Origin: Mariniflexile sp. AS56
Lineage (GTDB): Bacteria > Bacteroidota > Bacteroidia > Flavobacteriales > Flavobacteriaceae
Reading direction: 5' to 3'
NCBI RefSeq assembly: GCF_030552475.1
Contig: NZ_JAUPED010000003.1
Span: forward strand, 62,001-126,000
DNA length: 64,000 nt
Shown here: positions 1 through 64,000 of the stretch, piece after piece
Numbering within the stretch: the stretch's first letter is position 1
Layout of the letters: every line of letters begins with the position of its first letter
Made by a program: the position numbers and the translations under genes
The notes under the pieces: model-generated
What the model saw: the letters and a program-made list of their open reading frames with translations, nothing else
What the model was told of the DNA's origin: nothing
Database searches by the model: none

Positions 1-1079
1 ATATTGTTGGGAGCGTTTATAACTGATAAATAAGGTGTGCCTTGGCCATAGGTGTCATTCATGGAACGGTATATTTTTCCATTGGGGCCCAATTGCAAGC
101 CGCCGCGGTAGGTAATTCTACTGTCAATTACAATTTCACTGCTGCTTATATTTGGAGCTGTTAAGTTGTATTGTAATAAAGCACCATACTGGGCATTCGG
201 GTTATTGGTATTATCTCGGTCTGTTTCGAAATAACTTGTTATATATAGTAATTGGTTGTTTTGAGAAAATTCAACACCGTATGAAATTTGTGGTTTTGTA
301 TTGTTAAGCGAAAAACCAATATTAATACGTCTTTCATTCGCTATTGTTCCGGTGTCTTTATCAAAATCATAAATATATAAACCAGAAGTTGCATTTGATG
401 AAACTAGTTTTGTCCCATCTGGGGATAATTTTAAATAACCTCGTGAATCTTCAGTAAATGTGGAGAAAGTTGAAACTACAGGGGTTGTGTTTAACCCTGT
501 GCTACTAACTTCATAAGCAAAAAAGCTGTTGTTAAAACCGGCCTCAAATGGGCCGTAGGTGATAACCCATATGGATTGACTCACACAATCTTTTACCACC
601 GCTGTAACTTTTTCCGAAGTGAAATCGAGTAAATTGTTGTTTTTAACGGTGATATTTCCTAAGCCACCTTCTAATGTTAAATCGACAATAGAATAGTTGA
701 ATCCGAAATCTGGATCGTTATTTACAGTAGTGTCTACCGTGAATATATAGTAAATAGTCGGGTCTTTTGGTTTAGGTACAACAATGGCCGATTGCGTACT
801 TGATGAATCTCCAAATAAGCCAAAACCATTTGGCATTATGCTGTGGTTTTTATTCCAAACGGTAACACCATCGGTGTAAAATAATAGATTTCCATTAGCA
901 TCTGAAATGGTTGTACAACCTTCTATGGTACTTAATTTTCCGTCTGTTATTTCTGTAACCGATCCATCGGCATTAAAGCGAATTCCCGCATTGTCACCAA
1001 AGTACCAATTGGAAGCTTCTTTTTGGCCAAAGCATAGAATACTACTGGCAAATATTAAAATTAATAAGGTCTTTTTCAT
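1..1079 (-). CDS. T9SS type B surface protein, N-terminal part (runs off window)
   Basis: The minus-strand frame is open from an ATG at 1079 to the window edge, about 359 residues with no stop. It starts with a signal peptide (KKTLLILIFASSILCFGQ). Phrases such as NWYFGDNAGIRFNADGS, LSTIEGCTTISD and LLFYTDGVTVWNKNHSIMPNG follow. I recognise these from large flavobacterial proteins with a beta-propeller-like body and a C-terminal type B sorting domain for the type IX secretion system. The C-terminal domain lies outside the window, so the sorting call rests on resemblance of the N-terminal half. It is probably exported to the cell surface. The ABC permease gene stops 27 nt upstream on the same strand. 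Confidence 0.75.
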   Translation of the reverse strand, partial: MKKTLLILIFASSILCFGQKEASNWYFGDNAGIRFNADGSVTEITDGKLSTIEGCTTISDANGNLLFYTDGVTVWNKNHSIMPNGFGLFGDSSSTQSAIVVPKPKDPTIYYIFTVDTTVNNDPDFGFNYSIVDLTLEGGLGNITVKNNNLLDFTSEKVTAVVKDCVSQSIWVITYGPFEAGFNNSFFAYEVSSTGLNTTPVVSTFSTFTEDSRGYLKLSPDGTKLVSSNATSGLYIYDFDKDTGTIANERRINIGFSLNNTKPQISYGVEFSQNNQLLYITSYFETDRDNTNNPNAQYGALLQYNLTAPNISSSEIVIDSRITYRGGLQLGPNGKIYRSMNDTYGQGTPYLSVINAPNN

Positions 1080-1106
1080 TTATACATAGCAAAGCTATCA
1101 AAGATA

Positions 1107-1931
1107 TCATAAATCGCGCTTTTTTAATAATCTGTACGATAAAAAGATGAATAAGGCTGTCCAAGCCAATACGATGGCTATTTCATACCAATGTACGGCA
1201 TAATCATAGGTTAAATTTGCTTTGTCGGGAAATTTTGTCATGGCAATACGTTGGAAAGGTTGGTCTATAAGTTTGTACATAGACTTTAAAGGAAAGAAGT
1301 TTTGAATTTTTTCTGCAGTACTAGCATCAAATTTCCATGCCATGATTCCAAAAAGGATCCATTCTAAAATAAATAGAATGAATAAAAAAGCTAAGGCAAA
1401 CGCGGAACGTTTTACTAGCATTCCGAAAAATAAACATAAACTAAAAAAGCCGACGAGCTTAATAAAATAAGCCACCAAAAAATTAGTTTCACTAAGTATA
1501 ATGAAGGCTTCGTTATAGCTGGAGTAATACATGCCAATACAAAACGAGATAAGAGTAATTAACACCGTAGAAACGAATGAGAAAAACACAATGGTGTAAA
1601 ATTTAGAAAGTATAAATTCCTTTTTACTTAAACCATCAATAAGGTTTTGTTTCAGGGTTTTGTTACTGTATTCGTTTCCAATCATGCTTACTACGACAAT
1701 GGCAAAAAAGAATTTGAATTGTGAGGCAAAAAAGGTAGTAATGTGCCAAATTATAGGGAAATTGAATATGCCTAATTCACCTAATTCTAAGGTGAAAAAA
1801 CCGAAAATATTTATTTTTAAGGATGATAATAAGATTACAAAAAACGGTAAAATGAAGGAGATGAATATGAGTATTTTACTGGTTCTATTTAGTAAAAGTT
1901 TTTGTAGCTCTAAATTTAAAAGTCGTAACAT
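1107..1931 (-). CDS. ABC-2 type transporter permease
   Basis: This 274-residue protein is very hydrophobic, with about six membrane segments including LLNRTSKILIFISFILPFFV near the N-terminus and AIVLAWTALFIFLSYRLL at the C-terminus. That is the layout of ABC-2 family exporter permeases. It lies 10 nt downstream of the ATPase gene, so the two almost certainly form one exporter. The substrate cannot be deduced. Paired ATPase-permease genes of this kind export drugs, lipids, peptides or act in gliding and cell-envelope functions. Confidence 0.8.
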   Translation of the reverse strand: MLRLLNLELQKLLLNRTSKILIFISFILPFFVILLSSLKINIFGFFTLELGELGIFNFPIIWHITTFFASQFKFFFAIVVVSMIGNEYSNKTLKQNLIDGLSKKEFILSKFYTIVFFSFVSTVLITLISFCIGMYYSSYNEAFIILSETNFLVAYFIKLVGFFSLCLFFGMLVKRSAFALAFLFILFILEWILFGIMAWKFDASTAEKIQNFFPLKSMYKLIDQPFQRIAMTKFPDKANLTYDYAVHWYEIAIVLAWTALFIFLSYRLLKKRDL

Positions 1932-1941
1932 GTGGTTGGTA

Positions 1942-2838
1942 TTAGTGGGTATCTGTTAATTGCAAAAACTGTTCTTCTAAACTTTCTTTACGTTGTACTA
2001 AATGGGTGAGTATAATGCCTTTTTCAAACAGGAGTTTGTTGAAATCTTCAGATTTCATAGGTTCATTTAAAAAAGCAGTGACCAGGTTGTCTTGTACTTT
2101 TATTTTTCCGAAGGTAGGGTAGTTTTCTAAAAGCTTTACTAAACCTTCTTGATCATTACATTTTAATTCGAAAAAACCGTGGCTGGAAATCATTTCATCG
2201 ACTCTGCCAGAATATAGTTTTTCGCCTTTTCTAAGTACCACTACATGTGAACAGACTTTTTCTACTTCATCTAATAAGTGAGATGCTAATAAAATAGTGG
2301 TGCCTTTGGTCGCAATTTGTTTTATAATTTCACGTATTTGGTGAATACCTTGTGGGTCTAAACCATTAGTAGGTTCGTCTAGAATTAAAATTTCTGGATC
2401 GTTAAGAAGGGCAGAGGCGATGGCTAAACGTTGTTTCATACCCAGCGAATAGGTGCTAAATTTGCTGTTTTTTCGTTCTAAAAGAGCCACAACTTCTAGT
2501 TTTTCATCAATTTTACTGAAATCGACATTCTTAATTTTACAAACTAATTTTAAATTTTGGGCAGCCGTCATGTACGGGTAAAAGTTGGGGCGTTCTATAA
2601 TGGCGCCTACTTTTTTTAAAGCATCGTGCGTGGTTGTGTTACCGTTAAACCATTTAAAATCGCCTTGAGTTTTGTTAACTACGTTTAAAACAATGCCTAA
2701 GGTGGTCGATTTTCCGCTGCCATTTGGTCCTAAAATGCCATATACATTGCCTTTGTTTATGGTGAATGATAGGTCTTTTACAGCTGTTAAAAATCCAAAT
2801 TTTTTGGTGAGATTGGTAATGGTTAGTATGGGTTCCAC
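1942..2838 (-). CDS. ABC transporter ATP-binding protein
   Basis: A 298-residue nucleotide-binding subunit. Walker A is GPNGSGKST (residues 37-45), the signature is a degenerate YSLGMKQR (130-137), Walker B is ILILDEP (150-156) and the switch His is H187. About 80 C-terminal residues follow the core, as in the CcmA/DrrA-like group of ABC-2 exporters. The next gene, 10 nt downstream, encodes the partner permease. The promoter should lie between 2839 and about 2945, upstream of which sits a structured RNA on the other strand. Confidence 0.88.
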   Translation of the reverse strand: MEPILTITNLTKKFGFLTAVKDLSFTINKGNVYGILGPNGSGKSTTLGIVLNVVNKTQGDFKWFNGNTTTHDALKKVGAIIERPNFYPYMTAAQNLKLVCKIKNVDFSKIDEKLEVVALLERKNSKFSTYSLGMKQRLAIASALLNDPEILILDEPTNGLDPQGIHQIREIIKQIATKGTTILLASHLLDEVEKVCSHVVVLRKGEKLYSGRVDEMISSHGFFELKCNDQEGLVKLLENYPTFGKIKVQDNLVTAFLNEPMKSEDFNKLLFEKGIILTHLVQRKESLEEQFLQLTDTH

Positions 2839-2948
2839 AATGATTATGTTTTGTTCAGAACGTGAATTCTGTTTAGTTCGCTTTAAAGTAGGACGATTGT
2901 TTGTCTGATTTGTTACATGTTAAAAAAAATAACTATATTTTGTGATGC

Positions 2949-3034
2949 GTTAGGGATAGCAACGGAAATCCTTTTGGTGAGGCACGAACAAAAAGATTGC
3001 AGTGAATAGCCCGACCCTTGTGGTAACGCCCTAA
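2949..3034 (+). ncRNA. flavo-1-like structured RNA motif (tentative)
   Basis: A GC-richer island before the gene at 3066. TTAGGG at 2950-2955 pairs with CCCTAA at 3029-3034 to close the element. Inside, 2968-2976 can pair with 2990-2998 as a second hairpin with one mismatch. The 3' part contains AATAGCCCGACCCTTGTGG, which I recall as a frequent intergenic signature in Flavobacteriia genomes, consistent with the flavo-1 RNA motif. Name, exact ends and strand are from memory and need a covariance-model search. Its function is unknown. Confidence 0.5.
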
Positions 3035-3065
3035 AAAACGCTATTTTTGATTAACTTTATATGCT

Positions 3066-4127
3066 ATGGACGATTTAATAATTTCTAAGAAAAAACCATC
3101 TTTCCCAATAAAACCGAAGTTACACGAGTACCTTTCTGAATATAATAGGAATATAAAAATCCCTATTTTTTATGATGATTTATTGCGTTTTCAAGGGTCT
3201 ATTGTGGTTTATGATAAGGAGGATAATGATACACTTTGGATACGGGTGTACTATAATGAGTTTGAAAGACAGGAAATTGAGTTGTCGTTGAAGAAAGTTT
3301 ACACCATTTTACACTCCGATGGAAACGAAAATACCATCCCTTTTTTAAGTGTAGATGCGATTGATTTTTGCACGTTTGGAAACTCGAAACCTTTCAGGAT
3401 AAAAATCCGAAATATTTTAAATGATAATTTTACCTATTTCTATATTAAAACGGCCGATGCGTCTCGGGTTTATGGTTTGGAATTAGAGCATATGTTGTCG
3501 CCGTATAATTTGAATTTTTTGGTTTATAAGGACACTTTAATTGAAGAGCATATTGCGGGTATTCCGGGAGATGAGTTTATTAAGAATTTTTTACCGAAGT
3601 GTGATAAGTCTGAAAAATCGCAAATAGCGAAGGAGTTTGTGAAATTTAACGAACGTTGTATGATCAGGCTTTTGGGCGATATGCGTTCGTATAATTACGT
3701 GATTGTACCAACCCACGATTTTGATCACGTGGTGTATAAAATTAGAGCCATTGATTTTGATCAACAATCATACGAAGGGAAGTTTAATGTTTACAGACCT
3801 CAGTTTTTTAAGGAAAATTTAAAAATGGTAGAATTGGTATCTGAAACCTTTCAAAAGTTATCGATAGACCAATATAAAATTGAAGAGCGTTCTATTTTAG
3901 TGAAACGTCTAAAAAGTTTTCATGGAAGAATTGATGAACTTGTAGATTGTATGGTAAATGACGTGATTTCTAAAACAGCCAACATTGATTTGCTAAAAGG
4001 AAAAATATTTGAGTATACTTTAGATGCTGAGTTTATGGAATGCCAATCTATGGGACAAATTCTAAAGAAATCTTTAGAATTTTTAACCCAAAATTATGAA
4101 AATATAAACCCTGCTAACTTTAGGTAA
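3066..4127 (+). CDS. conserved hypothetical protein, possibly kinase-like fold
   Basis: A 353-residue soluble protein with no signal peptide or membrane segment. I do not recognise a named family. The N-terminal 150 residues look beta-rich (FQGSIVVYDKEDNDTLWIRVYY). A segment around residues 200-240 (FNERCMIRLLGDMRSYNYVIVP ... IRAIDFDQQSYEG) loosely recalls the catalytic-loop and DFD-like metal motif of kinase-fold proteins. That is only a resemblance. The gene stands alone, convergent with the next gene, and follows the structured RNA at 2949-3034. Confidence 0.55.
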   Translation: MDDLIISKKKPSFPIKPKLHEYLSEYNRNIKIPIFYDDLLRFQGSIVVYDKEDNDTLWIRVYYNEFERQEIELSLKKVYTILHSDGNENTIPFLSVDAIDFCTFGNSKPFRIKIRNILNDNFTYFYIKTADASRVYGLELEHMLSPYNLNFLVYKDTLIEEHIAGIPGDEFIKNFLPKCDKSEKSQIAKEFVKFNERCMIRLLGDMRSYNYVIVPTHDFDHVVYKIRAIDFDQQSYEGKFNVYRPQFFKENLKMVELVSETFQKLSIDQYKIEERSILVKRLKSFHGRIDELVDCMVNDVISKTANIDLLKGKIFEYTLDAEFMECQSMGQILKKSLEFLTQNYENINPANFR

Positions 4128-4134
4128 AGTGGGG

Positions 4135-4650
4135 TTAATTCCAGTTTTCGTCGAAATCTAAACCGTCGTAATCTTCTACGTCTAGGTCGTCATCAAACTC
4201 GTTGAAATCGTCAAAATCATCGTCAGATTCGAAGATTTTTTCTGGTGCTTCATCCGGTATTTGCCCATGTACAAACATTAAGTTAGGGTAATCGACACCT
4301 TGAGTTTCTTCAACAATTTCAGCTAATTCCACGTAAAATGTCCACATGCTTAAAAAGTCGTACACATAAATAAGTCGTGTTTGTTTATCGTGAACCACAT
4401 CGTTAATAGCCGTTTCGCTCATTAAACGTGCTGAAGCATCTTCACTTAAATCAAATAATGATATTTCTTCACCTTGATCCCATTGAATATTACTTAAATA
4501 AAAGGACGCCATTTCGGTACCATCGAAGCCAAAAGATTGGGTGATGATGTTATGTAAATCTTCAAGCGTATCGGTTTCACGAATTTCTAAATCGCGAAAA
4601 ACGTCGTCATCAACGTCATTGTCAAGTATTACTCTAAATCTGTAAATCAT
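4135..4650 (-). CDS. plasmid pRiA4b ORF-3-like family protein
   Basis: A 171-residue acidic protein. The N-terminus (MIYRFRVILDNDVDDDVFRDLEI, then LEDLHNIITQSFGFDG and MASFYLS) matches the pattern of the pRiA4b ORF-3/IS1096 passenger-like family, a small fold of unproven function. The last 45 residues are a tail of Asp, Glu and Phe repeats ending at EDYDGLDFDENWN. There are no transposon ends nearby, so the family name does not imply a mobile element here. The upstream ctaA and cca genes run in the same direction. Confidence 0.65.
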   Translation of the reverse strand: MIYRFRVILDNDVDDDVFRDLEIRETDTLEDLHNIITQSFGFDGTEMASFYLSNIQWDQGEEISLFDLSEDASARLMSETAINDVVHDKQTRLIYVYDFLSMWTFYVELAEIVEETQGVDYPNLMFVHGQIPDEAPEKIFESDDDFDDFNEFDDDLDVEDYDGLDFDENWN

Positions 4651-4687
4651 GGAAAAAAAATATTTTGCAAAGGTATGTTTTTTAAAA

Positions 4688-5710
4688 CTATTTTGAAAAG
4701 CGATGTAAGGTAAATGTCATGGCACTTAATAATAAAAAAGCACCTATTTGATGTGCTACACCTAGCCATAGTGGAACTTGTAAAATAATGGTAAAAACAC
4801 CTAAAACAAATTGAGCAAACACCAAAATTATTAAGGCGTTAATCCCTTTTTGTTGTTGTGTTGTTAATGACAGTGTTCTAGATTTTCTCCAAATAAGAAA
4901 TATGAAAAACACGACTAAATAAGCCGTTGTACGGTGTATAAACTGAATGCCGCTTGGGTTTTCTATAAAGTTTTTGTAAAATGGTTCTAGTGTGTAGGCT
5001 GTAAAATGAATAAATTCGCCCTCATTCATCAATGGCCAATGGTTGTGTAATAAACCGGCTTTTAAACCTGCCACAAATGCGCCATAAATAATTTGAAAAA
5101 TGAGCACAACGTAACTTATTATAATAAGTTTTCTGATGGGTTTGTTGGCTGGTTTTCGGTGTGGAAACATCAAGTCTAGTGCCACCCAAAGTGTTGCTGC
5201 AAATGTTAGAAAAGCCGTTGTTAAGTGGGCGGCGAGTCTAAAATGGCTAACATCTGGCATGTCTACTAAGCCACTTTTCACCATATACCAGCCTAAAAAA
5301 CCTTGAAAACCCCCAAGACCAAGCAAAACCATGCATTTTAATATGGTTTTTTTAGTAAGTTGTTTTCGTAGTAAAAAGTAAATGAACGGAATAATAAATA
5401 CCAAGCCAATAAAGCGACCAATAACGCGGTGTAACCACTCCCAGAAATAGATGCTTTTAAAATCGTCTAAACCAAAGTGGTTGTTAAGTTTCTGGTATTC
5501 AGGGAACTGTTTGTATAAGTCGAAGGCCGCTTGCCATTCTTGTTCGCCTATTGGCGGAATAGTGCCAGAAATTAATTTGTAATTAGAAATTGATAAGCCC
5601 GAATCGGTTAACCGGGTTATACCGCCAATTATAACCATTATAAAAAGTAGTAGGCATCCGGTTAATAACCAATAGATGACTTTTTTGTTGTCTTTGTTCA
5701 TGCTAGTCAC
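4688..5710 (-). CDS. ctaA: heme A synthase (COX15/CtaA family)
   Basis: A 340-residue integral membrane protein with eight predicted helices. It oxidises the C8 methyl of heme O to give heme A for aa3-type cytochrome oxidase. Family signatures are GGITRLTDSGLSI in the first helix, the heme-ligand regions FWEWLHRVIGR, HLTTAF, FIHRTTAY and VAHQIGAF, and HNHWPLMN. Length is normal for the alphaproteobacterial/COX15-like type. It lies 16 nt downstream of cca. The start could also be the Met three codons later. Confidence 0.92.
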   Translation of the reverse strand: MTSMNKDNKKVIYWLLTGCLLLFIMVIIGGITRLTDSGLSISNYKLISGTIPPIGEQEWQAAFDLYKQFPEYQKLNNHFGLDDFKSIYFWEWLHRVIGRFIGLVFIIPFIYFLLRKQLTKKTILKCMVLLGLGGFQGFLGWYMVKSGLVDMPDVSHFRLAAHLTTAFLTFAATLWVALDLMFPHRKPANKPIRKLIIISYVVLIFQIIYGAFVAGLKAGLLHNHWPLMNEGEFIHFTAYTLEPFYKNFIENPSGIQFIHRTTAYLVVFFIFLIWRKSRTLSLTTQQQKGINALIILVFAQFVLGVFTIILQVPLWLGVAHQIGAFLLLSAMTFTLHRFSK

Positions 5711-5726
5711 GAATACACGAATTGTT

Positions 5727-7145
5727 TTAATTGTTAATTTTTAACCCGAGTCTCTTACCCTCCTTCAACATCAATTGGTAAGCTGCTTCATGCTCATTTG
5801 GTATCTCTCCTTCCAGAATGGCTTCCTTGATGGTTTCCTTAATAATGCCAATTTCTTTTGAAGGTTTTAAGTTGAACGTTTCCATAATTTCTTCACCAGA
5901 AATGGGAGGTTGAAAATTTCTTACCTGGTCGCGTTCTTCAACTTCTATAATTTTATCACGAACAATTTTAAAATTGTTGTGGTATTTATTGAACTTTTTA
6001 GGGTTTTTTGTAGTGATATCGGCTTCACAAAGCGTCATTAAATCGTCTACAAAATCGCCTGCGTCAAACACCAGTCTGCGAACTGCAGAATCTGTAACTT
6101 CATCGTTGGCTAATACAATAGGGCGCGAACTCATCAATACCATTTTCTGAGTAAATTTCATTTTCTCATTCAAAGGCATTTTTAGACGTTTGAATAATCG
6201 ATAAACCATTTTGGAGCCTTCAAACTCATGGCCATGAAAGGTCCAACCTACTTTTTTACTGAATTTTTTAGTTGGTGCTTTTCCAATATCGTGCAGTAAA
6301 GCAGCCCAACGTAACCAAACGTCGTTTGTATTTTTTGCAATATTATCAACCACTTCTAATGTGTGATAAAAATTGTCTTTATGGCGCTGTCCTTCCACTT
6401 CATCAATACCTTTTAAGGCAATAAGTTCGGGTAGGATATGTTTTAAAAGATTGGTGCGTTCCAGAAGCAAAAATCCAATGGACGGGGTCTCGCTTTCAAG
6501 AATTTTATTAAGTTCTACAACAATACGCTCGTTGGTTATTATTCTAATTCTATCAGAATTTCTCGTAATGGCATCTAAAGAACTTTGCTCAATCGTAAAA
6601 TTTAATTGGGTTGCAAAGCGAATGGCACGCATCATGCGTAACGGGTCGTCACTATAGGTGATATCTGGGTTTAATGGGGTGCGAATTATTTTGTTTTCTA
6701 AATCTTCAACGCCATTAAAAGGGTCTAGTAAATTACCGAAATTAGATGCACTTAAATCTAAAGCCATGGCATTTATACTGAAGTCGCGACGGTTTTGGTC
6801 GTCTTGAAGGGTGCCATTTTCAACCGCAGGGTTTCTGCTGTCTTCGGTGTACGATTCTTTTCGTGCTCCAACAAATTCAACTTCAATATCATCATAACGA
6901 AGCATGGCAGTGCCATAGGTTTTAAAAACCTGTACTTTTGGTTTTGTTGGTAGGTTTTTAGCAACTTGTTTGGCGAGTTTTATACCGTCGCCAATAGCAA
7001 CCACATCAATATCTTTAGCAGTGCCGCGTTTTAATATAAAATCGCGTACAAAACCGCCAATAACGTAGCTGTCTAAGCCTAATTCTTTAGCAGATTGGGA
7101 AATTGTTTTAAAAATATTGTGGTGTAATGCTTCTTTGTAATTCAT
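5727..7145 (-). CDS. cca: CCA tRNA nucleotidyltransferase with HD domain
   Basis: A 472-residue enzyme that adds or repairs the CCA tail of tRNAs. The nucleotidyltransferase head has GGFVRD (30-35) and the metal-binding DIDVV (45-49), then [13 protein letters not shown] and the RNA-binding helical part starting at [12 protein letters not shown]. The HD domain ([11 protein letters not shown]) is near residue 288. This polA-like poly(A)/CCA family with a C-terminal HD domain is usual in Bacteroidota. It is followed closely by ctaA and preceded by tsaC, all on one strand. Confidence 0.92.
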
Positions 7146-7206
7146 TGATGATATTTCAATACTCGAAAGTCAAATTCCAAGAAAAATGACCACCGAAATT
7201 GGAGTT

Positions 7207-7767
7207 TTACGCTCGTATTATTTTCACAACCCCACTATTGCTTAATTTAATAATAGATGATGGTTTGTTGCAAATTTTTTCGTGCTGCAAATTTACAACA
7301 TAGTCTACACCTTTTAAAACCTCTTGTTGTATTTCTTTAAATGAATTTGGTGTAGGGTAACCACTTATGTTGGCAGATGTAGAAACAATTGCGCCATTTA
7401 ATTTTCTTGAAAGTTGAAAGCAAAATTCGTCATCAGGGATTCTAATGGCAATGGTGCCGTCTTCAGCAATTAAATTGGGTGCTAAATTACGGGCGTCATC
7501 ATAAATAATGGTTGTTGGTTTATCTGTAATATCAATAATATCTAAAGCTACTTGGGGTATTTCTTTTATATACTTTTGTAGCATTCTATCATCGGCAACT
7601 AAACATATTAATGCTTTGCTGTCTATACGTTGTTTTAGAGCGTATACTTTTTTTACGGCTTCGGCATTTGTGGCGTCACAGCCAATGCCCCAAACAGTAT
7701 CGGTAGGGTAAAGTATCAGCCCGCCTTCTTTTAAAACTTGAAATGCTTTGTTAAGTTCTTGGTGCAT
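7207..7767 (-). CDS. tsaC: L-threonylcarbamoyladenylate synthase (TsaC/YrdC family)
   Basis: A 186-residue YrdC-fold protein. It makes threonylcarbamoyl-AMP from Thr, bicarbonate and ATP for t6A modification of ANN-decoding tRNAs. Visible motifs are ILYPTDTVWGIGCDA (substrate pocket), KQRIDSKALICLV (the K/R/S-x-K motif) and STSANISGYPTP near the C-terminus. It is the short form without a Sua5 domain. It sits upstream of cca and may be co-transcribed. A TAATTTTG -7 box on the minus strand (7786-7793) lies 19 nt before the start. Confidence 0.9.
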   Translation of the reverse strand: MHQELNKAFQVLKEGGLILYPTDTVWGIGCDATNAEAVKKVYALKQRIDSKALICLVADDRMLQKYIKEIPQVALDIIDITDKPTTIIYDDARNLAPNLIAEDGTIAIRIPDDEFCFQLSRKLNGAIVSTSANISGYPTPNSFKEIQQEVLKGVDYVVNLQHEKICNKPSSIIKLSNSGVVKIIRA

Positions 7768-7860
7768 AGGGTTCTCTTTTTTTTGACAAAATTAACATTA
7801 CTTTTGTTGATTACTCAACAACTTTGTAATTTGCTGTCAAAATAATTCTAATTTTTAATA

Positions 7861-8514
7861 ATGTTTAGAAGACCATATGTTTTTGTTAGTAGGAAGTTCA
7901 GGCAGTTATTTAAAGATTACTATAAGAAAAAAGATATTGCTCTTTTAGGAGATAAAAACTTTGTAATAGTTTCTAATAATTGCTGGGGAGGCTCCTTGTA
8001 CCAGTGGTATAATAGGCCTTATAACACTCCATTTGTAGGTTTGTTTATTTGTGGTGATTGTTTTGTGAAACTGCTTTCAAATTTTGAACATTATATGAGT
8101 CAAGATTTACAGTTTATAAAAGAAACGAAGTATCCTTTAAAAAATGTAACCTATCCTATTGGTTTATTGGATGATATTGAAATTCATTTTCAACACTATC
8201 TTTCTGAGGATGAGGCTAAAATTAAATGGAAAAGAAGGACGGAGCGGATGCTAGAAGAAACCAATTTTGATAACTATTTTTTTAAAATTTCAGATAAAGA
8301 ACAAGTCACTAAGAATAATATAGTTGAGTTTCACAAGCTTCCATTTAGAAATAAAATATCTTTTTCTTTAAATAGATGTGAAGAGATACCTGATGCGTAT
8401 CATATTAAAGTTGAAGAATCTCATAAGAATAATAAATTTTGTGTGCCTAACGGAAAGAAACTTTTTAAAATAACCTATTTGTACTTAAATTTAAACAGTT
8501 GGCTTACGCGCTAA
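7861..8514 (+). CDS. DUF1919 domain protein (surface glycan biosynthesis)
   Basis: A 217-residue protein with NFVIVSNNCWGGSLYQWYN near residue 40, YPIGLLDDIEIHFQHY around 102 and KIKWKRRTERM around 125. These are hallmarks of DUF1919, a family found in capsule and exopolysaccharide clusters and thought to be transferase-like. No activity is established that I can name. It starts a short plus-strand pair with the kinase-like gene at 8613, beside glycosyltransferases, which supports a role in envelope glycan assembly. Confidence 0.7.
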   Translation: MFRRPYVFVSRKFRQLFKDYYKKKDIALLGDKNFVIVSNNCWGGSLYQWYNRPYNTPFVGLFICGDCFVKLLSNFEHYMSQDLQFIKETKYPLKNVTYPIGLLDDIEIHFQHYLSEDEAKIKWKRRTERMLEETNFDNYFFKISDKEQVTKNNIVEFHKLPFRNKISFSLNRCEEIPDAYHIKVEESHKNNKFCVPNGKKLFKITYLYLNLNSWLTR

Positions 8515-8612
8515 ATATTAATGAATTTAATGCTGCTATTCTTAAGTTTTCAAAATTTCAAAACTATCTTTGCAACATTAATAAAGGTAATAGGACACTG
8601 TAATATCGTTGA

Positions 8613-9374
8613 ATGAAAGAAATTAAAGTTTTTAATAGTGGTTTGGAAGATGCGTTTACAACGAAACTAACGAAGGTGATCCGTAATTTCGATTCGTATG
8701 AAGGTGGGGTAGGTGATAGGAATGTTATTAAAATTATAGAGCTAGACCAACTAAAATTAAATATTAAGGCCTTTAAAATTCCGAATGTCGTAAATAAAAT
8801 AGTTTATAATTTTTTCAGGAAAAGTAAAGCACAACGCTCATTCGAGTATGCTAATAAACTTCTGGAGTTGGGAGTTGGGACACCAAAACCCATAGCGTAT
8901 TTTGAGTATAAATCTCCTTTTACTTTTAAACAGAGTTTTTATGTAAGTGAACAATTGGACTGTGATATGACCTATCGTGAACTTACCAAAGATTTCACCA
9001 TCCCCAATTACGATGCTATTTTAAGAGCCTTTACAAGATTTACCTATTCTTTGCACGAAAAGGGAATTCATTTTTTAGACCATTCACCTGGAAACACCTT
9101 GATTAAGAAGAATGATACTGGTTATAATTTTTATTTAGTGGATTTGAACAGAATGGATTTTGGCCCATTAGATTTTGAAACGCGCATTAAAAACTTTTCT
9201 CGCTTAACCATTCATAAGTCTATGGTAGAAGTGATGAGTGATGAATATGCGAAATGTACAGGCGAGGATTATGATAAGATTTTCAATTTAATGTGGCATG
9301 AAACAGAAACGTTTCAATATAAATTCCACAGAAAAAAACGTTTAAAAAAGAAGTTGAAGATTAAGAAAAACTAA
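8613..9374 (+). CDS. lipopolysaccharide core kinase-like protein (InaA/Kdo kinase family)
   Basis: A 253-residue protein kinase-fold enzyme likely to phosphorylate lipid A-core sugars. The catalytic loop is HEKGIHFLDHSPGNTLI, with Asp in LDH and the downstream Asn, and the metal site is FYLVDLNRMDFG. The N-terminal lobe (IKAFKIPNVVNKIVYNFFRKSKA) supplies the Lys-rich nucleotide region. A very basic C-terminal tail (KKRLKKKLKIKKN) could contact membrane phospholipid. It converges with the glycosyltransferase at 9371 and overlaps it by 4 nt. Confidence 0.72.
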   Translation: MKEIKVFNSGLEDAFTTKLTKVIRNFDSYEGGVGDRNVIKIIELDQLKLNIKAFKIPNVVNKIVYNFFRKSKAQRSFEYANKLLELGVGTPKPIAYFEYKSPFTFKQSFYVSEQLDCDMTYRELTKDFTIPNYDAILRAFTRFTYSLHEKGIHFLDHSPGNTLIKKNDTGYNFYLVDLNRMDFGPLDFETRIKNFSRLTIHKSMVEVMSDEYAKCTGEDYDKIFNLMWHETETFQYKFHRKKRLKKKLKIKKN

Positions 9375-10129
9375 TTATATAAGTTCTTAAGTTTTTGATA
9401 CCTGTAGTAAACACCATAGGCACTAAGGTAGCATAAGGTGAAGCCTTCTTTCCCGTCAAGAATCCCTAATCGCAGAAAATAATTAACTATAAACTTATAA
9501 AGCGGCCGGACATAAAAATGAAAAAAATGAGGTTTTTTACCCTTATTATATAATTCTAAAGCCTTTAAAGAGGCGTAATGTTCCATTTTAGCTTTGTAAT
9601 GTGCAGCACTATCAAAGGAATAATGAATCATTTTGTTTTTTAGCAGTTTACTTACTCCTGTTATTTTAGGCTGTTCATGTACTATTTTGTCATCATAATA
9701 TTGAACTGAACCTTTTTTGAATAAACGGTATGTTTTATCCGTTTGAAATCCACTAAACCGTATTCTTTTTTGTTTGAAGAAAAAGATGCGTCTAAACATA
9801 AAGGCAACAAATTCTTGCGGATTGTTTATTTCAGAAAGTATTTCGTTTTCAAGTTTTGGTGTAATACGTTCATCAGCATCAATAAACAAAATCCAATCGT
9901 GTGAGGCTTTTTCAATGGCGAAATTCCGTTGATCGGCAAAATTATTGAAAGCTCGTTGAATAGTAGTTATATTTTCAAATTTAGAAAGTATTTCAAAAGT
10001 ACCATCAGTACTAAAGGAATCTATAACAATAATTTCATCTGCAAAATCTATGTTCTTTATAACAGCTTCAATATGTTTAACTTCATTGAAAGTTATAATT
10101 AAGGCAGATATTTTAGGTGAATTTGTCAC
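9371..10129 (-). CDS. glycosyltransferase family 2, KdtX/WaaE-like
   Basis: A 252-residue GT-A enzyme. It has the nucleotide-sugar binding start SALIITFNEVKHIEAVI, IIVIDSFSTDGT, and the DxD metal site in WILFIDADERI. A region ending in KMIHYSF and HYKAKMEHYASLKA is typical of the lipopolysaccharide core beta-1,4-glucosyltransferase group (KdtX/WaaE). It probably adds a sugar to the inner core. Its 3' end overlaps the kinase-like gene on the other strand, a compact convergent arrangement. Confidence 0.8.
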   Translation of the reverse strand: MTNSPKISALIITFNEVKHIEAVIKNIDFADEIIVIDSFSTDGTFEILSKFENITTIQRAFNNFADQRNFAIEKASHDWILFIDADERITPKLENEILSEINNPQEFVAFMFRRIFFFKQKRIRFSGFQTDKTYRLFKKGSVQYYDDKIVHEQPKITGVSKLLKNKMIHYSFDSAAHYKAKMEHYASLKALELYNKGKKPHFFHFYVRPLYKFIVNYFLRLGILDGKEGFTLCYLSAYGVYYRYQKLKNLYN

Positions 10130-10412
10130 TGTTGCTTTTTGAAAATTTAAAGAAGGTGTAAGTGGTTTTTCGGGTTGTTTATTGGTTTTGAATAAAAGTA
10201 ATATTGTAAAATAATTACAGCCTTAAAAGTTAACTTGGTGCTTGAAAGCGCAAATATATAGTATTTAAGTGTTTTTTAGGAAGTAAAACGGTTTAATAAG
10301 CGAGATGTGTGGTTCTTCGTTTTATGATATAAATATTGGTATTTTTTTTAGTATTACACGTTCTTTTCATAATTTGCCATACTATTATAAATTCACATTT
10401 CAATAAATAATT

Positions 10413-11228
10413 ATGTCTGAAATATCAGTAATCATAAGTACGTACAATGCTGAAGCTTGGTTAGAAAAAGTGCTTTGGGGCTATAGTTGTCAGACTTTTA
10501 AAGATTTTGAAATTGTACTAGCCGACGATGGTTCGGGGCCGAAAACAAAAGATTTAATAGATGATTTTGTTAAAAACACAGGTTTGAAAATAAACCATGT
10601 TTGGCAGGAAGATGACGGTTTTCAAAAATCTAGAATCTTAAATAAGGCTATTGTGGCTTGTAGTTCCGATTATATTGTAATGAGTGATGGGGATTGTATT
10701 CCACGTGCCGATTTTCTAGAAATTCACCAAAATAATAAGGAAAAAGGCTATTTTTTATCGGGTGGCTATTTTATGCTACCCATGGATATTTCTCAAAAAA
10801 TTGATAAAAACGATATTATTTCCGGTAACTGTTTTAGCTTAAAATGGTTGAAAAGTAATGGCTTAGAAGGTTCTTTTAAAAATAATAAACTTACAGCAAA
10901 AGGAACTATCTCTAAATTATTGAATAGGTTAACACCTACTAATCCCAGTTGGAACGGGCATAATGCGTCTGGCTGGAAGCAAGATATCGTGGCTATTAAT
11001 GGGTTTGATGAGCGTATGCAATATGGAGGTCAAGACCGTGAGTTAGGAGAGCGATTAACCAATTATGGTATTAAATCGAAACAGATTCGTTACAGTGCCA
11101 TTTGTATACATTTAGACCATAAACGCGGCTATAAAACACCAGAATCTATCGCGAAAAATCAAGCTATAAGAAAACATACAAGAACATCTAAAACACCTTG
11201 GACAGCTTTTGGGATAAAAAAAGATTAG
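10413..11228 (+). CDS. glycosyltransferase family 2 with galactosyltransferase-like C-terminus
   Basis: A 271-residue GT-A enzyme. SVIISTYNAEAWLEKVL starts the fold, IVLADDGSG and IVMSDGDCIP give the D-x-D region. Near the C-terminus WKQDIVAINGFDERMQYGGQ and DRELGERL match the C-terminal half of galactosyltransferase-like (Glyco_transf_7C) proteins. The donor and acceptor are unknown, but the neighbours point to lipopolysaccharide or another surface glycan. The upstream 283 nt separates it from the divergent glycosyltransferase. The last 4 nt overlap the convergent gene at 11225. Confidence 0.8.
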   Translation: MSEISVIISTYNAEAWLEKVLWGYSCQTFKDFEIVLADDGSGPKTKDLIDDFVKNTGLKINHVWQEDDGFQKSRILNKAIVACSSDYIVMSDGDCIPRADFLEIHQNNKEKGYFLSGGYFMLPMDISQKIDKNDIISGNCFSLKWLKSNGLEGSFKNNKLTAKGTISKLLNRLTPTNPSWNGHNASGWKQDIVAINGFDERMQYGGQDRELGERLTNYGIKSKQIRYSAICIHLDHKRGYKTPESIAKNQAIRKHTRTSKTPWTAFGIKKD

Positions 11229-12292
11229 GAATTTATAAAGTCAATATATTTTTTTTGTTGCACTTTATAATCCATCATTTTGTTGAGGATAAAATCAGTA
11301 TCTTTTTCTGTTTGAAGATTGTTGCTTAATAATTTTGATAAACCTTCAGAGGAATCATAAAACAGTGTGTTTTCTTCTAAATCTTTGATAATGTTTAATT
11401 TGGATGGGGCAATAAGTCGTTTGTCCAATCCGAAGGCTAAATTCAAAACACCACTAATTTTATATTTTAAATACGAATTATCGTTTAATTGAAGATTCGC
11501 TAAAATATAATCGGAAGCTTTTAAGTAAGAAAAAAACAAATCGTTTTCAACAAAAGCATCAAAAGTTATAAAATTGGTTTTTAAACCATGTTTGGAAAGA
11601 AGTTCAAGAAAGACTTCACCATCCTTAGGAATAGCATTTATTTTACCAAGAATTATAAACTTTAAATGGCTCGAATTGGTTGTTTTTAATAAACTTTCAA
11701 TAACAATACTATAATCTCTTCTTTTAAAATTAACCTCACCAGGTATGCTAATCCATATCTCGTTTGTAGGTTTGTTAACTTGGCAGGTTTTGTAATCAGG
11801 AAAAAAGATAGGGTAATAACTGTTTAGCCTAATTTCAGTATTTTTAATAGGGTGAGAACTTAAAAGAAAATCATTAAGCACAAAATATTTTTTAATTTTT
11901 ATGTTAAGTAACTTCTGGGAAAAGCTACCTCCCATTTTTTTTAAGTTGTGAATAGTACCTATACATTCCACATCACTAAATTTTAATAGAAGTGTGATGA
12001 AAATTATGGTTTTAGAAGAACTAGCCGTATTAAAAATGATTTTATCAAATTTTTTCTGAACGATAAATCGATAAAGTTTAAACAAAAGAAAAAGCTTCTT
12101 TATAAAAGAAAAAGAAGCTTTTTTGTCATAATAATAAGTTTCATCTATAAGATGAGAATATGATGCCGTTAGATTTTTAGATTTCGGATTGATTATCAAA
12201 GTAACCTTTGAGTGGTCCGTTTTTAAAAATTTAACTTGGCTGTAAATACACTCCTGATGATAATTGTTGAATTCTATCAGAGCTACATTCAT
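11225..12292 (-). CDS. putative glycosyltransferase, GT-B-like
   Basis: A 355-residue protein in the glycan cluster. The layout suggests a two-domain GT-B fold: an N-terminal half with KIIFNTASSSKTIIFITLL and ECIGTIHNLKKMGG, and a C-terminal half with ISIPGEVNFKRRDYSIVIESL, KFIILGKI and the late KYKISGVLNLAFGLDKRLIAP. I cannot assign a GT family with confidence. It lies 12 nt downstream of dapD on the same strand. An internal A/T-rich palindrome at about 12089-12122 lies within codons for KKASFSFIKKLF and is probably incidental. Confidence 0.6.
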   Translation of the reverse strand: MNVALIEFNNYHQECIYSQVKFLKTDHSKVTLIINPKSKNLTASYSHLIDETYYYDKKASFSFIKKLFLLFKLYRFIVQKKFDKIIFNTASSSKTIIFITLLLKFSDVECIGTIHNLKKMGGSFSQKLLNIKIKKYFVLNDFLLSSHPIKNTEIRLNSYYPIFFPDYKTCQVNKPTNEIWISIPGEVNFKRRDYSIVIESLLKTTNSSHLKFIILGKINAIPKDGEVFLELLSKHGLKTNFITFDAFVENDLFFSYLKASDYILANLQLNDNSYLKYKISGVLNLAFGLDKRLIAPSKLNIIKDLEENTLFYDSSEGLSKLLSNNLQTEKDTDFILNKMMDYKVQQKKYIDFINS

Positions 12293-12303
12293 ATTTTTAT
12301 TTT

Positions 12304-13119
12304 TTAAACCGCCACATCGTTTTCACGAAGCGCATTGTTTAGAGATGTTTTCTTATCGGTACTTTCTTTACGTTTTCCAATAATTAAGGCACAAGGTACT
12401 TGGTATTCACCTGCAGCAAATTTTTTGGTATAACTTCCAGGAATCACTACCGAACGAGCAGGTACACGACCTTTCATTTCAATAGGAGTATCTCCAGTAA
12501 CGTCAATTATTTTAGTACTCATGGTTAATACCACGTTAGCACCTAAAACAGCCTCGGTTTCAACACGTACACCTTCAACCACAATACATCTAGAACCAAC
12601 AAAAACGTTGTCTTCAATAATTACTGGAGCCGCTTGTAATGGTTCTAAAACGCCACCAATACCAACACCACCAGATAAGTGAACGTTTTTACCAATTTGT
12701 GCACAACTTCCAACGGTAGCCCAAGTATCAACCATAGTTCCTTCATCAACGTAAGCACCAATGTTTACATAACTAGGCATTAAAATAGTGCCTCGTGAAA
12801 TATAAGCACCATGTCTTGCAACAGCATGAGGGACTACACGAATTCCTTTTTCAGCATATCCTTTTTTTAATGGAATTTTATCATGAAATTCTAATGGGCC
12901 ACATTCAATGGTTTCCATTTTTTGAATAGGAAAATATAAAACAACGGCTTTTTTCACCCATTCATTCACTTGCCATCCACCTTCTACAGGTTCTGCAACT
13001 CTTAATTCTCCTTTATCTAACAAATCGACAACCTGTCTAATAGCAGAAGTTGTTTTCTCTTCTTTTAAAAGATCTCTATTGTCCCAAGCTTGTTCTATGG
13101 TTTGTCTTAATTCGGTCAT
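12304..13119 (-). CDS. dapD: 2,3,4,5-tetrahydropyridine-2,6-dicarboxylate N-succinyltransferase
   Basis: This 271-residue enzyme performs the succinylation step of meso-diaminopimelate/lysine synthesis. The open frame extends to 13161, but MTELRQTIEQAWDN is the conserved family start, so the ATG at 13119 is chosen. The middle is a left-handed beta-helix of hexapeptide repeats (ISRGTILMPSYVNIGAYVDE, GSCAQIGKNVHLSGGVGIGG). The C-terminus has RVPARSVVIPGSYTKKF. It is normal in length and apparently a single gene followed by the glycosyltransferase. Confidence 0.92.
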   Translation of the reverse strand: MTELRQTIEQAWDNRDLLKEEKTTSAIRQVVDLLDKGELRVAEPVEGGWQVNEWVKKAVVLYFPIQKMETIECGPLEFHDKIPLKKGYAEKGIRVVPHAVARHGAYISRGTILMPSYVNIGAYVDEGTMVDTWATVGSCAQIGKNVHLSGGVGIGGVLEPLQAAPVIIEDNVFVGSRCIVVEGVRVETEAVLGANVVLTMSTKIIDVTGDTPIEMKGRVPARSVVIPGSYTKKFAAGEYQVPCALIIGKRKESTDKKTSLNNALRENDVAV

Positions 13120-13392
13120 TTTATGTTTTAATTTTTGGCAAATATAATACCTATCTGTCAAAAAACAGGAATGAAATAGCTTTTAATGCGAAATGAGAAT
13201 TCTGTTAATTGCTGTCGTTGAACGGTTCTAATCTGTATTTGAGTGGTGTATTTTAGCTTTTAAAAAGGGAAATAAGCAGATAAACGGCATTTTACGTGTA
13301 TTTGGTCTATTGAAAGATGCGTTTTGTCTTTTGGTCGTCAAAAACAGGTCACTCCACTGCTAAACGAGAATACAAGTTAGTTAACTAATTAA

Positions 13393-13425
13393 TTGTGTGT
13401 TAGGCTTAAAGAGGTCATATATTTG
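13393..13425 (+). promoter_or_regulatory. predicted Bacteroidota promoter of the small secreted protein gene
   Basis: TATATTTG at 13418-13425 fits the -7 box TAnnTTTG exactly. A TTG at 13393-13395 lies 22 nt before it, within the range seen for the -33 element. The ATG is 23 nt downstream of the -7 box. Confidence 0.6.
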
Positions 13426-13448
13426 AATCATCAAACAAGGATAAACAC

Positions 13449-13754
13449 ATGAAAACAAACTTTTACATATTATTAATTTTCTTATTAGCTTTCAGTTTTG
13501 GAAATGCGCAAAGCACTACTGAGGTTGTAACTGTTGAAATTAGTAATACTGTTTCTGTTTCTGAGGATGATAAACAAGTTACTGTTGAAACTGTAACTAA
13601 CATTGAAAACGAAGCTGTTTTAATTGATGCTTCTCAAGTTAAAGAATCTGTTGCTCGTACTAATAGCGATATTAAACTTTACTTAAACCATGTTAGAAAT
13701 GTAGATAACTTAGATTTATTATTTCCTAAAATGAATAAAGCTGTAAAAGCTTAA
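13449..13754 (+). CDS. small secreted hypothetical protein
   Basis: A 101-residue protein with a clear signal peptide (NFYILLIFLLAFSFGNAQ, cleavage after NAQ). The mature part is rich in Val, Thr and Glu (TTEVVTVEISNTVSVSEDD) and ends with an amphipathic stretch, KLYLNHVRNVDNLDLLFPKMNK. I recognise no domain. It has its own promoter and a strong terminator, so it is a single-gene unit. The mature sequence lacks cysteines and a lipobox, so it is likely periplasmic or released. Confidence 0.7.
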   Translation: MKTNFYILLIFLLAFSFGNAQSTTEVVTVEISNTVSVSEDDKQVTVETVTNIENEAVLIDASQVKESVARTNSDIKLYLNHVRNVDNLDLLFPKMNKAVKA

Positions 13755-13797
13755 TTAAAAAGAGTTCATATTCAAATATTACATAAGGTTAAATTAT

Positions 13798-13831
13798 AAA
13801 AAGGCTTTCTTGAAAAAGAAGGCCTTTTTGT
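13798..13831 (+). terminator. intrinsic terminator after the small secreted protein gene
   Basis: AAAAAGGC and CTTCTT pair with AAGAAG and GCCTTTTT around a GAAA-type loop, ending in a T-run. It lies 44 nt after the stop and 35 nt before ruvX, so it separates the two units. Confidence 0.8.
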
Positions 13832-13865
13832 ATTTATTGCTTTATTTTTGTCTCAAATAAATTAT

Positions 13866-14276
13866 ATGGCACGTATTTTAGCAATCGATTATGGGATGAA
13901 ACGCACGGGTTTGGCAGTAACCGATGCTTTACAAATTATAGCATCTGGACTGACTACTGTTAATACTAAAGAATTGCTTGCCTATTTAAAGGAGTATACT
14001 AGCAAAGAACCTGTCGAACTATTTATTGTAGGTGAGCCAAAACAAATGGATAATACCGCCTCAGAAAGTGAAGCGTTAATTGTGCCCTTTTTGCAAAAGT
14101 TACAAAAACAATTTCCAAATATTCCTATTCAACGTGTCGATGAACGCTTTACTTCTAAAATGGCGTTTCAAACAATGATAGATAGTGGTTTGAAAAAGAA
14201 CCAACGAAAAAACAAAGCGCTGGTTGACGAAATTAGTGCAACTCTTATTTTACAAAGCTATTTGTATTCAAAGTAA
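13866..14276 (+). CDS. ruvX: Holliday junction resolvase-like RNase H-fold protein (YqgF/RuvX)
   Basis: A 136-residue YqgF-family nuclease implicated in Holliday-junction resolution and 16S rRNA 5' maturation. It begins MARILAIDYGMKRTG, with the conserved first Asp of the RNase H fold. VGEPKQMDNT lies mid-protein and VDERFTSKMA and DEISATLILQSYL close the active site. The frame extends upstream to a TTG, but the ATG at 13866 starts at the conserved beta-strand. It is followed by def. Confidence 0.9.
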   Translation: MARILAIDYGMKRTGLAVTDALQIIASGLTTVNTKELLAYLKEYTSKEPVELFIVGEPKQMDNTASESEALIVPFLQKLQKQFPNIPIQRVDERFTSKMAFQTMIDSGLKKNQRKNKALVDEISATLILQSYLYSK

Positions 14277-14365
14277 TTAGAATTTTCAAAAGAATAAATT
14301 CCGTTTAATACAATCCATATATTATAAGAATTGTATTTTTGCAGTTAATAACAGAAATTACAACC

Positions 14366-14956
14366 ATGATTTTACCCATTGTAGCCTATGGCGACCCTGT
14401 TCTAAAAAAAGTAGGAGTCGATATCAATAAAGAATATCCAAAACTTGATATTCTGCTAGAAAACATGTTCGAAACCATGTACAATGCTTCTGGCGTTGGT
14501 TTGGCGGCACCTCAAATAGGTTTAGCAATTCGATTGTTTATTGTAGATGCAACTCCATTTGCAGATGATGAAGATTTAACCGAAGCCGAACAAAAACTAT
14601 TAGAAGGGTTTAAACGGGTATTCATAAATGCTAAAATTACTAAAGAAGAAGGTGATGAATGGGTGTTTAACGAAGGGTGTTTAAGTATTCCAGATGTGCG
14701 TGAAGATGTTTTTAGAAAGTCTACAATAACTATGGAGTATCTGGATGAAAATTTCGAACCACATACAGAAGTTTTCGATGGTTTAGTGGCGCGTGTTATA
14801 CAACATGAGTACGACCATATTGAAGGTGTTTTGTTTACTGATAAGCTATCAAGTTTGAAAAAACGCTTAATAAAAGGGAAGCTTGGTAACATATCTAAAG
14901 GAAAGATAGATGTGGATTACCGCATGCGTTTTCCAGACCAAAAAAAGAAACGATAA
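14366..14956 (+). CDS. def: peptide deformylase
   Basis: A 196-residue metallo-enzyme that removes the N-formyl group from nascent proteins. All three family motifs are present: GVGLAAPQIG (motif 1), EGCLSIPDV (motif 2, metal-ligand Cys) and QHEYDHIEG (motif 3, HExxH). The upstream in-frame start is unlikely, and MILPIVAYGDPVLKKVG is the conserved N-terminus. It follows ruvX and precedes the DUF5606 gene, an order I associate with Flavobacteriaceae. Confidence 0.94.
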   Translation: MILPIVAYGDPVLKKVGVDINKEYPKLDILLENMFETMYNASGVGLAAPQIGLAIRLFIVDATPFADDEDLTEAEQKLLEGFKRVFINAKITKEEGDEWVFNEGCLSIPDVREDVFRKSTITMEYLDENFEPHTEVFDGLVARVIQHEYDHIEGVLFTDKLSSLKKRLIKGKLGNISKGKIDVDYRMRFPDQKKKR

Positions 14957-15011
14957 TATTTGCAAGGCAGTATTAAACAGTTGATATTTGCCCTTCTAAA
15001 AAAAATAATTT

Positions 15012-15446
15012 ATGAGCTTAGAGAAAGTTATAGCTATTACAGGAAAACCAGGATTGTATAAGTTAATTGCACAAACTCGTGGTGGTTTTGTAGCAGAATC
15101 GTTAATAGATAAAAAAAGAATGTCTGTTAATATTCAGCAAAATGTAAGCGTTTTAAGTGAAATAGCTATTTATACTTTAACCGAAGAAGTGCCCTTAAGA
15201 GAGGTGTTGAAAAGCATCAAGAAAAAAGAAAACGGCGGAGCAACTTCAGTAAAAGCTAAAGATGGTAAAGATAAATTGGAAGAATATTTCTTTGAGATTT
15301 TACCAGATTACGATGAAGACCGTGTATATGCGAGCGATATCAAGAAAGTAATACAATGGTATAACTTATTGTTAGAACATAATATGTTAGATTTAGAAGA
15401 GGATTCTGAAGCTAAAACAGAGGACGTTAAAAGCGAAGAGGCATAA
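15012..15446 (+). CDS. DUF5606 family protein
   Basis: A 144-residue conserved Bacteroidota protein beginning SLEKVIAITGKPGLYKLIAQ, the DUF5606 signature. The N-terminal 75 residues look like a small beta-barrel, followed by LEEYFFEILPDYDEDRVYASD and an acidic tail. Its function is not established. Its position 55 nt after def, and before a terminator, suggests co-transcription with the ruvX-def unit. Confidence 0.8.
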   Translation: MSLEKVIAITGKPGLYKLIAQTRGGFVAESLIDKKRMSVNIQQNVSVLSEIAIYTLTEEVPLREVLKSIKKKENGGATSVKAKDGKDKLEEYFFEILPDYDEDRVYASDIKKVIQWYNLLLEHNMLDLEEDSEAKTEDVKSEEA

Positions 15447-15470
15447 AAATCTTTTTGTTTTGTTAGATAT

Positions 15471-15506
15471 AAGGCATAGTTTCGACATAGAGACTATGCC
15501 TTTTTT
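15471..15506 (+). terminator. intrinsic terminator after the DUF5606 gene
   Basis: AAGGCATAGT (15471-15480) pairs perfectly with ACTATGCCTT (15493-15502), followed by a T-run. It closes the ruvX-def-DUF5606 unit. Confidence 0.85.
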
Positions 15507-15517
15507 AATGAATATAT

Positions 15518-16078
15518 ATGAAGTTAAGTAAATCAAAAATAAAGAACATCCTTTTTATAATTGTTCTTGTGGTTTTAATTATTCCGCAAACAAGAAAACC
15601 TGTTCAGGTCGCACTGCATAAAGTTATCGCCTTTATAAAACCAGTAAGTGTGCAGGAAGATACATTGGAAAAGATTACAGACTATAATTGGAAGTTAAAA
15701 GACGGTAGCAATACGGTTTTTAATTTCGAATCGGCCAAGGGGCAAGTGGTTCTTATCAATTTTTGGGCAACTTGGTGTCCGCCCTGTATAGCAGAAATGC
15801 CGAGTATGCAAGCGTTGTATAATGATTATGGAGATAAGATCGTGTTCCTGTTTGTTACAAACGAATGGTTTAGTGAGGTCGATCCGTTTTTAGCTAAAAA
15901 TAATTATACGTTTAAAGCACACCGGCCAGCGGAAGGTTATCCTGAATTTTTTAATATTTCAAGCATTCCAAGAACCTTTTTAATAGATAAGGAAGGTCAT
16001 GTTGTTATAGATGAAAATGGCGCTTTGAATTGGAATAGTGATAAGATTAGAAGTACTATTGATGGTTTGTTGAAATAA
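15518..16078 (+). CDS. TlpA-family membrane-anchored thioredoxin
   Basis: A 186-residue thiol-disulfide oxidoreductase. Residues 9-23 form an N-terminal membrane anchor (KNILFIIVLVVLIIP), leaving the thioredoxin domain in the periplasm. The redox motif is WCPPC with C87 and C90, and the cis-Pro loop is SSIPRTFLID. This TlpA/ResA type keeps cytochrome c apoproteins or other periplasmic thiols reduced. The next gene begins 71 nt downstream and is probably independent. Confidence 0.85.
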   Translation: MKLSKSKIKNILFIIVLVVLIIPQTRKPVQVALHKVIAFIKPVSVQEDTLEKITDYNWKLKDGSNTVFNFESAKGQVVLINFWATWCPPCIAEMPSMQALYNDYGDKIVFLFVTNEWFSEVDPFLAKNNYTFKAHRPAEGYPEFFNISSIPRTFLIDKEGHVVIDENGALNWNSDKIRSTIDGLLK

Positions 16079-16149
16079 TTTAAATCAATTGTGCTGCTGC
16101 TTGCGTTCGTTTTTTATTAAATTTATTCAGAATTATAAAGAACGATAAC

Positions 16150-17115
16150 GTGAACATAGTAGTTTTAGATGGGTTTACTTTAAACCCCGGAGATTTAAGT
16201 TGGGAGGGCCTGAAGCAATTAGGCGATTTTAAAGTGTTTGATCGCACAGATTTTGAGCACAAAGCAGTCGTAGAGGCTATTGGTAATGCCGAAATTGTAT
16301 TCACGAACAAAGTTCCTATTCCTAAAGAAGTGATCACGCAAGCGCCTAACCTTAAATATATAGGTGTATTGGCAACGGGCTATAATGTTGTTGATGTGGA
16401 AGTGGCACGCGATTTAAATATTCTGGTAACCAATGTTCCGAATTATGGAACTACGGCGGTGGCTCAGTTTACTATGGGTTTGTTGTTAGAAATGTGTCAT
16501 CATATCGGTGATCATAATAATGCGGTTAAGGAAGGTGCGTGGACAAAATCATTAGACTTTTGTTTTTGGAATACACCACTTATAGAGCTTGCAGGTAAAA
16601 CCATAGGTATCATTGGTTTTGGTCGCATTGGGCAAGCGACTGCGAAAATGGCTCAAGCGTTTGGGATGACTGTTTTGGCAAATAACAGAAGTAAAGATTA
16701 TTCATTAGAAAGTGATACTTGTCGCTATGCGGAATTGGATGAGTTATTTGAAAAATCGGATATTATTAGTTTGCATTGCCCATTAATTGAAAGTACTGCT
16801 GGCATCATCAATAAACAGAATATTTCTAAAATGAAAGAGGGCGTTCTAATTATTAATACCTCTAGAGGTGGGTTAATAATTGAAGAAGACTTAAAAGAGG
16901 CGCTTGATGCTGGAATTGTAGCTGGTGCTGCTGTTGATGTTGTGTCCTCGGAACCCATAAAAGCAGATAACCCCTTGTTAAGTGCTAAAAACTGCATCAT
17001 GACACCACATATTGCTTGGGCGTCTAAGGAAGCAAGAATGCGCTTGATGGCTATTGTAGTTGATAATCTAAAAGCTTATTTGGATGGAAATCCAAAAAAC
17101 GAGGTAAACCCTTAG
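16150..17115 (+). CDS. D-2-hydroxyacid dehydrogenase (glycerate dehydrogenase-like)
   Basis: A 321-residue NAD-dependent enzyme. The Rossmann motif is GFGRIGQA. The catalytic Arg sits in NTSRGG, the Glu in SSEPI and the His in TPHIAWAS. The N-terminus (NIVVLDGFTLNPGDLSWEGL) and NVPNYGTTAVAQFTMGLLLE are most like hydroxypyruvate/glycerate dehydrogenases. Exact substrate remains open, since the family includes D-lactate and phosphoglycerate dehydrogenases. Its 3' end overlaps the convergent lycopene cyclase gene by 4 nt. Confidence 0.85.
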   Translation: MNIVVLDGFTLNPGDLSWEGLKQLGDFKVFDRTDFEHKAVVEAIGNAEIVFTNKVPIPKEVITQAPNLKYIGVLATGYNVVDVEVARDLNILVTNVPNYGTTAVAQFTMGLLLEMCHHIGDHNNAVKEGAWTKSLDFCFWNTPLIELAGKTIGIIGFGRIGQATAKMAQAFGMTVLANNRSKDYSLESDTCRYAELDELFEKSDIISLHCPLIESTAGIINKQNISKMKEGVLIINTSRGGLIIEEDLKEALDAGIVAGAAVDVVSSEPIKADNPLLSAKNCIMTPHIAWASKEARMRLMAIVVDNLKAYLDGNPKNEVNP

Positions 17116-17807
17116 CGTGATTTTGGTTTTTCGATAGTTTGTATCACAAATAGATTCAATAGAATAAGTGTAAAGGCATAAACGGAATCTTCAACGGGAA
17201 TGGTGAACAGTCGTATGTTTAAGTTTTCGGTGTTGTTATACCAAACCACTTCATCGGTTATGAAGCTGCCTGTTAAAACGCCATTCACTATAAAAAAAGG
17301 AATAAGCATTACTAAGAAGGTGAGCAGGTAGGACTGTAATAACTCAGGTTTCTTGTTAACTACTAGAAGCGTTAAAATGGTTGCAAGCGTGAAGTTTACA
17401 AACGTATACCATTTATCATAATTATAGATTGAAATGATTAAAAAGCTAAGTATCAGTATGTAACTTATTAATTTTGTAGCACCGCTACCTAATTTTAAAT
17501 TGGGGAAATAATGCAACAGGGCATAGTGTGTAAATACGCAGGCATACGGAATGCATATGAAAAACAACCACTCTTCAATAGGTAAGCTGAATAAAGTATA
17601 ACCCAGGAAATAGTCAGAATTAAAGCCCCATATGCGATTCAGGGTGAAAAACACATCCCAAGGAATAAAAATAGACATACTTATTAAAATACCTATGGCT
17701 AAAGATTTCCAATGGGAATAGAATTTTAATTTCGGGTGAAAACTATAAATAAAAGGAATTGAAAAAGAGCCTAAATTTAATAGCAGATATAAATAAGTCA
17801 TCTGCAT
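17112..17807 (-). CDS. crtYcd: lycopene cyclase, CrtYcd-type fused membrane protein
   Basis: A 231-residue membrane protein with about six to seven helices. It has two lycopene-cyclase-domain repeats: LPIEEWLFF in the N-terminal half and IPVEDSVYAF in the C-terminal half. These PxE(E/D) motifs mark the heterodimeric CrtYc/CrtYd cyclases, here fused in one chain. The product would be beta-carotene from lycopene. The ATG overlaps the crtZ stop in a TAATG junction, so translation is probably coupled. It is the last gene of the carotenoid operon. Confidence 0.82.
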   Translation of the reverse strand: MQMTYLYLLLNLGSFSIPFIYSFHPKLKFYSHWKSLAIGILISMSIFIPWDVFFTLNRIWGFNSDYFLGYTLFSLPIEEWLFFICIPYACVFTHYALLHYFPNLKLGSGATKLISYILILSFLIISIYNYDKWYTFVNFTLATILTLLVVNKKPELLQSYLLTFLVMLIPFFIVNGVLTGSFITDEVVWYNNTENLNIRLFTIPVEDSVYAFTLILLNLFVIQTIEKPKSR

Positions 17808-18256
17808 TATTTTTTAAAATATTTAAAAGGCACGAAAAGCATCCCGAAACATTCTCCGTCTTCTTTATTAATATGTTTATGGTGCATTTTATGTGCACGT
17901 CTTACGCCTTTAGCATACCAGTTATTAGCATTTCTAAACAATTTAAAACGTTGGTGTATAAAAATATCGTGTACTAAAAAATAAGATAAGCCATAAGCGA
18001 AAATCCCAACACCTATAGGGAGTCCAGCCCAAAATATATCGTGTTTCCATAATAAAAAACAAGTAATACTTACTACGGCGTAGAAAACAAAAAAAGCATC
18101 GTTACGTTCAAACCAGCTATCGTGGTCTTTTTTATGGTGGTCTTTATGTAGGTTCCATAAAAAACCATGCATTACGTATTTATGGGTAAACCACGCCATA
18201 AACTCCATAAAGCAGTAGGTTGCTAAAAATATAAGGATCCAAAGTACTGTTTGCAT
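17807..18256 (-). CDS. crtZ: beta-carotene hydroxylase (fatty acid hydroxylase fold)
   Basis: A 149-residue non-heme di-iron membrane hydroxylase converting beta-carotene through cryptoxanthin to zeaxanthin. His clusters are HKYVMH, HKDHHKKDH, HDIFIHQRF and HKMHHKHINK, matching the CrtZ pattern. It lies 9 nt after crtB and overlaps crtYcd by one base. Confidence 0.9.
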   Translation of the reverse strand: MQTVLWILIFLATYCFMEFMAWFTHKYVMHGFLWNLHKDHHKKDHDSWFERNDAFFVFYAVVSITCFLLWKHDIFWAGLPIGVGIFAYGLSYFLVHDIFIHQRFKLFRNANNWYAKGVRRAHKMHHKHINKEDGECFGMLFVPFKYFKK

Positions 18257-18265
18257 GCTATAAAT

Positions 18266-19105
18266 TTACATTATATTTAATTGATACTTCACATAGCTGC
18301 GCATTAAGAGCTCTATCTTTTTTGGGTTTGAAACGCGTATTCTTGCATTTCTTATTTGTAATGCAGGTGTTTTTTTAAGCTTTTTTAAGAGTTGTGAATA
18401 GTATCTGTAAGCCATAAAAACTCCGAATTTAGCCTCAATAGGTAGTTTTTTTATGCCACTCAAACCTTTTTCAAAATCGTGTTCAATGTCGGTTATAATC
18501 TGTTGTTTGGAAGCTTCATCTAAACTATTCAAATTAACATTTGGGAAATAACTTCGGTTTAAACCATCAAAATCTGCTTTTAAATCTCTTAAAAAGTTAA
18601 CCTTTTGAAACGCAGAACCCAGAGCCATAGCGGTTTCTTTTAGTTCGTTGTATTTAGTAGTATCGCCCTTAACAAATACCTTTAGGCACATAAGGCCAAC
18701 CACATCGGCAGAGCCATAAATATAATTTTTATACTCTTCGTTGGTTAAGTAGGTGTTTTTGTGTAAATCAAGACGCATGCTTTTCATGAAGGCATCGACT
18801 AATGATTTGTCTATATTATATTTGTGATAGGTATATTGAAAGGCGTTTAAAATGGGGTTTAAACTTATTTTATCCTTCAAGGCGTGTTCTAAATCTTTAG
18901 AAAACCTATCAAAAAGTGTTTCTTTATCATATTCGTGAAAAGAATCGACAATTTCATCGGCAAACCTTACAAAGCCATAAATGTTATAAATATCACTTCT
19001 TATAGATGTGTAAAGCATTTTAGTAGCTAAAGAAAACGATGTGCTATATGTTTTTGTTACAGTTTTACTGCAACTGTATGAAACAGTGTCGAAAAGTGAT
19101 TTCAT
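18266..19105 (-). CDS. crtB: phytoene synthase
   Basis: A 279-residue squalene/phytoene synthase. The first Asp-rich motif is FADEIVDSF (D50, E51, D54) and the second is NFLRDLKADFDG, followed by RSYFP. It condenses two geranylgeranyl diphosphates to phytoene, the committed step of the pathway. The gene starts 11 nt after crtI and is part of the same operon. Confidence 0.93.
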   Translation of the reverse strand: MKSLFDTVSYSCSKTVTKTYSTSFSLATKMLYTSIRSDIYNIYGFVRFADEIVDSFHEYDKETLFDRFSKDLEHALKDKISLNPILNAFQYTYHKYNIDKSLVDAFMKSMRLDLHKNTYLTNEEYKNYIYGSADVVGLMCLKVFVKGDTTKYNELKETAMALGSAFQKVNFLRDLKADFDGLNRSYFPNVNLNSLDEASKQQIITDIEHDFEKGLSGIKKLPIEAKFGVFMAYRYYSQLLKKLKKTPALQIRNARIRVSNPKKIELLMRSYVKYQLNIM

Positions 19106-19116
19106 GGGCTAAAAGT

Positions 19117-20589
19117 TTAATTACTTGTATGGTGATGCTTTTTTACTAAATCTGCTACTAATTTTCCTGATATAAGCGATGGTGGTACGCCAGGGCCAGG
19201 AACTGTTAACTGTCCTGTAAAAAATAAACCGCCAACCTTTTTACTTTTTAATTTAGGTCTTAAAAAGGCTGTTTGTGTTAGTGTATTTGCCATACCGTAG
19301 GCATTTCCTTTATATGAATTGTAATCTTTTATAAAATCGTTAAGGCAAAAGCTTTCCTTAAAGATAACATGTTTTAGGGCATTTTGGGATGTTAAATTTT
19401 CAAAACGTTCTAAAATTTTGTAAAAATAGAGGTCTCTTAATTCGGGAGTGTCTTCCAAACCAGGGGCTAGTGGAATTAAAAAGATACCTGCTTCTTTACC
19501 TTCAGGGGCGGTGCTATCATCTGTTTTACTAGGAAAGCTGGCGTAAAATAAAGGGTCTTCCGGCCATCTGGGGTGGTCGTAAATAGCTTCGGCGTGTACA
19601 TCAAAATCAACATCAAAAAATAAGGTGTGATGATTTACGTTTTTCAGTTTCGTATCAAACCCTACATAAAATAATAGGGAAGAGGGTGCAAAGGTTTTTT
19701 TCTCCCAATAGCATTCTGAGTATTGTTTGTATTCTATATCGAGTAAGGTTTCGGTGTGATGGTAATCTGCACCGCTAACTATAATGTCACTTTTATATGT
19801 CACTCCGTTTGAAATAATACCAATTGCTTTTCCGGTATCTACGATAATTTTATCTACAGGGTTTTCAGTTTTAATGGTGACGCCTAGTTCTATGGCTAAA
19901 GCTTCTATGGCCAATATTACTTGGTACATGCCTTTTTTAGGGTGAAAGGTGCCAAGACCAAAATCGGCATAATTCATAAAACTATAAAAGGATGGGGTGT
20001 CGCTAGGTTTTGCGCCTAAAAACAAAACTGGGAATTCTAGAATTTTTACAAGCCTTTCGTTTTTAAATTCTCTGCGAACATCTCTTTTTATGGTGCTAAA
20101 AAATTGGTTTAGTTTTTTTATGGTTTTGGGTGTAACCAGTTCTAAAGGGGAAACGCCAGGGTTGTAAACCAAATCTTTAATAGCAATGTCATAATTGCTT
20201 TTGGCTTTTTCTATAAAGGTGTTTAACTTTCTAGAGCTGCCTTTTTCTTCAGCTTCAAAGGCTGTCTTTATTTTTTCAAGTGTATCTTCTATGGTAATGA
20301 AATCGTCTTTACCAAAGTAAACGCTGTAGGCGGGGTTTAATTTTTCTAAAGTATAATAATCGGAAGGTTTTTTATTGAAGTCTGAAAAAAAGCGCTCAAA
20401 AACATCGGGCATCCAATACCAAGTAGGGCCAATATCAAACGTGAACCCGTATTTTTTAAGTTGCCTGGCGCGACCACCAATGGTTTTGTTTTTTTCAAAA
20501 ATGGTGACCTCATAACCTGCTTTAGCTAAATAGCATGCCGCAGACAGAGATGCGAACCCTGAACCTATAATACTTACTGATTTTTTCAT
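19117..20589 (-). CDS. crtI: phytoene desaturase
   Basis: A 490-residue FAD-dependent desaturase that turns phytoene into lycopene. The dinucleotide-binding start is SVSIIGSGFASLSAACYLAK, then GGRARQLKKYGFTFDIGPTW. The C-terminus has LFFTGQLTVPGPGVPPSLISG, the CrtI signature. The frame extends to a TTG at 20622, but ATG at 20589 gives the normal family start. It is the first crt structural gene, 46 nt downstream of the CarH-like regulator. Confidence 0.93.
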   Translation of the reverse strand: MKKSVSIIGSGFASLSAACYLAKAGYEVTIFEKNKTIGGRARQLKKYGFTFDIGPTWYWMPDVFERFFSDFNKKPSDYYTLEKLNPAYSVYFGKDDFITIEDTLEKIKTAFEAEEKGSSRKLNTFIEKAKSNYDIAIKDLVYNPGVSPLELVTPKTIKKLNQFFSTIKRDVRREFKNERLVKILEFPVLFLGAKPSDTPSFYSFMNYADFGLGTFHPKKGMYQVILAIEALAIELGVTIKTENPVDKIIVDTGKAIGIISNGVTYKSDIIVSGADYHHTETLLDIEYKQYSECYWEKKTFAPSSLLFYVGFDTKLKNVNHHTLFFDVDFDVHAEAIYDHPRWPEDPLFYASFPSKTDDSTAPEGKEAGIFLIPLAPGLEDTPELRDLYFYKILERFENLTSQNALKHVIFKESFCLNDFIKDYNSYKGNAYGMANTLTQTAFLRPKLKSKKVGGLFFTGQLTVPGPGVPPSLISGKLVADLVKKHHHTSN

Positions 20590-20592
20590 ATT

Positions 20593-20624
20593 GTTTAACA
20601 AATATGGTTTAAAGTTAAACAAAA
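20593..20624 (-). promoter_or_regulatory. paired GTTWAAC boxes before crtI (candidate regulator sites)
   Basis: Read on the minus strand, TTTTGTTTAAC (20624-20614) and TTTGTTAAAC (20602-20593) are repeated in the same direction about two helical turns apart. The first also occurs just upstream of the carH-like gene (21561-21551). The sharing suggests a common operator in the regulator and crt promoters. This is inferred from sequence only. Confidence 0.45.
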
Positions 20625-20635
20625 TATGAAGTTAA

Positions 20636-21535
20636 TCATAAATCTTTAACGAAATTTTCTAAAGACTTGTAAATGGTTATGTTTTCTGGGAGTTCTAAAT
20701 TGGTGTAATTAACCAGTTTTTGACCAAATAACCAGAGTTTAGAGTTGCTGTCTTTTAAAAGTAAATGATTAAAATCTTCTATATAAGAACTTATGTTTTC
20801 TTCTTCGGGGTAAATGGTGAAGTAAGATATGAAGTAAATGTTAGAATAAAAATTGAAAATATCTTTTAAATTTTTCTTGGGAACACTTTCACCTAAAAAG
20901 ATGGTGTGGAAGCCTTTTTCTTTTAATTGGTAATTAATAAAGAGTAAACCAATTTCGTGTATTTCGTATTCTGGTAAAAATAACACAAAGGTTTTGGTGC
21001 TTGGGTGTGGTGCTACATTTTCAAGAAGTTCAATTTGAAGTAAGATCTTTTGTTTAATCAGAACAGCTAAAAAATGCTCGTGTGCCGGTGTAATGGTGTT
21101 GGTTTGCCATAATAAACCAATATCATTAAGTAAGGGGAAAAAAACGGTGTATACTATATCTGTGAACGACTTGGTTTTTATTATGGTGTTGAAGGTCGTT
21201 TTAAAAAGACCTTCATCAAAATTGAACATAGCCAATTTAAAATCGTTAATTGCAAAGTTCTCGGGGTTCGATTTAATAGCTATTTCTTTAACCAATAAAG
21301 GTATTTCCTCTTCTGTAAAGTTTGCTATTTTCGAAATTTTATAGCCATTATTGTTTAAGTAAGCAATGTTTAATAACTTTTGAAGACTCGGAATGCTGTA
21401 ATGTCTAATATTGGTATCGGTTCTATTTGGGCTAAGTAGGTTATATCGTTTTTCCCAAATACGTATGGTATGTGCCTTGATGCCAGAGAGGTTTTCTAGA
21501 TCTTTTATGCTGAAGGTTGACTTAATATTGTTCAT
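20636..21535 (-). CDS. CarH/LitR-type MerR regulator with B12-binding photoreceptor domain
   Basis: A 299-residue regulator in three parts. A MerR helix-turn-helix occupies about residues 7-75 (FSIKDLENLSGIKAHTIRIW). A four-helix cap (about 95-175) keeps the Wx9EH motif, W143 and E153-H154, characteristic of CarH/LitR photoreceptors. A cobalamin-binding Rossmann domain follows with ExHxxG at E191, H193 and G196. In CarH, adenosylcobalamin-bound tetramers repress carotenoid genes in the dark and fall apart in light. The gene sits directly upstream of crtI, the expected target. ATG at 21535 is preferred to a TTG eight codons upstream. Confidence 0.85.
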   Translation of the reverse strand: MNNIKSTFSIKDLENLSGIKAHTIRIWEKRYNLLSPNRTDTNIRHYSIPSLQKLLNIAYLNNNGYKISKIANFTEEEIPLLVKEIAIKSNPENFAINDFKLAMFNFDEGLFKTTFNTIIKTKSFTDIVYTVFFPLLNDIGLLWQTNTITPAHEHFLAVLIKQKILLQIELLENVAPHPSTKTFVLFLPEYEIHEIGLLFINYQLKEKGFHTIFLGESVPKKNLKDIFNFYSNIYFISYFTIYPEEENISSYIEDFNHLLLKDSNSKLWLFGQKLVNYTNLELPENITIYKSLENFVKDL

Positions 21536-21550
21536 CAATAGGGACTTAAT

Positions 21551-21589
21551 GTTAAACAAAAGTAAGTCAATCCATTGATTAAATCAATG
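21551..21589 (-). promoter_or_regulatory. promoter and operator-like palindrome of the CarH-like gene
   Basis: On the minus strand a -33 TTG (21587-21585) lies 20 nt before the -7 box TACTTTTG (21564-21557). The -33 falls inside a perfect 17-bp palindrome, CATTGATTTAATCAATG (21573-21589). The -7 box overlaps a TTTTGTTTAAC element that recurs before crtI. Positioning fits autoregulation, though no binding is shown. Confidence 0.55.
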
Positions 21590-21625
21590 TTTATGGTGAT
21601 TTTAACTTCTAAAAGTAATTAAAAG

Positions 21626-21710
21626 TGCGCACGAGAAGATTCGAACTTCCACATTCTAAGCGAATACCAGCCCCTCAAGCTGGCGCGTCTACCAATTCCG
21701 CCACGTGCGC
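21626..21710 (-). tRNA. tRNA-Leu (anticodon GAG)
   Basis: An 85-nt cloverleaf on the minus strand. The acceptor stem GCGCACG (21710-21704) pairs with CGTGCGC. The anticodon stem CCAGC/GCTGG encloses loop TTGAGGG with anticodon GAG. There is a long variable arm as in class II tRNAs and a GTTCGAATC T-loop. The CCA end is not encoded. Confidence 0.95.
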
Positions 21711-22193
21711 ATGCTGTGTACATATAAATAGGAAGCTTTGCTTTTACATGGTAGTGTAAATATGCTGGAATTAGCTTCGTTTAATTATGTTCAAGTAACT
21801 TAGGAAGGCAAATATAGTAATTTGTACTGCTATTCTATTTATAATTTTTTTGAATGCTTGTTTTTTATTTTGATAGCCCTTGAGAGAAATAGTATGTGTA
21901 TTTTAAGTTTTAAAGCGTTATTTGTACGTTTAATAAGTGTGTTTTATGCTTTTTTGTACCTGTTATAACTTGTTAATGCTCTAATTTGTGCTTAAACTGG
22001 CGGTTCGTCGACTGTTCGTTAGTTGGTACTAATGTTACGTTTTTACACACATCTTCAATAAATTACCATTCATCGACACTCTCTTTTGGTTTCATCGTTT
22101 ATTGATAATTTAAACTAGATATAGGTTGTAAATTTACACCAGTAATGAAGCTAAAGCGCTGAATTATAAAGTTTAACCCTTAAAAATTTTATC
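21711..22193. other. intergenic, 483 nt, no gene seen
   Basis: AT-rich spacer between tRNA-Leu and the hypothetical gene at 22194. The only distinct items are TTCGTCGA at 22004-22011 and TTCATCGA at 22069-22076, which resemble motifs before several genes of the H-NOX and secretion region. I see no open frame or stable RNA structure. Confidence 0.5.
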
Positions 22194-22667
22194 ATGTCTA
22201 ATTTAATCCTTCTTTTATTATTTGCTTTAATAACATATGTTATCTTCTTTATTGAAAAAGACGCTCTTATATTAGATTTTTCAGAGATATCTTTTTTTAA
22301 TGAAACATTTGAAAACGGAGACGAGACTAAAAATCGTGATTTATTTAAAACGGCACCGGGTAAAACAAGTATCGCTACTATTACTGAAGAGGTTTTAGTT
22401 TCTAACCCAAAAATGGTTCAAACAGTAATCCCAACTATAGAAAATTCAAAAATTAAAGCGTTAAGACAAGAACTTAATATTAACTTAATGCATTTAGAGT
22501 ATACAATCTCTTTTGAAGATCAATTAGCAGACCTTGCTTCTAAAGATAGAGTGTCATTAGAGCGTTTACAAGAGTATGCAGTTGCTAAGCAAGAATTACA
22601 ATTAAAAATTATTGAATTAACCCAAACCATCTCTTACTACCAATCAGAAAAAATCAACTTGTGTTAA
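22194..22667 (+). CDS. membrane-anchored hypothetical protein with C-terminal helices
   Basis: A 157-residue protein. Residues 2-19 form a single N-terminal membrane helix (SNLILLLLFALITYVIFF). The remainder is hydrophilic, and the last 70 residues are predicted helical (KIKALRQELNINLMHLEYTISFEDQLADLA). I recognise no family. It is the first gene before the H-NOX signalling genes, transcribed in the same direction, but the 435-nt gap downstream suggests a separate transcript. The upstream TTCRTCGA motifs hint at shared regulation. Confidence 0.6.
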   Translation: MSNLILLLLFALITYVIFFIEKDALILDFSEISFFNETFENGDETKNRDLFKTAPGKTSIATITEEVLVSNPKMVQTVIPTIENSKIKALRQELNINLMHLEYTISFEDQLADLASKDRVSLERLQEYAVAKQELQLKIIELTQTISYYQSEKINLC

Positions 22668-23102
22668 GATTATTAAACAAATACATTAATTAAAATTTAA
22701 CTAATACTCCCCGAATAACACTCTAAGTAAAGTCTCCCAAGTAACCTTTTAAAAATTATCTACTAGTAATCCCTTAAAATAACTGTATTTATTATCTCTT
22801 ATTTATTATAATTCAGTAATCAAAATAAACGACTTCAAACCTCATACATCGGCATCTTTCTTTCATTCGTCGATACAAAACTGCTCCTTAAACGAAATTA
22901 ACCACATTTTTAGCTTAAATTAGTGCAACTTTACTCTGCTGTGCAGCAGTAGTAATTTAACTTAAGCATTAAGCCAACCAGCTACCTATCGGTACTCTCA
23001 ATTTATTAATCGATGGTGATCATTTTTTATCGATAGATAAGGTGTTAGTATACTAATTTAATGCATGTTTAAAATGAAATTAATAGCACTAATCAAAATT
23101 AA
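22668..23102. other. intergenic, 435 nt, no gene seen
   Basis: Very AT-rich spacer before the response regulator at 23103. TTCGTCGA occurs at 22866-22873, and the last 100 nt hold several ATCGAT-type words. I see no terminator hairpin, open frame or clear TAnnTTTG box. Confidence 0.45.
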
Positions 23103-23516
23103 ATGTCAAGTAAATTATCAATCCTGTTCATAGAAGACGATCTGGTCGAGACCATGAAAATGAATAGAACCGTAAGTAGGTTAGGCCCTTTTTATGATAT
23201 TCAAGAAGCAAAGAATGGAGAGGAAGCCTTAAGGATTTTAAACCTTAAAAAAAATCTTCCAGATATCATTTTATTAGATTTAAATATGCCTAAAATAAAT
23301 GGCATCGAATTTTTAAGAATTTTAAAAAATGATAAACAACTTAAATACATTCCCACTATTATTCTAACAACATCGAATAACAAAAGGGATGTTTTGGAAT
23401 GTTATAAAATAGGTATTGCAGGGTATATTTTAAAACCTTTGAAGTATGAAGATTATGTTTCGAAGTTAGAAAAAGTGTTGGCCTATTGGCGTGTAAATGA
23501 ATTAATAAAAGCATAA
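23103..23516 (+). CDS. single-domain response regulator
   Basis: A 137-residue CheY-like receiver without an output domain. Acidic pocket residues are E11, D12 and D13, and the phospho-acceptor is D59 in IILLDLNMP. The switch Thr lies in TIILTTS and the Lys in LKPL. The gene ends 1 nt before H-NOX, and the next genes follow without gaps, so it belongs to that operon. It may receive phosphate from the large kinase or from the HPt protein. Confidence 0.88.
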   Translation: MSSKLSILFIEDDLVETMKMNRTVSRLGPFYDIQEAKNGEEALRILNLKKNLPDIILLDLNMPKINGIEFLRILKNDKQLKYIPTIILTTSNNKRDVLECYKIGIAGYILKPLKYEDYVSKLEKVLAYWRVNELIKA

Positions 23517-23517
23517 T

Positions 23518-24057
23518 ATGAAAGGTATTGTTTTTACAGAATTTTTAGAATTAGTTGAACAAAAGTTTGGGTTAGAAATGGTTGATGAAATCATAGAGCA
23601 ATCTAATTTACCATCAAAAGGAGTTTATACTTCGATAGGTTCTTATGAGTTTTCTGAGATGCTTTCGTTACTAAAACAATTAAGTGAAAAAACGAATATA
23701 AGTATTGATGATTTGCTTTTAGTTTATGCCGAACATTTTTTCAGTGTTTTAGTGTCAACATATCCAACGGTTATAGAAAACTATAAAGACCCTATAGAGA
23801 TGTTAGCATCCATAGAAGATCATATTCATTTTGAAGTTCGTAAAATATACCCAGATGCCGAGTTGCCAAGCTTTGAGATTCAGGATAAAACAGAAAATTC
23901 ATTAGTTATGATATACAAATCAAGTCGTGCCATGTACTATTTTGGTCTTGGGTTAATGAATAAAACCTTTGAACACTTTAATTCGAGCGCCGAGATTATC
24001 ATGGAAAAATTAAAGGAAGATGGCACCGAAGTGAAATTTATTATTACTAAAAATTAA
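23518..24057 (+). CDS. H-NOX heme nitric-oxide sensor protein
   Basis: A 179-residue stand-alone heme-NO/O2-binding domain starting MKGIVFTEFLELVEQKFG. The proximal heme-ligand His is H104 in IHFEVRKIYPDAELPSF. The propionate-binding YxSxR motif is Y133, S135, R137. Aligning by eye with the Thermoanaerobacter tengcongensis H-NOX puts F142 where that O2-binding protein has distal Tyr140, so this one should be NO-selective. Bacterial H-NOX proteins usually control an adjacent histidine kinase or c-di-GMP enzyme. The kinase gene here starts on the last base of the stop codon. Confidence 0.92.
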   Translation: MKGIVFTEFLELVEQKFGLEMVDEIIEQSNLPSKGVYTSIGSYEFSEMLSLLKQLSEKTNISIDDLLLVYAEHFFSVLVSTYPTVIENYKDPIEMLASIEDHIHFEVRKIYPDAELPSFEIQDKTENSLVMIYKSSRAMYYFGLGLMNKTFEHFNSSAEIIMEKLKEDGTEVKFIITKN

Positions 24058-26933
24058 TGAGCGATAAACGGGTCGAAATATTAGAACGTGCTAGGTTACG
24101 AGAAAAGTTGGCTAGAAAACAGGCCGAAAAAGTTCTTGAAGACAAAGCCTTCGAGCTTCATAATTTAACTGGAAAATTAAAAGAAAGTAATAACCAGCTT
24201 GAAAGCCTACTAGCCAAAAAGAATTTGCAGTTAGAAGGTGTTTTCAGAAACATTGCCGATGCCTATTGTGTGGCCGATATGTATGGTAATGTGCTAGAAA
24301 TGAATAAAGCTAGTTATAATATTTTAGATTGTGACTCTGAAGACAAATGTAGAAATATAAATTTAATAGATTTTGTACATCCCGAGGATGCATCGCATCT
24401 TCTTACCGTATTTCATAGGCTTAAAAAACACGGGGAATTTAAAGATTTAAAAATAAGAATAATTTCTAATAATAGGGTAACCAAACATGTCCATATTAAT
24501 GCCAGTGTTATTTTAAATGATAAAGGTAAGCCCATTGCCATTCAGGGCATTGCCAGAGATATTACGAGTGAATTTAAAACGCAAAAAAACCTTGTAAAAT
24601 CTGAAAACAGATTAAAAGCGCTTATTTTAAATTTAGATTGTGGTATTTTGTTGGAAGATGAAAATTGTAATATTATAGTTACTAATAGGAAGTACTGCGA
24701 TCTATTTGAAATACATGAAATACCGGAAGTGCTTCAAGGAGAACATTGTTCTTTTAGAACGGACCAGACAAAATTGTATTTTGAGTGTCCAGAAGAGCAC
24801 GTGTCTAGAATGCAAGCTATAGTCTGTGACCGTGAAGAGGTGTTGGGTGAAGAGTTGAAAATGGTAAATGGAAAAATTCTAGAACGCGATTTTATACCTA
24901 TTTATGAGAATGAAAATTATAAAGGCCATCTTTGGAGTTATAGAGATGTAACATTGAGTCGAAACTATTCCAAGAATTTAGAAATTGAAAAACAGAAATA
25001 CAGTGGCATTATAGCCAATATGAATTTAGGGCTGGTTGAGGTTGATAATAATAGTAAAGTAGCTTTAGTTAATCAAAGTTTTTCTGATATAACGGGTTAT
25101 TCTGAAAAAGAATTAATAGGTAAGGATGCTCTAGGAGTTCTTATTCCAGATGCTGACAAAGAGTTTATGACTGCCGTCCGTACTGAAACTAGAACAGGGA
25201 AATCTCAATCTTTTGAGATGCGCATGTGCAATAAAGAGGGGCACATACGAACCGTTATTACAAGTACAGCTCCTAATTATGATTACAATGGAAAAGTTGT
25301 TGGTTCTATAGGAGTAATCTTGGATATTACTGAACAAACCCGAATTAAAGATCAATTAATTGAACAAAAAAAACAACTGGATTTAATTGTTCAAAACTCT
25401 CCAGTTGGGATAGGTTTATTTAAAAAATCGGGAGATGGTTTGTTAATGGTTAACAAATCGTTTTGTGATATGTTTGGCTACACAGAAGATGAGTTATTAA
25501 ATAAAGTTATAGATCACGATCCCACACATCCTGACGACCTAGAAGTTTCTAATAAATTGAGAAAACAACTTCAAAATGGGGAAATTGACAATTATGCTGT
25601 AGAAAAGCGCTATATAAAAAGAGATGGTTCCATTATTTGGGCAAAATCAAATTTTAATGCTATAAAAGATAGTAAAGGTTTTATAAAAAATCAAGTGGCT
25701 ATAATAGAGGATATCACTGCAGAACGGGAGAAAACCTTGATGCTAGAAACCATTAATAATGTGGCCAAATCTATTTTAGGTAAAATTGATATTTACGAAA
25801 TAGCTTGGGAAGTAACGCATAACATTACCAGGTATTTAGATTCTAACGACTGTGTAATTTACTTGGTTGATAAGGATTCTCAAGTTTTACGGCAAATAGC
25901 GGCTTACGGAAATAAAATTAATGAAAACCGTGAGGTTGTAAATCATCTAGAAATACCTGTAGGTGAGGGTCTTGTGGGCTATGTAGCGCAAAATGGAAGG
26001 CCTTTAGTTATAGGGGATACGTCTTTAGATAAACGTTATATTCAAGATGATGAATTTTGTTACTCTGAAATTACGGTACCCATTATTAATGATGGCGAGG
26101 TTTTAGGGGTTATTGATGCCGAACATATAGATAAAAACTACTTTACAGAAAACCATTTATCTACGTTGCAAAATGTAGCAAGACTAGTGTCTTTGCAATT
26201 AAAAAATGCAATTAACCGTATAGAACGAAATAAAGCAGAGCAAGTGAATGTGAATTTATTAAAAGAACTTGAGTCTAGTAATAATGAACTTCAAGAATAT
26301 GCACATATAGTATCGCACGATTTAAAATCGCCGCTGCGCAGTATTTTTGCCTTAGTGTCTTGGATAAAAGAAGATAATCAAGAATGTTTAAATGAAGATA
26401 GTTTAACTAATATCTCACTTATTGAATCGACTCTAGAAAAGATGGAGCAATTAATTTCAGATATTTTAAACTACTCGAGCGTTTCGTCTCAAAAAGTAGA
26501 AGATACACCCATCGATTTGAATTTGGTTTTAAAAGATATTCAAAAAATTCTATTCATTCCAGAGCATATTAAACTAAGTTTTAAAAGCAATTTGCCTATT
26601 ATTATGGGCGATCATACCAGACTACAGCAATTATTTCTAAACTTATTAAGTAATGCGGTAAGATACATAGATAAAGACGTTGGTTATATAAATGTTGATG
26701 TTGAAGAACACTTAACACATTATCAATTTTCAGTACAAGATAATGGGATAGGTATTGCAAAGGAGTATCACGATAAAATTTTTAAAATTTTCCATACCTT
26801 AAATGATATTAAAGAGTCGTCTGGAATTGGACTTTCTATAGTTAAAAAAATTGTTGACATGTATCATGGCGATATTTGGTTAGAAAGTACTGTAGGTATA
26901 GGAACCACATTCTTTTTCACTTTAAAAAAATAG
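24057..26933 (+). CDS. cytosolic multi-PAS/GAF histidine kinase, H-NOX partner
   Basis: A 958-residue kinase without membrane segments. After an N-terminal coiled coil (residues 1-60) come four PAS-like repeats with S-box features (about 60-170, 185-300, 310-425, 435-555). A GAF domain (about 570-710, VGEGLVGYVAQNGRPLVIGD) follows. The HisKA H-box is SHDLKSPLRSI with phospho-acceptor H754. The ATPase has LFLNLLSNAVRY (N box), DNGIGIA (G1) and SSGIGLSIVKK (G2). It overlaps the H-NOX stop by 1 nt. NO-bound H-NOX typically inhibits such a kinase. There is no receiver domain, and the HPt protein and LytTR regulators downstream are plausible partners. Confidence 0.88.
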   Translation: MSDKRVEILERARLREKLARKQAEKVLEDKAFELHNLTGKLKESNNQLESLLAKKNLQLEGVFRNIADAYCVADMYGNVLEMNKASYNILDCDSEDKCRNINLIDFVHPEDASHLLTVFHRLKKHGEFKDLKIRIISNNRVTKHVHINASVILNDKGKPIAIQGIARDITSEFKTQKNLVKSENRLKALILNLDCGILLEDENCNIIVTNRKYCDLFEIHEIPEVLQGEHCSFRTDQTKLYFECPEEHVSRMQAIVCDREEVLGEELKMVNGKILERDFIPIYENENYKGHLWSYRDVTLSRNYSKNLEIEKQKYSGIIANMNLGLVEVDNNSKVALVNQSFSDITGYSEKELIGKDALGVLIPDADKEFMTAVRTETRTGKSQSFEMRMCNKEGHIRTVITSTAPNYDYNGKVVGSIGVILDITEQTRIKDQLIEQKKQLDLIVQNSPVGIGLFKKSGDGLLMVNKSFCDMFGYTEDELLNKVIDHDPTHPDDLEVSNKLRKQLQNGEIDNYAVEKRYIKRDGSIIWAKSNFNAIKDSKGFIKNQVAIIEDITAEREKTLMLETINNVAKSILGKIDIYEIAWEVTHNITRYLDSNDCVIYLVDKDSQVLRQIAAYGNKINENREVVNHLEIPVGEGLVGYVAQNGRPLVIGDTSLDKRYIQDDEFCYSEITVPIINDGEVLGVIDAEHIDKNYFTENHLSTLQNVARLVSLQLKNAINRIERNKAEQVNVNLLKELESSNNELQEYAHIVSHDLKSPLRSIFALVSWIKEDNQECLNEDSLTNISLIESTLEKMEQLISDILNYSSVSSQKVEDTPIDLNLVLKDIQKILFIPEHIKLSFKSNLPIIMGDHTRLQQLFLNLLSNAVRYIDKDVGYINVDVEEHLTHYQFSVQDNGIGIAKEYHDKIFKIFHTLNDIKESSGIGLSIVKKIVDMYHGDIWLESTVGIGTTFFFTLKK

Positions 26934-26935
26934 TT

Positions 26936-27256
26936 ATGCTAGAACAACCAAGTTTATCGTATATTAAAGAACTCTCTGGCGGAGATACTGAATTTGAACT
27001 CAAAATAATTACGGTTATTAAAAAAGAGTTTCCATTGGAGAAGGCTATCTACTTTAAAAACTTGAAAGAAAAAAAATACAAAGAAGTTGCGGAAATTGTA
27101 CATAAACTTAAACATAAAATTAGTATTTTAGACCTTGAAAAAAGCTACGAAGTCGCAATAGAGTACGAAAACAACTTAAATAGCTGTAATACAATTCTTA
27201 AGGAGGAGTTTGAGAGCGTGCTACTAAACATGACTAATTTTTTAAACACTATTTAA
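26936..27256 (+). CDS. HPt-domain phosphotransfer protein
   Basis: A 106-residue helical protein beginning MLEQPSLSYIKELSGGDTEF. The sequence VAEIVHKLKHKISILDLE matches the HPt helix, with H56 as the likely phosphorylated His and Lys residues where the family has them. The start is set at 26936, 2 nt after the kinase stop; an earlier in-frame ATG would lie inside the kinase. It probably relays phosphate between the kinase or the single-domain receiver and the LytTR regulators. Confidence 0.75.
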   Translation: MLEQPSLSYIKELSGGDTEFELKIITVIKKEFPLEKAIYFKNLKEKKYKEVAEIVHKLKHKISILDLEKSYEVAIEYENNLNSCNTILKEEFESVLLNMTNFLNTI

Positions 27257-27265
27257 ACTATATAT

Positions 27266-28009
27266 ATGACTAGTATAATAATAGATGACGAAGAAACAGC
27301 AAGAGCCATTTTAGGTAAATTGTGTTCAGATATTCAAAGTTTGGATGTTATTGAAGAGTTTTCGAACGCCATGGATGCCATTAAGTTTTTGAATAAAAAC
27401 GAAATTGATCTTATATTTCTAGATATTCATATGCCCGATTTTACGGGGTTCGATTTTATTCAAACCTTAAAAAGTCCACCAAAAATAATACTGACTACGT
27501 CTGATAAGAATTTTGCAATCGAAGCTTTCGAGTACGATTGTATAGTCGATTATTTAGTAAAACCATTAACAATGGCTCGATTTACAAAAGCTGTAAGTAA
27601 AGCGGAAGTGTTTAATGTAGATATAGAACCTGTTGAAGAAAGTACTGCAGGAGCGTCTCCATCATCAAAAGCAGCATCACAAATTAATGTTTCAGCAGAA
27701 AAAGAATTATTTGTAAATATTGATAGACGATTAATTAAAATTGATATCTCTAGTATTAAGCTAATTGAAGCAAAAGGAGACTATATTCTTTTAAAAACAG
27801 ATACACAAAATTATACAGTACACTCAACTTTAAAGAAAATTGTAGAAAAACTTCCAGATGCTCAATTTTTAAAAGTCCATAGGTCTTATGTTATAAATAC
27901 AGGCAAAATAATTGATATTGAGGATAATAGCGTCTTGATAGGTCGAGATGTGATACCTGTAAGCCGTTCAAATAGACCCGAATTAATGAGACGTCTTAAT
28001 TTACTTTAA
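27266..28009 (+). CDS. LytTR-family response regulator (first copy)
   Basis: A 247-residue regulator. The receiver domain (1-120) has D8, D9 and phospho-acceptor D53 in IFLDIHMP, with K in VKPL. A Ser/Ala-rich linker (about 125-150) follows. The LytTR DNA-binding domain (about 150-247) contains IKLIEAKGDYILLKTD, FLKVHRSYVINTGKI and VSRSNRPEL. It starts 9 nt after the HPt gene and ends the signalling operon proper. LytTR proteins often control surface and secreted products in bacteria. Confidence 0.92.
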   Translation: MTSIIIDDEETARAILGKLCSDIQSLDVIEEFSNAMDAIKFLNKNEIDLIFLDIHMPDFTGFDFIQTLKSPPKIILTTSDKNFAIEAFEYDCIVDYLVKPLTMARFTKAVSKAEVFNVDIEPVEESTAGASPSSKAASQINVSAEKELFVNIDRRLIKIDISSIKLIEAKGDYILLKTDTQNYTVHSTLKKIVEKLPDAQFLKVHRSYVINTGKIIDIEDNSVLIGRDVIPVSRSNRPELMRRLNLL

Positions 28010-28160
28010 TATATAGACGGTTTTCAATAAGCTTCAGTATTTATTTAAAGCTTATTTACTACTAGTCGTCTATCGATAACCGTAATCCATCGAAAAATTC
28101 TAATTTAAGTTCGACGAGTGGTTAATTTTAATTTTAAAGATAAAATTAAAAAACCGACAT

Positions 28161-28868
28161 ATGAACTGTATTATAATTGACGACGAAGCCACGGCAAGAA
28201 GTTTTTTAAACAAGCTCTGTACTAAAGTTAAAGACTTAAATGTAAAAAAAGAGTTTGATAATGCTAAAGATGCCCTAAAGTTTTTAGAGAACAATAAAAT
28301 AGATCTTATCTTTCTAGATCTGCACATGCCCGTACTTAGTGGGTTCGATTTTATAGAGGTTCTAGAACAGCAACCCAAAATTATACTAACAACTACCGAT
28401 AGAAATTCCGCACTCAAAGCCTTTGAGTATAAATGTATTGTCGATTATTTAGGCAAACCATTTAAAATGCCCCGTTTCTTGCTTGCTTTAGATAAAGTGA
28501 ACCGCGCCATTAAAATTTCAAAAGAACACGAAGAAAGTTTAAAAGATAGGTATGAAGCTTCAGATTTATATATAAACATTAATAAGAAGCTGGTTAAGTT
28601 TTCACTTGGTGCCATCGAAATTATAAAAACACACCCTAAAGGCATAGAGATTTGTACCAGTAAACAAAGCTTTGTAGTGAAATCATCCTTAAGTAAAATA
28701 ATAGATAAGCTACCTAAGTCTAAGTTTATCAAGGTACACCAGTCCTATATCATTAATATAAATAAGATAATAGATATAAAAAACGGACATATTTTAATTA
28801 ACCACGACAGTATTCCTGTTAGTAGAATGAACAAAGCAGAATTGATGAGTAAAATTAATTTATTCTAG
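28161..28868 (+). CDS. LytTR-family response regulator (second copy)
   Basis: A 235-residue paralogue of the upstream gene with the same layout. D53 lies in IFLDLHMP. The Lys region is YLGKPFKMP, and FIKVHQSYIININKI and VSRMNKAEL occur in LytTR. The receiver domains are clearly alike, but the LytTR domains diverge (for example KTHPKGIEICTS against EAKGDYILLKTD), so target sites may differ. A 151-nt gap with TCCATCGA at 28086-28093 precedes it, so it may have its own promoter. The gene is followed by the secreted-subunit gene. Confidence 0.9.
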   Translation: MNCIIIDDEATARSFLNKLCTKVKDLNVKKEFDNAKDALKFLENNKIDLIFLDLHMPVLSGFDFIEVLEQQPKIILTTTDRNSALKAFEYKCIVDYLGKPFKMPRFLLALDKVNRAIKISKEHEESLKDRYEASDLYININKKLVKFSLGAIEIIKTHPKGIEICTSKQSFVVKSSLSKIIDKLPKSKFIKVHQSYIININKIIDIKNGHILINHDSIPVSRMNKAELMSKINLF

Positions 28869-28966
28869 ATTTTGGTTCAACGACGAACTTGGCTTGTTAT
28901 CGTGTGTTTAAAAGCGTTTTGGGTCTATTCACCTACAGTTAACGTTTACTCATCGAAATAACGAGC

Positions 28967-28994
28967 TTGAAACTAAGACCTTAACATACATTTG
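28967..28994 (+). promoter_or_regulatory. predicted promoter of the secreted subunit gene at 29030
   Basis: TACATTTG at 28987-28994 is a perfect -7 box, with TTG at 28967-28969 17 nt upstream. CTCATCGA (28949-28956) and a reverse TTCGTCGT (28880-28887) lie just upstream and may bind a LytTR regulator. Confidence 0.55.
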
Positions 28995-29029
28995 TATCAA
29001 ATTAATATTAACAATTTAAATATTTTATT

Positions 29030-29656
29030 ATGAAGAAAATTAACCTACTATTTATGGCAGCTTTAGCATTAGGAACAACAACTGCAATGGCTCAAGACAA
29101 TGATGACACAAACATTGATCAACACACTTTAGCTGTACAAGTACAGGAAGTTGCACTATTAGATATCTGGGATGCCAGTTTAGCAACTCCAGCCGATGTT
29201 GGAACTATTACTTTTGACATGGCCGACGCTACAACTAGTGGTATTAACGCTGAAGCAGGTATGTATGATTTTGGAGCATTAAGTTATACAGATTTGTATT
29301 TGAATTATACAAGTGTTGTATCAGCAGCCGATCCAACAAGAACCATTTCAGTACGTTTGTCTACAGGAAATTTTCCAGGAGGCGTTAGATTGGTAATTAC
29401 ACCAGAAACATCAACTGTTGAAAATGCAACAAACGGAACACCAGCAGATATTTCTGGAGGACCAATAACCTTAAACGCATCAGATTTAGGATCAAGCACA
29501 TCTAGAGTAATTGCAACTAACATACAAAGTGTATATAGTGGTGACGAAGCTTTTGGAGTGAAACTGGCTTATACTATCGAACAAGACGGAAATTTTGATC
29601 TATACATGGCAGGTAGTTATTCTACAGAGGTTGTTTATACATTATCTGATATCTAA
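29030..29656 (+). CDS. secreted beta-rich protein, putative major fibre subunit
   Basis: A 208-residue protein with a clean signal peptide (INLLFMAALALGTTTAMAQ). The mature chain is acidic, rich in Thr, Ala and Gly and predicted all-beta, with no cysteines. It ends in STEVVYTLSDI, an alternating hydrophobic strand of the kind seen in pilin and coat subunits. I find no named family. A dedicated promoter and the strong terminator downstream suggest high expression. Its place ahead of chaperone-like and usher-like genes supports the subunit idea, which is inference. Confidence 0.6.
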   Translation: MKKINLLFMAALALGTTTAMAQDNDDTNIDQHTLAVQVQEVALLDIWDASLATPADVGTITFDMADATTSGINAEAGMYDFGALSYTDLYLNYTSVVSAADPTRTISVRLSTGNFPGGVRLVITPETSTVENATNGTPADISGGPITLNASDLGSSTSRVIATNIQSVYSGDEAFGVKLAYTIEQDGNFDLYMAGSYSTEVVYTLSDI

Positions 29657-29687
29657 TCAACATATAATATCCAAACTTTTTAAAATA

Positions 29688-29717
29688 AAAAAAAGCCCTT
29701 CAATGGGGCTTTTTTTT
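29688..29717 (+). terminator. intrinsic terminator after the putative major subunit gene
   Basis: AAAAAAGCCC pairs with GGGGCTTTTTT around TTCAAT, followed by more T. Partial read-through here would let the subunit be made in excess over the downstream assembly genes. Confidence 0.85.
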
Positions 29718-29944
29718 ATGCACTTAGTTTAATGAACAATTACCAGATGTCAAATGCGGTAAATCGCTGGTTTTCCTTGTAAATACGGGCAATATGTGGC
29801 TTTTTATGAAAATCGTTTAAAGGCTAAAAATTACTACCGACCGACACTTACTTGCCACTTAACGAAATAGAACTAATTCTTGGGTAAAAGCCCATTTCTT
29901 TGTGAAACCGAAAGTGTATTAATAACAAATTTAAAAATCAAGAT

Positions 29945-30733
29945 ATGAAATCAATTGCATTAACATTTATAAGTTTCCTTTTTTGTGTTCAAGTAATACA
30001 AGCCAATGTTATTGTTTTAAATGGTCTTACGCATTCTTATTCAGGTGTGTCTGGTCAAACGTTCCAGGGGCAAGTTGTTTTAGCAAACACGTCTAACGTC
30101 GACCAGAGAGTGACTTTTAGTTTAAGTGAAGCGATTTATTCTTGTGATGCTGAAAGAGTATTTGCAGCAGATGTATTACATAAAAATTCGGCTACCAATT
30201 GGTTTGAAAGTTCTATCATGGATAAAGTGTTAGGGCCAAAAGAACGCTACATTTTTAAATATAATATCACGGTGCCAAACGACCAGGCTTTAAAAGGATC
30301 TTTCTGGACCACATTAATGATAAATGTTGAGAAGCCTATTTTAGAAGAGGTTGTAAGTGATTTTAAAATTGGAAGTAAAGTAAGATATGCGGTTCGTCTT
30401 TTAGCAGATGTAAATATTAATGATGATGTGCAATTAGATTTTGAAAGTGCAGATATTGTTTTAAATACGATAAGTACCACAAGACAACTTGATATTAAAA
30501 TTAGAAACCAAAACACGTTTATTGAAAACGTAAGATTGAGTTTAGAGTTTTACGATGTGTACGGAAATTTAGTTTTAGAAACTGAAACCAAGCGATTGAA
30601 GGCCTTTCCAGAAACCTGTAAAATATTTTCTTTAGATATATCGAAACTTCCAGTAGGAACTTACCAGTGTGTTGCAATTGTTGATTCTCGAGACGAGTAT
30701 GTTGGCACTAATTTAAGCTTAACCATAGACTAG
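29945..30733 (+). CDS. periplasmic Ig-fold chaperone-like protein
   Basis: A 262-residue protein with a signal peptide (SIALTFISFLFCVQVIQA). The domain near residues 30-120 (GQTFQGQVVLANTSNVDQRVTFSL, then VLGPKERYIFKYNITVPNDQALKGSF) has the strand pattern of a pilus-chaperone N-terminal Ig domain or of the DUF916/WxL-interacting domain. A second beta domain (about 160-255) contains LDIKIRNQNTFIENVRLSLEF. It lies between a small secreted subunit and the usher-like gene, as chaperones do in chaperone-usher clusters. The chaperone role is an inference. Confidence 0.6.
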   Translation: MKSIALTFISFLFCVQVIQANVIVLNGLTHSYSGVSGQTFQGQVVLANTSNVDQRVTFSLSEAIYSCDAERVFAADVLHKNSATNWFESSIMDKVLGPKERYIFKYNITVPNDQALKGSFWTTLMINVEKPILEEVVSDFKIGSKVRYAVRLLADVNINDDVQLDFESADIVLNTISTTRQLDIKIRNQNTFIENVRLSLEFYDVYGNLVLETETKRLKAFPETCKIFSLDISKLPVGTYQCVAIVDSRDEYVGTNLSLTID

Positions 30734-30786
30734 ATTAAATAAGCGCCTAGTAAAAAATTATTCGTTTTAACCAAAGCAAAAGAATC

Positions 30787-33700
30787 ATGACCAAAAACCT
30801 ACTTTTTATATTTATAGCTTCCTTTTTATATTTGGCTTGCGCCAAAGAGGCTCAGGAGGAAAAAGTGCTATTTGAGTCGATGCTTTTTGAAGATCAGCTT
30901 TGGAGTAGACAACAAGACTTAGTAACCTTTATAGAGGATAGCATAAAAGGTAATCGACAGAAATTAAACGATTTAAAGGGAAATAGCCCTTTAGTTACTA
31001 CACCAAAATCTAATAAAAATATACCTAAGAGACGAATTTCAAACATTAAGAAAAAAATACAAAACACAAATTACTTACCTACTTTAATAGATTCTACCAA
31101 TAAAAAAAATGTAACCAATAAGAATAAGACCTCTAATAGTGATAAAGCTTCTAATGTTCCTGTATCTGATACAAACACAAGTAACAAAACAACTAATGCT
31201 ACTTTAGTAGAAGGAACCCAGGATGCTAATAAGTCTGTAACCACGCAATCACCTAAATTAATTACAGGTGCGGCTGTTGTAGCTAATACAAATATTACAA
31301 GGAATACACCTGAAGTTGCCAAGGTTACAAAATTAAAGGATACGGTATTTGGTAAATCTAAAAAAGCTAGTAAAAAAGCGGCTTCAACTGATGCAACAAA
31401 GAAGGTAGAGAAAAAGAATATCCCAGAAGTATTACCAAAAACACCTAAAAACACTACTGAAACTGCCAAGGCTAACAAATTAAAAGATACTGTACTTAAT
31501 AAGACGAGTAATAATGCTAGTAAAACGGCTTCAAACGACATAAAAAAAGAAGTAAAAGATGTTTCAGAAACTAAAAAAGTATCTGAAACAATTTCTAATA
31601 ATAACAAACCAAGTTCCGTTTCGATTCAAGAAGGCGTTGTTAACCCAACGGGAGATTTATCATTAAATGACGAGGTTGATTCTGAAACAATTACGTATGA
31701 AATTCCTGAAAAGGAAAGACGTGTTGCGGCTTTATTTACAGACCCAAGTGCTCATAATAAAAGGGCAAAAAGAACGGTTACCGTGGTGAAAAATAAACCT
31801 AAAACGGCGCCAATTACAGCAGCAATAACTAAAAAAGCAGTAGCTAAAAAAATTGTAACTGTTCCTGTTGTAGAACCAGTAGTAGAAAAAGAAACTGAAA
31901 AACCAATAAGTAATAATTTGAATACCAATCAGGTGGCTTTAGCAAAACCTGTTTTAGAATCAAATATTCCAACAACTATAGATGTACCAACAAAAAAGCC
32001 AGAAAAAAAGGTTGCTAAAGTAACCGTTTTAAAGAATAAAACAATTGAAAGCTTAGAGATACCAAGCATAAAAAGCAATATTACAACTAATAATAAGGCC
32101 ATAAATACGGCGAACAATATCACCGCTGGCGATTTGTCTATTCGTTTATTAAGAAAAGAAAGCACCTACCAAACAAACAAAAACTACACACTTTTAGTAG
32201 AGGTTTTAAATAATGGTGACGCTATCGACCCTATAAAATTAGAGACTATTTTACCAACCGATTGGAAAGTTATTTCTATTAGTGCCTTAGGATCTCTGGG
32301 TACAAACGAGCGTAAACTTGTTATGATTAGCTTTTTTATTCCAGCAGAAAGTTTGTCTGGAACAACCCAAAGCACCTTAATTTTAAAATCGAATAATTAT
32401 ATTTTACATGAACATACTTTTGATTTAGTGGTTGCTAAAAATTACGAATTAGAGGTGTTTAATATCTCTGGCGCTCAACAAATACAGGCAGGAGAAACTT
32501 TTAAAGCCAAATTTGGTGTACGTAACAATGGTAATGTAGACCAGGAAGTTGTTTTAGAGTCTAGAAACTCAATTAAAGGAAGTACCATTCTGGTAATACC
32601 CAGAGATTCTACGGTTGTGGTAGAAGTGTTGCAAAAATCAGATTCTAAATTAAATATGTTTAGAACCTATTCTGCGAATTTAGATGTGTTGGGTAGAATT
32701 TCAAATCAGAAATACTATAACTCGCAATCTTACGAGGTGATTCCTACTAAAATCACTCAAAAGGATCCTTATTTAAGATACCCTATTAGAGCGAGTTTAT
32801 ATTACAATAGTTATACAAATCAATCCACGCATTATTCAACATTATCTGCAGAACTTATGGGAAATGGGTATTTGGATGAAGCACGCGATCATCATTTAAA
32901 TTTTACCTTTCGAGCTCCGAAACAGGAAGATATTAGAAGGTTTAGTATTGTAGATCAATATAGTTTAATTTATCGCTACAAGAATAAAACCGAATTGTAT
33001 TTGGGCGACCATTCTTATAATCATAATAGATTGGGCTTTACTTCAAGATACGGAATGGGTTTTAAATTAAGTCATACTATTGACAAATGGACCTTGTCTA
33101 CATTTTATAGCAAACCAAGATTGTATAGCTATAACAGAAAAGCTTTGTTTGGTGTAAGAGCAGATTATAATTTATCTGATAACCAGAATGTAGGGCTTAC
33201 GCTTGAAAGATCTCAAGGAAATATTTATACTTACAGAAATATTTATAATATTGATGGTAAAGGACAAATTGCCACTTTAGATTATGATTTTGAAGATAAA
33301 AACACCTCGTTAAGTTTAGAAATGTCAACCAGTTTTAATGGTTCGAAAGCGGGATATGCAACAGATATAAATTTCAACCAAGGAATTGGCGATTTTAGAT
33401 ATAACAGTGCTATTATTTATGCAGGTAAAGATTATTTCGGAAAACTGTCTAATAGTTTTCAATTTTCAAATAGCTTGTATTTTTATAAAAAAGGATTCAA
33501 TGCGGGCTTCGGTCACTCGTTTTCACAAGTTAATAGACGTTTAGATCCGCTTTTATTCGAAACAGAACCTTACTACGAGAATTATTTCGCAACCGTAGGT
33601 TATAGATTTACAAATAAACATTACTTCAGCTTTCGATTTGATAAAAGAGAAAGGGAAGATCAATTAGAACCTAAAAACTATCATTATGGAGAATATGGCG

Positions 33701-34776
33701 TTAATTATAATTTTGTGTACACTGATAAGTTGTTCACTGGAAGTTTTGGTGGCCGCTTTGGTAAAACCGAAAACAAACTGGTTGCCAATAGCAGTTATAG
33801 AAATACCTATTCAAACAATTTAAATGTTTCTTATAAACTGTTTAAAAACTTTAGTTTAAGAGGTGGTTTAAACCATATTTATACTTCTAGATATGGAACT
33901 ACTTACGAGAATATTAGTTTTGTACGCTATAATGTTGGTGTTAACCATAGAATAAGTAGAAATTTAAGGTTTAATGCTAATTATAATAGTGGCTTTAGTC
34001 CAGAAGAGAGTTACAAGCAAAGAGAATATATTAATTTCAATTTGGTAGCTCAACTTAGTTCGCATCATCGTTTAGAAATGCGTGCAAATTATTTTGAAAG
34101 ACCAGGCATAGTGGACCAAAAAGAGCTGTTCGCTTACGCTAAATACACTTATTCGTTTGGTGTTGGTGTTAAGAAGATTATTGAGCAAGGTGGTGTAGAA
34201 GGAGCTGTTTTTACAAATAACAGTGATATAGATGTGACCGGTATAAAATTATACAGTGCAGGTAAAACCATTGTAACAGATAAAAATGGAAACTTTGAAA
34301 TTAATAACTTACCAGTAGGTACTAATTACCTTTTTATAGACGATGAATCTTTACCATTAAATGTGGTTTCAATGAATAAGAAACCTATTGAAATTGAAAT
34401 TCAAGAAAACAGAAAAGCAAGTTTAAATATAGAATTAGTAAAAGCAGGTACCGTAGTTGGGAAACTAGTGTTAAACAACATACTTAATGTTATTGAATCT
34501 AATTTAGAGAGTTATGTGAAGTTAGAAAATGAAAATTTCACTTATTATGCTGAAGCGAGTAAAGAAGGGAATTTCAGATTTAGAAACATTGTTCCAGGAG
34601 AATATACGTTTACTTTAATTCGATTTAAGAAAAATGAAAAGTTCTTTAGTCTAGTAAAAGAAACAAACGTAACTGTGAAACCAGAAGTAGGAACCGAATT
34701 AAATATAACAGTGAACGGTAAAGAGAAGAAAATTAAATTTAAAGATACTAACTTAAAAGTAGGCTATAATGAGTAA
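30787..34776 (+). CDS. usher-like outer-membrane beta-barrel lipoprotein with repetitive N-terminal region
   Basis: A 1329-residue protein. Its start has a lipobox with the lipidated Cys at C18 (LYLACAKE). Residues about 60-460 are a low-complexity Lys/Thr/Asn/Ala-rich segment with repeated KLKDTV units. Two Ig-like domains (about 465-560 and 565-655) follow. A 450-residue Tyr/aromatic-rich region of alternating strands (about 665-1130) looks like a large barrel. Two carboxypeptidase-regulatory-like domains (about 1140-1210 and 1220-1300) close it. Barrel followed by such plug-type domains recalls fimbrial ushers, but it is no classical FimD/PapC. It overlaps the next gene by 8 nt. Confidence 0.6.
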   Translation: MTKNLLFIFIASFLYLACAKEAQEEKVLFESMLFEDQLWSRQQDLVTFIEDSIKGNRQKLNDLKGNSPLVTTPKSNKNIPKRRISNIKKKIQNTNYLPTLIDSTNKKNVTNKNKTSNSDKASNVPVSDTNTSNKTTNATLVEGTQDANKSVTTQSPKLITGAAVVANTNITRNTPEVAKVTKLKDTVFGKSKKASKKAASTDATKKVEKKNIPEVLPKTPKNTTETAKANKLKDTVLNKTSNNASKTASNDIKKEVKDVSETKKVSETISNNNKPSSVSIQEGVVNPTGDLSLNDEVDSETITYEIPEKERRVAALFTDPSAHNKRAKRTVTVVKNKPKTAPITAAITKKAVAKKIVTVPVVEPVVEKETEKPISNNLNTNQVALAKPVLESNIPTTIDVPTKKPEKKVAKVTVLKNKTIESLEIPSIKSNITTNNKAINTANNITAGDLSIRLLRKESTYQTNKNYTLLVEVLNNGDAIDPIKLETILPTDWKVISISALGSLGTNERKLVMISFFIPAESLSGTTQSTLILKSNNYILHEHTFDLVVAKNYELEVFNISGAQQIQAGETFKAKFGVRNNGNVDQEVVLESRNSIKGSTILVIPRDSTVVVEVLQKSDSKLNMFRTYSANLDVLGRISNQKYYNSQSYEVIPTKITQKDPYLRYPIRASLYYNSYTNQSTHYSTLSAELMGNGYLDEARDHHLNFTFRAPKQEDIRRFSIVDQYSLIYRYKNKTELYLGDHSYNHNRLGFTSRYGMGFKLSHTIDKWTLSTFYSKPRLYSYNRKALFGVRADYNLSDNQNVGLTLERSQGNIYTYRNIYNIDGKGQIATLDYDFEDKNTSLSLEMSTSFNGSKAGYATDINFNQGIGDFRYNSAIIYAGKDYFGKLSNSFQFSNSLYFYKKGFNAGFGHSFSQVNRRLDPLLFETEPYYENYFATVGYRFTNKHYFSFRFDKREREDQLEPKNYHYGEYGVNYNFVYTDKLFTGSFGGRFGKTENKLVANSSYRNTYSNNLNVSYKLFKNFSLRGGLNHIYTSRYGTTYENISFVRYNVGVNHRISRNLRFNANYNSGFSPEESYKQREYINFNLVAQLSSHHRLEMRANYFERPGIVDQKELFAYAKYTYSFGVGVKKIIEQGGVEGAVFTNNSDIDVTGIKLYSAGKTIVTDKNGNFEINNLPVGTNYLFIDDESLPLNVVSMNKKPIEIEIQENRKASLNIELVKAGTVVGKLVLNNILNVIESNLESYVKLENENFTYYAEASKEGNFRFRNIVPGEYTFTLIRFKKNEKFFSLVKETNVTVKPEVGTELNITVNGKEKKIKFKDTNLKVGYNE

Positions 34777-35350
34777 AAATATAAAGAACATAATGTTTTG
34801 TAGTTTCTTGTTAACCGCATTTCTTGGGGTTGCTCAAGAAACCGCAAACGGATCGGATGTTAATAGTTTTATTATTGGTGGTGGACAAGAGTTTACAGAA
34901 TCCAGTGTATTCGTAAATTCTGTAGCTATTTTAGATGTGTATACTATTGGCGGCGGCGGTGGCGGCGGCGGTACTGTTTTTGAGGCAGGTATGCCTTTTA
35001 GTGCTGGTGCTGGCGCTATGCCAGAAGTTTGGTTGAATTATACCTACAGACCTATTGACCCTAATGATGAGTCCGAAATTTTTGTAAGGTCCAGCCATCC
35101 CATTCCTGCTGGAATTGATATAGAAGCTCGGGTTATTGAAGTGAGTTCAGGAGGTGACTTTGTCGATAGAGGTGAAAATGGTAATTTCTCTATAGATGAA
35201 AACAATGGTAAAATTGTTAAAAGTTTTGGTGCTGGTTATACAGATGATGGTGAAACTAATGGGTATAAAATAGAATACACATTTTCCAATTCTGGGACAG
35301 AATCTTTACCAGCAGGGTTTTCAATTATTTATGAAATTATAAAAAAGTAG
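34769..35350 (+). CDS. secreted protein, putative minor subunit with an eight-Gly run
   Basis: A 193-residue protein with a signal peptide ending at GVAQ. A run of eight glycines near residues 61-68 is encoded by GGC/GGT codons, unusual in this AT-rich genome, and is followed by TVFEAGMPFSAGAGAMPEVW. The rest is predicted beta and ends in YEIIKK. The start overlaps the usher-like gene by 8 nt, so the two are translationally coupled. I recognise no family. A role as minor or tip subunit is a guess from position. Confidence 0.55.
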   Translation: MSKNIKNIMFCSFLLTAFLGVAQETANGSDVNSFIIGGGQEFTESSVFVNSVAILDVYTIGGGGGGGGTVFEAGMPFSAGAGAMPEVWLNYTYRPIDPNDESEIFVRSSHPIPAGIDIEARVIEVSSGGDFVDRGENGNFSIDENNGKIVKSFGAGYTDDGETNGYKIEYTFSNSGTESLPAGFSIIYEIIKK

Positions 35351-35355
35351 AATTC

Positions 35356-35961
35356 ATGAAAAGATATTTATATAGCATTCTATTTCTAGTAACATTGCAA
35401 TATGCTAACGGTCAAGTACAAGATGGGACTTTGGTAATTACGGGCTCACCTAGTTTTTCACAATCTGCAGCAACTCAAGAAGCTGGTTTAGACGATTCTG
35501 AGAATATTATAGGTTCCTTAGACCCGTTGGTTACTTTTATTTTAAATGAAACCATAAACCCGGTTACCGGAGATACAACATCTAGAGAGCAAAACTGTGA
35601 AACGGTTTATTTGTATAAAGTGTTTATGCATACCAGCAATATGCCCGCAGGCACCATTATAAAAGCAAAAACCTTTGATAATAGTGGCAGTAGGTTTCCT
35701 TTAGTGAGTAATTATGATGGGTTGCCACCTTCTGGTAAATATTTTGGTGATAGAGATTTAGTGGCAGAAACCAACGGTGCAGATATTGATGGTTTTATTA
35801 CAATTCCTGATGATGGAACGGTAGCTATTAAAGTTTTTGAGTTTAAAGGCTGTAGAGAAGATATTCCAGTAGAGTTTCGGGTAACTCCAAGTGTAGGCAC
35901 ACCTTCTGGTACAAGTAATTTTCAAGTGTATTATACCATTACTGCAGAGCCTTTTAGTTAA
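35356..35961 (+). CDS. secreted protein, putative minor or tip subunit
   Basis: A 201-residue protein with a signal peptide (MKRYLYSILFLVTLQYANGQ). The mature chain is predicted all-beta and has two cysteines (REQNCETVY and EFKGCREDI) that could form a disulfide. It ends FQVYYTITAEPFS, the same kind of alternating C-terminal strand as the 29030 product. It starts 5 nt after its neighbour, the last of the operon. The repeat remnant with a terminator at 36110-36151 may end this transcript. Confidence 0.55.
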   Translation: MKRYLYSILFLVTLQYANGQVQDGTLVITGSPSFSQSAATQEAGLDDSENIIGSLDPLVTFILNETINPVTGDTTSREQNCETVYLYKVFMHTSNMPAGTIIKAKTFDNSGSRFPLVSNYDGLPPSGKYFGDRDLVAETNGADIDGFITIPDDGTVAIKVFEFKGCREDIPVEFRVTPSVGTPSGTSNFQVYYTITAEPFS

Positions 35962-36081
35962 CATCCGTCTTGTAGAAATAATAATAATAATAAATAAGTT
36001 GGTACCATTAATCGCTTAGAATGTGTATTTAAATTGGAAATATGATAGCATTTTTAGTTTTTCGAAGCTAAATTAAAATTT

Positions 36082-36151
36082 CCTAAGTTGATTAATAGCC
36101 AATTTAGTTAACTCATTTCTTTTTTATTTATAAAAAAGGGTGAGTTTTTTT
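36082..36151 (+). terminator. 3' remnant of a repeat unit, acting as terminator
   Basis: TAAGTTGATTAATAGCCA matches the 3' part of the array units at 37620 and 38027. The terminator-like hairpin at 36110-36151 resembles theirs. The promoter half is missing or too degenerate to see. It lies about 120 nt after the last fibre-cluster gene and would terminate that operon. Confidence 0.55.
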
Positions 36152-36436
36152 AATCAAACTAAAGTAAGTCGTTATGTTATAATGGGTAGTTAAAGCTTTC
36201 GTTTATAAAATAAAATATATAGTATTACCCTACTTCAGGAACTATTTTAGTGTGGTAGGAGTTTCGTTTTTAGTATTTTAAATAACTGTTTTACAGTTGT
36301 TTATATGGGAGTGTTCTTGAGTTTAATTTGTTTGTAGAACAACTTAACAAGGGAATGCGTTCATTGACCCGTAGATTAGCTTTGCTAGTCTAAAATGTCA
36401 ATTAAGAGGCCCCAATCAGTCGTATATTTGAAGTAT

Positions 36437-36553
36437 ATTAACCGATACTAATTAGCCTTTTTTTGCCCCCGCTTAAAAGAGAACTTAACCTAACCAGACA
36501 ATAGTCCTGATATTTACTCATTCTTTTCTCCTAGAGGAAGAATGAGTTTTTTT
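36437..36553 (+). ncRNA. array sRNA unit 1
   Basis: The -7 box is TATATTTG at 36423-36430, and the transcript start is estimated 7 nt later. The body has the box TTTTTTTGCCCCC at 36458-36470. The terminator stem ACTCATTCTT pairs with AAGAATGAGT by Watson-Crick pairs, 36516-36553. Upstream, the CTTCAA arm present in the other units is absent. Estimated length is about 117 nt. Confidence 0.6.
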
Positions 36554-36782
36554 ATGCCATTCATGAAAGGAACTGGCTTCAAATTTACAGGTGTTTTCTT
36601 CAATCGAATTTTAATTTTGTTTGTTATTTAGGTGTTATATTCCTGTTTGTTAGCTATTTATGTTTTAACGTTATAAGTGGAAAAACGGTTGAACGCTGCA
36701 TGGAGTTCATTTAACTATACTTGGTCCTGTTTAATCGAAAATGTAATCAAAAACCTTCAAATCGGTCGTATATTTGAAGTAT

Positions 36783-36897
36783 AATAACCGAATATATTGA
36801 GCCTTTTTTGTCCCAAACATTAAAATATAACTCAACCAGATTAATAGCCCAAATCTCAGCTCATTCTTTTTCCTACTAAAAAGAATGAGTTTTTTTT
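36783..36897 (+). ncRNA. array sRNA unit 2
   Basis: The -7 box is TATATTTG at 36769-36776. The C-rich box is weaker (TTTTTTGTCCC). A short TTGAG/CTCAA stem can enclose the box. The terminator CTCATTCTTTTT/AAAAAGAATGAG is fully Watson-Crick (36859-36897) with eight T after it. Confidence 0.6.
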
Positions 36898-37158
36898 ATG
36901 TCCTTACTATTTAGATCAATTTCCAAATTAAAAGCACATTTCAAAATGGTGCGTCTCCTACAATATGTTTTTTCAATTTTAAAGATTTAATAAAGTAGTG
37001 AGTTATGTGCTTGTGAAATAGTTAATTATGTAGGTTTTATTCGTTATTTCTAATTAAAAGACAGTTTAACGCTACAATAGGTTCGTTTAACTACACATTA
37101 GCTTAGCTAGTCTAAAATGAGCGTAAAAACTTTCAAATGCGTGGTATCTTTGAAGTAT

Positions 37159-37281
37159 AGAAACCGAAAACATATAACCTTTTTAAATCCCAATTTAAAA
37201 ATAACAATATAGTCTAAGTTGATTAATAGCCAGTTTAGTTTGCTCATCCTTTTTTGATTATAAAAAGGGTGGGTTTTTTTT
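37159..37281 (+). ncRNA. array sRNA unit 3 (C-box degenerate)
   Basis: The -7 box is TATCTTTG at 37145-37152. The C-rich box is degenerate (TTTTTAAATCCC), so this copy may have altered function. The 3' half (TAAGTTGATTAATAGCC) matches units 4 and 5. The terminator CTCATCC/GGGTGGG stem lies at 37243-37281. Confidence 0.55.
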
Positions 37282-37567
37282 GTACTAATTTTATGTCTAG
37301 GGCGGCCACTCATGGACTTTAGCGTACATGGTGAGTAGTTATGTACACTTGATCCTGTAAGGCTTATTAATAGCGTTTATAATGGGTGTGTATGCTGTCT
37401 TTATGTGGTTGATTTATGGTGTGTTAGGTAATTTGTTTCTGTTTAAGGCCTGTTCTTAATGTTTGAATCCCCTCTTAACGGTTCAACGAGTTCATTTAAC
37501 TATACATGACCTCTGCCAATCTAAAATGTAAATAAAAACCTTCAACCGTATTGTATCTTTGAAGTAT

Positions 37568-37689
37568 AATAACCGAAACGAATCAACTTTTTTGCCCCAG
37601 CATAAAAATTATAATAAACTAAGTTGATTAATAGCCAATTTAGCAAACTCATTCTTTTTTTAATTTAAAAAAAGGGTGGGTTTTTTTTT
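37568..37689 (+). ncRNA. array sRNA unit 4
   Basis: The -7 box is TATCTTTG at 37554-37561. AATCAACTT upstream of the box pairs with AAGTTGATT downstream of it, so the TTTTTTGCCCC stretch lies in the loop. The terminator is CTCATTC/GGGTGGG with three G-U pairs, 37648-37689. It is nearly identical to unit 5, including its upstream spacer. Confidence 0.65.
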
Positions 37690-37974
37690 GTGCTAATTTT
37701 ATGTCTAGGGTGTCTACTCATGGGCTTTAGTGTACATGGTGAGTATTATGTACACTTGATCCTGTAAGGCTTATTAATAGCGTTTATAATGGGTGTGTAT
37801 GCTGTCTTTATGTGGTTGATTTATGGTGTGTTAGGTAATTTGTTTCTGTTTAAGGCCTGTTCTTAATGTCTGAATTCCCTCTTAACGGTTCAACGAGTTC
37901 ATTTAACTATACATGACCTCTGCTAATCTAAAATGTAAATAAAAACCTTCAATCGTGTTGTATCTTTGAAGTAT

Positions 37975-38093
37975 AATAACCGAAACGAATCAACTTTTTT
38001 TGCCCCCGCATAAAAAATATAATAAACTAAGTTGATTAATAGCCAATTTAGCAAACTCATTCTTTTTTACTTTAAAAAAGGGTGGGTTTTTTT
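37975..38093 (+). ncRNA. array sRNA unit 5
   Basis: The -7 box is TATCTTTG at 37961-37968. It has the full TTTTTTTGCCCCC box and the same AATCAACTT/AAGTTGATT loop-presenting hairpin as unit 4. The terminator lies at 38056-38093. By eye the 404 nt from 37690 are about 95% identical to the preceding unit, so this is a recent tandem duplication. Confidence 0.65.
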
Positions 38094-38298
38094 CTTTTAC
38101 GGTAATATGGAGTTGTTAATTTATTATAGAGGAAGGAAGTGTTTAAGTTTCTTTAAATGAGTTGTTTGATGTGTTTTTGGCTGTTTGGTAGTCGTGGTGG
38201 CAACTAAACAATAGAACAGGTTCATTTAACTATATATTAGCTTGTTTTTATCTAAAATGTAAATAAAAACTTTCAAATATGTTGTGTCTTTAAAGTAT

Positions 38299-38426
38299 AG
38301 TAATCGAAACCTATGAGCCTTTTTTTGCCCCCGCATAAAGAATATAATTAAACCTATACTGATCAAATTTCACCCAAGTGTTAATTAGCTCACTCTTTTT
38401 CCCCATAAAAAGAGTGGGCTTTTTTT
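38299..38426 (+). ncRNA. array sRNA unit 6 (degenerate -7 box)
   Basis: The -7 position reads TGTCTTTA at 38285-38292, off consensus at two conserved positions, so activity may be low. The TTTTTTTGCCCCC box is intact. The terminator GCTCACTCTTTTT/AAAAAGAGTGGGC (38388-38426) has a changed base pair relative to other units, compensated on the other arm. Confidence 0.5.
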
Positions 38427-38690
38427 CTTTAAAAGCTTATGCATGTGCTTTGTGTAAATTTTGATAGATGGATCGACTAACAAATGTCGTGTCTTTTATT
38501 TAGTTTACGAGTCTTTTTGCTAGGTGTCTGGCTGTTCGTTAATTAGTCTAGTGGTATGTGTTGGTTCCAGGAGTTTTATTTTTAATGTTAGAACGGCTTG
38601 TCGGCTTAAGGTGTTCATTTATCTAAACATAGTCTTATTTAATCTGAAATGTAAATAAAAACCTTCAAATATATTGTATCTTTGAAGTAT

Positions 38691-38816
38691 AGTAATCGAA
38701 ACCTATAAGCCTTTTTTTGCCCCAGCATAAAAAATAAAATACAACGTAACCCACAAAATTTTCCTGAAGTGTTAATTAACTCATTCTTTTTCTCGTAAAA
38801 AGGATGGGTTTTTTTT
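38691..38816 (+). ncRNA. array sRNA unit 7
   Basis: The -7 box is TATCTTTG at 38677-38684. The box is TTTTTTTGCCCC. Its 3' half (GAAGTGTTAATTAACTCATTC) resembles unit 6 rather than units 3-5. The terminator at 38779-38816 pairs CTCATTC with GGATGGG through two G-U pairs. Confidence 0.6.
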
Positions 38817-39087
38817 ATGCCATAGCTTTTGGTTAATCCGACGTTCATTAATTGGGCTGCCTGTCTTATCGTTATAACAGCACAAATACATGCTAAAACA
38901 TATTTCTAAGCGCTTTTAAAAGGTTAAATAGATGGTGGCAGGGAAAGTGAAAGGTTCTTGGAAATAGATGTTTAGAATGCGTTTTATGGTGGTCGCTTTC
39001 GCGGAAGTAAAAAGGAAGCTAGAAATGAAGGGTATGTTGGTTTAGGAAGTTCCAGTTGAGAAAGTTATGGTTGAGTTTCCATAAATA
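38817..39087. other. spacer between the sRNA array and the CAP gene, nothing else seen
   Basis: About 270 nt after the last array terminator without an open frame. It holds a short TCGCTTTCGCGGAAG word that may be a decayed palindromic element. I see no further array unit here. Confidence 0.4.
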
Positions 39088-39113
39088 GAAAAAGGGTTTA
39101 TTAGCTAAACCCT
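39088..39113 (-). terminator. intrinsic terminator of the CAP-domain gene
   Basis: On the minus strand AGGGTTTA pairs with TAAACCCT and is followed by TTTTTC. It lies about 70 nt beyond the stop of the gene at 39181. Confidence 0.7.
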
Positions 39114-39180
39114 AGATAGATATATTTTGGTAAGGAAATGAATTATATGAGAATACATGTTAAACACTTAAGCTAAGCTA

Positions 39181-39681
39181 TTAATTGGTCGCTTTTACAA
39201 AAATATTGGTGAAGTACCATCTGCCATTTTCATCTTGCTCTGCGCTTATACTAAAATGGGTATGGTTTCCTTCTATGTTCAATTTATGGCCGTCACTTCT
39301 TAACCAAGCACTTACAACCGATTCTGCTTTGGTGTAACCATAAGCCACGTTTTCTGAAACCTTCTCTGCATTCGCATGGGCTATTAAATAACTTTTTCTG
39401 TTAAAAAAATTATCATGAGAAGCAGAACTGTTGTTAATCATGTATTGGGTGTGGCTGTTGGTTTGGGTTCTTATTTGTTCATTTTGAATTAAAGAAGTCA
39501 AGCCTATAGAAACACGGTGGGCATTAATTAAATCTAGAATTTCAATTTCTATAGATTTAATACTGTTTAAAGTAGTCACTTTTTCTATAGTTGCAGTGTC
39601 GTTGTCTGTCGCTTCAGTAGAACAAGAGGTTATTGTGAAACTGGCGATCATTAAGTAGGTAATTATATATAGGTTTTTCAT
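39181..39681 (-). CDS. CAP/SCP-domain lipoprotein
   Basis: A 166-residue protein. The N-terminal signal ends in a lipobox (IASFTITSCSTE, Cys at 20). The CAP domain has LDLINAHRVSIGLTSL, SHTQYMINNSSASHDNF, SENVAYGY and VVSAWLRSDGHKLNIEGNHTHF, with the two family His residues. Bacterial SCP proteins are extracytoplasmic and their activities are largely unknown. It is a single gene between the sRNA array and the laminarin locus. Confidence 0.85.
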   Translation of the reverse strand: MKNLYIITYLMIASFTITSCSTEATDNDTATIEKVTTLNSIKSIEIEILDLINAHRVSIGLTSLIQNEQIRTQTNSHTQYMINNSSASHDNFFNRKSYLIAHANAEKVSENVAYGYTKAESVVSAWLRSDGHKLNIEGNHTHFSISAEQDENGRWYFTNIFVKATN

Positions 39682-39897
39682 AATATGGGGGTTTATTATG
39701 ATGCTAAGATATTATATAAGAGGGCCTTATTTAATATTTTTCGGTGACAAGGCTATTGCTGTAGTTGGTTGGAACTTTACTGTATATCTGTTTGATTTAC
39801 AATTGATTTTGTTTCGTTGTACTGTAATAAAACATGAATTTATGGTGTTTTCTGTTGATTCTTTGTAGCGAAGGACTTGTTCAAAATACGTGTAAAA

Positions 39898-39930
39898 CAA
39901 AAGCCTTATCTCATAAGGGATAAGGCTTTT
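39898..39930 (-). terminator. terminator of the laminarin-type locus
   Basis: AAAAGCCTTATC and GATAAGGCTTTT form a 12-bp stem, symmetrical and usable on both strands. It lies 58 nt after the GH3 stop, so it ends the long minus-strand operon that starts near 50981. Confidence 0.75.
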
Positions 39931-39987
39931 ATGTAAACAATTAATAAACTAAACTATAAATTTATAATGGGAGATTATGAATGTTAA

Positions 39988-42270
39988 TTATTCTATATTG
40001 AACTTAGATTCTAACACGGTTTTAGAACTTCCACCAACATACACTTTAAAGTCACCTGGTTCTAAAACAAAATCGCCTGTATTGTTGAAGAACCCTAACT
40101 CATCTTTTGTTAAATTAAAATGAATGGTTTCTTGTTTATTTGGGCTTAATTCAATCATTTCAAATCCTTTTAACTCTTTTACAGGTCGTGTTACGCTTGC
40201 AAATAAATCTTGAATATAAAGCTGAACTACTTCTTTTCCTGTAACGCTTCCTGTGTTTTTAACATCCACAGAAACCTTAAACGTATCATTTGAAACCTTA
40301 TCAATTACTAAATTACTGTATGAAAATGTTGTGTAGCTAAGTCCATGCCCAAAAGCATATAGTGGGTCGTTGCTTTCATCTATATAATGCGACCAAAATA
40401 CTTCATTTGGAGCAGGAATTATTGGGCGTCCCGTATTTTTATAATTGTAATAAATAGGCACTTGCCCCACATGTCTAGGGAAAGACATGGGTAGTTTTCC
40501 GCTTGGGTTATAATCACCGTATAAAACTTCCGCAATTGCATTACCACTTTGCGTTCCTAAATGCCAAGCTTCTACAATAGCTGGGATGTGTGTATCTGCC
40601 CAGGTAATGGTTAAGGGGCGTCCGTTATTTAACACTAAAACAATGTTTTTATTAACCTTGTAAATAGCTTCAAGAAGTTCTTGCTGCACGCCTGGTAAAT
40701 TTAAATCGGTTCTGCTTCTGGCTTCTCCACTTTGAAAGCCATGTTCTCCCAACACCATAACCACGACATCTGCTTTTTTAGCGGCTGCTATGGCTTCAGG
40801 GAATTCACTTGTATCTTCCGTGTTAATTTTAAGTTCTATGGCGAATTCTGCTTTCCCGATAGCTAAATCGGCGCCTTTGGCGTACGTTAATTTGTTGCCT
40901 GTATATTTTTGCAAGCCTTCTAAAACGGATACAGCTGTGTTGTCATCTGCAGCAATACGCCAGCTTCCTAACGGACTTGTTTTATCTGCAGCCAATGCAC
41001 CTATTAAGGCAATATGCTGACCTTCTTTTTTAAGCGGAAGTAATTGATTCTCGTTTTTTAATAAAACGATAGATTTTTTAGCAACATCTAAAACCGCTTC
41101 ATGAATAGCTGGGCTTCCGGTAACTTCTTTTTCATAATCTTCGTTACAATATTTATAAGGATCATCAAAAAGACCTAATTCAAATTTTACTTTTAAAATA
41201 CGTGTCACCGCATCGTCTATAAGTGATTCTTTTACTTTCCCTTCTCTAACTAAATTTGCTAATTCATCCACATAGGCATAAGACTCCATGTCCATATCAG
41301 AACCAGCAATGGCTGAAAGTTCCGCAGCATGTTTTCTGTCCTTGGCATAGCCGTGAGCAATCATTTCGTTCATAGACCCCCAATCGGACACTACAAAACC
41401 ATCAAAACCCCATTTTCCTTTTAAAATATCACGTTGTAGATACACGTTACCCGTTGCCGGAATCCCGTTTAATTCATTAAAAGAGTTCATAAATGTTTTA
41501 ACACCAGCATCTGTAGCTGCTTTAAATGGCGGAAAAATGATGTTATTTAAGGTTGAAGTTCCAATGTCTACCGTGTTGTAATCTCTACCAGCTTCCGCAA
41601 AACCATAACCAGCCCAGTGTTTTGCACAGGCAGCAATGGTTTCATGAGATGCTAAATCGTCTCCTTGAAAACCGTGTATTCTTGCTACTGCAATTTTTGA
41701 ACCTAAATAAGGGTCTTCACCAGCACCTTCCATAACACGTCCCCAACGGGCATCTCTAGAAATGTCTACCATAGGCGCAAACGTCCAGTTAATTCCTGCT
41801 GCAGCCGATTCTTTTGCTGCAACTTGAGCCGATTTTTTAATAGCTTCCAAATCCCAACTTGCTGCTTCAGCTAATGGAATAGGACTTAAGGTTTTATAAC
41901 CATGAATCACATCAAAACCAATTATTAAGGGGATACCTAGTCGGGTTTCTTCAACGGCTACTTTTTGTACAGCTCTTACTTCTTTTACACCTCGTACATT
42001 CAGCATCGAACCAACGTAGCCCTTTTTTAAATGGTCATACTTTTTAGCGGCATCTCCTGCAGCTGGTTTTGGGCCTGTAACATCCCAAAAACCGTTGTAT
42101 TGATTCATTTGTCCAATTTTTTCTTCCAAAGTCATTTTGGCTAGTAAATCGGCTACTTTATTATCTATGCTGTTTGTATTACCCGCAAAATCATTTGAAA
42201 TGGCTTCTTTACAAGAAACGTTTAGAATTAGTAAAATAACGAGTAAGTTGTATAAGTTGTTTTTGTTCAT
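39988..42270 (-). CDS. bglX: glycoside hydrolase family 3 beta-glucosidase, lipoprotein
   Basis: A 760-residue exported lipoprotein (VILLILNVSCKEA, Cys20). The N-terminal TIM-barrel has FAPMVDISRDARWGRVMEG and GEDPYLG. The nucleophile Asp sits in GFDGFVVSDWGSM. The second domain has VVVMVLGEHGFQSGEARSR, and a fibronectin-III-like C-terminal domain ends the protein (VSVDVKNTGSVTGKEVVQLY). It is closest in layout to BglX. With GH16 upstream it probably releases glucose from laminari-oligosaccharides at the surface or in the periplasm. Confidence 0.9.
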   Translation of the reverse strand: MNKNNLYNLLVILLILNVSCKEAISNDFAGNTNSIDNKVADLLAKMTLEEKIGQMNQYNGFWDVTGPKPAAGDAAKKYDHLKKGYVGSMLNVRGVKEVRAVQKVAVEETRLGIPLIIGFDVIHGYKTLSPIPLAEAASWDLEAIKKSAQVAAKESAAAGINWTFAPMVDISRDARWGRVMEGAGEDPYLGSKIAVARIHGFQGDDLASHETIAACAKHWAGYGFAEAGRDYNTVDIGTSTLNNIIFPPFKAATDAGVKTFMNSFNELNGIPATGNVYLQRDILKGKWGFDGFVVSDWGSMNEMIAHGYAKDRKHAAELSAIAGSDMDMESYAYVDELANLVREGKVKESLIDDAVTRILKVKFELGLFDDPYKYCNEDYEKEVTGSPAIHEAVLDVAKKSIVLLKNENQLLPLKKEGQHIALIGALAADKTSPLGSWRIAADDNTAVSVLEGLQKYTGNKLTYAKGADLAIGKAEFAIELKINTEDTSEFPEAIAAAKKADVVVMVLGEHGFQSGEARSRTDLNLPGVQQELLEAIYKVNKNIVLVLNNGRPLTITWADTHIPAIVEAWHLGTQSGNAIAEVLYGDYNPSGKLPMSFPRHVGQVPIYYNYKNTGRPIIPAPNEVFWSHYIDESNDPLYAFGHGLSYTTFSYSNLVIDKVSNDTFKVSVDVKNTGSVTGKEVVQLYIQDLFASVTRPVKELKGFEMIELSPNKQETIHFNLTKDELGFFNNTGDFVLEPGDFKVYVGGSSKTVLESKFNIE

Positions 42271-42272
42271 AA

Positions 42273-43382
42273 TTATTGGTATACTTTAATGTAATCTATC
42301 TCCATTACAGATTCTGTGAAATTTGGATCTATAGAAAACCAGCTGCCACCCATGGCAACATTTAGGATTAAAAACTGTGGGGCATTATAAGGCCAAGTGC
42401 TACTGTTTTGTGTTGTAGGTTTGTAGCTGTATTTTAAGTTTCCGTCTATAATAAAACGCAGTTCATTTTCGGTCCATTCTAAGCTGTAAACATGGAATGC
42501 TGTTGCGTAGTCGCTAATGGTGGTTTCTCCAACTTTGGTGTTTGTACACCCACCCGAACACGATGGCGTATGTGTGGCGCTTGAAATAATGGTTGGGTTG
42601 TAACCCCAATGTTCCATAATGTCAATTTCACCACAAGCAGGCCAGCCCACGTTGTCTATATTCGCGCCCAGCATCCAAATAGCGGGCCATGTGCCAGAAC
42701 CACTTGGTAGTTTTGCTTTTACGTCAATACGACCATAAGTGAAATCGAATTTCCCTTTTGTTAATAGTTTTGCTGAGGTATATTCAGAACCTTGGTAATT
42801 TTCCTTTTTAGCTATTATTTTTAAAACACCATTTTCAACTTTAACATTGTCAGATCTATTCGTGTAATTCTGTTTTTCACCATTGCCCCAGCCGCATAAA
42901 TCTGGACATCCATTCCCTAAGTCGTAACCCCATTTTGAAGCGTCTGGTGCACCGTCTGTATTAAACTCATCAGACCAAATTAATTGGGGACCACTTTGGC
43001 TTACAAAAACAGCTGTTTTTTTGAAAGTACTAGCTGTATTCCCTGTACTTGAATATGCAAATACGGTAATTATGTAGTCGTTTAGTCCTTCGGTTGTAAA
43101 GGTGTGGTTTAATATCCCTGTTGTGTTTTTTACTTCAGCATTGCTACCTATTTTAAAGCCATAAGTAATGGTGTTTGTTGCGGTAGCTGTGCAGGTAATA
43201 GTGCCAGAACCATCACCGTTGAGGTTATTTGTGTCTTGACCAAGAATATCAATAGTTAAGACTAAGTTACCCGGAACGATCTCTACTGGTTTTTCATTGG
43301 TTGTAGTGGTGTCTCCACCTGTAGAACAGGATAATAGAAATACCAACCCTATATGCATTATATAAAGCATCTTTTTAAACAT
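42273..43382 (-). CDS. glycoside hydrolase family 16 laminarinase-like lipoprotein
   Basis: A 369-residue lipoprotein (LVFLLSCSTGGD). Residues about 35-125 form a PKD/Ig-like domain similar to those of the two neighbouring lipoproteins. The GH16 domain (about 130-369) has the catalytic EIDIME, with nucleophile E252, D254 and acid/base E257. TWPAIWMLG and FLILNVAMGG line the cleft. It most likely cleaves beta-1,3-glucan. The stop is 2 nt before the GH3 start. Confidence 0.9.
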   Translation of the reverse strand: MFKKMLYIMHIGLVFLLSCSTGGDTTTTNEKPVEIVPGNLVLTIDILGQDTNNLNGDGSGTITCTATATNTITYGFKIGSNAEVKNTTGILNHTFTTEGLNDYIITVFAYSSTGNTASTFKKTAVFVSQSGPQLIWSDEFNTDGAPDASKWGYDLGNGCPDLCGWGNGEKQNYTNRSDNVKVENGVLKIIAKKENYQGSEYTSAKLLTKGKFDFTYGRIDVKAKLPSGSGTWPAIWMLGANIDNVGWPACGEIDIMEHWGYNPTIISSATHTPSCSGGCTNTKVGETTISDYATAFHVYSLEWTENELRFIIDGNLKYSYKPTTQNSSTWPYNAPQFLILNVAMGGSWFSIDPNFTESVMEIDYIKVYQ

Positions 43383-43452
43383 GTGGTCTGTTTTTAATAT
43401 TCACATTTAAACAGGGAGATTGTTTCACTCCCTACCTAAATATGGCTAAATA

Positions 43453-44355
43453 TTAGTCTGCTATTAATATAAAGTTCCAGTCAAATTGGTTGTTACCATC
43501 TGTGGCAATTAATGACATGGTGTTGTCTGTTCTAGAAAATATTCTATAAGAATGTGGAGTACTACCTCCAATATAATAGCCTATAAAACCTAAACCACTT
43601 AAGCTTATGGTTTCAACGCCACCTGGAGCAGTTAAGGTCCAAGATTCAGAATAACTTCCGTAGGTATATTTTAGAATATCATCGCCATCAGCAGTACCGT
43701 CTCCTGGTCCGCCAATTTCATTAATAAGTCCGTTACGTCCAAAAACAGCACCATCAACTCCTGTATTATGGGTAAATGTACCGTCGCTATTAAAAGTGTA
43801 ACGGTCATCATACATGCCTGAAGTAGATTTATCTGGAGTTCCTCCATTTGGGAAATACTCTCCCAATCGGGTGGTGCCAACAGGGCCTAAACCAAAATAA
43901 TTAGGCATTTCATAAGCAATTCTCCATGATCTAGAACTGTTTGATGTAAGCATGGTTAGTAAATCTGCTGGCGGTTCGTATAATGCTTGTACTTCAACCT
44001 CGATGGTTTTAGTAGATGAAGCACCTCCGGTTCCAAAAGCAATCACGGTTACAGCGTAGGTGTTTGTACCTAGCGTTGTAAATGTATGCGATGCGCTACC
44101 TCCTTTTTGAAGTTTCGTTTGCCCTTGAATTACAAATTGATAAGCCGTTGCATTTGTTGCATTTGCAGATACTTTAATTTCACCACTTCCTAAACCAGGA
44201 GCGGGAGATTCTGCATCACCATCAATATAAGTTACTGTTATTTCAATATTCGAAGGTGCAACAATGTCACCTATAGAAATATCATCTTCTTGACAGCTCG
44301 TTAAAGTCAAAATAGCTATTAAAAAGAGACCTAATATATTATTTATTTTTTTCAT
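43453..44355 (-). CDS. PKD-domain lipoprotein, surface glycan-binding candidate
   Basis: A 300-residue lipoprotein (ILTLTSCQEDD). A PKD/Ig-like domain (about 35-125) resembles that of the neighbouring GH16 and the 44368 protein. The C-terminal domain (about 135-300) has SSRSWRIAYEMPNYFG and DRYTFNSDGTFTHNTG, a pattern common in Bacteroidota proteins of SusCD loci that lack catalytic residues. A surface glycan-binding role is inferred from position. It lies 70 nt upstream of GH16. Confidence 0.7.
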   Translation of the reverse strand: MKKINNILGLFLIAILTLTSCQEDDISIGDIVAPSNIEITVTYIDGDAESPAPGLGSGEIKVSANATNATAYQFVIQGQTKLQKGGSASHTFTTLGTNTYAVTVIAFGTGGASSTKTIEVEVQALYEPPADLLTMLTSNSSRSWRIAYEMPNYFGLGPVGTTRLGEYFPNGGTPDKSTSGMYDDRYTFNSDGTFTHNTGVDGAVFGRNGLINEIGGPGDGTADGDDILKYTYGSYSESWTLTAPGGVETISLSGLGFIGYYIGGSTPHSYRIFSRTDNTMSLIATDGNNQFDWNFILIAD

Positions 44356-44367
44356 CTTTTTTGAATT

Positions 44368-46455
44368 TTAATTATGAAAATATAAGTTGTCGATATACAC
44401 AGTAGCTCCAGAAGACTCAAAAACTAATTGGGTAATAGCTGAAACATCTGTGCTGTAATTTGCTAAAGGAATATCTACACTCACCCAAGTACCACGTGTT
44501 AAGTTTGAAACCAACTCGATATCTTCTTTTAAAGGGTCGCCATCACCATAACTGGTGTTAACTAATTTTAAGCCAAGTGTTGTAGCATCTGGCGTGAAAT
44601 AGTCGATGTGTACAAATTTAAAACCAGCTAAATTGGTTGGGTTTCCATAATCTGTTACAATTCCTGTGTAATTCATGGCTTCATATTTCCAAATATTATT
44701 GCCATTAATTGTGATGGTTGAAAGCGTTGTAGATTGCCCCCAATTAGGGTTTACTTCACTTAAATTTATGTTTGTAAATGAATCACTAAAAAGTGATACC
44801 ACACTGCCTGCAGCGTTTGTTGGCGAAGGAGCCGCAACGGTAGGAGCAGAGCCATCACCATTTGTGTAAAAATACAAATTATCAATATATACTTTGGCTG
44901 ATGAAGATTCAATCACCAACTGTGTAATTCCTGAAATATCGGTACTGTAATTAGATAATGGTATATCGACACTTACCCAAGTTCCGGCTGTAATACTTGA
45001 AACGAATTCAATATCTTCTTTAAGTGGGTCACCATCACCATAACCTGTATTTACAAGTTTTAAACCAAGCGATGTCGCATCTGGAGTGAAATAATCGAAA
45101 TGCACAAAAGTTTTACCTGTTAGGTTGGTTGGGTTCCCGTAATCTGTAACGATACCTGAGTAATTTAAATTTTCATATAACCAGGTGTCATCTCCTTGAA
45201 TGGCAACAGTTGATAAGGTTGTAGATTGCCCCCAGTTTGGATTAACTTCACTTAAGGCTACATTAGTATAAGCGTTACTAAAAATAGAGGTTACATTGGC
45301 TTGCGGTGCTGTTGGCGTTGGTGCCTTAGCAATAGGAGCCGTTGGAATTGAAGATGGTTTGTAAAAATAGATGTTATCTAAAAAGATAGTTCCAAAACCG
45401 TCAGCTGCATACGGAGAGCCAACAAATTTAAATTGAAAAATATCGGCCATCGATAAACCTTGATCTGTAAAGTCGCTTAATGGAATATCAAAACTCACCC
45501 ATTGGTCTGCTACTAAGTTTTTTAGTACTGCTTTTTCACCAGTAGAACTACTAATAGGGTAAATTTCTAAAGCAGCTAAATCTGCTGTCCAAACATCAAT
45601 ATGTAAAAAGGTCATTCCCGAAGCGTCTACTGTCGATCCAAAGTCAACACCTTCATAGTTTAAGTTACCATATTGAATGATGTTATTACCATCCACATCA
45701 ATTTGCGTGTAGGTTGTTGATTGTCCCCAATTTGGATAAAAGTCAACACCAGATAAACTGGAATAGGCATCACTATAAATTGAAATCACATCGCCACTAT
45801 CACGTCTTGGTGGGGTTGTTGCATTTGTAATCGGTTGTAAAATAGCTGTTACTTCAAATTCTTGTGAAAACTCGGTAGTTTCTATCGCACCGCCCATCGC
45901 AACAACACGTATGGTATAGGTGCCTGCTTCTTGGTAGGTATAACTTACTACTTCACCAATGTTTCCTGTTACAGGAGTGTCATTACCAGCTTCTCCAAAA
46001 TAAACGTCGTAAGACATCGCGAAATCTGCAGTGGCAGTCACATTTACTTGTTTTGATAAGGCAGGATCATTTTCAATAGTCACCATTAAGTTTTCTGGTG
46101 CTTTAAATGATACAGTAATATCTTTTGAAACGGATGTTTTAAGTCCAGTCATGCCCAACGCCTCAATGTTTACTGTGTAATCACCTTCAGCATACACATG
46201 TTGTGCGCTAGCACCTTGTTTTACTGAAATAGGTGAAGCACCATCACCAAGTGTGATGTTGTATGAAACGGCAGATTCTGCGTTTGGTGTTATGGTCACT
46301 AAGCCTGTATTATCTTGAGTAATTTGAAACAGAGCAGAAACGTTTGATGGCGCCACCACATTGTCTATAAAACTCAAATCGTTATCATCTTCAGTACAAT
46401 TGATAAAGACGATTAAAATCAAGCTTAAGCTGAATATATATTTTAATGTTTTCAT
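44368..46455 (-). CDS. surface glycan-binding lipoprotein with three repeated CBM-like modules
   Basis: A 695-residue lipoprotein (LILIVFINCTEDD). Two PKD/Ig-like domains occupy about residues 30-210. Three homologous modules of about 150-160 residues follow, each with the phrase NPNWGQSTT (FYPNWGQSTT in the first), a GxTF(V/L)H segment and TWVSVDIPL, ending in (V/I)(Y/F)(I/L)DN(I/L)YF. Modules two and three are nearly the same over long stretches (for example YGDGDPLKEDIE), a recent internal duplication. The repeated beta-sandwich design suggests multivalent binding of the laminarin-like substrate. It follows SusD by 12 nt. Confidence 0.75.
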   Translation of the reverse strand: MKTLKYIFSLSLILIVFINCTEDDNDLSFIDNVVAPSNVSALFQITQDNTGLVTITPNAESAVSYNITLGDGASPISVKQGASAQHVYAEGDYTVNIEALGMTGLKTSVSKDITVSFKAPENLMVTIENDPALSKQVNVTATADFAMSYDVYFGEAGNDTPVTGNIGEVVSYTYQEAGTYTIRVVAMGGAIETTEFSQEFEVTAILQPITNATTPPRRDSGDVISIYSDAYSSLSGVDFYPNWGQSTTYTQIDVDGNNIIQYGNLNYEGVDFGSTVDASGMTFLHIDVWTADLAALEIYPISSSTGEKAVLKNLVADQWVSFDIPLSDFTDQGLSMADIFQFKFVGSPYAADGFGTIFLDNIYFYKPSSIPTAPIAKAPTPTAPQANVTSIFSNAYTNVALSEVNPNWGQSTTLSTVAIQGDDTWLYENLNYSGIVTDYGNPTNLTGKTFVHFDYFTPDATSLGLKLVNTGYGDGDPLKEDIEFVSSITAGTWVSVDIPLSNYSTDISGITQLVIESSSAKVYIDNLYFYTNGDGSAPTVAAPSPTNAAGSVVSLFSDSFTNINLSEVNPNWGQSTTLSTITINGNNIWKYEAMNYTGIVTDYGNPTNLAGFKFVHIDYFTPDATTLGLKLVNTSYGDGDPLKEDIELVSNLTRGTWVSVDIPLANYSTDVSAITQLVFESSGATVYIDNLYFHN

Positions 46456-46466
46456 ATCTTATTTTT

Positions 46467-47948
46467 TTAGTTTTGGTATCCAGGGTTTTGTGCCCATGTG
46501 TTACCCGATAATTCTATTTCTTGAATAGGAATTGGGAAAAGTTCATGTTTCCCTGTTTGAAAACCGGGTATGGCTTGGGCTGCTCTTCCTGTTCTTACCA
46601 AGTCGAAGAAACGGTGTCCTTCACCTACTAATTCAACACGACGTTCTTTATAAATATCGTTAGTTAGGTTGCTTCCCGTTGTTGTTACATTCCCTAACAT
46701 CGCTCTGTTACGCACTTTGTTTAAATAATTTTGAGCTCTTGCATCACTTATAGTACCTCTATTTAAAGCTTCGGCTGCCATTAATAAAACATCGGCATAA
46801 CGTATCGCTCGTGTGTTATTAGGGTTTGTAAGTGCCGCATCAGGTCTGTTCGCATCTCCCAAACGTGCGATGTACTTTCTATTAAAGTAGCCTGTCTGTT
46901 CATAACCAGCATCTTCATTATAACTGGCTGTTGGGTTTGCTTCAATCCATTTCTTAATATCTAAAATGGAATAATCCAATCGAATATCGCCTGCTTCAAA
47001 AGCATCTACAACATTTTGAGTAGGAACGTTAAAGCTATATCCAAAATCGAATACAGGGCCAACATAACCTCTTACGCCATTAAAACCTACAGCATAATTT
47101 CCTTCTAAACATTGAAAACAATCGTAAGAACCACCATCAACATCAGAATATTGAATTTCAAAAACCGATTCTATATTGTTTTCATATTCGTTCTCCCACA
47201 TTAATGGAGCGATGTCTGAAGACAATAAATCGTGTGGTCCATTATTAATCAAGTTTTCTAAAGAAGTTGCAGCCTCCGTAAATTTTTCTTGATATAAGTA
47301 TGCTTTTCCTAATAAAGCTTCAGCGGCACCTTTAGTTATTCTTCCAGTTTGACTTTGTGTGTAAGGAAGGTTGGCCACTGCAAAAATTAAATCGGCTTCT
47401 ATTTGAGCGTAGACTTGGGCCTTTGGAGTTCTTTCTAATCCAAATTGATCACCAAATTGAATACGTTTGTCTACTACCAAAGGCACATCGCCAAACCATT
47501 TTACCAATTCAAAATAGTAGAAAGCTCTTAAAAATCTGGTTTGAGCTAAAACACTTGTTTTGTTTGAAAAATCAGTTTTATCTTGAAACTCCATGATGTA
47601 GTTGGTACGATTAACACCGGTGTACATCCATGTCCAAATATTTCTAAGTTGAGCATTTACTGGGGTGTGAATCATATCGTCGATTTCCTGAATTCCAGGT
47701 GAATCTGTTGCGCTTTCACCACCAGCAAGTGTATTGTCTGATGCTATCTCTGCAATTTGAAATTGTTGTGCGGTTGCTTGTAAAAAATCATATGCAGCAA
47801 TTAATGCGTTTTGATAATCTGCTTCCGAATTGAAGAAATCTTCTGAATTCTCGTCTTCTGATGCCACATCAATAAAACTGTCAGCACATGAAAACATTGC
47901 TATAAATGCAAATGAAACAAGAATTTTTATTGTTTTTAAATTTTTCAT
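46467..47948 (-). CDS. susD: RagB/SusD-family nutrient uptake lipoprotein
   Basis: A 493-residue lipoprotein (SFAFIAMFSCADS). Family landmarks are the helical N-terminus (FFNSEADYQNALIAAYDFL), RFLRAFYYFELVKWFGDVPLV and AEALLGKAYLYQ, with a C-terminal KERRVELVGEGHRFFDLVRTG. It forms the lid over the SusC channel and captures glycan at the surface. It lies 9 nt after SusC. Confidence 0.93.
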   Translation of the reverse strand: MKNLKTIKILVSFAFIAMFSCADSFIDVASEDENSEDFFNSEADYQNALIAAYDFLQATAQQFQIAEIASDNTLAGGESATDSPGIQEIDDMIHTPVNAQLRNIWTWMYTGVNRTNYIMEFQDKTDFSNKTSVLAQTRFLRAFYYFELVKWFGDVPLVVDKRIQFGDQFGLERTPKAQVYAQIEADLIFAVANLPYTQSQTGRITKGAAEALLGKAYLYQEKFTEAATSLENLINNGPHDLLSSDIAPLMWENEYENNIESVFEIQYSDVDGGSYDCFQCLEGNYAVGFNGVRGYVGPVFDFGYSFNVPTQNVVDAFEAGDIRLDYSILDIKKWIEANPTASYNEDAGYEQTGYFNRKYIARLGDANRPDAALTNPNNTRAIRYADVLLMAAEALNRGTISDARAQNYLNKVRNRAMLGNVTTTGSNLTNDIYKERRVELVGEGHRFFDLVRTGRAAQAIPGFQTGKHELFPIPIQEIELSGNTWAQNPGYQN

Positions 47949-47957
47949 AATACCTAA

Positions 47958-50900
47958 TTATAATTTTAAGTTAATACCTAATAAAAATGTTTTAGCACTC
48001 GGATAAAACCCTTGGTCTATACCACCTCCTATAGGGGCTCCACTCGAAGCCGTTGGATCATAACCTTTATATTCTGTAAGTGTAAATAAGTTACTTGCTG
48101 AAACATAAAGACGTAGTTTACTTATTTTAGAATCTTCAAATACTTTATTAGGAAAAGTATAGCCTAATTGTACATTTTGTAAACGAACAAAAGAACCATC
48201 TTCTACATAAAAATCTGAAAAGAGACCATTAGGAGTTGCGCCGTTAGAAACTCTAGGGAAGGAGTTGCTTGTGCCTTCTCCCGTCCAACGTGCTAAATAA
48301 GAATTTGTTCTGTTGGTAAGTTGTTGACCACGTTCGTAATTGCGAACAATATCGTTTCCTACAGAAGCAAACGCGTAGGCAGCAAAATCGAAGTTCTTAT
48401 AATCTAAAGAGATGTTAAGACCCATCGTTGCATCTGGTAATGGGTCGCCTAGATTTGTTTTATCATCTAAAGTAATTACACCATCTCCGTTTTGGTCTAC
48501 ATATTTAATATCACCAGGTTGTGGCGTAATATCACCGATAGCCGATGTGTTAATCTCTGCTTGATTTTGAAAAATTCCAGCAGTTTGATACCCGTAAAAA
48601 TAGCCTATAGGGAAACCTGCTTCCATTCTAGAAGGTGCGGGTTGGCCAATGCCGAAGCTACCTCCTTCAAGAACGCCTGTATTGGTGTTCACATATAACA
48701 CCTCATTTCTAATATAAGTAACATTGTACTTGATGCTGAATTTAAAGTTATCGCTAAAATTATCTGAATAACCAATGGCAAATTCAAGTCCTTCATTTTC
48801 TACGGTACCACCATTAACAACGGGTGCACCACCTGTACCTAATAATCCTGATACTTCTGGAATTACTAATAAATCTTCGGTTGTTTTTTTGAAATAATCG
48901 GCAGTGATATCTATTTTATTTTTCATAAAACGCATATCCAAACCAATATCGAAGGTTTTTTGTTTTTCCCATCTAATTTCTGGATTGGCAATACCTCCTG
49001 CTGCGGTTCCAATGAATTCTTGGTCATCAAAAATATAAGTACCTTCTCCATTTAATAATGAAATATATCTATAATCTGGAATTCTGTCGTTACCCAAAAT
49101 ACCATAAGAAGCTCTTATTTTTAATAAGTTTATAGCGTCGCTGTTTTTAAGGAAGTCTTCATCTGAAGCTATCCAGCCAATAGATCCTGAGGGGAAAAAT
49201 CCGAATTTATTTTGAGGACCAAATTTTGTAGAACCGTCACGTCTTACAGCGGCAGTTAATAAATACTTCCCGTCGTAATCATATTGTACTCTACCAAAAT
49301 AAGATAGTAATCTAGCATCGAATGTCGCATTTCTACCAGTAAACCTGTTGATGTTTTCAATATCTGTAGATTGCTCTAAATTCGCATTTAAATAGGAGTT
49401 ATCTGGAATGTCAAACCCTGTCGCTCCTGTGAATTCCCCTGTTGTTTTAAAAACAGATGTTCCTAAAAGCACATTGATATTATGAATATCACTGAATTTG
49501 TTTTCATATTTAAGAAGTGCATCAAAGGTGTAATCTCTGTAGTAATTCAAACCTTCGAAGACGCTGCTTCTAAACACATTGCTGTTCTTTCCGCTTCCAA
49601 AATTGGCAATCGGGTTAAAAACTTTTGAAGACACTTCAGAATAGTTAAATTGAATATTAGTTTGTGCTGTAAAATGATCTAGGAAATTATAAGCTAACCC
49701 AGCATTTCCGCTTAACTTCATAACCTTACCTCTATCAAACGTGTCATCTATTTGGGCCAAGGGGTTAATAACCTCGCCACCCAATCCTTCTGCTAAGGTA
49801 TAAGCACCGGCATCATCATAAACAGAAAAAGTCGGAGCCATGTTTATGGCATTAAAAAGAACAGATGAATTTGAGTTTTCTGGAAGATTTCTTTTAGAAG
49901 TTCTCATTAAGGTTAAACCTGAATTGAATTTGAAATTCTCTAAGAAATCGATACTATAACTTGCATTGTTGGTAAAACGTGTAAAATTAGAATTGCCACC
50001 ACCAACAATACCATCTTGAGTTAAAAATGAACTACTGTAAGAGTAAGTTGAATTTTCACCACCACCTTTAAAAAGGATGTTGTGGTTTGTTATAGGGGCA
50101 CTTTCAAATACTTGATCTTGCCAATCTGTACCAACACCTAAACCAGAAATGTTAGAGTAAGGAGGTGTGTTGCCACCAGCAGCATAAGCTTCGTTAACAA
50201 TTAAAGCATATTCAGTCGCATTTAGAACCGGTATTTTACGTGTTGTTTCTTGAAAACCACCGTATGCATTATACTCAAAAGTTAAAGGCATGTTTTTACG
50301 ACCCGTTTTGGTTGTTATAATGATAACACCATTTGCAGCTCTTACACCATAAATACCGGCGGTCGCATCTTTTAAGATGTTTATACTTTCAATATCGTTT
50401 GGGTTAACAACACTTAAATCTTCAATAACATTGCCGTCAACCAAAATTAAAGGTCTGCTGTCTCCATTTGTAGAGACACCTCTAATGCTTATTGTAGAAC
50501 CACCACCAGGTGTGCCAGATTGCGAAGTGATATTAACACCAGCAACTTGCCCTTGTAAGGCTTGTTCTATTCGTGTTGGTTTTAAAGCTTCAATAATTTC
50601 GCTGGATACCACACTAACCGCACCCGTAATTTCTTTTTTAGTTTGTGTACCGTAACCTATAATAACAACTTCGTCTAGACTTGCTATATCTTCTTGAAGC
50701 GTAATAGTTAATGGTGAATTGTTGGTTACCTTAATTTGTTGAGTTGTATACCCAACAAAACTAAAGGTAAGTGTCGCACCTACTTTAACGTCTGCGATAG
50801 TAAAATTACCATCAAAATCTGAAGTGGCTCCTTTACTTGTATCTTTTACAAGAATGTTAACTCCAGGAATAGGTAAACCACTTTGGTCTAGAGTTGTTCC

Positions 50901-50981
50901 GCTTACATTCACATTTTGTGCACTTGAGTATGCTATGAAAAATAAAGCAAGGATTTTAAAGAGATAATGTCTCATATACAT
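47958..50981 (-). CDS. susC: SusC-family TonB-dependent outer-membrane transporter
   Basis: A 1007-residue SusC. After the signal peptide, a carboxypeptidase-like domain (about 25-105, VSGTTLDQSGLPIPGVNILVKD) precedes the plug (DEVVIIGYGTQTKKEITGAVS and SIRGVSTNGDSRPLILVDG). A 22-strand-type barrel ends in FLLGINLKL. It is slightly shorter than many SusC proteins of about 1000-1100 residues. It opens the locus operon. The start may be the second ATG, two codons later. Confidence 0.92.
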   Translation of the reverse strand: MYMRHYLFKILALFFIAYSSAQNVNVSGTTLDQSGLPIPGVNILVKDTSKGATSDFDGNFTIADVKVGATLTFSFVGYTTQQIKVTNNSPLTITLQEDIASLDEVVIIGYGTQTKKEITGAVSVVSSEIIEALKPTRIEQALQGQVAGVNITSQSGTPGGGSTISIRGVSTNGDSRPLILVDGNVIEDLSVVNPNDIESINILKDATAGIYGVRAANGVIIITTKTGRKNMPLTFEYNAYGGFQETTRKIPVLNATEYALIVNEAYAAGGNTPPYSNISGLGVGTDWQDQVFESAPITNHNILFKGGGENSTYSYSSSFLTQDGIVGGGNSNFTRFTNNASYSIDFLENFKFNSGLTLMRTSKRNLPENSNSSVLFNAINMAPTFSVYDDAGAYTLAEGLGGEVINPLAQIDDTFDRGKVMKLSGNAGLAYNFLDHFTAQTNIQFNYSEVSSKVFNPIANFGSGKNSNVFRSSVFEGLNYYRDYTFDALLKYENKFSDIHNINVLLGTSVFKTTGEFTGATGFDIPDNSYLNANLEQSTDIENINRFTGRNATFDARLLSYFGRVQYDYDGKYLLTAAVRRDGSTKFGPQNKFGFFPSGSIGWIASDEDFLKNSDAINLLKIRASYGILGNDRIPDYRYISLLNGEGTYIFDDQEFIGTAAGGIANPEIRWEKQKTFDIGLDMRFMKNKIDITADYFKKTTEDLLVIPEVSGLLGTGGAPVVNGGTVENEGLEFAIGYSDNFSDNFKFSIKYNVTYIRNEVLYVNTNTGVLEGGSFGIGQPAPSRMEAGFPIGYFYGYQTAGIFQNQAEINTSAIGDITPQPGDIKYVDQNGDGVITLDDKTNLGDPLPDATMGLNISLDYKNFDFAAYAFASVGNDIVRNYERGQQLTNRTNSYLARWTGEGTSNSFPRVSNGATPNGLFSDFYVEDGSFVRLQNVQLGYTFPNKVFEDSKISKLRLYVSASNLFTLTEYKGYDPTASSGAPIGGGIDQGFYPSAKTFLLGINLKL

Positions 50982-51193
50982 TTAGTTTTTAGTTTTAGTA
51001 AATTTAGTTATATAGATTGATGTATTGTAATTTTTAACCACAACAAAAAATATACATAGCAATAAAAGAGCTGTGTTTTTGTGAAAACACTAATAAATGT
51101 GGTTGATTTTAAGAAAAACACATTTCAGCCTTTAGTCCAAAAAACACCCAATGTTGTGGTGTTGTATAGGTGAAAAAGTGGTGTGTTGTGTAT

Positions 51194-54010
51194 TTATATT
51201 TCTAAAATGTAATCTGTTAAGCTATCATCGTGCTCTAAATTCATTTTTTTACGAAGTCTGTATCGTTTTACTTCTACACTTCTTGCCGATATATTTAGTA
51301 GCGGTGCTATTTCTTTTGATGATAAATTGAGCCTTAGGTAGGCACAAAGACGCAAATCATTTGAGGTTAGTACTGGGTGTATCGACTTAATCTTTTTAAT
51401 GAAGTCTTTATCTGCATTATTGAAGGCTTCTTCAAAGGCTTGCCAATCATCTGTATTGTTTAAGTTTCTGTCTATTATTTTTATAACTTGTTTTAAACTC
51501 TTGTCTTCTTGAGCCTTTTGTAACTCCTTTTTAATACTGTTTAAAAACTCATTCTTTTTAATTAAACTCATGGTAGAGATGCCTAACTCTCTATTTTTGT
51601 TTTCTATATCTTGTCTTAATTTATCATTATTAAAACGCATGAATTGTTGTTTGTTTTCAAGTTCTTTCAGTTCTAGTTTTTGTTGTGTTTTTTCTAATAG
51701 TTTTTCTCTTTGTTTTTTATAATAGCGCTTGTAAATGTTGTGCATAAGCAACGAGAAAAATAGAATAAAAAGAACGTAGCCCGTTATAGCGATATTAGAA
51801 ATATACCAGGGTCTTTCTATCATAAAAGAATAGGTTTCTGTATTGTCTGAAAATTGGTTACCTAAGCGTCCTCGAACATGAAATGTATAGTTGCCATACG
51901 GTAAGTTTTCAAATAAAGCATTGGAGTTGGTAGACCATGTGCTCCATTCATTGTAAATACCATCTAATTTAAATTGATATTCGGCTACTATATATTTTTT
52001 ATATTCAGGGATGCTAAATTCGAATTGTATGTTGTTTTCGTTGTTTTTATAGTCTCCTTTATCGTTTTTGTTTATTAAATTGAATTTGTACCCATTATTA
52101 TAGGTACTTGTTAGAATGGAGTTGATACTTATTTTGAAATTCGTATCAACCATTTTAGCGAGATCAATTAAAATATAGCCTTGAGATGTTCCGTAGAGGT
52201 ATAAATTATCATTTATATAGGTCATGTTTTCATAACCTGCAACATCATTTCTTAAGTTAATAGGTAAAGAAATCGTGTTTATTTTTGGAATGTCACTTAG
52301 CTTTCTAGGTGCTATATAACTAATATTGTATTTAGAAAAGCTCCATAGTTTATTAGATTGTGCGTCGGAAACTAGTTTGCCAGAAGTATAGGTTTCTTTA
52401 TTTAATAATTGACTGTAAATGCTGTCTTTAATGAATTTTTGTTCGGCTTTATTATATTTGAAAACCCCTTCTCCATAACTATAAAGAATATCATTTTCGT
52501 ATTTGATAAGACAAGATTTTGGACCTTTAGAAACCGATACATCTTGTTTAACATTCACAGCTGAAGATAAATTAGCATCTAATTTTACATGAAAAACACC
52601 TTTGTATTCATGACTAACTAAAACTTCGGTAGAATTTAATATTTCAAAATATCTGCTAGAAATATCAAAGCCTTTAATTTTGTTCTTTAGTTTCCAGGTG
52701 CCATTTGTTTTTTCGATGAGGTTTAAACCATTATAATTTCCTTGAAGTAATAAATCGGTTCTTCCATCAATTTTTTTAATGCCCCAAGTACCTAAAACAT
52801 CTATAACTAAGTTGGCTTTGGTACCGTTTATAATGAAAGTCCCCGAATTGTGTCCGCAAAAAAGCGTATTATCTATGGCTGTTAAACACCAAACCGCTCC
52901 TTGAGTGCCTTCAATTAACTCGAATTTTGAACTATTGGCGTCTAGTTTCTTGTAAAATAAGCCTTGGTTCGTGCCTAGATATAAATAGCCATTAAAACTG
53001 GTTGAGGTGTTAACTGAGCCTATGTTTCCTTTTTGATCTTTATAGATACTAAATGGAGACTTGATATTAATACAGTTAATACCATTTTCTAAACCCAACC
53101 AAATATTGTTTTCCAAGTCTTCGAAAACGGATAAAACTGTATTGTTGCTTAATCCATTTGTTTGGTCTATTTGATAATTAATCTCTCCATTTGAGGTGAG
53201 GTGGATGATACCGTTTGATACAGTTCCTAACAAAAAACTTTTATCTTTAAGTTGTTTGCTACTGTAAATTCTAACTTTTGAAAGGGCTTCATTAGCCTGA
53301 ATTTGCCATTTTTTAATGGTGTTATCCTTGAAGTGATAAAAGCCAGAATCTTCCGTTTCAAACAAGATATTATTGTTGTGATAAAAAATATTCACAAGTA
53401 GATTTTCTTGTAAAATAGGATCGTTAGAAACTAGTTTAGACTTTCCGTTTTCAATTTCATAAACCCCATCTTTCACCTTTTGGAAGTAAATACTCTTGTT
53501 AACCTTAAAAATTTTATAAATAGTGGTTTCAGATTCTATTATCGAATATTCTTGGTTCTGCGTATTATAAATGTAAATTCTATTTAGTGATTGAAACAGA
53601 ATCCAATCATCAATCGTTATAATATTCCAAATTTCTTCATCATCTAAAAAAGGAATGTTTAATTTGTCTGAAAGAGAAGTGTATTTTAATAAACCGTAAA
53701 TATTGGGTTCCCAATAACCGAACTCCCTATAGCTTCCTGTGTAAACATGATTATTTATTACGTTAACTGATCGAACCGTGGTTTGTTTTATATTGGAGTG
53801 TAAAGTCCATTTAGCACCATTAAACTCCAAAAGTCCTTTGTTGTTGGCAATATAAATGTATTTGTTGTCAGATTGGGATATAGACCAATTCTGGTTTTCG
53901 GCATTATAATCTGTAGGAGTGTAAACTTCTATAGGAGGTCTTTCTTGGGCTGCTAGATAGAAATTTAAAATACAAAAAAAAAGAAAGAAAAGTGGTTTAG
54001 TTGGTTTCAA
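51194..54010 (-). CDS. propeller/Y_Y_Y sensor with LuxR-type HTH, locus regulator
   Basis: A 938-residue one-component regulator. After a signal peptide, two-component-regulator-type propeller repeats fill about residues 25-640 (for example LSNNTVLSVFEDLENNIWLGLENG). A Y_Y_Y Ig-like domain (about 650-730) ends in NYTFHVRGRLG. One membrane helix follows (about 735-757, ITGYVLFILFFSLLMHNIY), then a coiled coil. A C-terminal LuxR-like HTH (SAYLR-like LCAYLRLNLSSKEIAPLLNIS) closes it, without kinase or receiver. Such proteins regulate SusCD loci of Bacteroidota, presumably sensing oligosaccharide in the periplasm. It is adjacent to susC. Confidence 0.8.
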   Translation of the reverse strand: MKPTKPLFFLFFCILNFYLAAQERPPIEVYTPTDYNAENQNWSISQSDNKYIYIANNKGLLEFNGAKWTLHSNIKQTTVRSVNVINNHVYTGSYREFGYWEPNIYGLLKYTSLSDKLNIPFLDDEEIWNIITIDDWILFQSLNRIYIYNTQNQEYSIIESETTIYKIFKVNKSIYFQKVKDGVYEIENGKSKLVSNDPILQENLLVNIFYHNNNILFETEDSGFYHFKDNTIKKWQIQANEALSKVRIYSSKQLKDKSFLLGTVSNGIIHLTSNGEINYQIDQTNGLSNNTVLSVFEDLENNIWLGLENGINCINIKSPFSIYKDQKGNIGSVNTSTSFNGYLYLGTNQGLFYKKLDANSSKFELIEGTQGAVWCLTAIDNTLFCGHNSGTFIINGTKANLVIDVLGTWGIKKIDGRTDLLLQGNYNGLNLIEKTNGTWKLKNKIKGFDISSRYFEILNSTEVLVSHEYKGVFHVKLDANLSSAVNVKQDVSVSKGPKSCLIKYENDILYSYGEGVFKYNKAEQKFIKDSIYSQLLNKETYTSGKLVSDAQSNKLWSFSKYNISYIAPRKLSDIPKINTISLPINLRNDVAGYENMTYINDNLYLYGTSQGYILIDLAKMVDTNFKISINSILTSTYNNGYKFNLINKNDKGDYKNNENNIQFEFSIPEYKKYIVAEYQFKLDGIYNEWSTWSTNSNALFENLPYGNYTFHVRGRLGNQFSDNTETYSFMIERPWYISNIAITGYVLFILFFSLLMHNIYKRYYKKQREKLLEKTQQKLELKELENKQQFMRFNNDKLRQDIENKNRELGISTMSLIKKNEFLNSIKKELQKAQEDKSLKQVIKIIDRNLNNTDDWQAFEEAFNNADKDFIKKIKSIHPVLTSNDLRLCAYLRLNLSSKEIAPLLNISARSVEVKRYRLRKKMNLEHDDSLTDYILEI

Positions 54011-54194
54011 TGGTGGTGCCTGTATTTGTTATGTTACTAATTTAGTAAAATTAAGGCATTAAAATAGTGTTGTATGGTATTTGTATAGGAAATTTTGTTA
54101 TTAATTATACATAATAGCGTGAATTAAAAAGCTCTGTGTATAGGTTTGTAGTCTTTGTTTTAAACTTGAACTGTGTGAAATTATAAGGAAATAG

Positions 54195-55226
54195 TTAGTC
54201 TTTTTTCACATGAGATGAATCTCTAATAATTAACTCGGCATCAAGAATTTTTTTGTTTAAAGTTTGCTTTATGTCTGGGTTGTTTACACGTTCTAAAAAT
54301 GTTAATGCAGCTAATTTCCCTATTTCCGTACTGTGTTGGTTGATGCTTGAAATAGTAGGGGTAACCATAGAGGTAAAAGGCTCGTTACCAAAACCAACAA
54401 GAGCCATATCGTTAGGTATGTCTATGTTATTCTCATTAAGTACTTGCAAGGCGCCTAAAGCAGCATAATCTCCAGCCACATAAACGGCATCAGGTCTGTT
54501 TTTTAAATTTAGAAGTTGTAGCATTTTTTCTCTACCATCTTCCAAAGTAAGACTGCTTTCTATTAATAGAGATTCATCTAGAGGTAAATCATATTTTTTT
54601 AAGGCGTCTATATAGCCTTTAATTCGGTTATTAAAAATTCGTGTACGTCTATAACCACCAATATGTGCAATACGTTTGCAGCCTTGTTCTACTAAATGTT
54701 CAACAATCATGTGGCTGCTTTCGTAATCGTTTATACCTATATAATCAACATTTAAATCATTTTCACCACGGTCAAAAAGAATTAATGGAATGCCTTTAGA
54801 TTTTATTTTTTCATAATAATTTAAGCTAATTGTTTCATTGGCCATAGAAGCAATAATGCCATCAACTTGTGTAAAGAGTAGGGTGTCAATGTTACTGCAT
54901 TCTTTTTTATAAGATTCGTTGGATTGTGTTATAATAATATTGTAACCTTCTTTATTTAAAACCTCTTCTATGTTTTGAATCACCGAAGAAAAAAAGTTGC
55001 TATTTGTTCGCGGAACGATGACGCCAACGAGGTTACTTTTGCCTCTACGTAGGGCACTAGCGAGGTGATTTGGTTGATAATTTAACTCCTTTGCAACCTT
55101 TTTTACGGCTTCTTTTGTTTTTGCACTAATTCGCGAATCGTCGTGAAGTGCCTTGGAAACTGCTGCTGGTGAAATATTTAACGCATTAGCAATGTCTTTT
55201 ATCGTAGTTTTTTTTTTGTTTATCAA
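54195..55226 (-). CDS. LacI-family transcriptional regulator
   Basis: A 343-residue regulator. The HTH is TIKDIANALNISPAAVSKAL with the hinge helix HLASALRRGKSNLVGVIVP, and a periplasmic-binding-protein-like effector domain follows. It is divergent from the kdgK-pfp-eda operon, with palindromes between them, so it very likely represses that operon and itself. The inducer is probably a sugar acid such as KDG or an oligouronide, but that is inference. It may instead link with the neighbouring glucan locus. Confidence 0.88.
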   Translation of the reverse strand: MINKKKTTIKDIANALNISPAAVSKALHDDSRISAKTKEAVKKVAKELNYQPNHLASALRRGKSNLVGVIVPRTNSNFFSSVIQNIEEVLNKEGYNIIITQSNESYKKECSNIDTLLFTQVDGIIASMANETISLNYYEKIKSKGIPLILFDRGENDLNVDYIGINDYESSHMIVEHLVEQGCKRIAHIGGYRRTRIFNNRIKGYIDALKKYDLPLDESLLIESSLTLEDGREKMLQLLNLKNRPDAVYVAGDYAALGALQVLNENNIDIPNDMALVGFGNEPFTSMVTPTISSINQHSTEIGKLAALTFLERVNNPDIKQTLNKKILDAELIIRDSSHVKKD

Positions 55227-55237
55227 TTTTTTATATA

Positions 55238-55286
55238 TTTGCTTAATCGTTTAAGCAAAAGTACAGTATTACTTTTTATTATCAAA
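55238..55286 (-). promoter_or_regulatory. lacI-type promoter with overlapping operator 1
   Basis: On the minus strand a TTTG -33 (55286-55283) lies 19 nt before TACTTTTG (55263-55256). A near-perfect palindrome at 55238-55259 (20 of 22 positions) overlaps the -7 box and start site. That position fits autorepression by the LacI protein. Confidence 0.65.
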
Positions 55287-55331
55287 ACAGATTATTCTGA
55301 TTTAGGTTTTAGTATATTTAATGCGAAGCAC

Positions 55332-55351
55332 TTGCTTAAACGTTTAAGCAA
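55332..55351 (+). promoter_or_regulatory. LacI operator 2, perfect 20-bp palindrome before kdgK
   Basis: TTGCTTAAACGTTTAAGCAA is an exact palindrome with central CG, as typical of LacI-family sites. It shares its arms with operator 1, 94 nt away, and lies 35 nt before the kdgK start. A weak TATATTTA box lies at 55313-55320. Confidence 0.75.
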
Positions 55352-55385
55352 AAATTTTATTTAACTAATTTTATAATTAAAAGAC

Positions 55386-56426
55386 ATGAGTAGAGTAGTA
55401 ACATTTGGTGAGATTATGCTAAGATTAGCACCTCAAGGATTTTTAAGATTTTCTCAAGCAGACAATTTTGACGTTGTTTATGGTGGTGGAGAATCTAACG
55501 TTGCAGTATCATTAGCTAATTATGGTATTTCTGTAGATTTTTTAACACGTTTACCTAAAAATGATATTGGTGAATGTGCTATGATGGAAATGCGTAAAAG
55601 AGGTGTTGGTGTAGATAAAATTGTTTGGGGTGGAGACCGTTTAGGTATTTATTTCTTAGAAACTGGTGCTGTATCTAGAGGTAGTAAAGTGGTTTATGAT
55701 AGAGCACACTCTTCTATGGCGACTATTCAATCTGGTATGATTGACTGGGAAAAAGTTTTCGAAGGTGTAGAATGGTTTCATTGGACTGGTATTACTCCAG
55801 CTATTTCTCAAAGTTCTGCTGATGTTTGTTTAGAAGCTGTTAAAGCGGCTAGCAAATTAGGTGTTACTATTTCAACTGATTTAAATTACCGTGCAAAATT
55901 ATGGAAATTCGGTGGTGATCGTGAAGCGATCATGACGGAATTAACTTCTTACTGTGATGTTATTCTTGGAAATGAAGAAGATGCTGAAATGCATTTTGGT
56001 ATAAAACCAGAAGGTGCAGCAGTTCAAACTCACGGTCATGATGTAAAAGCGGAAGCATTTTTATCAGTTTGTCAACAAATGATGAAAAAATTCCCAAGAG
56101 CTAAAAAAGTAATTACAACTTTAAGAGGTTCTATCTCTGCATCTCATAACACATGGGCTGGAGTTTTATATGATGGTAAACAAATGTTACAAACACGTCA
56201 ATACCAAATTACAGATATCGTTGATAGAGTAGGTGGTGGAGATTCTTTCATGGGTGGTTTAATTTATGGTTTATTAACGTACCCAGATAACGACCAAAAT
56301 GCATTAGATTTTGCAGTAGCAGCGTCTTGTTTAAAACACACTATTAAAGGTGATGCCAACTTAGTAACTGTAGAAGAAGTAACCAAACTTATGGGTGGTG
56401 ATGCTTCTGGTAGAGTTGCTAGATAG
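55386..56426 (+). CDS. kdgK: 2-keto-3-deoxygluconate kinase (PfkB family)
   Basis: A 346-residue ribokinase-family sugar kinase. GEIMLRLAPQGFLRFSQ opens the fold. The substrate pocket has GGGESNVAVSLANYG, and the anion hole is VDRVGGGDSFMGGLIYG. Position ahead of a KDPG aldolase supports KDG as substrate, giving KDPG. Its codon use is cleaner and less AT-biased than neighbours, as expected for a highly expressed gene. A terminator-like hairpin lies between it and the next gene. Confidence 0.87.
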   Translation: MSRVVTFGEIMLRLAPQGFLRFSQADNFDVVYGGGESNVAVSLANYGISVDFLTRLPKNDIGECAMMEMRKRGVGVDKIVWGGDRLGIYFLETGAVSRGSKVVYDRAHSSMATIQSGMIDWEKVFEGVEWFHWTGITPAISQSSADVCLEAVKAASKLGVTISTDLNYRAKLWKFGGDREAIMTELTSYCDVILGNEEDAEMHFGIKPEGAAVQTHGHDVKAEAFLSVCQQMMKKFPRAKKVITTLRGSISASHNTWAGVLYDGKQMLQTRQYQITDIVDRVGGGDSFMGGLIYGLLTYPDNDQNALDFAVAASCLKHTIKGDANLVTVEEVTKLMGGDASGRVAR

Positions 56427-56437
56427 TAAATTTATAG

Positions 56438-56472
56438 CCTACAAGATTTTATAAGTCTTGTAGGTTTTTTTT
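56438..56472 (+). terminator. intrinsic terminator after kdgK
   Basis: CCTACAAGA (56438-56446) pairs with TCTTGTAGG (56456-56464), followed by eight T. It suggests partial termination between kdgK and the pfp gene, so kdgK may be made in excess. Confidence 0.8.
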
Positions 56473-56519
56473 AGTATTTCTTTTATTGGCTTCAACTAAA
56501 TTTTAAACTTTTTAAGTGT

Positions 56520-57737
56520 ATGAAAAAATCGATTGCGATTATTTGCGGCGGTGGCCCTGCTCCAGGTATTAATACTGTTATTAGTACTGTTGCTAAAACC
56601 TTTATGAAGGATGGATACAAAGTAATTGGTGTGCATCATGGGTATAAAGGATTACTTTCTGAAGACCCAGAAGTAAAGATTTTTGATTTTCATCACGCCG
56701 ATCGTATTTTTAGTCGTGGAGGTTCTACTTTAATTATGAGTAGATTCAAACCTAAAGACAGCGATTTTAAAGCTGATTTTTTCAAAAAGAATAATGTGAA
56801 ATTATTGGTCACTATTGGTGGAGATGATACAGCTTCTACAGCCAATAGGTTAACCAAATATCTTCAAACTCAAGAGCTTGATGTGGCTCACGTACATGTT
56901 CCTAAAACAATAGATAACGATTTGCCTTTGCCAGATAGAAATCCAACCTTTGGTTTTCATACAGCTAAAGATGAAGGTGTTCGTATTGGAAATACGGTTT
57001 ATGAAGACGCACGAACTAGTGAAAATTGGTTTGTTATGTCTGCCATGGGGCGTTCAGCAGGACATTTAGCATTCGGAATTGCTTCGGCATGTCATTTTCA
57101 AATGATGATTATTCCAGAAATGTTCAACAAAACAACCATTACTTTCGAGAAGTTAATTAATATGATTATTTCTTCCATCGTTAAATGTAAAATTAAGGGT
57201 GTTGAATATGGTGTAGCCATGGTAAGTGAAGGTGTTTTTCATTTTATGGACGAAGCCGAAATTATAAACTCAGGTATTAACTTCACTTATGATGACCACG
57301 GACATCCTGAATTAGGAAATGTAAGTAAGTCGCATATATTCAATTATCTTTTACAAGTTAAGTTGAAAGAGATTGGGTTGGAAGTAAAAACAAGACCTGT
57401 AGAACTTGGTTATGAATTAAGATGTTGTAACCCAATTGCATTCGATTTAACTTTATGTACCTTGCTAGGTATAGGTGTTAAAAAATTATACGATCAAGGT
57501 ATTTCAGGTTGTATTGTTAGCGCCAACTCAAAAGGAGATATTACACCTTTGTTTTTAAAGGATTTTGAAGATGAAAACGGAAAAATTCCACCAAGATTGG
57601 TAGATATTAATTCGGATATGGCACAGCTATTCATCAATAATTTATTCTATATTCAAGAGAAGGATTACGAAAAAGCAAAAAAATATGTTTCTAATCCGGA
57701 GGCATACGATTTTAAGAAAATATTAAACTGGAATTGA
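56520..57737 (+). CDS. PPi-type 6-phosphofructokinase (PfkA superfamily)
   Basis: A 405-residue phosphofructokinase. IAIICGGGPAPGINTVI is the nucleotide/phosphate loop. GGDDT (100-104) and PKTIDND (128-134) are the donor-site motifs. Asp103 and Lys129 are the residues that mark PPi-dependent enzymes, where ATP-type enzymes have Gly at both positions. Substrate binding shows at MSAMGRSAGHLA and in SEGVFHF. It is longer than the 320-residue ATP enzymes. Its place between KDG kinase and KDPG aldolase is unusual. I infer reversible fructose-6-P/fructose-1,6-P2 conversion. Confidence 0.82.
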   Translation: MKKSIAIICGGGPAPGINTVISTVAKTFMKDGYKVIGVHHGYKGLLSEDPEVKIFDFHHADRIFSRGGSTLIMSRFKPKDSDFKADFFKKNNVKLLVTIGGDDTASTANRLTKYLQTQELDVAHVHVPKTIDNDLPLPDRNPTFGFHTAKDEGVRIGNTVYEDARTSENWFVMSAMGRSAGHLAFGIASACHFQMMIIPEMFNKTTITFEKLINMIISSIVKCKIKGVEYGVAMVSEGVFHFMDEAEIINSGINFTYDDHGHPELGNVSKSHIFNYLLQVKLKEIGLEVKTRPVELGYELRCCNPIAFDLTLCTLLGIGVKKLYDQGISGCIVSANSKGDITPLFLKDFEDENGKIPPRLVDINSDMAQLFINNLFYIQEKDYEKAKKYVSNPEAYDFKKILNWN

Positions 57738-57784
57738 AAAAATTCTAAAGAATAAAAAATAAACAACAAAAAAATAATAACAAC

Positions 57785-58453
57785 ATGGCACAATTTTCAA
57801 GAATAGAAGTAGCTCAAGCCATGAAAGATACAGGGATGATTCCTTTATTTTTTCATAGTGATATTGAGTTAAGTAAAAAAGTATTAAAAGCTTGTTACGA
57901 TGGTGGAGCAAGATTAATGGAATTTACAGCACGTGGTGATTTCGCTCACGAAGTTTTTGGTGAATTAACCAAATATGCTATCAAAGAATTACCAGGTATG
58001 ATTATGGGTGTTGGTTCTGTTACAGACGGTGCAGCAGCTTCTTTATACATGGCTTTGGGTGCAAACTTTATTGTAACGCCTGTTTTAAGAGAAGATATCG
58101 CTATTGCATGTAACCGTAAAAAAGTTTTATGGTCTCCAGGCTGTGGTACATTAACTGAAATTGCTAGAGCAGAAGAGTTAGGTTGCGAAATAGTGAAATT
58201 ATTCCCTGGTGATATTTACGGACCACAATTTGTAAAAGGCATTAAAGGCCCACAACCATGGACAAGCGTTATGCCAACAGGTGGTGTTTCTCCAACAGAA
58301 GAAAACCTAAAAGGATGGTTTGATGCTGGTGTAACTTGTGTAGGTATGGGGTCTCAATTAATCTCTAAAGAGATTATAGCGAACAAAGATTACGCAAAAC
58401 TAGAGGCAGACGTTAAGAAAGCAATGGCTCTTGTAAAAGCTGTTAGAAAATAA
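57785..58453 (+). CDS. eda: KDPG / 4-hydroxy-2-oxoglutarate aldolase
   Basis: A 222-residue class I aldolase. It splits KDPG to pyruvate and glyceraldehyde-3-phosphate. Motifs are the Glu in LMEFTARGDF, VGSVTDGAAA, the Lys Schiff base in EIVKLFPGD and VMPTGGVSP. It is the last gene of the operon, 47 nt after the pfp gene, and ends with a strong shared terminator. Confidence 0.92.
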   Translation: MAQFSRIEVAQAMKDTGMIPLFFHSDIELSKKVLKACYDGGARLMEFTARGDFAHEVFGELTKYAIKELPGMIMGVGSVTDGAAASLYMALGANFIVTPVLREDIAIACNRKKVLWSPGCGTLTEIARAEELGCEIVKLFPGDIYGPQFVKGIKGPQPWTSVMPTGGVSPTEENLKGWFDAGVTCVGMGSQLISKEIIANKDYAKLEADVKKAMALVKAVRK

Positions 58454-58479
58454 TTTTTTTAGTTTTCTAAAAATAAATG

Positions 58480-58511
58480 AAAAGCCGAACTAGTAAGTTC
58501 GGCTTTTTTTA
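58480..58511. terminator. bidirectional terminator between eda and the convergent gene
   Basis: AAAGCCGAACT pairs with AGTTCGGCTTT and T-runs lie on both outer sides. It overlaps the stop codon of the convergent lipoprotein gene, serving both transcripts. Confidence 0.85.
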
Positions 58512-58955
58512 TTCAATACGTTTGTAATTCTCAGCATATATAGGATGGCCTAAACTATCAATTTCAACCTGAGTGAATGATTCTTCATCAATTGTTATAT
58601 CGAAAATATATTTATTATTTTTCTTTATATGGATGTTCATGGCTTTTGAACCATAATCTAAAACCTCGGTTAAGGTACCATCTTTAAACGTATAATCTCC
58701 AACACCAAACCAATCTAAAGAATCCCAGGCACGTAACCTACTCCACATAATTTTGGTTTTAGAATACATTTTCATTTGCTTATAGTCTTTTGATGAGTTT
58801 ATGGTGTCTACAGAGCCATCCTCTTTATAGTTTAAAAAGCTCACTAGCTCCCAAGCACCTTCTAAAGTATGTTCCTTTATTGGCGGTTCAACGGTTGTTT
58901 TATTGTTGCAAGAAAGAAGAAGGGATGTACAGAAAATAAATAAAAGTGTTTTCAT
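58509..58955 (-). CDS. lipocalin-like lipoprotein
   Basis: A 148-residue lipoprotein (FIFCTSLLLSCNNK, lipid Cys at 16). The mature part starts LEGAWELVSFLNYKEDGSVDTIN and continues with beta-rich KMYSKTKIMWSRL, a pattern of small lipocalin-like proteins in Bacteroidota. No ligand can be predicted. It converges with eda. Confidence 0.65.
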   Translation of the reverse strand: MKTLLFIFCTSLLLSCNNKTTVEPPIKEHTLEGAWELVSFLNYKEDGSVDTINSSKDYKQMKMYSKTKIMWSRLRAWDSLDWFGVGDYTFKDGTLTEVLDYGSKAMNIHIKKNNKYIFDITIDEESFTQVEIDSLGHPIYAENYKRIE

Positions 58956-59123
58956 AAATGAAACATTAAATTAATAATCGCATTACTACAATTTACGAAA
59001 AAAATAGGAGAAATAAAGTATTGAATAATAAGAGCTTATACTATGATAATATCTTTTGATAATTTTAACGTAAGTTTTATACCAAAAATTCTACTTTTGT
59101 TAAGATTAAATTTAATAGTAATT

Positions 59124-60104
59124 ATGTCAGATACAATTGAAAAATTAAAATGTTTAATAATTGGTTCGGGACCTGCAGGTTATACTGCAGCGATTTATGC
59201 AGCTAGAGCCAATATGAAACCTGTATTATATCAAGGGACACAACCAGGTGGCCAATTAACAACAACTAACGAAGTAGAAAACTTCCCAGGATACCCTGAT
59301 GGTATTACAGGTCCTGAAATGATGATGGAACTTCAAAAACAAGCAGAGCGTTTCGAAACAGATGTGCGTGATGGTTGGGTTACCAAAGTAGATTTTACAG
59401 GCGATGTACATAAAGTTTGGATTAATGAAACTAAAGAAATTCATTGTGATACCATTATTATTTCTACAGGAGCATCGGCTAAATATTTAGGTATAGATTC
59501 TGAACAGAAATATTTAAAATTAGGTGGAGGTGTTTCAGCTTGTGCTGTTTGTGATGGCTTCTTTTATAGAAACCAAGAAGTTGCTATCGTAGGGGCTGGA
59601 GATTCGGCTTGTGAAGAGGCGCATTACCTATCTAAATTATGTAAAAAAGTGACTATGTTGGTTAGACGTGATGAGTTTAGAGCATCTAAAATCATGGCTA
59701 ATAGAGTTAAAAACACAGCCAACATTGAAATATTGTTCAATACAGAAACTGATGAAGTTTTAGGTGACGGACAAGTAGTTACAGGTGTGCGTGTTTATAA
59801 CAATCAAACCAAAGAAAAACAAGAAATTCCTGTTACAGGGTTTTTTGTAGCTATTGGGCATAAACCTAATACAGATATTTTTAAAGGCTTTTTAGATTTA
59901 GATGAAACTGGTTATATTATAAATGTACCAGGAACTTCTAGAACAAATGTTGAAGGTGTTTTTGTCTCTGGAGATGCGGCAGACCATGTTTACAGACAGG
60001 CGATTACAGCTGCTGGAACAGGATGCATGGCAGCATTAGATGCAGAACGTTATTTGGCAGGAAAAGATGAGACGTTTGAAGTCTCTACTTCTAGTTATAA
60101 TTAG
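59124..60104 (+). CDS. trxB: thioredoxin-disulfide reductase
   Basis: A 326-residue flavoenzyme that reduces thioredoxin with NADPH. FAD-binding is at GSGPAGYTAAIYAARA (14-29) and NADPH-binding at GAGDSACEEAHYL. The redox pair is CAVC (C140, C143). The C-terminus has VFVSGDAADHVYRQAITAAGTGCMAA. The open frame extends 27 codons upstream, but the ATG at 59124 matches the family start. It ends before a terminator. Confidence 0.95.
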   Translation: MSDTIEKLKCLIIGSGPAGYTAAIYAARANMKPVLYQGTQPGGQLTTTNEVENFPGYPDGITGPEMMMELQKQAERFETDVRDGWVTKVDFTGDVHKVWINETKEIHCDTIIISTGASAKYLGIDSEQKYLKLGGGVSACAVCDGFFYRNQEVAIVGAGDSACEEAHYLSKLCKKVTMLVRRDEFRASKIMANRVKNTANIEILFNTETDEVLGDGQVVTGVRVYNNQTKEKQEIPVTGFFVAIGHKPNTDIFKGFLDLDETGYIINVPGTSRTNVEGVFVSGDAADHVYRQAITAAGTGCMAALDAERYLAGKDETFEVSTSSYN

Positions 60105-60120
60105 AAATAATAAAACGATA

Positions 60121-60154
60121 AAAAAAAGCCGAAGTAATTACTTCGGCTTTTTTT
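60121..60154 (+). terminator. intrinsic terminator after trxB
   Basis: AAAAAGCCGAAGT pairs with ACTTCGGCTTTTT, followed by T. It lies 17 nt after the stop. Confidence 0.85.
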
Positions 60155-60209
60155 ATTATTTGATTTTCTTAATTTATTAAAATGTGTTTTCTTTGAGAAC
60201 GATTTTAAA

Positions 60210-60283
60210 CGGGATGTGGCGCAGTCCGGTAGCGTACACGGCTGGGGGCCGTGTGGTCGCAGGTTCAAATCCTGTCATCCCGA
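60210..60283 (+). tRNA. tRNA-Pro (anticodon GGG)
   Basis: A 74-nt cloverleaf. Acceptor CGGGATG pairs with CATCCCG, with the C1-G72 pair typical of bacterial tRNA-Pro. The anticodon stem ACACGG/CCGTGT encloses CTGGGGG, giving anticodon GGG. The T-arm contains GGTTCAAATCC. CCA is not encoded. An integrase gene lies 225 nt downstream, so the 3' end is a likely integration target. Confidence 0.95.
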
Positions 60284-60394
60284 CGAACCTAGTAATAGGA
60301 AGTATCAGAACACTGTTAATTGTATGATTATCAGTGCTTTTTGTTTTTAGGCATTTTATTTGATGCCAATTAAAAGCAATTAAACTCAATAAAA

Positions 60395-60415
60395 AGGTGT
60401 GCAATCAGGTGTGCA
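60395..60415. repeat. 12-bp-phased direct repeat upstream of the integrase
   Basis: AGGTGTGCA occurs at 60395-60403 and 60407-60415. Direct repeats of this sort near tyrosine recombinase genes can be arm-type integrase sites, but nothing here proves it. Confidence 0.4.
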
Positions 60416-60508
60416 CTTTCTCACCAGAATTGTCGTAAATTTAAAGAGCATTTAAAAGCAATTTGACTTTCGTTTTTACCAAAAAATGTCAAACTAAAGC
60501 CGTTAAAA

Positions 60509-61765
60509 ATGCAGACAAACAGCACCTTTTCAATTATTTTCTTTACAAGAAAATCAAGAAGTACTGCGAACGAGTTATCCATTTATGTTCGCATTACAGT
60601 TTCTGGACAACGTTCAGAAATTAGTCTAAAACGAACGATTCTATTTAAAGAATGGGACAGTTCCAAAAACAGAGGACGAGGAAGCACTTATAAAATAAGA
60701 GTTTTGAACGCCTATCTAGACCAAGTTTATAGCCAATTATTGGATTGCCACAAACAACTGTTGGAAGAATCCAAGATCATTACAGCCAATGCCATAAAAG
60801 CAAGGTACTTGGGCGAGGATGATAACCATAAGACCTTAAAGGAATTAATAGCCTATCATAATACCAATATGGTAAGTGTTTTGAAACATGGTACGATGAA
60901 AAACTATGCTACCACAGAAAAATACTTGGATAAATTCCTAGACCAAAAACTAAACACAAACGACATCTATTTAAAACAATTGAATTATCGCTTTATCATT
61001 GACTTCGAGCAGTATTTGAGACACTATAAGAACAATAAAAAGAAATTGTCCTTATCTAATAATGGTGTCATGAAACATTTGGAACGCTTCAAGAAAATGA
61101 TAAACCTAGCGGTAAAACTGGAATGGATATTGAAAAACCCATTTGCACAATTTCAATTAAAATTTAAAAAGTTTGATAGGGCATACCTAACAGATAGGGA
61201 ACTGGAGCAAATCGAAAGCACTTATTACAACAACGATAGGCTAGAGCGTATAAAAGACTGTTTCATATTTTCTTGTTATACAGGACTGTCCTATGTCGAT
61301 GTAAAGGAACTAACAATAAACCAAATCACCATAGGTATAGATGCGACCCATTGGATATTCACCAAACGGGAAAAAACAAACGAAAGGGTAAAGATACCCA
61401 TCCTGCCCCAAGCCATGGCAATTATCGATAAATACAAGGATGCCAGTGAAAAGAAAGAAAACAGCCTGTTATTGCCCCTTTGCTCAAACCAAAAGGCAAA
61501 TAGTTACTTAAAGGAAATTGCCAAAGACTGTGGCATAAACAAGAACGTTACCTTCCACGTTGCCAGACATACTTTTGCCACTACGGTGATGCTATCCAAC
61601 GGAGTTCCCATAGAAACCGTGTCCAAACTGCTGGGACATTCCAAACTATCTACCACGCAGCTGTATGCACGAGTGGTGGAGACCAAGATAAGTGAGGATA
61701 TACAAAACCTGCTTGCGAGGTTTGAAATAAAAAAGCAAAAAGCAATGGAAGTTTTAGAGGTTTGA
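60509..61765 (+). CDS. tyrosine recombinase / integrase (IntDOT-like)
   Basis: A 418-residue integrase with an N-terminal arm-binding part (ELSIYVRITVSGQRSEISLKR), a SAM-like core-binding domain (about 100-210) and a catalytic domain from about 220. His-x-x-Arg is in HVARHTFATT, the second His in LLGHSKLST and the nucleophile Tyr in TTQLYAR. At the first catalytic Arg site it has Ser (S261, TGLSY), as reported for IntDOT of CTnDOT. The gene looks GC-richer than its surroundings. It sits just downstream of tRNA-Pro, so it probably marks one end of an integrated element. Confidence 0.85.
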   Translation: MQTNSTFSIIFFTRKSRSTANELSIYVRITVSGQRSEISLKRTILFKEWDSSKNRGRGSTYKIRVLNAYLDQVYSQLLDCHKQLLEESKIITANAIKARYLGEDDNHKTLKELIAYHNTNMVSVLKHGTMKNYATTEKYLDKFLDQKLNTNDIYLKQLNYRFIIDFEQYLRHYKNNKKKLSLSNNGVMKHLERFKKMINLAVKLEWILKNPFAQFQLKFKKFDRAYLTDRELEQIESTYYNNDRLERIKDCFIFSCYTGLSYVDVKELTINQITIGIDATHWIFTKREKTNERVKIPILPQAMAIIDKYKDASEKKENSLLLPLCSNQKANSYLKEIAKDCGINKNVTFHVARHTFATTVMLSNGVPIETVSKLLGHSKLSTTQLYARVVETKISEDIQNLLARFEIKKQKAMEVLEV

Positions 61766-62371
61766 AAAACGTTTTTAAAGGGATGGATTTAGAGGCTGGG
61801 TATTTAAAAACTCTTTTTGCATCAGTTCAGAAGTGTGCGCAGGGAATCCATCGCTTTAAAAATGAACCAAGCTCGCCCAAAGCGAGCGCGGTAGTAAGGA
61901 CTTAATTAACACCAAAATCCCTATTAACAAATTCTATCAAATAGAGTCAAATTTTAGGATTTCCGTGATTTTTACTAAAAAACTCCTTGATTTTACTGGG
62001 TGTTCGAAGCTTTTTTAGTAAAATTCACGGAAAAACGAAATCTATTAATATGGTAACTTGTTATAAATCAATCAAATACAAATCAGTAACATCGCGCAGC
62101 GTGTTACCCTCTTGCTTTTCCCCCCCCCTTAGTTTTACAAACACGCATTATATAGAGAATTTTTTATGATAGTGAGAGCTTGTAAGAAGTAACTTCATAT
62201 CGGGTGAAACTCTCAATAAATGTTAGCATTGATTAAGTTTATATGGAAATAAATTTGTTTATTGAATAATATTAAAATTAAAGTAAGTCTTTAGTATTAG
62301 TTTAAATTGTGCCAAATTTATTATTTTCTTTTTTATAGATTTGTTTAAACACTTAAGTACTCCCTAATTTA
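61766..62371. other. 606 nt without a gene, with palindromic elements
   Basis: The stretch after the integrase contains an AAGCTCGCC/GCGAGC palindrome near 61870 and a nine-C run at 62120-62128. Its main item is the 23-bp inverted repeat at 61960-61982 and 62011-62033, listed separately. I see no open frame that looks real. It could be a remnant of the mobile element that brought the integrase. Confidence 0.5.
61960..62033. repeat. 23-bp inverted repeat after the integrase
   Basis: 61960-61982 and the reverse complement of 62011-62033 match at 22 of 23 positions, separated by 28 nt. The arms begin TTTCCGTGA and end in ACTAAAAAA. Such a large hairpin could be a recombination or transfer site of the element, or a terminator for the integrase. 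Confidence 0.7.
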
Positions 62372-62929
62372 ATGAACCTTATACTTGAGGAAATAGCAAA
62401 AAAAAACGAAATAGTTTTTAAAAACTTTTTTGACAAACATTATAAAGAATTAGTTTTGTCTGCCAATGGCTATCTTTTTGATAAAGATTCCAGTGAAGAC
62501 ATAGTACAAGAAATCTTTATATATATATGGGAGCATGCCGGTAAATTAAATATTGAAACCTCTTTAAAAGGCTACCTCTATACCATGGTAAGAAATAGAT
62601 GTTTTAACTATCTAAAATCCATAAAAATTACCGATAATTTTGAATTGTTAGATTTTAATATCAATTTAATCACAGAGCACGTTTTTAATTCTACTTCAGA
62701 CGAAGATAAAACCATTGTATATCATCAAATTCTTAAAATTGTTGATACACTTCCTGAAAAAATGCAGCAAGTCGTTAAACTTAAGTTTCTTCATAATTAT
62801 AAGTACTCCGAGATAGCTAAGGAACTCGGGATTTCTGTAAATACTGTTAAAACACAGTTGAAAAGAGCAAAATTGAAAATTACAGAAATGGTAACAGTTA
62901 TACTTGTTTTGCTTGAAATAAATCAGTAA
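62372..62929 (+). CDS. ECF sigma factor, FecI-like
   Basis: A 185-residue sigma-70 family protein. Region 2 has FFDKHYKELVLSANGYL, SSEDIVQEIFIYIWE and GYLYTMVRNRCFNYLK. Region 4 has LPEKMQQVVKLKFLHNYKYSEIAKELGISVNTVKTQLKRA. Bacteroidota FecI-type sigma factors pair with a FecR anti-sigma and control a nearby SusCD operon. FecR follows 127 nt downstream. Its presence after the integrase suggests that the element or the region beyond carries a glycan locus. Confidence 0.92.
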   Translation: MNLILEEIAKKNEIVFKNFFDKHYKELVLSANGYLFDKDSSEDIVQEIFIYIWEHAGKLNIETSLKGYLYTMVRNRCFNYLKSIKITDNFELLDFNINLITEHVFNSTSDEDKTIVYHQILKIVDTLPEKMQQVVKLKFLHNYKYSEIAKELGISVNTVKTQLKRAKLKITEMVTVILVLLEINQ

Positions 62930-63055
62930 AAATTAATATTCGTTGATTTAAAATCATTGAATTTGATTTTTTTTTGAAAAAAAAGTATTTTTTTGTCACC
63001 CATTATTATCTTTTTGTTGTCTTAATGTTAAAGCATTGTAATACAAGACAACTAA

Positions 63056-64000
63056 ATGGAATTCAAATTAATTATAAAGAAACTAAATAACACCCTTTCT
63101 GAAGAAGATGCCACTATTTTTCGGGAATGGTATAATGAGTCCGACCTTCATAAAGCATATTTTAAGAAGGTGCAGGAAAATTATCATGATGAAACTTTTT
63201 TAATAGATATTGAAAAAGGTTGGAAAGCAGTAGAAAAGAAAATTAGGCCGGTTGCCGTTAAGAAAACCAGTTATTTAAAGTATGCTGTTGCAGCATCTAT
63301 TGTGTTATTAATTTCTATTACTTTTTTAATTAAAAAGGAAAAGATTGAAGAAGTTGTTAATCCAATAATCACTAATAATAATATTCAAATAGGAACAGAT
63401 AAAGCAACTTTAACCTTAGAGGATGGTACTCTTGTAGCTTTAGAAAAAGGGAAACAATACATTTCTGATAATTTAGAGAGTAATGGTGAAGAATTAATTT
63501 ATAAAGCACCAAATACATCCAAAAAGGAAATTGCCTATAATTATTTAACCATTCCAAGAGGCGGACAATATCATATTGTGCTATCAGACGGAACTAAGGT
63601 TTGGTTAAATTCAGAATCTCAAATAAAATATCCAGTTACTTTTTCAGATGGGGAAACCAGACAAATTGAATTAGTTTATGGTGAAGCTTATTTTGATGTG
63701 TCGCCAAGTACAGATCATAATGGCACAAAATTTAAAGTACTAGCAGAATCACAGGAAATAGTGGTTCTAGGTACCGAGTTTAATATTAGTGCTTATAAGG
63801 ACGAAAAAGCAATTTACACGACTTTAATAGAAGGAAAAGTGGCAGTAACAAACGGTAAAGCCAATACTGTTTTAAGTCCGAGTCAGCAATCAATTATTGT
63901 AAAAGAAAAAAATGGTATAAATGTAGTTAAAGCAGATGTTTATTCAGTGACTTCTTGGAGAAAGGGCGTTTTTAGCTTTGATAATATGCCTCTAGAAAAT
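63056..64000 (+). CDS. FecR-family anti-sigma factor, incomplete at window end
   Basis: At least 315 residues are visible, open to the edge. The cytoplasmic N-terminus (about 1-75) is followed by one membrane helix (YAVAASIVLLISITFLIKK). The periplasmic FecR domain has IPRGGQYHIVLSDGTKVWLNSESQIKYPV and GEAYFDVS, then VLGTEFNISAYKDEKAIYTTLIEGKVAV. The domain is complete to about residue 300. It probably receives a signal from a SusC-type receptor outside the window and releases the FecI sigma. Confidence 0.93.
   Translation, partial: MEFKLIIKKLNNTLSEEDATIFREWYNESDLHKAYFKKVQENYHDETFLIDIEKGWKAVEKKIRPVAVKKTSYLKYAVAASIVLLISITFLIKKEKIEEVVNPIITNNNIQIGTDKATLTLEDGTLVALEKGKQYISDNLESNGEELIYKAPNTSKKEIAYNYLTIPRGGQYHIVLSDGTKVWLNSESQIKYPVTFSDGETRQIELVYGEAYFDVSPSTDHNGTKFKVLAESQEIVVLGTEFNISAYKDEKAIYTTLIEGKVAVTNGKANTVLSPSQQSIIVKEKNGINVVKADVYSVTSWRKGVFSFDNMPLEN

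Follow-up and report, generated by a model that had tools for sequence, protein, structure and literature searches.

Seven predicted small-RNA genes in tandem beside a surface-fibre operon and an H-NOX/LytTR signalling block in Mariniflexile sp. AS56

Introduction

Multicopy small RNAs (sRNAs) placed under response regulators are known from streptococci (CiaR and the csRNAs) and from vibrios (LuxO and Qrr), with other regulators and in other phyla than the ones considered here. In Listeria monocytogenes, LhrC1-5 are multicopy sRNAs, each with its own promoter and all dependent on one two-component system, LisRK. The promoter residues at about -55 to -75 are required for LhrC induction, the RNAs carry C-rich UCCC motifs in their loops, a target is the lapB adhesin mRNA, and pairing takes place at a G-rich site that precedes the start codon, according to the accessible parts of the LhrC study (PMC4132741). 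For Bacteroidota, the available portions of another paper describe the FopS/GibS family of Bacteroides thetaiotaomicron, which has 14 members (nine intergenic, four antisense, and one 3' UTR RNA), a 5' single-stranded R1 seed, RbpB binding, PUL targets, and a structure stated as deposited in Rfam (PMC11697453). In Flavobacteriaceae, one sRNA of Flavobacterium psychrophilum, Rfp18, is required for protease expression; the excerpts of the same source give the -7 consensus of this species as TAnnTTTG, at -12 to -5, and report that flavobacteria are without Shine-Dalgarno sequences (PMC9723704).

The window analysed here is a stretch of 64,000 nt from Mariniflexile sp. AS56 (NZ_JAUPED010000003.1, positions 62,001-126,000, forward strand), containing a tandem array of predicted sRNA genes. 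As far as the accessible parts of these sources allow the comparison, the array is like LhrC in having multicopy sRNA genes with their own promoters (predicted for the array) and C-rich motifs, and unlike it in phylum and regulator class. The LhrC copies are nearly identical, whereas the bodies of the window units have diverged, and LhrC pairs with a G-rich site before the start codon, whereas flavobacteria lack Shine-Dalgarno sequences. LisR is not known to have a LytTR domain. With FopS the array shares the character of a paralogous, terminator-bearing sRNA family of Bacteroidota, again predicted in our case, but neither a tandem array nor LytTR control is described for FopS in the available portions of PMC11697453, whose main text nowhere uses the word "tandem". 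Rfp18 is likewise a regulatory sRNA of Flavobacteriaceae (as the array units are predicted to be) with the -7 consensus TAnnTTTG, but the excerpts of PMC9723704 describe no array or LytTR control for it. No description of such arrays was found in the open-licence literature, as far as it was accessible, on flavobacterial tandem sRNAs, LytTR together with small RNA, or Tenacibaculum sRNA.

Structure of the array

Seven homologous units lie at 36359-38816, at the end of the surface-fibre gene cluster (Table 1). In each, an upstream block and a -7 box are followed by a predicted noncoding transcript, 116-131 nt long, and by a terminator; the units start 346, 376, 409, 407, 323-324, and 392-393 bp apart. 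The -7 box reads TAnnTTTG in six of the seven and is degenerate in unit 6 (TGTCTTTA). The profile built from the units gives 131-151 bits on those same units, which is high by construction, and its next-best match in the window is a decayed eighth copy (37 bits, E 1.4e-10). The initial annotation had described the seven-unit array, the degenerate box of unit 6, and this remnant; all three were recovered, although the remnant extends over 36023-36151 rather than 36082-36151. Also in agreement with that description, the array is without protein genes: no ORF of at least 80 aa is found between 35961 and 39181, the longest closed ORF within the predicted transcripts has 23 codons and a TTG start, and the sole closed ATG ORF, in unit 6, has 12 codons.

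Table 1. Features of the window around the array (positions are those of the window)
Feature	Position	Strand	Basis or details
Single-domain response regulator, first gene of signalling block	23103..23516	+	Pfam Response_reg E 5.5e-22
H-NOX (haem-NO-binding) protein	23518..24057	+	Pfam HNOB E 3.1e-40
PAS/GAF sensor histidine kinase, 958 aa	24057..26933	+	Pfam PAS, GAF, HisKA, HATPase_c
HPt-like phosphotransfer protein, 106 aa	26936..27256	+	Pfam Hpt below cut-off, E 0.048
LytTR response regulator 1, proposed activator	27266..28009	+	Pfam LytTR, Response_reg
LytTR 2 operator and degenerate promoter	28063..28130	+	matrix 18.2 (34-site), 13.2 (23-site)
LytTR response regulator 2	28161..28868	+	Pfam; 48% identical to LytTR 1
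Fibre operon operator and promoter	28926..28994	+	matrix 29.8 (34-site), 23.6 (23-site)
Fibre cluster: 208, 262, 1329, 193, 201 aa	29030..35961	+	ORFs
Decayed eighth copy	36023..36151	+	model positions 64-199; without operator, terminator intact
Unit 1	36359..36553	+	operator/promoter 36359-36434, predicted transcript 36435-36553
Unit 2	36705..36896	+	operator/promoter 36705-36780, predicted transcript 36781-36896
Unit 3	37081..37282	+	operator/promoter 37081-37156, predicted transcript 37157-37282
Unit 4	37490..37688	+	operator/promoter 37490-37565, predicted transcript 37566-37688
Unit 5	37897..38093	+	operator/promoter 37897-37972, predicted transcript 37973-38093
Unit 6	38220..38427	+	operator/promoter 38220-38296, degenerate -7 box; predicted transcript 38297-38427
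Unit 7	38613..38816	+	operator/promoter 38613-38688, predicted transcript 38689-38816
CAP-domain protein, conserved far flank of array	39181..39681	-	Pfam CAP; 61% to neighbour of the G044 unit

The units are not conserved evenly. Mean pairwise identity is 0.76 in the operator/promoter part and 0.75 in the terminator, against 0.63 in the body and 0.41 in the upstream spacers, which is near random (0.33 for shuffled spacers); these values bear out the earlier statement that promoter and terminator are kept while bodies and spacers vary. Units 4 and 5 are near-identical, with 97% identity over 260 nt, part of the spacer included. A C-rich box had been claimed for every unit; it is present as CCCCC or CCCCA in five of them and as CCC in units 2 and 3. 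CCC runs also appear in 405-499 of 500 dinucleotide shuffles and are to be expected from composition. The predicted transcripts, terminator included, fold better than dinucleotide shuffles in six of seven units (z -2.1 to -4.1), and the transcript of unit 7 does not (z -0.7). RNAalifold supports the terminator and no other conserved structure. The hairpin pairing was reached by 864 of 40320 rearrangements when the homologous unit of G044, a genome of another genus, was included and by 336 of 5040 when it was left out, which makes this a modest test. With several homologous noncoding genes, each with a promoter and an intrinsic terminator, the array has the make-up of multicopy sRNA genes. The sequence supports its reading as seven paralogous genes for predicted small noncoding RNAs, each with its own promoter and intrinsic terminator, and as a putative RNA family of about 120 nt, the size first suggested.

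Operator and neighbouring genes

What is new here is that the upstream block, common to all seven units, resembles a direct-repeat operator found at protein-gene promoters. This operator, CTACAGT, N13, TCGAAA, N27-28, TAnnTTTG, precedes the fibre operon, LytTR 2, and, in many Flavobacteriaceae, genes adjacent to orthologous LytTR regulators; a site of the LytTR 2 type also stands before the G044 orthologue. In the fibre promoter, beside a LytTR gene, CTACAGT-N13-TCGAAA has a period of 21 bp. Direct repeats with half-sites about two helical turns apart are known for the LytTR regulators AgrA, ComE, and AlgR, and the locus combines a nearby LytTR regulator with a repeat of this geometry.

The operator was modelled with two matrices. 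The 34-site matrix was made of promoters with an ORF of at least 70 aa close downstream, all of them from outside the window. Applied to 20 held-out LytTR loci, it detects sites in 14 on the sense strand and in one on the antisense strand. Among the -7 boxes of the window, scores of at least 4 are given at LytTR 2, the fibre operon, units 1-5, and unit 7, and nowhere else on either strand; six of the seven units reach 6, several of them weakly (6.3-7.8). The 23-site matrix, retrained leaving out genomes that carry fibre genes, performs similarly on the held-out loci (14/20 sense vs 0/20 antisense), and among the window's 291 + 261 boxes a score of 2 is reached at LytTR 2, the fibre operon, and units 3-5 alone, which is three of seven units, as units 1, 2, and 7 fall below 2. 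Unit 6 fails both matrices (-6.6). Across 46 related loci, TAnnTTTG is preceded by WCKAAW at a distance of 33 or 34 bp in 65 sense-strand cases (array copies not being independent), against about 1.7 per other distance and three on the antisense strand. Strict operator sites are present in 28 of the 40 related LytTR loci of the first survey and absent from the other 12. In the genome of strain AS56, a perfect match to the pattern occurs once, at the fibre promoter; with up to three mismatches there are 12 matches vs 11 for the reversed control, so the weak matches carry no meaning. In a genome of the same genus (G004) with a LytTR protein of 69% identity, no site at score 6 was found in 12.5 kb.

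The fibre operon and the H-NOX/kinase/HPt-like/LytTR block upstream of it, which have the operator type in common with the array, are the informative neighbours, more so than the SusCD locus. Both the fibre cluster and the SusCD locus had been put forward as making a regulatory role plausible; the SusCD locus is real but tells less. It is a GH3/GH16/SusD/TonB-receptor locus, with SusD and TonB-receptor domains found, that starts about 1.2 kb past the array on the other strand. The word "fibre" is the label given by the initial annotation to the cluster at 29030..35961, where Pfam domains above cut-off occur in the 1329-aa protein alone (SpaA/CarboxypepD_reg type). The HPt-like protein has counterparts below the Pfam cut-off in G044 (E 0.0067) and above it at the same position in a Tenacibaculum genome, G485 (E 2.6e-08). 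LytTR 1 is 66% identical to the LytTR protein encoded before the G485 array and 81% to that of G044. Comparison of the sequences establishes the gene structure, the common operator type, and the relay association.

Related units and arrays in other genomes

In G044 the genes are arranged in the same order, and a homologue of the window units lies at the corresponding position (L025:9763-9946; match to the full model with 50.8 bits). It is flanked by orthologues of the last fibre gene (67%) and of the CAP gene (61%), and its transcript part, taken by itself, still matches the bodies of the window units (E 3.1e-08). The decayed eighth copy of the window sits close to the position of this single unit. 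Within the genus, unit profile and DNA searches gave a match in none of five other genomes. A search of 397 Flavobacteriaceae genomes, which misses diverged relatives such as those in G133 because only six candidates per genome were scored, returned further matches in G339, G273, G062, and G287. The match in G273 overlaps an ORF start and that in G062 spans the starts of two ORFs; on inspection by eye, both were considered chance matches. No unit was found by the unit model in two genomes with fibre genes, G107 and G321.

The match in G339 led to a Tenacibaculum array. Arrays in this genus have 2 to 11 units with an operator of the window type, several of them directly behind an H-NOX/kinase/HPt/LytTR-type relay. 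Operator-bearing units of predicted RNAs stand behind orthologous LytTR genes in G485, G504, G339, and G419, and in G504, too, the HNOB gene adjoins the kinase gene. Between Tenacibaculum and window bodies no homology was detectable, the best alignment (E 0.47) setting the CCC hairpin of the window against a Tenacibaculum terminator hairpin. It is conceivable, at somewhat less than even chances, that a Flavobacteriaceae relay of H-NOX, kinase, HPt, and LytTR proteins carries its own tandem sRNA genes, with the operator kept and the bodies replaced between lineages, and that the arrays are evolving RNA outputs of one surface-fibre, possibly nitric-oxide, switch. The body types in this lineage-replacement reading are the window/G044 type, at least two Tenacibaculum types, and the G133 type.

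Proposed mechanism and alternative explanations

The array probably encodes phosphorelay-controlled multicopy sRNAs that work like LisRK-LhrC of Listeria. Transcription, activation by LytTR 1, the signal, the pairing mode, and the targets are what we infer. Each unit would be transcribed from its own TAnnTTTG promoter and ended by its own intrinsic terminator. Since the array and the fibre operon have switch sites of one kind, a single sensor system may turn on both. The H-NOX/PAS kinase/HPt-like block would phosphorylate the LytTR response regulator at 27266, LytTR 1, the most likely activator of the units; in its phosphorylated form it would bind the direct repeat of 21-bp period that lies about 54 to 28 bp ahead of the -7 box, and would jointly activate the RNAs, LytTR 2, and the fibre operon. 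The signal may be nitric oxide or another haem ligand, and having several copies in tandem would increase the amount of RNA. Action in trans is most likely, with the C-rich hairpin loop of the RNAs pairing with G-rich mRNA sites. When two unit loops were compared with the starts of six genes (fibre, both LytTR, CAP, GH3, and the SusC-type receptor at 50981), predicted pairing was no better than with internal gene segments, and target prediction within the window gave no convincing target near the array.

The RNAs might instead titrate an RNA-binding protein through repeated hairpins, in the manner of RsmY/RsmZ and without pairing to mRNA. Multiplicity and small hairpins with a common loop suit such protein sponges, promoterless repeat arrays are found near LytTR genes in G215, G137, and G382, and the Rsm comparison has been drawn for LhrC as well, in the accessible text of PMC4132741; however, the bodies differ between lineages, a change that a single protein ligand should resist, and we regard this explanation as unlikely. 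Less probable still is that the DNA sites are decoys that titrate the LytTR regulator from the fibre promoter, the RNAs being by-products. The operator/promoter is indeed the best-conserved part of units with variable bodies, and the weak 34-site scores of several units, like the 23-site scores of units 1, 2, and 7, are what low-affinity decoys might give, but a decoy needs neither -7 box nor terminator, whereas the units retain both at constant positions (one -7 box being degenerate), and the G044 locus shows conservation of the transcript as well.

A third explanation takes the array for an sRNA family of FopS/GibS type that represses SusC genes of polysaccharide loci. Paralogous terminator-bearing sRNAs do occur in Bacteroidota and a SusD/TonB-receptor locus is close by, but the FopS members, as classed in the available portions of their description, are intergenic, antisense, and 3' UTR RNAs with a 5' single-stranded seed, and pairing with the 50981 gene start did not exceed controls. 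In the array no Rfam family reached the cut-off, nor in 13 related loci apart from tRNAs and Flavo-1 RNA elsewhere; FopS and LhrC gave no match at cut-off or at E <=5, and either may be absent from the 4227 models. Matches to PyrR, mir-190, and OrzO-P in the array (E 0.5-4.7) were taken for chance. The relation to FopS that the initial annotation had left open found no backing among these models, and we consider it very improbable. Lowest of all we rate functionless relics of a mobile or repetitive element, which partly recent duplication (units 4 and 5) and the decayed copy might suggest, but which sits badly with near-random spacers beside a still conserved operator and terminator, with copies confined to the array within the genome, with the lack of an exact promoter-pattern match in viral contigs, and with a syntenic unit in another genus; the concern, raised at the outset, that the units form a mobile element and are not conserved loci is answered by the last three of these observations. 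The one other match of the unit profile in the strain's own genome (C1, 24 bits) falls within an ORF of 520 aa.

Significance

Post-transcriptional control in Flavobacteriaceae is barely charted (for a transcriptome study, see PMC9723704). Under the LhrC-like reading, one 16-kb island holds a defined sensor block and a surface-protein operon together with paralogous predicted RNAs and a candidate operator, and forms a compact testable circuit. It also provides a search key, with which arrays of as many as 11 units have already come to light in another genus. If the proposed mechanism is true, haem-gas sensing, surface fibres, and sRNA dosage would be linked in one locus.

The array and its units

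The initial annotation proposed seven tandem homologous units forming an array free of protein genes. Sequence comparison bears out both parts of this description as well as the position given, with no ORF of at least 80 aa from 35961 to 39181. A sequence-only profile built from the seven units gives each of them 131-151 bits, values that are high by construction, and a decayed eighth copy 37 bits. Mean pairwise identity is high in the operator/promoter (0.76) and the terminator (0.75) and lower in the body (0.63); the upstream spacer (150 bp) has 0.41, compared with 0.33 for shuffled spacers. Units 4 and 5 share 97% identity across 260 nt and, judged by their sequence, are a recent duplication. 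Transcript starts were predicted with the flavobacterial rule that places TAnnTTTG at -12 to -5, as published in PMC9723704, and the only closed ATG ORF inside any predicted transcript is one of 12 codons in unit 6.

Every unit body can fold into a small hairpin whose loop contains CCC. The loop-closing pair is kept through double changes in units 2, 3 and the homologue in G044, a genome of another genus, where the next pair is broken. With hand-aligned arms, 60 of the 72 cells are paired, which is equalled by 864 of 40320 arm rearrangements; for the window units alone, likewise aligned by hand, 336 of 5040 reach the observed pairing. RNAalifold run on the whole body predicts the terminator as the only structure, CCC runs are not rarer in shuffled sequences, and no homology is detectable between the bodies of the window and those of Tenacibaculum; thus, the C-rich loop shared by the two groups of RNAs is a resemblance, not a test.

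Distribution and a possible founder copy

The array occurs in one place only in its own genome, and a profile search of all five other Mariniflexile genomes found no unit. Among 397 family genomes, the profile gave one further full-length match (50.7 bits), in G044. The gene order is the same as in the window: kinase, HPt-like, LytTR, second LytTR-type gene, fibre genes (the surface-protein cluster), unit and, on the opposite strand, CAP gene; for the second regulator and the fibre genes of G044, the match rests on position and translation rather than on Pfam. Identity between the two loci is 67% for the last fibre gene and 61% for the CAP protein, and the G044 unit lies about 50 bp past the stop codon of the last fibre gene. 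The decayed window copy sits at about the same place, which suggests that a founder copy was duplicated and then lost its promoter. Beyond the CAP gene, G044 carries two more candidate units driven by an operator (table).

Promoters with a candidate operator at LytTR loci

In the window units, a TCKAAAATG-like element is followed after exactly 25 bp by the -7 box. A LytTR orthologue at E 1e-50 or better is present in 157 of the 397 family genomes, of which 40 loci were taken as a non-random sample, mainly from the top of the list, with others chosen because they carry fibre genes or come from Tenacibaculum. In 28 of these 40, a strict WCKAAW site stands at the expected distance from the -7 box and does not fall in an ORF of 70 aa; five (in G065, G133, G356, G088 and G339) hold candidate units that are driven by an operator, have a terminator-like hairpin and are followed by no gene. 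When the five Tenacibaculum array loci and the G044 locus were added (46 loci, array copies making the matches dependent), 65 matches fell at 33/34 bp versus about 1.7 per other distance; the antisense strand gave 3.

The first promoter matrix was trained on 34 sites from outside the window, each closely followed by an ORF. At score 6, it finds a site in 14 of 20 further LytTR loci (one of only 1.9 kb, one from the same-genus G004) in sense versus 1 of 20 in antisense. Among the scored -7 boxes of the window, eight sites reach at least 4 (LytTR 2, the fibre promoter and units 1, 2, 3, 4, 5 and 7; table), none of them on the other strand. Among the 34 training sites were promoters of G044 orthologous to those of LytTR 2 and the fibre operon, as well as other fibre promoters and L116:1456, which may itself be an RNA unit. 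A matrix retrained on the 23 sites left after removing all of these finds a site in 14 of 20 loci in sense versus 0 of 20 in antisense; in the window (291 + 261 boxes scored), only LytTR 2, the fibre promoter and units 3, 4 and 5 reach at least 2, units 1, 2 and 7 being lost below this value and unit 6 scoring -6.6. Searched in the whole genome, CWACAGT-N13-TCGAAA-N28-TAnnTTTG has the fibre promoter as its single perfect match, with two mismatches in unit 2 and three in unit 3, and 12 matches in total versus 11 for a reversed-pattern control.

In other Flavobacteriaceae, the operator next to the regulator also stands before CAP genes (L093, L099) and before genes for DUF6923 proteins that carry a Por secretion tail (L093, L091), these four operator-led proteins being the only ones on which Pfam was run. 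On the minus strand of the window, including the CAP gene beside the array, distance and matrix scans found no operator site. G004 is the sole other genome of six in the genus with a close LytTR orthologue (69%; next best elsewhere 41%), and no matrix site at score 6 was found downstream of it.

At three LytTR loci (L094, L098 and L104, from G215, G137 and G382), about three to nine tandem repeats, counted by eye and made up of TTTTTTCATAGCAAnTTTAGTTGGTTATT plus a GC-rich hairpin, lie downstream of LytTR. The repeats have no visible promoters of their own and stand behind a LytTR-site promoter or a gene driven by it; they are possibly a polycistronic relative of the sRNA arrays.

Features of the window and of related loci, with promoter-matrix scores
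Feature	Position	Strand	34-site score	23-site score	Remark
Flavo-1 RNA (RF01705)	2933-3020			 	50.2 bits
LytTR 2 site			18.2	13.2	
Fibre promoter			29.8	23.6	
Decayed eighth copy	36023-36151				
Units 1-7	36359-38816				
Units 1, 2, 3, 4, 5, 7			6.3-17.1		
Units 3, 4, 5				4.6-9.4	
GH3/GH16/PKD/SusD/TonB-receptor polysaccharide-utilisation-type locus	39988-50981	minus			comes after CAP gene
Candidate units, G044	L025:11389 and 11688				beyond CAP gene
sRNA array, G485	L054:7450-10640	reverse			
CAP and DUF6923/Por-tail genes with operator	L093:1582-4821				
CAP gene with operator	L099:1682-2206				

Arrays in Tenacibaculum

The exact window pattern (with GAAGTRTA) matched two records across a collection of 84,980 genomes, both from Tenacibaculum, with three-copy and two-copy arrays of an RNA unlike that of the window. 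Allowing up to two mismatches in 97 Tenacibaculum genomes gave matches in 9 genomes at 10 places, five of which are, on inspection, intergenic units in four genomes (G339, G485 twice, G504 and G419); the other five lie inside or just before protein genes. In G485, 11 units, counted by -7 boxes, fall within a 3.2-kb stretch that has no ORF of 100 aa. The genes immediately before this stretch encode a response regulator, a PAS kinase, an HPt protein and a LytTR regulator, the last of which is 66% identical to the one at 27266 in the window. The three units of G504 are preceded by H-NOX, kinase and LytTR genes, the single unit of G419 by HPt-like and LytTR genes, and the at least four of G339 by a LytTR gene.

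Across six Tenacibaculum loci (L054, L055, L056, L042, L043 and L127), array size ranges from 2 to 11 units, at least two body types are represented, and most terminators have CCCC, TCCC or CTCCC loops. The arrays either follow LytTR or lie between a 120-aa gene and a pair of 131-aa and 339-aa genes.

Proposed mechanism and relation to known systems

The best reading is that one relay co-activates the surface-protein operon and the sRNA set: the H-NOX/kinase/HPt-like/LytTR relay would switch on the operon together with the predicted sRNAs, and we infer its putative signal from the H-NOX domain. When the start regions of six nearby genes were considered as targets, predicted pairing was no better than with internal gene segments. 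The arrangement is likened to LisRK-LhrC, in which a two-component system drives five LhrC copies with UCCC loops (PMC4132741); the array is not assigned to the LhrC or FopS families. Rfam gave no family at cut-off in the array or in the arrays of the related loci searched, and literature searches on flavobacterial and Tenacibaculum sRNAs and on LytTR with small RNAs gave no description of such arrays among the matches listed. Multicopy sRNAs under a two-component system are a known kind; what appears to be new is the coupling to LytTR and H-NOX, the size of the array and the occurrence of different bodies with one operator.
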